Below, piece by piece: positions 1-16,249 of a DNA stretch of 16,249 nucleotides (position 1 is the first letter of the stretch; the number at the start of each line of letters is the position of its first letter). The notes below the pieces were generated by a model. That model saw only the letters and a program-made list of their open reading frames with translations. It did no database searches and was not told the origin of the DNA. This DNA is from Planctomycetota bacterium (GTDB lineage Bacteria; Planctomycetota; Brocadiia; JAJRTI01): positions 1 to 16,249 of the forward strand of contig JAJRTI010000637.1 of assembly GCA_024278415.1 (NCBI GenBank). The letters are read 5' to 3'. The translations under genes were made by a program, and so were the position numbers.

Positions 1-1
1 G

Positions 2-142
2 ATGGTGGCGTGCCCGGAGGAGATCGCATTCAGGATGGGATACATCGACGCGAGGGATCTGCGCGGGCTTGCCAGGGAGATGGCGGACAACGATTACCGG
101 GAGCAGTTGCTTCGGGTCGTGGCCCTGCGCGAGAGCGCCTGA
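2..142 (+). CDS. rfbA: Glucose-1-phosphate thymidylyltransferase, C-terminal end (partial)
   Basis: The reading frame is open from the window edge and stops with TGA at 140-142, giving 46 residues; the gene begins upstream of the window. The segment ACPEEIAFRMGYIDA followed by a short Leu/Arg helix and NDYREQLLR matches the conserved C-terminus of RfbA/RmlA, where CPEEIA-x-R-x-G-x-IDA is close to invariant. RfbA joins dTTP and glucose-1-phosphate to make dTDP-glucose, the first step towards dTDP-rhamnose and other deoxysugars, in the cytoplasm. The ATG at nucleotide 2 is internal to the family alignment and is not the start. It lies upstream of a large glycosyltransferase cluster, which fits a supply of activated sugar. 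The family call is firm for so short a piece; the exact dTDP-sugar product cannot be judged here. Confidence 0.85.
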   Translation: MVACPEEIAFRMGYIDARDLRGLAREMADNDYREQLLRVVALRESA

Positions 143-256
143 ACCGCATCACTCACCAGCCCGGAACAGACAACGTCGGAAGCTTGGACCTGACAGGTGC
201 TTCTAGCGGCTCGCCACTGGACTGGGATCTGACAGACTGCGTGCGAAGCCGAGGGA

Positions 257-279
257 GGGCTGGCCCTTCGGGCGAGCCC
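257..279 (+). terminator. Imperfect GC hairpin, possible rfbA terminator
   Basis: GGGCTGGCC at 257-265 pairs with GGCGAGCCC at 271-279 with a single G-G mismatch around a 5-nt CTTCG loop. It lies 115 nt after the rfbA stop. No T-tract follows, so an intrinsic terminator is only a possibility. Confidence 0.3.
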
Positions 280-304
280 AGTCGGGCACATCTGCAGCGT
301 CAGA

Positions 305-340
305 CGGGCCCTCTGCGTGCCTGAGCACGCGATCGGCCCG
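305..340 (+). terminator. Two-tier hairpin, possible terminator or structured RNA
   Basis: An outer stem CGGGCC (305-310) / GGCCCG (335-340) encloses a symmetric 4x4 internal loop and an inner perfect stem GCGTGC (315-320) / GCACGC (325-330) closed by a CTGA tetraloop. Twelve base pairs in total. A pyrimidine-rich stretch CCTTCCTT follows at 341-348. It could end the rfbA transcript or be part of a structured leader; there is no true U-tract. Confidence 0.4.
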
Positions 341-423
341 CCTTCCTTGCACCTGCACCCCGTCTGGACTCGTGAGAGACGCGGCCTAGAACCCACGACT
401 GGCACAGAACGGATCAAAAGGGG

Positions 424-466
424 GCCGTTCCGGGGGCCGATGCGCGCAGGATTGACGCGGAACGGC
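424..466. repeat. 9-bp perfect inverted repeat in the intergenic region
   Basis: GCCGTTCCG (424-432) is the exact reverse complement of CGGAACGGC (458-466), with a 25-nt spacer. It could be a stem-loop in a leader RNA or a binding site. Function unknown. Confidence 0.4.
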
Positions 467-513
467 TCAATCTGACGGGCCGCGGATGCGTGTATGAGCC
501 GAATCGGAGCGAA

Positions 514-533
514 ACGGCCTGTCCGGGGGCCGT
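514..533. repeat. 6-bp hairpin in the intergenic region
   Basis: ACGGCC (514-519) pairs with GGCCGT (528-533) around an 8-nt loop. Shorter and less compelling than the upstream repeats; listed because such elements are dense in this gap. Confidence 0.25.
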
Positions 534-786
534 CTTCGTCTTCCAGCAGACTTCCCGGCTTGCCGTGCGACGAAGCCTTCCAGGATCCTATCCCGGGCAG
601 AGGGGCGCCTTTTTATCACTCCACTTCCACAGAAGCCGACTCAGGCGGGGTTTGTGTTGAGACGTGTTGCGCTCAGGACGCAGGCACACCGGTTGATGAC
701 CACAAACGCGTCACGCCGGCGGCGAATGGGCACCGATGTTGCGTAACGGTGATTCGAACCGACGCTCACGCACCTGGGAGTCCTCC

Positions 787-1932
787 ATGCACGTCGTGAT
801 CAACGCACTTGCCGTCGCCGGGAACATGTCAGGCATCGGCCACCACACGCGCAACCTCATCCATGGGTTGGCCCAGGTCGACCGCGACCACCACTATACG
901 CTGCTGGTCCGGCCACGACGAGATCGCGGGAAGCTCGTGGACAGCGACCGCTTCGCCGAGTACGAGGTCCGCGCGTCTCACGCGGGATGGGAGCAGCTTC
1001 AGCTTCCCAGCCTCCTCGATGCACTCGATGCGAACGTGTATCACTCCACGGTGCTGGCCGCGCCGGTCGCGAGCCCCTGTGCGGTCGTGGTGACCGTGCA
1101 CGACGTGATCCCCCGGCTCTTTCCCCATCTGACCCCGCCCGAGTTACGGGAGTACTTCCAGGCGAACGTCACGGCCTCGGTTGCATGCGCGGCGCGGATC
1201 ATCGCGGTCTCCAAGAACACGCAGCGCGACTTGACGCAACTGTACGGCGTGCCAGAGAAGAAGATCAAGGTCGTGTACCAGGCGGCATCGGACCACTTCC
1301 GGCCGCTCAAACCGACGCAGAAGGTCACTGCGCTCACCACCTTGGCTCGTCACGGCATTCGAGGGCGGTACGTGCTGTTCGTGGGCACGGTGGAGCAGCG
1401 CAAGAACGTGCCGGGATTGCTGCAGGCCTTTGCGTCCCTGCCGCAGGGCGCGTCCCCGATCCAACTCGTGGTGGCGGGCGGCACGCACCAGGTGGACTTC
1501 GACTTGCCGGGCTGGATCGACGCGCTCGATTTGGGCCGACGGGTGGTCCTGACCGGCCCCCTGCCCGACGACGCCATGCCCTACCTATACGGCATGGCCG
1601 AGGCGTTCGTGTTCCCGTCGCTGTATGAGGGCTTCGGCCTGCCGGTGCTGGAGGCCATGTCCTGCGGCGTGCCGGTGGTGACTTCGCACACGTCGTCGCT
1701 TCCGGAGATTGCCAAGGACGCAGCCCTGCTGATCAACCCCTACGACCCGGACGACATCGCCCGCGGGTTGGGCCGGGTGCTTCGCGACCGGAACCTTCGG
1801 GAGCGCATGGTCAAGCGCGGGCTGCGCCGGGCCAAGCAGTTCTCCCTGGAGCGCGAGGCCGGCATGACGATCGCGACGTACGAGAGCGCTCTGACCGACA
1901 CCTCCAAGGCCAAGACGGAGACAGACACATGA
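787..1932 (+). CDS. GT4-family glycosyltransferase (first of cluster)
   Basis: 381 residues. A retaining GT-B enzyme expected to move a sugar from a nucleotide-sugar donor to a glycan or lipid-linked acceptor in the cytoplasm; donor and acceptor are unknown. The acceptor half opens with MHVVINAL and the glycine loop GIGHHTRNL. VTVHDVIPRLFP and IAVSKNTQRDL follow. The donor half starts at YVLFVGTVEQRKN, whose R-K-N is the usual phosphate-binding patch, and carries the catalytic E-x7-E as E281 and E289 in [16 protein letters not shown]. Length is typical for the family. I chose ATG 787 because GGGAG at 776-780 sits 6 nt ahead and the family alignment starts there; in-frame codons upstream would add unrelated residues. 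Its stop overlaps the next start by 4 nt (ATGA). No signal peptide or membrane helix is seen. A close paralogue of the products of 1929, 6006 and 8266. Confidence 0.9.
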   Translation: MHVVINALAVAGNMSGIGHHTRNLIHGLAQVDRDHHYTLLVRPRRDRGKLVDSDRFAEYEVRASHAGWEQLQLPSLLDALDANVYHSTVLAAPVASPCAVVVTVHDVIPRLFPHLTPPELREYFQANVTASVACAARIIAVSKNTQRDLTQLYGVPEKKIKVVYQAASDHFRPLKPTQKVTALTTLARHGIRGRYVLFVGTVEQRKNVPGLLQAFASLPQGASPIQLVVAGGTHQVDFDLPGWIDALDLGRRVVLTGPLPDDAMPYLYGMAEAFVFPSLYEGFGLPVLEAMSCGVPVVTSHTSSLPEIAKDAALLINPYDPDDIARGLGRVLRDRNLRERMVKRGLRRAKQFSLEREAGMTIATYESALTDTSKAKTETDT

Positions 1933-3164
1933 GAATCGCTGTGGACGCCCGATCAGTCTTCCCCGGGTGCGGCGGCATCGGCCGTTACACCCAGAACTTG
2001 GCCGCGCACATGCCCGCGCTGTCGCCACAGGACGAGTTTGTCCTGTTCTGCTGCACCGCGAAGGGCGCGATGCGTGTGGCCCAGGCCCCCAACACTCGGG
2101 AGGAGGTCTTCCAGACGGGGATGATGGACGCGATGTGGGAGCAGTTGAGCCTGCCGAACGAACTCGCGCGGGTCGAGGCCGACGCGTACCACTCGCCCAT
2201 GTTCACGCTCCCCGCGGTCACGGCCTGTCCCACGGTCGTGACCATTCACGACGTGGTGTTCGAGACCCATCCGGAGTGGGTGGGCGACAAGCTGTGCAGC
2301 TACCTGAGCAAGTGGTCGCGGTTCGCGGCGCAGACCGCCACTCGGATCGTTACGGTCTCGGAGTTCTCCAAGCAGGAGATCGTGCGCGTGTACGGCGTGG
2401 ATCCCAACCGAGTAGATGTCACGTTGGAGGCCGCAGACCGGCGCTTCTTCCCCATCGAAGAGCGGGATCACGTGGAGCGGGTCGCGGCCAAACACGGGCT
2501 GCCCGAGCAGTGCCTGCTGTACGTGGGTTCCATGGAGACCAAGAAGAACATCGAGAACCTGCTCGTCGCGTTCAAGCGGGCCGTCGACCAGGCAGGCCTG
2601 CCCCACAAGCTCGCGCTCGTGGGCGGCCGCGGGGGACAGGCGCTGGACCTGGACGCGCTCCTCGACCGGCACGGATGTCGGGAGCTGGTCGTGCGGCCCG
2701 GCTACGTGCCCGACGGGGACCTGCCGTTCATCTACAACGCCGCGGAGGCCTTCATCTATCCGTCGTTATACGAGGGGTTCGGCCTGCCGCCGCTGGAGGC
2801 CATGGCCTGCGGCGTCCCGGTCATCAGCTCCAACGCGACCTCGCTGCCAGAGGTGGTCGGCGATGCCGGGGTGCTGGTCGACCCGGAGGACACGGACTCC
2901 ATGGCCGAGGCCATCGCGGGCGTGCTGACTGACGAAGGACAGCGCAGTGACCTCCGACAGAAGGGCCTGACTCGGGCGGCGGAGTTCTCCTGGGAGCAGA
3001 CGGCTCGGCAGACGCTGGACGTGTACCGGCAAGCAGTCGAAGGGGACGACGCTAGCCCCGACCCTCAACCACAGCCTGAGCCGGTCGTGTTGCCGGCCGA
3101 TCCACTCGCCTCGGCAGACGCGGAACCGGAAGGCGAGGAAGCCGATCCAGAGCAACCCGAGTGA
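1929..3164 (+). CDS. GT4-family glycosyltransferase with acidic C-terminal tail
   Basis: 411 residues. Begins [24 protein letters not shown], with the glycine loop of GT4 enzymes, then VTIHDVVFETHPEW and VTVSEFSKQEI. The donor-binding half starts at LLYVGSMETKKN (K-K-N in place of R-K-N) and holds E282 and E290 in [17 protein letters not shown], the E-x7-E pair. The start overlaps the previous stop as ATGA, with GGAG at 1917-1920 eight nucleotides ahead, so the two are probably translationally coupled. The last 40 or so residues, after VYRQAVEGDD, form a Pro/Glu/Asp-rich, probably disordered tail that the sister enzymes lack; it may be a linker or a protein-contact surface. Soluble by sequence. 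The sugar specificity cannot be read from the sequence. Confidence 0.9.
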   Translation: MRIAVDARSVFPGCGGIGRYTQNLAAHMPALSPQDEFVLFCCTAKGAMRVAQAPNTREEVFQTGMMDAMWEQLSLPNELARVEADAYHSPMFTLPAVTACPTVVTIHDVVFETHPEWVGDKLCSYLSKWSRFAAQTATRIVTVSEFSKQEIVRVYGVDPNRVDVTLEAADRRFFPIEERDHVERVAAKHGLPEQCLLYVGSMETKKNIENLLVAFKRAVDQAGLPHKLALVGGRGGQALDLDALLDRHGCRELVVRPGYVPDGDLPFIYNAAEAFIYPSLYEGFGLPPLEAMACGVPVISSNATSLPEVVGDAGVLVDPEDTDSMAEAIAGVLTDEGQRSDLRQKGLTRAAEFSWEQTARQTLDVYRQAVEGDDASPDPQPQPEPVVLPADPLASADAEPEGEEADPEQPE

Positions 3165-3174
3165 ACGCCAAGAC

Positions 3175-3178
3175 GGAG
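3175..3178 (+). promoter_or_regulatory. Ribosome binding site that sets the start at 3188
   Basis: GGAG at 3175-3178 lies 9 nt before ATG 3188. The competing GTG at 3161, which overlaps the upstream stop, has no such site, and its extra nine residues do not match the family. Confidence 0.5.
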
Positions 3179-3187
3179 AACTCCCGC

Positions 3188-4387
3188 ATGAAAGTGCTGC
3201 ACATCTCTTCCGAGTACCCGCCCCAGGAAGTCTTCGGCCTGGGCATGGCCGTCGAGGAGCTGGCCAAGGCCTCCGCGCGGCTGGGGCACGAGGTGCACGT
3301 GGTCACCAACAGCATCCAGGGCAAGGACCAGGACGTGGTGGCGGACTGCGTCCAGGTGCATCGCATCCCGTTCCCGCCGCCGCCCAAGCCTCCGGACGGT
3401 ACGTCCTGCGTGGTGCAGTTTAACGTGGCGGCGCTCGAGACGGCTGTGAAGGCGCTCCGCCGGATTGGCGACGTGGATCTGATCCACGTGCACGACTGGC
3501 TCGTCGTGCTGGCCGGGCGAATGCTCCAGACCATCATCGACCGGCCGCTGGTGCTCACGGTGCACGACACGTCAATGGGCAAGCATTTTGGCAAGCTGGG
3601 CCCGGCCGAGGCGTACGCCGCGGAGCTGGAGCGTTGGGGCTCGCACGACGCGACGAGGGTCATCTGCTGCAGCGACCACGTACGCCGCGAGCTGGCGGGC
3701 GTTTACGAGGTGGCCGAGGACAAGATCGTCATTATCCCCTGCGGCGTGAACCCCGATCGGTTCGCGGTTGAAGTGTACCGAGCCGCGTTCCGCAGCACGT
3801 TCGAAACGCCCGGATCGACGTTCGACAAGTTGGCGCTCTACGTGGGGCGCTTGGATCAGGAGAAGGGCATCGAGGTGCTGCTCGACGCGATGGCGCAGGT
3901 GGTCGAGGCCGGGGTGCGCGCGAAGCTCGTGGTGGCCGGCAAGGGCGCGCGGGAGCGGGATCTGCGCGAGCGCGCGGCCAAGCTGCAGTTGGGCGACGCA
4001 GTCTGCTTTGCCGGGTACTGCGGCGGCTCCGCACTGAGCGCGCTGTTTCAGTGTGCGGACGTGCTCGTGTGCCCCAGCCTGTACGAGCCGTTCGGCATTG
4101 TGGCGCTCGAAGGCATGGTCAACGGCACGCCGGTGATCGTGTCCGATACGGGAGGGCTCAGCGAGATCGTGTGTGACGATGCGGTGGGCATGTGCGTGCC
4201 TCCCGGCGACGCGGCCGCGCTCGCGCAGGCGCTGCAGAAGGTGCTGGGCGACGACGAACTCGCGCAGGGCCTCGGGGCTGCCGGGCAGGCGCGAGCGCGG
4301 GAGGTGTACAGCTGGGACCGCATCGCGGTGGAGACCGTGAACGTGTACGAGCGCGCGATCCACCCTGATACGGTGCTTGAGGACTAA
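3188..4387 (+). CDS. GT4-family glycosyltransferase, glycogen-synthase-like subfamily
   Basis: 399 residues from ATG 3188 (408 if GTG 3161, overlapping the previous stop, is used). It opens MKVLHISSEYPPQEVFGLGM, the N-terminus common to bacterial glycogen-synthase-like and related GT4 enzymes, then has DLIHVHDWLVVLAG and ICCSDHVRREL. The donor half has LYVGRLDQEKGIEVLL, the GR-x5-KG type of nucleotide-sugar patch, and CPSLYEPFGIVALEGM with the catalytic pair E300 and E308. This is a different branch from the 787/1929/6006/8266 group and most like the product of 11034. The gene sits 23 nt after the previous stop and 3 nt before the next start. True glycogen synthase is unlikely because the protein is shorter than the usual 470 or more residues and the cluster holds no other glycogen genes. 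Confidence 0.88.
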   Translation: MKVLHISSEYPPQEVFGLGMAVEELAKASARLGHEVHVVTNSIQGKDQDVVADCVQVHRIPFPPPPKPPDGTSCVVQFNVAALETAVKALRRIGDVDLIHVHDWLVVLAGRMLQTIIDRPLVLTVHDTSMGKHFGKLGPAEAYAAELERWGSHDATRVICCSDHVRRELAGVYEVAEDKIVIIPCGVNPDRFAVEVYRAAFRSTFETPGSTFDKLALYVGRLDQEKGIEVLLDAMAQVVEAGVRAKLVVAGKGARERDLRERAAKLQLGDAVCFAGYCGGSALSALFQCADVLVCPSLYEPFGIVALEGMVNGTPVIVSDTGGLSEIVCDDAVGMCVPPGDAAALAQALQKVLGDDELAQGLGAAGQARAREVYSWDRIAVETVNVYERAIHPDTVLED

Positions 4388-4390
4388 GCC

Positions 4391-5056
4391 ATGAAGATCA
4401 CGGCCGGCATCCGTGTGAAGAACGGCGAGCCCTTCGCGGAGGAGTGCCTTCGCGACCTGAGCGAGTACGTGGACGAGATCGTCGTGTTCGACAACGGGTC
4501 CACGGATCGCACCGTGGACATCTGCCGCGGCTTCAAGAAGGTGAGCGACATCATCGTGTGGGAGCGGAGCTTCTTCCACGAAGGCATGGACCGCAACGTG
4601 GTGGTTGCGATGGCCAAGAACACCAATCCCGACTGGATTCTGCTCCCGGATATCGACGAGGTGTTCGAGGACCGGATGAAGCCGGAGATCCACAGGCTGG
4701 TGAGCCAACAGGAGTTCGTCCTATTCGGCTTCCGGTTCTACCACTTCTGGCGCTCACGCACGCACTACCGCGTGGACGGCAAGTGGGGGGAGGAGATCCA
4801 AAGACATGCCATTGCCCGGCTCGTGCGGAACCAGCCCGGTCTGCACTACCCGGTGGCGCGGCCCTTGGATGGGGCCCAGATCTCGGGCGTGGTGGGCCGG
4901 TGCGCGGTCTCGGATATTCGCGTCAAGCACTACGGCCACCTCCACGCCGATCTGTCACTCCAGAAGTACCACATGTACTCCGCGGCGGACCCCGACCACG
5001 ACTACTCGCACATGATCGACGAGACCGGCCTCGAACTCGAAGAGTGGGTCGAATGA
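4391..5056 (+). CDS. GT2-family (GT-A fold) glycosyltransferase
   Basis: 221 residues. Opens MKITAGIRVKNGEPFAEECL and continues EYVDEIVVFDNGSTDRTVDI, the nucleotide-binding strand and NGSTD turn of GT2 enzymes. LLPDIDEVF supplies the metal-binding DxD as D87 and D89. The C-terminal part (GHLHADLSLQKYHMYSAADP) resembles short soluble GT2 proteins found in glycan clusters. These are normally inverting enzymes that move sugar from UDP-, GDP- or dTDP-donors. There are no membrane helices, unlike polymerising GT2 synthases. The start codon follows the upstream stop by 3 nt and has only a weak GAGG at about 4380, which suggests coupling to the upstream gene. Acceptor unknown. Confidence 0.87.
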   Translation: MKITAGIRVKNGEPFAEECLRDLSEYVDEIVVFDNGSTDRTVDICRGFKKVSDIIVWERSFFHEGMDRNVVVAMAKNTNPDWILLPDIDEVFEDRMKPEIHRLVSQQEFVLFGFRFYHFWRSRTHYRVDGKWGEEIQRHAIARLVRNQPGLHYPVARPLDGAQISGVVGRCAVSDIRVKHYGHLHADLSLQKYHMYSAADPDHDYSHMIDETGLELEEWVE

Positions 5057-5112
5057 CGCGTGACATTCCCATCGCACGCCGGCGCACTTGACCATGCCAG
5101 ACGCCACAACCG

Positions 5113-5117
5113 AAGGA
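5113..5117 (+). promoter_or_regulatory. Ribosome binding site that sets the start at 5127
   Basis: AAGGA at 5113-5117 stands 9 nt before ATG 5127. The upstream in-frame ATG at 5094 has no comparable site and lies outside the conserved domain. Confidence 0.5.
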
Positions 5118-5126
5118 ACGCACATC

Positions 5127-5984
5127 ATGCAGCTTTCGCTAGTCATCCCCGTCTTCAATGGGCTTGAGTATCTGAAGCTCCTGCTGAAGAGCATCGAGCG
5201 CCATTCGTCTCAGGAGCATGAGATCGTCATCTACAGCGATGGCTCCACGGACGGCACGGAGGAGTTTCTTGCCGGTTTGTCCGGCGCGGTGACCGCGCAC
5301 AGCCCGGACAATGACGGCATCTGCACGGCCGTGAATCGAGCCATGGCCATGGCGAGTGGACACGCGCTGTTTCTGCTCAACAGCGACCACGTGCTGGGGC
5401 CCCGATGGGACGTGAACCTCCTGCGCTGGCTGGGCGGGAGCCGGCGTGTGGTGTCGGCCACTTGCATCGAGCCCGGGCTCGTCCCAGTCGCCCCGTTCTT
5501 CATCGCGTACAACTGCGGCCGTACGTGGCAGGACTTCAGTTGGGAGCGGTTCGAGATGGCGGCCACGCGATCGGCCAAGCCCACGGCCCAGCCCGGCGTC
5601 AACCATCCCTTCGCAATCACCAAGGCCCTGTGGGACGAGATTGGCGGCTTGGACGAGCGCTTCAATCCCGGCCCGGCCAGCGACCCTGACCTGTTCTACA
5701 GGCTCACGCTCTCAGGCGCCATCATGATCCGTGCGGACGACGTGGTGCTCTACCACTTCAGCGGCAAGTCCAGTCGCATGGCCGACGAGGCCAAGTCTGA
5801 GCACGCGGTTTGGCGCGGCCACACGGAGCGGTGCAATCGGCTGTTCGTGGCCAAGTGGGGCGAGTACTACGGCCAGACGTTCGGCGAAGTGCCGCAACCG
5901 GGTCCCGTCGCCCAGTCACGGTTCAGAGGTCTCTCGGTCAAGAACAGCGCGGTCGAGTCCGCGCACGCGGAGCCCGTCGCGTAA
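5127..5984 (+). CDS. GT2-family (GT-A fold) glycosyltransferase
   Basis: 285 residues. Opens MQLSLVIPVFNGLEYLKLLL with the IYSDGSTDGTEEF turn, both hallmarks of family GT2. The metal-binding position reads NSDH (N85-S86-D87) where many relatives have DxD. FAITKALWDEIGGLDERFNP and SDPDLFYRL correspond to the acceptor loop and base region, and LYHFSGKSSR to the late His motif. The last 40 or so residues are low-complexity. Expected to add one sugar to a growing glycan in the cytoplasm. The start is chosen by the binding site at 5113-5117 and the family alignment; ATG 5094 would add 11 residues. A 70-nt gap separates it from the previous gene. A UDP-GlcNAc, rhamnose or other donor cannot be decided. 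Confidence 0.87.
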   Translation: MQLSLVIPVFNGLEYLKLLLKSIERHSSQEHEIVIYSDGSTDGTEEFLAGLSGAVTAHSPDNDGICTAVNRAMAMASGHALFLLNSDHVLGPRWDVNLLRWLGGSRRVVSATCIEPGLVPVAPFFIAYNCGRTWQDFSWERFEMAATRSAKPTAQPGVNHPFAITKALWDEIGGLDERFNPGPASDPDLFYRLTLSGAIMIRADDVVLYHFSGKSSRMADEAKSEHAVWRGHTERCNRLFVAKWGEYYGQTFGEVPQPGPVAQSRFRGLSVKNSAVESAHAEPVA

Positions 5985-6005
5985 TAGGAGCATCGGACAC
6001 CTGTC

Positions 6006-8282
6006 ATGCGCATTGCCATAGACATTCGCTCTGTCGGCCCCGGCATGGACGGTGTGGGCTACTACACCGCGCAACTCGTGCGCGCGCTCGCGCAGGTGGC
6101 CACCGGGCACGAGATCTTCCTCATCACGGCCCAGCCACGGTCGATCGTGCCAGCCGACGCGCCGGTGCCCGTCCACCAGATCGTCACGCCGGTGCGGCTG
6201 GGACAGACGCGCGACGAGCAGCTCCATCTCCCCGCCATCGCCAAGCAGTACGATATCGACGTGTTCCACGGCCCCGGGTTCATGTGCCCGGTCGCGAACC
6301 CCTGCAAGACGGTCGTGACCGTGCACGACCTGATCTACATGATCTACCCGCAATTCTACGAAGCCGACTTCCGCACGCACATGAACCAGTGGGTGGCCGC
6401 GTCCGTCGCGGCCGCGGACCACGTCATCGCGGTGTCCGAATGCACCAAGCGCGACCTCGAGACTCGGCTGCACGCGTCGGCCCAGAAGATCACGGTGACC
6501 CCGGAGGCGGCCGGCGAAGAGTTCAGGCCCGTGGACGGGGCCGAGACCGCCTCCGTTCGGGCCCGATATCGGCTCACTGGCGAGTACGTGCTGGCCGTGG
6601 GCTTGGCTCAGCCGAGGAAGAACATCACGGCCTTGCTCCACGTGTTCAAGGAGTTGTTGGTCAACGGACTGACAGGCTGGCAGTTGGTCGTGGTGGGGGG
6701 ATATCCAGTCGCCTCATGCGTGATTCCTCAACTGGTGCGTGACCTTGGGCTGTCGGAGCACGTCGTGATCGCTGGTTACGTCCCGCGGGACGACTTGCCC
6801 CGGCTCTACAGCGGCGCAGGCCTATTCGTGTTCCCGTCTCTGTACGAGGGCTTTGGCTTGCCCGTCCTCGAAGCCATGGCGTGCGGCGCGCCCGTCATCT
6901 GCTCGAACACCTCATCCTTGCCGGAAGTGGCGGGCGACTCCGCGCTCACGGTGGATCCCACAGACCCGTCGAGCATCCGAGAGGCTGTCTCCAAGTGCAT
7001 TGGCGACCCCGGGTTGCGCGAGGCGTTGAGGGCCAAAGGGCTGGTGCGCGCAAAGCAGTTCACTTGGCGACGCGCGGCCGAGCAAACGCTCAGAGTCTAC
7101 GAGTCGCTAGTCGACACCCTCCGAGAGCCCTGTACCCTGCCGCAGGCGATGGCCGCGCTGCGGACCGTGCCGGCGAACAGCGCCAGCCATATCGGCATTG
7201 TGGCGCCTTGGGACACCGAATGCGGCATTGCCGAGTACTCCCGATTCCTGAGGAACGCGCTGCGCGGCATCGGCTGTGAGGCCGCTGTGCTCGCCGAGCA
7301 ATCGCCGGCGGCCAAGCCCGAACAAGGCGTGCTGCCATGCTGGAGCCGGGGACGTTCCCTTGAAGGGCTGGTCCAGACCGTGTCGAGGGAGCGCATCAAT
7401 GTGGTGCACGTGCAGTTCCACGAGGCGTTCTTCTTCCGCGTGCGGCACTACCAGGACTTCGTTCAGGCTATGGCGAAGATGGGAGTCCGCGTGGTGCTGA
7501 CCGTGCACGAACTCCACGACCGCAGCGATACGGAGTACTTCCGTGGTCCGGTGCACCTGATCGTGCACAACCGGGACTGCTTCAGTTGGCTGCGCGCACG
7601 AGGCGTGTCCTGCCCCATCGAGGTCATTCCCCACGGCATCGTCACGCCGGTGCCCAATGAGCAAACAACCGGCGGGAGCCCGCCCGGAGAACGCGCCCCT
7701 TCCACCGGCCCGCTGCTCATGTCCTGCGGGTTCGTGTTCCCCAAGAAGGGGTACGAGCGCGTCATCATGGCGCTCCCGGAACTCGTCGAGTCCTACCCGG
7801 ACTTACGTTACCAGATCGTCGGCTCCACGGGCGAACCCGGCAGCCTGTCCGCACGGTATCGCGAGATGCTGGCCGGCATGGCCCAGGAGCTTGGCGTCGA
7901 GACGTACGTCTGTTTCCAGGAGGAGTACGCGGACCTGCCGCCGCTTCAGGCTGCGCTGAGCAGAGCCGACGCAGCCGTGTTCCCCTACGCCGACTCTACA
8001 CAGGGCGCGAGCGGCGCGGTCCAGATCGCACTGGGCGCCGGCGCGACGGTTGTGGCGTCGGACGCTCCCTTCTTCGCCGACCTGGGGAGCGCAGTGCTCC
8101 GCTTCCGCACCGACGAGGAACTCGTCCAGGCCATCCGCACCGCGCTGGAGCCGGGAGACGCGCGCGTCGCCGTCCTCCGGCAAGCCCAGGCCTTGGTCGC
8201 CGAGCGATGCTGGCCCAAGGTCGCACAACAGCACGCTGCGCTCTACGCGCAACTAGGACGTCGCCATGAGAATCGCCGTTGA
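6006..8282 (+). CDS. Two-domain glycosyltransferase (GT4-GT4 fusion)
   Basis: 758 residues, about twice the family length. Domain 1 (1-365) opens MRIAIDIRSVGPGMDGVGYY, has VTVHDLIYMIYP, AVGLAQPRKN and the catalytic pair E281/E289 in [17 protein letters not shown], so it should be active. Domain 2 (about 395-758) opens IGIVAPWDTECGIAEYSRFL, a start seen in GT4 proteins, then INVVHVQFHEAFF, VVLTVHELHD and PLLMSCGFVFPKKG. In place of E-x7-E it reads TQGASGAVQIALGAG, a form seen in a GT4 subgroup, so its activity is less certain. A fusion would let two transfers occur in sequence on one acceptor. The GGAG-type site (5987-5990) is 15 nt ahead of the ATG, longer than usual. The 3' end overlaps the next gene by 17 nt. 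Confidence 0.88.
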   Translation: MRIAIDIRSVGPGMDGVGYYTAQLVRALAQVATGHEIFLITAQPRSIVPADAPVPVHQIVTPVRLGQTRDEQLHLPAIAKQYDIDVFHGPGFMCPVANPCKTVVTVHDLIYMIYPQFYEADFRTHMNQWVAASVAAADHVIAVSECTKRDLETRLHASAQKITVTPEAAGEEFRPVDGAETASVRARYRLTGEYVLAVGLAQPRKNITALLHVFKELLVNGLTGWQLVVVGGYPVASCVIPQLVRDLGLSEHVVIAGYVPRDDLPRLYSGAGLFVFPSLYEGFGLPVLEAMACGAPVICSNTSSLPEVAGDSALTVDPTDPSSIREAVSKCIGDPGLREALRAKGLVRAKQFTWRRAAEQTLRVYESLVDTLREPCTLPQAMAALRTVPANSASHIGIVAPWDTECGIAEYSRFLRNALRGIGCEAAVLAEQSPAAKPEQGVLPCWSRGRSLEGLVQTVSRERINVVHVQFHEAFFFRVRHYQDFVQAMAKMGVRVVLTVHELHDRSDTEYFRGPVHLIVHNRDCFSWLRARGVSCPIEVIPHGIVTPVPNEQTTGGSPPGERAPSTGPLLMSCGFVFPKKGYERVIMALPELVESYPDLRYQIVGSTGEPGSLSARYREMLAGMAQELGVETYVCFQEEYADLPPLQAALSRADAAVFPYADSTQGASGAVQIALGAGATVVASDAPFFADLGSAVLRFRTDEELVQAIRTALEPGDARVAVLRQAQALVAERCWPKVAQQHAALYAQLGRRHENRR

Positions 8283-9477
8283 TGCCCGACTGGTCCACAC
8301 GCTGAAGGCCGGCAGCGGCCACTACTGCTGCAATCTGCTCCGGGCGCTTGGCGAAGCGGACGACCGGAACGAGTACGTCCTCTTCACGGGCCCGGCCTAT
8401 GAGCAGCCGCCAGTGGTTGACCGGCCGGACTTCCTGGAAGTCCGTTCGCCGCGGGCCACGCTCATGAGCCCCAACTGGGAGCAGTTCGAGCTGCCGCGCG
8501 TGCTCGCTGTGCACGCAGCAGACTTGCTGCTCTCCTTCACACTCGTGCTCCCCCTGCTCTGTCCCGTGCCTACCGTGACCGTCCTCTACGACATTGGGTT
8601 CGAACTCTTCCCAGAGTTCTACGCTCCAGGCCTCAGGGACTACCTGCGGGCCTGGGTGCCGGCGTCGCTCCACGCGGCCACCCGCATCGTGGCCATCTCG
8701 GAAGCGACGCGACGCGACGCGGTGGCCCTGTACGACCAGGGCCAGCCAGACTGCGAGCCCATCGCCGGGCGCACGCAGGTGGTCTACCCGGCCGTGTCGG
8801 AATCGTTCCGACCAGCCGTGGACCCCGAACAAGCCCGGTCCACAGCCAAACGTTACGGTCTGACCGGCCCGTACGCGTTGACGGTGTGCAGCCTGGAGAG
8901 GAACAAGAATCTCCCCCGGGTGATCGAGGCGTTCGCGGGACTCAGGGTCCGTGCACCAGAGAGCGACCTTTCCCTCGCGCTGGTCGGTCGGCCGGGTCCT
9001 GCACTGGGCGAGATCCAGCGGCTGACAGGCAAGCACGGCCTCAATGGGCGAGTCGTCGTGACGGGGTACGTGCCGGACAAAGACCTGCCCGCGCTGTACC
9101 AGTGTGCGGAGATGTTCGTGTTCCCATCGCTCTACGAGGGGTTTGGACTGCCGCCGCTCGAAGCCATGTCGTGCGGAACTCCGGTGATCGTGTCCGACCG
9201 CGCGTCGCTGCCCGAGGTCGTGGGCGAAGCCGGCATGCTAGTGGACCTCGAATCGCCTGATGCGATCGCGGGCGCGATGCAACGTCTGCTTCAGGAGCCT
9301 GACCTGCGTTCCGAACTGAGCCGACGCGGCCTGGAGCAGGCGCAGCGCTTCTCATGGCGCACGACGGCCGAACAGTTCCTCGGCCTCATGGAACGAGTGC
9401 AATCGGAGCGACGGGAGGCGCGCGCAGGCGCTGCCCCCAAGCCTGCACGCTCTCCTCAGACACAGGAGTCACAGTGA
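8266..9477 (+). CDS. GT4-family glycosyltransferase
   Basis: 403 residues. Opens [20 protein letters not shown], then [16 protein letters not shown], where the usual His-Asp of this loop is Tyr-Asp, and [11 protein letters not shown]. The donor half has [19 protein letters not shown] and the catalytic pair E291/E299 in [19 protein letters not shown]. It resembles the products of 787, 1929 and the first domain of 6006. The start lies 17 nt inside the end of the previous gene, with AGGA at 8255-8258 seven nucleotides upstream. Its TGA (9475-9477) shares one base with the ATG of the radical SAM gene. The final 30 residues are charged and Pro/Ala-rich. The loop substitution may alter acceptor choice; donor unknown. 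Confidence 0.9.
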
Positions 9478-10946
9478 TGATCAAGAGACTGAACCCGGAC
9501 ACACGCGTGCGGCAGAAACGGGCTCCAGCCGAGCCTGACGTCCACGTCGTGGAGGCGCTTGGCAAGCACTTCGCCTATGACAGCAACTCCATGGCGGCGT
9601 TCGAGGTCGACCCCAGCACTGCTGACCTTGTCCGAGAGGGCGACTATGGCGAGTTGGGCTCCGACTTTGGCGTGGCCTGGCGCCCTCATTTCAACCTGCT
9701 TTCCAAGCCGAAGGTCCGGCACTTAGTCCTGGAGGCGACGCATGCCTGCAACCTGGCCTGCCGCTACTGCTTCGTGCGCAACTACTACGACGACCAGTCA
9801 GGCCACATGTCGTTCGAGACCGCCTATCACGCGATCAACGCGCTGCTGTTGGCCAGCCCCACGAGCCTAAACGTGGGCTTCTTCGGCGGCGAGGCGCTGC
9901 TCAACTTCAAGCTGATCGAGCAAGTAGTCACGTATGTGGAGGAACTTGTCAGCGAGGTGTACGTGCCGTGCAAGTTCAGCATGACCACGAACGCCACGCT
10001 CATGACGGCCGAGATCGCCCAGTTCCTCGACAGCCACGCCTTCTCGCTCATTGTGTCGCTGGACGGAGACGAGGAGACGCACAACCACATGCGACCCACC
10101 TGCCGGCAGGGCTTCAACAGCCATGCCATGACCATGGCCGGGCTGCAGCATCTCAAGGGCTTGCCCATCGCGCGGCGCCTGACGCTGCGTTCGACCTTCA
10201 CGGGACTGAGCGCGCAGCTCGTGGAGCGACTCGAGTACCTGAACAACCTGATCGAGCAGGGGATCGGTTCGCACGCGTCGGTCGAGCCGTGTAGCCTCAA
10301 CGAGTCGGCCTGCATTAACCTGCCAGACGGCCACCCGCTGAGCATCACGACTGAGAAGGCGCAGGCCCTCAATTCCGAGTACGCCGAGGCCGCCCAGTGG
10401 CTCGTGGACCGTGTGCGCAACGGGAGGCCAGCCCGGTTCCACCACTTCTACAAGATGGTCGAGCGCTTGCTGTGGGGCATTGTGTCGCCCACCGAGTGTG
10501 GCGCCGGCATGGGCTACGCGGCCGTGGGGCCAGACGGCACGATCTACGCCTGCCACCGGGAAGGCGCCTCGGCAATTGGCAGCCTCGATGCCGGCATTGA
10601 CGAGGCGTCGCGCTCGAAGTGGGCCGACAATCGCTGGTGCCAGCGCGAGCGATGCCCGGAGTGTTGGCTCCGGCACGTGTGTGGCGGCGGGTGCAGGCTG
10701 GACTCACTGGACCGATACGGCGACATCCGGTGCCCCGACGAGGCCGCCTGTGTCTTCAAGTCGCACTGGATCAAGTATGCCATGTGGATCATGTCGGAGT
10801 TGACCCTCGATCAGCTCAAGGCGTACGCGCCCTGTCCGCGCGGCCGGCGTAAGCAATCAGAGCCGCGAAGGCCCGATCGGTGCCCCAAGTGTGGCAGGAA
10901 GCCTGGCCGGCCCACAGCGCAGCCTGCTGAGGAAGCAGACCCCTAG
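9477..10946 (+). CDS. Radical SAM/SPASM maturase-like enzyme with RRE-like N-terminus
   Basis: 489 residues. C91, C95 and C98 (ACNLACRYC) bind the SAM-cleaving 4Fe-4S cluster, and GGE at 137-139 is the SAM amino-group motif. The C-terminal SPASM region has C341-x17-C359 (with PDGTIYAC) then C393-x2-C396-x5-C402-x3-C406-x12-C419, plus C425: the full ligand pattern for two auxiliary clusters. Residues 20-65 (HVVEALGKHFAYDSNSMAAF) resemble the peptide-recognition start of SCIFF/CteB- and QhpD-type maturases (resemblance only). A tail after residue 445 holds C453 and a CPKCG knuckle (C469, C472). Such enzymes make thioether or other cross-links in peptides; some SPASM-type relatives oxidise sugars. 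ATG 9477 overlaps the previous stop by one base and AGGAG (9464-9468) is 8 nt ahead. Substrate unknown; the class is certain, the chemistry is not. Confidence 0.92.
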   Translation: MIKRLNPDTRVRQKRAPAEPDVHVVEALGKHFAYDSNSMAAFEVDPSTADLVREGDYGELGSDFGVAWRPHFNLLSKPKVRHLVLEATHACNLACRYCFVRNYYDDQSGHMSFETAYHAINALLLASPTSLNVGFFGGEALLNFKLIEQVVTYVEELVSEVYVPCKFSMTTNATLMTAEIAQFLDSHAFSLIVSLDGDEETHNHMRPTCRQGFNSHAMTMAGLQHLKGLPIARRLTLRSTFTGLSAQLVERLEYLNNLIEQGIGSHASVEPCSLNESACINLPDGHPLSITTEKAQALNSEYAEAAQWLVDRVRNGRPARFHHFYKMVERLLWGIVSPTECGAGMGYAAVGPDGTIYACHREGASAIGSLDAGIDEASRSKWADNRWCQRERCPECWLRHVCGGGCRLDSLDRYGDIRCPDEAACVFKSHWIKYAMWIMSELTLDQLKAYAPCPRGRRKQSEPRRPDRCPKCGRKPGRPTAQPAEEADP

Positions 10947-10987
10947 CACTAGACAGCGGAGCGTTTGGCATCGACCTCCCCGAGCTA

Positions 10988-11007
10988 CCGCAGGCGAAGG
11001 CCTGCGG
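10988..11007 (+). other. Perfect 8-bp hairpin ahead of the last glycosyltransferase gene
   Basis: CCGCAGGC (10988-10995) and GCCTGCGG (11000-11007) are perfect complements around a GAAG tetraloop. It lies in the 87-nt gap between the radical SAM gene and the gene at 11034. No T-tract follows, so it may be an mRNA-stabilising or processing element rather than a terminator. Confidence 0.45.
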
Positions 11008-11033
11008 ACAACTTCAGACAAGCGAGTGGCATC

Positions 11034-12311
11034 ATGAAGATTCTCGTCATCACCCCTGAATACCCCCCCGACGAACACTACGTCATCGGCCGGTGGGCTC
11101 GGGGCCTCAGCACGGCTCTGGCCGAGCGCGGGCACGAGGCCCACGTGCTCGTGCCGAGGAATCCCAGCGCTGCCCCCCAAGGGAACTCCGCGGACGGGGT
11201 CACGGTCCACGAACTGCCTGTCACCGTCCCGGTTCGCGGCCACATCTGGGTCGCGGACGTGATCCAGCAGAACGTGGGCCTGCTAGCGGAGGGGGTCCGG
11301 GCTCTCATGGCCTCGGAGGACTTCGACGTCGTCCACGCGCATGGGTGGCAGGGAGCGCTGGCCGCGAGCGCGGTCAAGCAGGTAGGCGGCATGCCCTTCG
11401 TCCTGAGCCTGCACGACTGCGAGCGCGTGAAGGCTGGCGGCCAGATGGCGGCGGACCAAGCCTACATCGCTGAGATGGAGGCCTGGGCCGGCGAACAGGC
11501 CGACGTGGTCCTGTGCGACAGCCACGCGCTCAAGCACATGCTTGTGACCGAGGCCGGCCTGCCGCACGAGAAGCTGCACGTGATTCCGCCTGGCGTGGCC
11601 ATTGAGGACGGACCGGCCGACAGCAACGTCGAACTCTTCCGGCACCACATCTTCGCGGCGCCGGACCAGAAGCTCGTGGCGTTCGTGGGCCGGCTGACCC
11701 CAAGCAAGCGTGTCGATGTCCTGCTCGAGGCCGCGCAGCGCCTGTTGCCCGTGTACCCGCAGGTCCGCTTCGCGGTGGCAGGAGGCGGGCCGCTGCTGGA
11801 CGGACTCCGCGGGCAAGTCGCACAGCGCCGGCTGGAGCGACACGTCATCTTCACCGAGTACATCACAGGCGACGTTCTGAACTGCCTCTACAGGGCCGCG
11901 GATCTCGTGGTTTGTCCGGGGATCCATGAGCCCAGCGGCATGGTGGCGCTGGAGGCCATGGCGCATCACACGCCGGTGATTGCATCGGCCCCCGGCGTGC
12001 ATGCAGAACTCATCGAGCCGTGGCGGACCGGCGTCCTCGTGCCCCCTGGCGAGCCCAATGCGCTGGCCCAGGCCATCGTGCGCCTGCTGTATCTGGAGGA
12101 TGAGGCCAATACCATGGCGGACAACGCCCATGAGCACGTGGCGCAGCGGTTCTCCTGGATGGACACCGCGGAGACGGTGGCGCGCGTCTACGAGCGACTG
12201 ACATCCGGGCCGCAATCCAACGCTTCAGTGGAGCCAGCGGCTCGGCCTCAGGCCAAGGTGACGTCCCTGGCTGCCTACCGTGCCCAATCCGAATCGGCCG
12301 CGGGAAGTTGA
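11034..12311 (+). CDS. GT4-family glycosyltransferase, glycogen-synthase-like subfamily
   Basis: 425 residues. Opens MKILVITPEYPPDEHYVIGR with WARGLSTALAERGHEAHVLV, then FDVVHAHGWQGALAAS and VLSLHDCER. The donor half has AFVGRLTPSKRVDVLLEAA and CPGIHEPSGMVALEAM, with E299 and E307 as the E-x7-E pair. It groups with the product of 3188 by its start, its EP(F/S)G motif and its GRL patch. I chose ATG 11034 from the family start; the Shine-Dalgarno signal is weak (GAGTGG at 11024-11029). A TTG at 10965 is open in frame, but the added residues look non-coding and cover the hairpin. The last 40 residues are a low-complexity tail. It sits between the radical SAM gene and the cysteine desulfurase gene, so the glycan genes flank the radical SAM gene on both sides. 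Confidence 0.88.
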   Translation: MKILVITPEYPPDEHYVIGRWARGLSTALAERGHEAHVLVPRNPSAAPQGNSADGVTVHELPVTVPVRGHIWVADVIQQNVGLLAEGVRALMASEDFDVVHAHGWQGALAASAVKQVGGMPFVLSLHDCERVKAGGQMAADQAYIAEMEAWAGEQADVVLCDSHALKHMLVTEAGLPHEKLHVIPPGVAIEDGPADSNVELFRHHIFAAPDQKLVAFVGRLTPSKRVDVLLEAAQRLLPVYPQVRFAVAGGGPLLDGLRGQVAQRRLERHVIFTEYITGDVLNCLYRAADLVVCPGIHEPSGMVALEAMAHHTPVIASAPGVHAELIEPWRTGVLVPPGEPNALAQAIVRLLYLEDEANTMADNAHEHVAQRFSWMDTAETVARVYERLTSGPQSNASVEPAARPQAKVTSLAAYRAQSESAAGS

Positions 12312-12327
12312 TCGACCCGGCGTGCCA

Positions 12328-12372
12328 GCTTCGGCCATCGGACATTCATGCATGAGCGACCCCGGCCGAAGC
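12328..12372. repeat. 9-bp inverted repeat enclosing a 10-bp palindrome, upstream of the desulfurase
   Basis: GCTTCGGCC (12328-12336) is the exact reverse complement of GGCCGAAGC (12364-12372). Inside the 27-nt spacer TCATGCATGA (12346-12355) is itself a perfect palindrome. The element fills most of the 94-nt gap before the cysteine desulfurase gene, 33 nt ahead of its start. It could be an operator for an Fe-S or redox regulator, or an RNA fold; nothing in the sequence decides. Confidence 0.45.
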
Positions 12373-12405
12373 CTCCGGCGCAGCGACAGAATGGGAGAGG
12401 ATGCT

Positions 12406-13563
12406 ATGACGAGCACTGAGACCGTGTGCTACCTGGATCACGCCGCCACCACGCCGGTGGACATGGAAGTCCTCCAGGCCATGCTGCCGTGGTTCTCCGT
12501 CTACTACGGCAACGCGGCAAGCCACCATACATTGGGCGAGCGCAGCAACGAAGCCGTCGAGGCCGGCCGGCACAAGGTCGCCGAGTTGATCGGCGCAACA
12601 CCCGGAGAGGTCTACTTCACCAGCGGAGGAACCGAAGCCGACAACTGGGCGATCCTCGGCGCGGCCATGGCGCGACGGGATCGGGGCAATCACGTCATCA
12701 CGTCCTCCATCGAGCACCACGCAGTGCTGCATGCCTGCCAGCACCTCGAGGACATCGAGTTCGACGTCACGTACTTGCCGGTCGATCAGTGGGGGGGAGT
12801 GTCCGTTGATGCACTCCGTGACGCGATGACCGAGCAGACCATCCTTGTGTCGGTCATGCACGCCAACAACGAAGTTGGGACGATTCAGCCGGTCGAGGCC
12901 ATTGGTCAGCTTGCGCAGGAAGCCGGCGTGCTCTTCCACGTCGACGCGGTCCAGACGGCCGGCAAGATTCCAGTGGACGCGTCTTCCATCCACTGTGACT
13001 TGCTCTCGGTCTCGGCCCACAAGTTCAACGGGCCCAAGGGCGTGGGCGCGCTGTTCGTTCGTGAAGGGGTCGAGGTCCGCCCGATCCTGCACGGCGGCGA
13101 GCAAGAGAACGGCATGCGGCCTGGAACCCACAACGTGCCTGGCATCGTGGGCATGGGCAAGGCCGCCGAACTCGCGGCGTCGCGGATGCAGGGGGCAGCC
13201 CAGCATCTCGCAGGCCTCCGTGACTGCTTGGAGGACGCCATTGCCAAGCGGGTGCCAGACGTGAGCATCAACGGCCATCCGTGCGACAGGCTGCCCGGAC
13301 ATCTGAGCATCTGTGTCGCGGACGCAGACGCCGAGTCCCTCATCCTCGCGCTCAGCCTTCGAGGCATCTGCGTATCGAGCGGATCGGCGTGCACCTCCGG
13401 CAGCCTCGAACCGTCGCACGTGCTCACGGCCATGGGCGTGCCCGCGGCGCAAGCGCTCGGCGCGCTGCGCTTCACTCTTGGCCACGAGAACACCCACGAG
13501 GACATCGACCGCGTGCTCCGCGAACTGCCCCAGGTCGTCGCCAACCTCCGACGTACGCGATAG
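12406..13563 (+). CDS. Cysteine desulfurase, NifS/IscS family (PLP-dependent)
   Basis: 385 residues, close to the family norm but without the longer C-terminus of E. coli IscS. It converts L-cysteine to alanine and passes sulfur as a persulfide for Fe-S assembly. YLDHAATTPVDMEVL opens the fold; TSGGTEADN binds the PLP phosphate; H104 in SIEHHAVLHA matches the PLP-stacking His; K206 in SAHKFNGPKG carries PLP; C329 in SSGSACTSGSLEPSHVL is the persulfide cysteine, and the loop has group I NifS/IscS character. ATG 12406 is preceded by GGGAGAGG (12393-12400); ATG 12391 and 12352 are in frame but would extend a non-conserved end. The scaffold gene follows by 32 nt. Its place behind a three-cluster radical SAM enzyme suggests a dedicated sulfur supply; a housekeeping role is also possible. 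Confidence 0.93.
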   Translation: MTSTETVCYLDHAATTPVDMEVLQAMLPWFSVYYGNAASHHTLGERSNEAVEAGRHKVAELIGATPGEVYFTSGGTEADNWAILGAAMARRDRGNHVITSSIEHHAVLHACQHLEDIEFDVTYLPVDQWGGVSVDALRDAMTEQTILVSVMHANNEVGTIQPVEAIGQLAQEAGVLFHVDAVQTAGKIPVDASSIHCDLLSVSAHKFNGPKGVGALFVREGVEVRPILHGGEQENGMRPGTHNVPGIVGMGKAAELAASRMQGAAQHLAGLRDCLEDAIAKRVPDVSINGHPCDRLPGHLSICVADADAESLILALSLRGICVSSGSACTSGSLEPSHVLTAMGVPAAQALGALRFTLGHENTHEDIDRVLRELPQVVANLRRTR

Positions 13564-13595
13564 GCCCACCTCAGTCGACGAAGACATACGCAGCC

Positions 13596-14003
13596 ATGGC
13601 CGGGTACAGCGACACAGCCATCGACCACTTCGAGCACCCCCGCAACGTCGGCGAAGTGCCGGACGCCGACGGCGTCGGTCTCGAGGGCGTCGAAGGCCAG
13701 GGCAACTTCATGCAGATCACCATCAAGGTCGAGTCGGGCCGGCTCATGGACGTGCGCTTCCGCACGTATTCGTGCCCGGCCGCGCGCGCGTCCGGCAGTG
13801 CGGTCACCGTTCTGGCCAAGGGCAAGGCCGTCGAAGATGCCCGGACCATCTGCGGACATGACATTCAGGCGTTTCTCGGCAAGCTGCCGTTGGGCAAAGA
13901 GAAAGCTGTGAACATGGCCTGCGCGGCGTTGGCCTGTGCGATCGAGGATTGTGAAGACCGAAGGCACAAGGATAATGGACCAAGAGGCGCGCCACGTGAG
14001 TGA
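13596..14003 (+). CDS. IscU/NifU N-terminal-like Fe-S scaffold, lacking the first Cys and Asp
   Basis: 135 residues, the length of IscU. Opens AIDHFEHPRNVGEVPDADGV, the classic IscU/NifU start, then NFMQITIKVESGRLMDVRF and TYSCPAARASGSAVTVLAKG. Canonical IscU holds its nascent 2Fe-2S cluster on three Cys and uses a CGD motif; by my alignment the CGD position reads Q35-G36-N37, so the first Cys and the Asp are missing. C60 and C109 (NMACAALACAIED) fit the second and third ligand positions, and C86, C114 and C119 are extra. It could use the extra Cys, belong to a divergent scaffold branch that partners a NifS-type enzyme, or act as a carrier. No Shine-Dalgarno is seen at ATG 13596, but no other in-frame start fits, so coupling to the desulfurase gene 32 nt upstream is likely. 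Confidence 0.88.
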   Translation: MAGYSDTAIDHFEHPRNVGEVPDADGVGLEGVEGQGNFMQITIKVESGRLMDVRFRTYSCPAARASGSAVTVLAKGKAVEDARTICGHDIQAFLGKLPLGKEKAVNMACAALACAIEDCEDRRHKDNGPRGAPRE

Positions 14004-14396
14004 TGGCTCACTGCCAGAACGACACTATGCTACGAATGAGATCAATATGGCTGTCGTCCATGACCCTCAAGACTCCATCTTGCTGCATTGTGTTCCCTTA
14101 TTGCAGGGCCGTGAGGTCGTGAAGCATCGGATTGCGTCAGTGTTGCGTGTGTCCGCTATGAGTGTGTGGCAGCGTCGGTGTGCCGGCCACAGTCGGCCGG
14201 ACGCATGCGATGTCGCAACATGTGATCTGTCGATAAGTTGGCTCATCGTTGGCCTCTGTAGTCCAAGCCTTGGCACGAGGTGTGCTTTTCCGGAGCATGT
14301 AGTCGCTATCGAGCAATGGCGTGGCCCCCATGCCCGCACGCCAACCGCCGTTACTGGCATTCCCGGTTGTGTCGTTTCTGTCAAGGAGACCCATCA
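14004..14396. other. 393-nt gap with no convincing gene
   Basis: An open frame crosses this gap (from ATG 13975 or 14047), but its third positions are near-random, it has no usable ribosome binding site and I know no homologue, so I treat it as non-coding. T-content is visibly higher than in the flanking genes. The gap carries a hairpin at 14172-14204 and ends with the binding site AAGGAGA (14383-14389) of the next gene. A terminator after the scaffold gene and a promoter for the 209-aa gene are expected here; TTGCGT (14132) and TATGAG (14157) are 19 nt apart but a poor match. Confidence 0.5.
14172..14204 (+). other. Bulged hairpin between the Fe-S pair and the Cys-rich protein gene
   Basis: CCGGCC (14183-14188) pairs with GGCCGG (14195-14200) around ACAGTC, and GCGT (14172-14175) pairs with ACGC (14201-14204) outside a 7-nt bulge on the 5' side. 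No T-tract follows. It could be an attenuator or leader structure. Confidence 0.35.
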
Positions 14397-15026
14397 ATGT
14401 CGCGTATCATCCAACCCAGTCTGATGTGGCCCACTCGAGATCCCATTGCGCTGGTGCGCGCGGGGTACCGCGGTCAGGACGAGTCCAACCAGAGCGACGC
14501 GGTGTGCAGGCCCAGGTGCATCCCTGTTGGCTATGCAAGCTGCCCGGCAAGTGACATTGCCGAAGGGCACAACATCTCCCACTGCTACTTCGACATCATC
14601 TATAGAGAATGGGATCCCGGCCAGCCCGGCGAACCGGGCGGGCCGCCCGCGTTGCCGCCGAGGTACTGCCTCGAGGTTGAGTTCGTTGTCTGCGCGGTCG
14701 ATCCGTGGAAGCCGCATACGCCTGTCCAACTCAAGTGCAACTCTGAGGATTCCGGTGCGTGGCCATTCCCAGAGGCCGACTATCCCGACGGGCTCAACTT
14801 CGGCGAATGGGAGCAGGGCAAGATCAAGTATAGCCCACCCACGCAGTTCGAGGAGGGAGGTGTCTGTGAAGATTGGATTCATCCTGAGATGTTCGTGCCT
14901 GACATTATGGAAAAGGGGGTTGTTATCTACAGGTTTCCCGACCGGTTCGAGGTCGCAACGTACTTCGAGATCTACGACAAAGAGACAAAAACTTGGAGGC
15001 CCCTGGGCACCTATCGGTTCTCGTGA
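14397..15026 (+). CDS. Hypothetical Cys-rich protein, 209 aa
   Basis: I do not recognise this protein. It has eight Cys (37, 41, 49, 63, 91, 99, 114, 157), many Asp, Glu, Trp and Pro, and a Gly/Pro run near 74-88 (PGQPGEPGGPPALPP). The C-terminal third (VVIYRFPDRFEVATYFEIYD) looks like beta structure. No signal peptide, membrane segment or lipobox is visible. The start is well set: AAGGAGA at 14383-14389 is 7 nt before ATG 14397. Third-position G/C is clearly above random yet lower than in the glycan genes, which could mean a separate origin. It lies between the Fe-S assembly pair and an RHS gene, so it may partner the RHS protein or be a substrate of the radical SAM enzyme; both are inference. 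It is probably a real gene. Confidence 0.7.
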   Translation: MSRIIQPSLMWPTRDPIALVRAGYRGQDESNQSDAVCRPRCIPVGYASCPASDIAEGHNISHCYFDIIYREWDPGQPGEPGGPPALPPRYCLEVEFVVCAVDPWKPHTPVQLKCNSEDSGAWPFPEADYPDGLNFGEWEQGKIKYSPPTQFEEGGVCEDWIHPEMFVPDIMEKGVVIYRFPDRFEVATYFEIYDKETKTWRPLGTYRFS

Positions 15027-15152
15027 TCCTGCCACCCGCCGCCCGATGCGCCGCGTCATGCGGCCAGCCCGTTGGCCGCGCCTGAAGCCACGTGGACCCT
15101 GTACGCGGGCTTGCCGTGTGACCTGCCCGTGAACCACGACATCCACGTCTGA
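15027..15152 (+). other. In-frame open extension after the 209-aa gene
   Basis: In the same frame as the preceding gene, 41 codons run from its TGA to a second TGA at 15150-15152. By hand count 35 of 41 have G or C in third position, more gene-like than the gene itself. It contains PCDLPVNH, and the 11-nt GACCTGCCCGT recurs in the RHS gene at 15419-15429 in the same phase. It could be a remnant of a coding sequence, a readthrough extension or chance. Confidence 0.25.
15060..15079 (+). terminator. 7-bp hairpin shortly after the 209-aa gene
   Basis: GCGGCCA (15060-15066) pairs with TGGCCGC (15073-15079) around GCCCGT, starting 33 nt after the stop. No T-tract follows, so a terminator role is weakly supported. 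Confidence 0.3.
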
Positions 15153-15174
15153 TCTGGCAGGCATGGCGCCTTGG

Positions 15175-15238
15175 TTTGGCTACCAGGTTTGGCTACCAGG
15201 CTTGGCTGTCAGGCTTGGCTGTCAGGCTTGGCCGCCTG
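15175..15238. repeat. 13-bp tandem repeat, about five copies
   Basis: Two copies of TTTGGCTACCAGG (15175-15187, 15188-15200), two copies of CTTGGCTGTCAGG (15201-15213, 15214-15226), then a partial, diverged copy (15227-15238). The unit is not a multiple of three, so it is unlikely to be coding. It lies 100 nt before the RHS start. Paired identical units suggest recent slippage or duplication. Confidence 0.85.
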
Positions 15239-15324
15239 CTGCGGCATGCCCTGTTGCCGCGCTACTGCTCAAGCCCTGCTCGGCCAGAGAGCGCTTGTGC
15301 ATCAACCATCGCTGTTCCCCCTAG

Positions 15325-15329
15325 AGGAG
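15325..15329 (+). promoter_or_regulatory. Ribosome binding site for the RHS gene (GTG start)
   Basis: AGGAG at 15325-15329 lies 8 nt before GTG 15338. It supports the GTG start over any later ATG such as the out-of-frame one at 15351. Confidence 0.6.
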
Positions 15330-15337
15330 ACAATCCC

Positions 15338-16249
15338 GTGAACGACGCCACATGCAACACCTGCTCCCGCCCCTACATCAATCCTGCCGGCGGCTATCTG
15401 ACCCTCATGCTGGGCCACGACCTGCCCGTCAAGGGCGGCTCATTGCCCATGAAGCTCTTCTACAGCAGCCGGGATCGCTCACCGATCGACGGCAACGCCT
15501 CAAGCATGTTAGGCAGGCGCTGGGCCGCGCCGTTCACCCGACGGGTCGCGACGCACGAGTTGGACGACCCAGACTCGGGCGAGCGTAACTTCGCCCTGCT
15601 CGTGAACGCGTCCGTGGGCTTCCGCACGTACGAGTACGACTCCTCCCAAGAGGCGTTCCTCAAGCCCCCCAGCGGGTACAACGAAGTGGCATGGGACGAC
15701 TACGACCCCGATCTCATGATCGAGACCCAGGACGAGGGCGGCTACACCCACTACCGCCACGATCCCTACGACGTGTACGCGTTCGACGCCCGACTCGAGG
15801 CCGACGTGGATCGCAACGGGAACGTCGTGTACTACCACTACGATGACGAGGACCGGCTGATGCAGGTCGAGGATCCCTCCGGCCGCATCGCCTACTTCGG
15901 GTACAACGCACAGGACAAGATCGCGTCCATCACCAACTGGGCTGGCCGGACCACGTACCTGGCCTACGACGGGGCCGACAACATGGACACCGTCGTGGGG
16001 CCCGAGCGCTGCGTCACGTACTTCCACTACAACGCGGACAGCCGCATCACGACCATGATCGACCCTGAGGGCTACGTGAGCTACTTCAACTACGGCGACA
16101 ACGGCCGCGTCGTGGAACACCTGGAGCCCAACGGCGCGTCCACGTACTACGAGCAAGACGCGGGACGCACCTTCGCCCACGCGCCGGATGGCGGCATCAC
16201 GTACTTCGAGTTCGGTGTGCTGGATCCCGGGCCCCGGCTCATCACCGAC
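15338..16249 (+). CDS. RHS/YD-repeat protein, N-terminal part (runs off window)
   Basis: 304 codons from GTG 15338 to the window end with no stop. Residues 10-75 (INPAGGYLTLMLGHDLPV, then LPMKLFYSSRDRS and GRRWAAPF) follow the DUF6531-type opening of RHS proteins, which normally reads as a sequence on a polymorphic beta-cage. From about residue 157 come YD-type repeats: NGNVVYYHYDDEDRLMQVED, RTTYLAYDGADNMDTVVG, CVTYFHYNADSRITTMIDPE, YVSYFNYGDNGRVVEHLEPN. RHS proteins usually build a large shell enclosing a C-terminal toxin or effector, or act as surface/adhesion proteins. The start has a CNTC motif and no signal peptide or PAAR domain is seen in this part. The C-terminal effector, if any, lies outside the window. 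Third-position G/C matches the genome. Confident in family, not in role. Confidence 0.9.
   Translation, partial: MNDATCNTCSRPYINPAGGYLTLMLGHDLPVKGGSLPMKLFYSSRDRSPIDGNASSMLGRRWAAPFTRRVATHELDDPDSGERNFALLVNASVGFRTYEYDSSQEAFLKPPSGYNEVAWDDYDPDLMIETQDEGGYTHYRHDPYDVYAFDARLEADVDRNGNVVYYHYDDEDRLMQVEDPSGRIAYFGYNAQDKIASITNWAGRTTYLAYDGADNMDTVVGPERCVTYFHYNADSRITTMIDPEGYVSYFNYGDNGRVVEHLEPNGASTYYEQDAGRTFAHAPDGGITYFEFGVLDPGPRLITD

Follow-up and report, generated by a model that had tools for sequence, protein, structure and literature searches.

Gene content of the window

How a radical SAM enzyme comes to be encoded within a run of glycosyltransferase (GT) genes, and on what it acts, is the question raised by this planctomycete locus. 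The window, i.e., the whole stretch of DNA analysed here (16,249 nt), contained the features listed in Table 1. The initial annotation had assigned the enzyme to the GT run from its gene junctions, and these were confirmed. The sequence TGATG at 9475-9479 joins the stop codon of GT4e (TGA, 9475-9477) to the start codon of the radical SAM gene (ATG, 9477-9479) with a one-base overlap, the radical SAM frame was read to a TAG at 10944-10946, and an in-frame ATG for GT4f follows 87 nt later at 11034, where the mechanical ORF list had placed the start at TTG 10965. Pfam glycosyltransferase domains were likewise found in all eight genes claimed as GTs, six of GT4 type (Glycos_transf_1, including one 758-aa double GT4) and two of GT2 type. 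Consensus scans detected no terminator-like site on the + strand from 736 to 14003; this is weak evidence, since the sites in the whole window (six terminator-like and one promoter-like) were no more numerous than in shuffled sequences.

Table 1. Features of the window, with genes called by mechanical choice of the longest ORF
Feature	Position	Strand	Evidence
Probable RmlA (glucose-1-phosphate thymidylyltransferase), C-terminal end, truncated by contig start	2..142	+	Sequence reading
GT4a glycosyltransferase	787..1932	+	Glycos_transf_1 130 bits; ORF listed from 736, ATG 787 likelier
GT4b glycosyltransferase	1929..3164	+	Glycos_transf_1 119 bits; 42% identity to L207 4442-5536
GT4c glycosyltransferase	3161..4387	+	Glycos_transf_1 151 bits; 46% identity to L207 5582-6766
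GT2a glycosyltransferase	4391..5056	+	Glycos_transf_2 42.5 bits
GT2b glycosyltransferase	5088..5984	+	Glycos_transf_2 61.8 bits
GT4d, 758-aa double GT4	6006..8282	+	Two Glycos_transf_1 stretches
GT4e glycosyltransferase, stop overlapping radical SAM start	8266..9477	+	Glycos_transf_1 122 bits
SPASM radical SAM enzyme, 489 aa	9477..10946	+	Radical_SAM 42.9 bits; phrog_1802 118 bits
CxxxCxxC motif (C91, C95, C98)	9747..9770	+	Invariant in alignment A1
Seven SPASM cysteines (C341-C425)	10497..10751	+	Invariant in alignment A1
GT4f glycosyltransferase	11034..12311	+	Glycos_transf_1 129 bits
NifS-type cysteine desulfurase	12406..13563	+	TIGR03402 FeS_nifS 532.2 bits (cut-off 530.75); phrog_12787 467 bits
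NifU-like protein, degenerate type	13596..14003	+	PF01592 94.4 bits; phrog_8429 69 bits; alignment
Uncharacterised 209-aa protein, 8 cysteines	14397..15026	+	Cysteine count
RHS/YD-repeat protein, GTG start, truncated by contig end	15338..16249	+	PF05593 RHS_repeat 51.2 bits

The 46-aa piece at the contig start, probably RmlA by its motif, had no PHROG or Pfam match. GT4d was closest to P0242 (58%), and its best match with a named organism was P0244 from Candidatus Brocadiaceae, at 34% across 48% of GT4d. NifU/IscU scaffolds carry three cluster cysteines, including that of a CGD motif. The NifU-like protein of the window did not show this set: in the alignment, its CGD motif was replaced by QGN and the HC of the C-terminal region was missing. 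The 209-aa protein had no PHROG or Pfam match and its longer frame no NCBIfam match, while the RHS protein contained three cysteines, two of them near the N-terminus.

Identity of the radical SAM enzyme

The enzyme combines a CxxxCxxC motif, a Radical_SAM fold (PF04055, cut-off 29.5 bits) and seven SPASM cysteines (C341, C359, C393, C396, C402, C406 and C425), which presumably bind two auxiliary clusters. All ten ligand cysteines were invariant among the 56 sequences of alignment A1, in agreement with the claim that the ligands are intact. The profile search proposed earlier placed the protein in the SPASM radical SAM superfamily but in no named subfamily (0 of the 25 listed NCBIfam cut-offs reached). 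The AlphaFold2 model (pLDDT 90.5) was nearest in fold, among solved structures, to the thioether maturase CteB (PDB 5wgg).

Phylogenetic placement

In the tree, the window enzyme nested in an unnamed clade, with SH-aLRT values of 99 for a 31-row group and 98 for a 23-row group; the tree was built by a quick method without bootstrap, and its deeper forks are weaker. Among P0001-P0120, it omitted P0031, P0043, P0044, P0048 and P0070 by name and four others by length; L086, L087, L089, L094, L109 and L139 (duplicates or fragments) and L108 (no usable ORF) were also left out, and two unrelated long rows (L107_0 and L081_3) were kept and joined near the root. The clade loci L081-L110 and L139 were 31 of the 80 returned by tblastn, and were selected by E-value (≤4e-46, the next being 4e-33) before their neighbourhoods were read. 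L199, the same locus as L001, was dropped before counting; one comparison was run with L086, L087, L094 and L199 removed as duplicates, a further one without L108, and another with 34 of the 35 clade loci. Readable relatives within the clade lay mainly in the tail modules of tailed phages.

The window protein, used as a single query against 84,980 genomes, returned no relative. With A1, the genome scan returned at least 80 loci, and among the matches listed only L001 stood above a background of mostly Firmicutes enzymes, so cellular members of the clade are under-sampled. In a phylum-wide draw with four candidates scored per genome, 31 of 392 genomes passed 1e-50, and clade-like scores were confined to four of them, G001, G095, G242 and G127, the last with its match split into two pieces. 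Class-level searches yielded two of 29 genomes at 1e-75 (G095 and G242, both already known) and three of 75 at 1e-40 (G154, G407 and the known G001). G154 (30% identity) and G407 fell outside the clade, and none of six further class-level genomes carried a member. A survey of 397 genomes (four candidates each) found none either, an empty answer that is uninformative as the survey had no positive control. Annotated phage records matching the window enzyme numbered 65, the best identity among the 20 listed being 32%.

Cysteine repeats and glycosyltransferases in the clade

Two features distinguished the neighbourhoods of the clade. Repeats of the form (Cys-[Glu/Gln]-x-x)n occurred in 25 of the 35 clade loci and a GT9-type glycosyltransferase in 27, compared with nine and none of 49 other viral radical SAM loci, and neither in any of 79 bacterial loci. 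Conversely, a search from the repeat alone led to a radical SAM gene on at least 10 of 16 contigs. The nine viral loci outside the clade mean that the link between repeat and clade is not exclusive.

The repeat proteins were encoded upstream of the enzyme on the same strand, and several were fused to tail protein I or to gpJ-like tips, both of them phage tail proteins. The glycosyltransferase, usually GT9 and sometimes also GT2, was often located just downstream. Ser or Thr occupied position +2 or +3 in about half of the repeat units, the next cysteine usually stood at position +4, and Gln, which has no carboxylate, followed 501 of the 1640 repeat cysteines. No NCBIfam or Pfam repeat model matched the phage repeat proteins scanned. 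Towards their C-terminus, the phage GT9s carried a cluster of four Cys, of which three were invariant in 16 sequences.

Ten of the 35 clade loci had no repeat by the rule used. L084 and L197 were cut near the enzyme, L093 was a shorter copy of the repeat-bearing L139, and L092, L102, L104 and L108 contained Cys-rich ORFs falling below the rule. Neither a repeat nor a Cys-rich ORF was seen in L101, L105 and L106; L106 and others are short contigs, where absence means little. Two further phages were noted. In nd12, to which the L128 repeat protein led, a reverse transcriptase presumed from its motif adjoined the matching gene, and the five proteins examined contained no Cys repeat. Phass-1 encoded a radical SAM protein of its own, annotated as two pieces, and a single short stretch rich in Cys. 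Judged by their contig names, the loci L119, L128 and L151 seem to derive from isolates.

The window shared these features in part. Its eight GTs stand beside the enzyme as in the clade, but are of GT4 and GT2 type rather than GT9, and no C[EQ]xx repeat was found in six frames of this 16-kb contig. Six window proteins had no match to a PHROG structural family, although the NifS and NifU-like proteins matched other PHROG families, and Pfam assigned the remaining eight to GTs. NifS, GT4d and the 209-aa protein had no relative in viral contigs by a pattern method that detects only close relatives. The contig itself may still be of phage origin, but these searches give no support for it.

Proposed function and alternative explanations

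The initial annotation had left two options, a glycosylated, radical-modified protein or a modified glycan. This interpretation was partly supported. That the enzyme modifies sugars in a glycan pathway, in the manner of BtrN or DesII, has the GT neighbours as the only point in its favour; the sugar dehydrogenase reading was provisionally set aside on fold ranks, and we regard this function as extremely improbable. Our main reading, to which we give a probability of roughly 0.5, is that the gene encodes a protein maturase that resembles those of ranthipeptides and descends from phages, at home beside GTs and now lying in a planctomycete glycan/RHS island. The three-cluster SPASM enzyme would act on a ribosomally made protein and introduce radical cross-links at cysteines, most likely ranthipeptide-type thioethers from Cys sulfur to carbon. 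The targets in the clade would be the long (Cys-[Glu/Gln]-x-small)n repeats, and the GT (usually GT9) would probably decorate the same repeat protein, yielding a stapled, glycosylated shaft within the phage tail. In the window, a clade-type enzyme may have entered, or been kept in, an island of GT4, NifS, NifU-like and RHS genes, where its substrate may be a repeat protein beyond the contig or else either the RHS or the 209-aa protein. The clade setting points to an undescribed route to chemically toughened, decorated fibre proteins. The more specific proposal of a phage adsorption apparatus with stapled, GT9-glycosylated Cys-repeat shafts, whose chemistry a planctomycete reuses on its own RHS fibre, is tentative and somewhat improbable as a whole; in such reuse, the RHS protein would be served by the GT array and by the NifU-like protein, which lacks the normal cluster motif.

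The enzyme might instead have been taken over by the island, modifying one of its proteins (such as the RHS or the 209-aa one) for glycosylation by the GT array, with NifS and the NifU-like protein supplying sulfur or clusters. The overlap with GT4e and the close spacing through the NifS and NifU-like genes are consistent with such a takeover. Moreover, the GT4 array, degenerate NifU-like protein and RHS protein form a second module that occurs in two genomes of planctomycetes and, in looser form, in a third. The same order recurred in L241 and L244, with partial sets in L245 and L248 (GT genes and NifU-like), L246 (a looser set) and L207 (NifU-like and RHS-type gene on the opposite strand). 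All five RHS-type proteins compared had cysteines in their N-terminal parts, many in L207, L244 and L246 and few in the window. However, the island loci examined elsewhere lacked this enzyme; the best radical SAM match in G052 reached 61.5 bits, G325 had none past 1e-75, and in G228 only four of 15 candidates were scored. The window proteins also have no regular Cys repeat, and we consider the takeover unlikely. The enzyme-free islands would also fit with the gene having come in as a cassette, carried for instance by a phage, as would the chiefly phage-borne clade members; its place among the GTs would then be accidental and without function. Against this unlikely account stand the ten intact ligands, a GC3 (0.85) inside the range of the neighbouring genes, the overlap of its start with the upstream stop and the association of the clade with GTs elsewhere. 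SPASM enzymes are chemically diverse, and the Cys repeat could form a shaft that carries metal or Fe-S or is locked by disulfides, with the enzyme performing another reaction (epimerisation, cyclophane formation or formylglycine-type oxidation) on the repeat or a neighbour. The dense thiols and the NifS and NifU-like genes near the window enzyme would suit such a shaft, but none of the 35 clade loci had a NifS match, and the closest models and fold are those of thioether or peptide maturases; we consider this reading very unlikely.

Significance

The peptide maturases of the radical SAM superfamily described so far act on small natural products and on a few enzyme subunits. If the main reading is true, a phage family would extend radical cross-linking to large structural fibres, and to our knowledge, the stapled shaft would be the first radical-matured virion protein. 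The putative substrate, the enzyme and the glycosyltransferase lie side by side and offer a concrete target open to expression and measurement. The proposal could also explain the radical SAM genes in some phage genomes, which are discussed as metabolic genes in two papers (PMC2853527, PMC5332604). Within literature outside most subscription journals and bioRxiv, we found nothing on a CXXX repeat together with radical SAM, nor anything linking phage Cys-rich tail fibres or tail thioethers to radical SAM enzymes.

Comparison with known systems

On the glycosyltransferase side, TibC is a heptosyltransferase that glycosylates an adhesin and contains Cys339, 342, 358 and 370 (PMC4358343). The phage GT9s resemble it in their four-Cys cluster but differ in Cys spacing, and the five PDB matches of the GT9 profile did not include TibC; an equation with TibC was rejected and the likeness kept as a lead.

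Among maturases, the window enzyme scored highest in NCBIfam against QhpD (TIGR03906, 190 bits; cut-off 453). QhpD acts on a protein, joining Cys sulfur to Glu/Asp methylene carbons (PMC8172795); unlike in QhpD systems, no amine dehydrogenase was among the window genes identified. The score against the PapB ranthipeptide maturase (NF047865) was 188.8 bits (cut-off 340). PapB forms Cys-carboxylate thioethers in a repeated motif and requires Cys-X3-Asp (PMC8172795). Its chemistry as described there does not fit the clade directly, because the clade repeats usually have another cysteine at position +4 and part of their cysteines are directly followed by Gln. The CteB/SCIFF maturase (TIGR03974) gave 182.6 bits (cut-off 425) and differs in setting, the neighbours being GTs in the window and phage tail genes in the clade. 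Scores also remained below cut-off for the Bacteroidetes models TIGR04148 (94.5 vs. 300 bits) and TIGR04157 glyco_rSAM_CFB (117 vs. 400 bits), whose names hint at a link between a GT4 gene and a radical peptide maturase, and for the CXXX-repeat peptide maturase TIGR04115 (58.3 vs. 350 bits), whose name implies, as proposed for the clade, a target with a four-residue Cys repeat.

Genomic setting of the enzyme

The initial annotation had described the SPASM radical SAM enzyme as translationally coupled into a run of eight glycosyltransferase (GT) genes, and this arrangement was borne out. Seven GT genes stand in a row from about 787 to 9477 ahead of the radical SAM gene, with a one-base overlap between the last GT stop codon and the radical SAM start (TGATG, 9475–9479); the next GT4 gene starts 87 nt past the radical SAM stop, and Pfam recognised GT domains in all eight GT genes. 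The best organism-named match of one of them, GT4d, was from Candidatus Brocadiaceae (34% identity), in keeping with a planctomycete source though no proof of it. Of the genes further downstream, those for the NifS-type and NifU-like proteins encode products matching PHROG families, none of them structural. The NifS-type protein shared 63–66% identity with only four of its best 120 relatives, the others falling below 60%.

Features of the window and of comparable loci
Feature	Location	Remarks
NifS-type cysteine desulfurase	window, 12406–13563	downstream of GT4f, the GT gene following the enzyme; 532.2 bits vs cut-off 530.75
NifU-like protein	window, 13596–14003	downstream of NifS
209-aa protein, without family	window	after NifU-like gene
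RHS/YD-repeat protein, start only	window	downstream of 209-aa protein gene; clipped by contig end
CGD-less NifU-like protein	L207, 894–1247
CGD-less NifU-like protein	L241, 16152–16502
CGD-less NifU-like protein	L244, 7825–8373
CGD-less NifU-like protein	L245, 6886–7428
CGD-less NifU-like protein	L246, 8199–8588
CGD-less NifU-like protein	L248, 1282–1824
Other radical SAM enzyme adjoining C[EQ]xx-repeat protein	L116, L119, L128, L131, L138, L141, L151, L160	non-clade phage loci

Phage-associated relatives

A search of 5.8 billion proteins with the window enzyme passed 419 relatives; among the best 120 of these, P0002–P0023 shared 46–53% identity with it, P0022 being from Candidatus Brocadiia. 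Intein-like domains were observed inside P0044, where the insert sits in the CxxxCxxC region, and, by precomputed Pfam assignments, inside P0048 and P0070. In the two DNA collections scanned, the closest relatives lay in viral contigs (IMG/VR); of the 376 pattern matches there, 187 proved to encode relatives. Eighty of the 187 were kept, 31 of them (L081–L110, L139) were set as the clade by E-value, and the addition of four loci from Planctomycetota genomes (L001, L196, L197, L198) gave 35 clade loci. In a maximum-likelihood tree, built by a quick method without bootstrap and with weaker support at deeper forks, the window enzyme fell inside a 31-row group (SH-aLRT 99), where its sister is a set of 22 rows including the phage locus L081. 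L091, also phage-type, belongs to the same group, whose other members are without readable context.

Proteins from 12 of the 35 clade loci were scanned against PHROGs, and ten loci matched portal, major head, head-tail adaptor, tape measure, baseplate or other tail families; L081 (two proteins scanned) and L139 (one) gave no such structural match. Gene clusters shared among loci extend this setting to others.

The cysteine-repeat neighbour

A protein with very regularly spaced cysteines is usually encoded upstream of the clade enzyme: 28 of 34 loci had an upstream Cys-rich ORF on the same strand, within three genes of the enzyme in 22 and directly adjacent in 12. In L081, the Cys-repeat gene is separated from the clade enzyme by a second radical SAM/SPASM-like gene (3482–4606). 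Across 34 Cys-repeat proteins, successive cysteines were exactly four residues apart in 1158 of 1795 cases; the residue after a repeat-context cysteine was Glu in 736 and Gln in 501 of 1640, and Ser or Thr occurred at +2 or +3 for 880 of the 1640. No Pfam or NCBIfam repeat model matched the repeats themselves in the proteins scanned. The repeat shares one chain with a Tail_P2_I domain in L085 (43.4 bits), and the repeat chains of L001 and L091 gave weaker gpJ-like matches (≤ 27.6 bits).

With a repeat defined as five or more C-x(3,4) units in which Glu/Gln follows at least three cysteines, 25 of 35 clade loci scored positive; the corresponding figures were 9 of 49 for other viral radical-SAM loci and 0 of 79 for bacterial ones, and the window held no such repeat. 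When the clade loci were merged at 80% identity into 29 groups, 21 had the repeat, 22 a GT9-type gene and 11 a GT2-type gene. The GT9 and GT2 profiles matched 27 and 14 of the 35 clade loci, respectively, and none of the 49 other viral or 79 bacterial controls, only the control counts being independent, as the profiles themselves derive from 20 and 14 genes of the clade.

Searching in reverse with a pattern for C-E-x-x-C-E-T-G-C-E returned 17 stretches in 16 contigs, seven of which were already in the viral radical-SAM set. The nine new contigs had a Radical_SAM match above the cut-off in three cases (one new contig holds a clear clade member, 500 bits), a weak match in two and none in four; two of these four (G430, G435) stop inside the repeat, so any following gene would lie beyond the contig. 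Eight of the nine non-clade repeat loci were read, and the repeat gene adjoins a different radical SAM enzyme in each; thus, the partnership between repeat and radical SAM enzyme may be wider than the clade. From their contig names, L119, L128 and L151 are presumably isolate genomes. Much of the length of the L128 Cys-repeat protein (11128–12831) is common to Faecalibacterium phage Hoc-like proteins and also to a protein of phage nd12, beside which lies a gene that we take, by its YMDD motif, to encode a reverse transcriptase. This likeness, noted for L128 and for L203 (6115–8894), and the adjoining reverse transcriptase suggest that the Cys repeat may bear a diversified end for receptor binding.

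A planctomycete island joined to a phage-type enzyme

GT4d was sought in 392 Planctomycetota genomes, the scoring being confined to two candidates in each, and matched strongly in one, G052. Its locus L207 contains relatives of GT4a, GT4b, GT4c, GT4d and GT4f in the window order, the GT4d relative being part of a 1424-aa protein that combines GT4 and GT2 domains; no radical SAM gene was present among these GT relatives. The opposite strand carries a NifU-like gene and the apparent start of an RHS-type protein, an identity that here and in L241 is based on mutual likeness and motifs read by eye, without a Pfam match. The L207 NifU-like protein, used as query, had matches at 1e-8 in 163 of the 392 genomes; ordinary NifU presumably accounts for many of them. 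Ten regions around the best matches (L241–L250) were examined. In the window and six further loci (L207, L241, L244, L245, L246, L248), representing three genomes (G052, G325, G228), [Q/R]G[P/N][Y/F] replaces the CGD of ordinary NifU, and each of the seven adjoins GT genes, those of G228 differing from the window array. L242, L243, L247, L249 and L250 keep CGD, and the stretch examined in each held no GT genes. In the window, L207, L241, L244 and L246, the NifU-like gene is joined by RHS-type genes. The CGD-less proteins thus form a NifU-like subfamily of Planctomycetota genomes that is encoded beside GT genes and frequently near RHS-type ones. L244 encodes a Fic-domain protein (10500–11558) between its NifU-like and RHS genes; in the corresponding position, L246 encodes three consecutive proteins with a similar four-Cys N-terminus (8575–11707), one of which is a GT2.

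The clade enzyme was not seen in the six island loci read, nor found genome-wide in G052 or G325; G228 was searched less fully. The window thus brings together a planctomycete GT/NifU-like/RHS island and an enzyme that, in those relatives whose gene context can be read, is found alongside phage tail proteins. Neither a repeat substrate nor a phage structural gene is seen within the 16,249 bases of the contig, although one could be encoded beyond its ends. In this organism the enzyme may act on a repeat protein or on the RHS protein, or may have no substrate at all.

Proposed chemistry and comparison with known systems

The best-supported reading of the clade is that its enzymes would perform radical cross-linking of the Cys-rich protein. 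QhpD acts on a protein and links Cys sulfur to Glu/Asp methylene carbons, and PapB forms Cys-Asp links, or Cys-Glu in a variant (PMC8172795). The Glu/Gln after most repeat cysteines is suggestive in this light. However, the Cys-X3-Asp spacing of PapB does not fit the repeat, in which position +4 is usually taken by the following Cys; our guess is that Glu would be joined to the Cys three residues on. LPS heptosyltransferases are relatives of the GT9-type partners, which have three invariant C-terminal cysteines, with a fourth in most. TibC offers a precedent for a heptosyltransferase that glycosylates an adhesin (PMC4358343); we propose that the GT9-type partner would glycosylate the Cys-rich protein.
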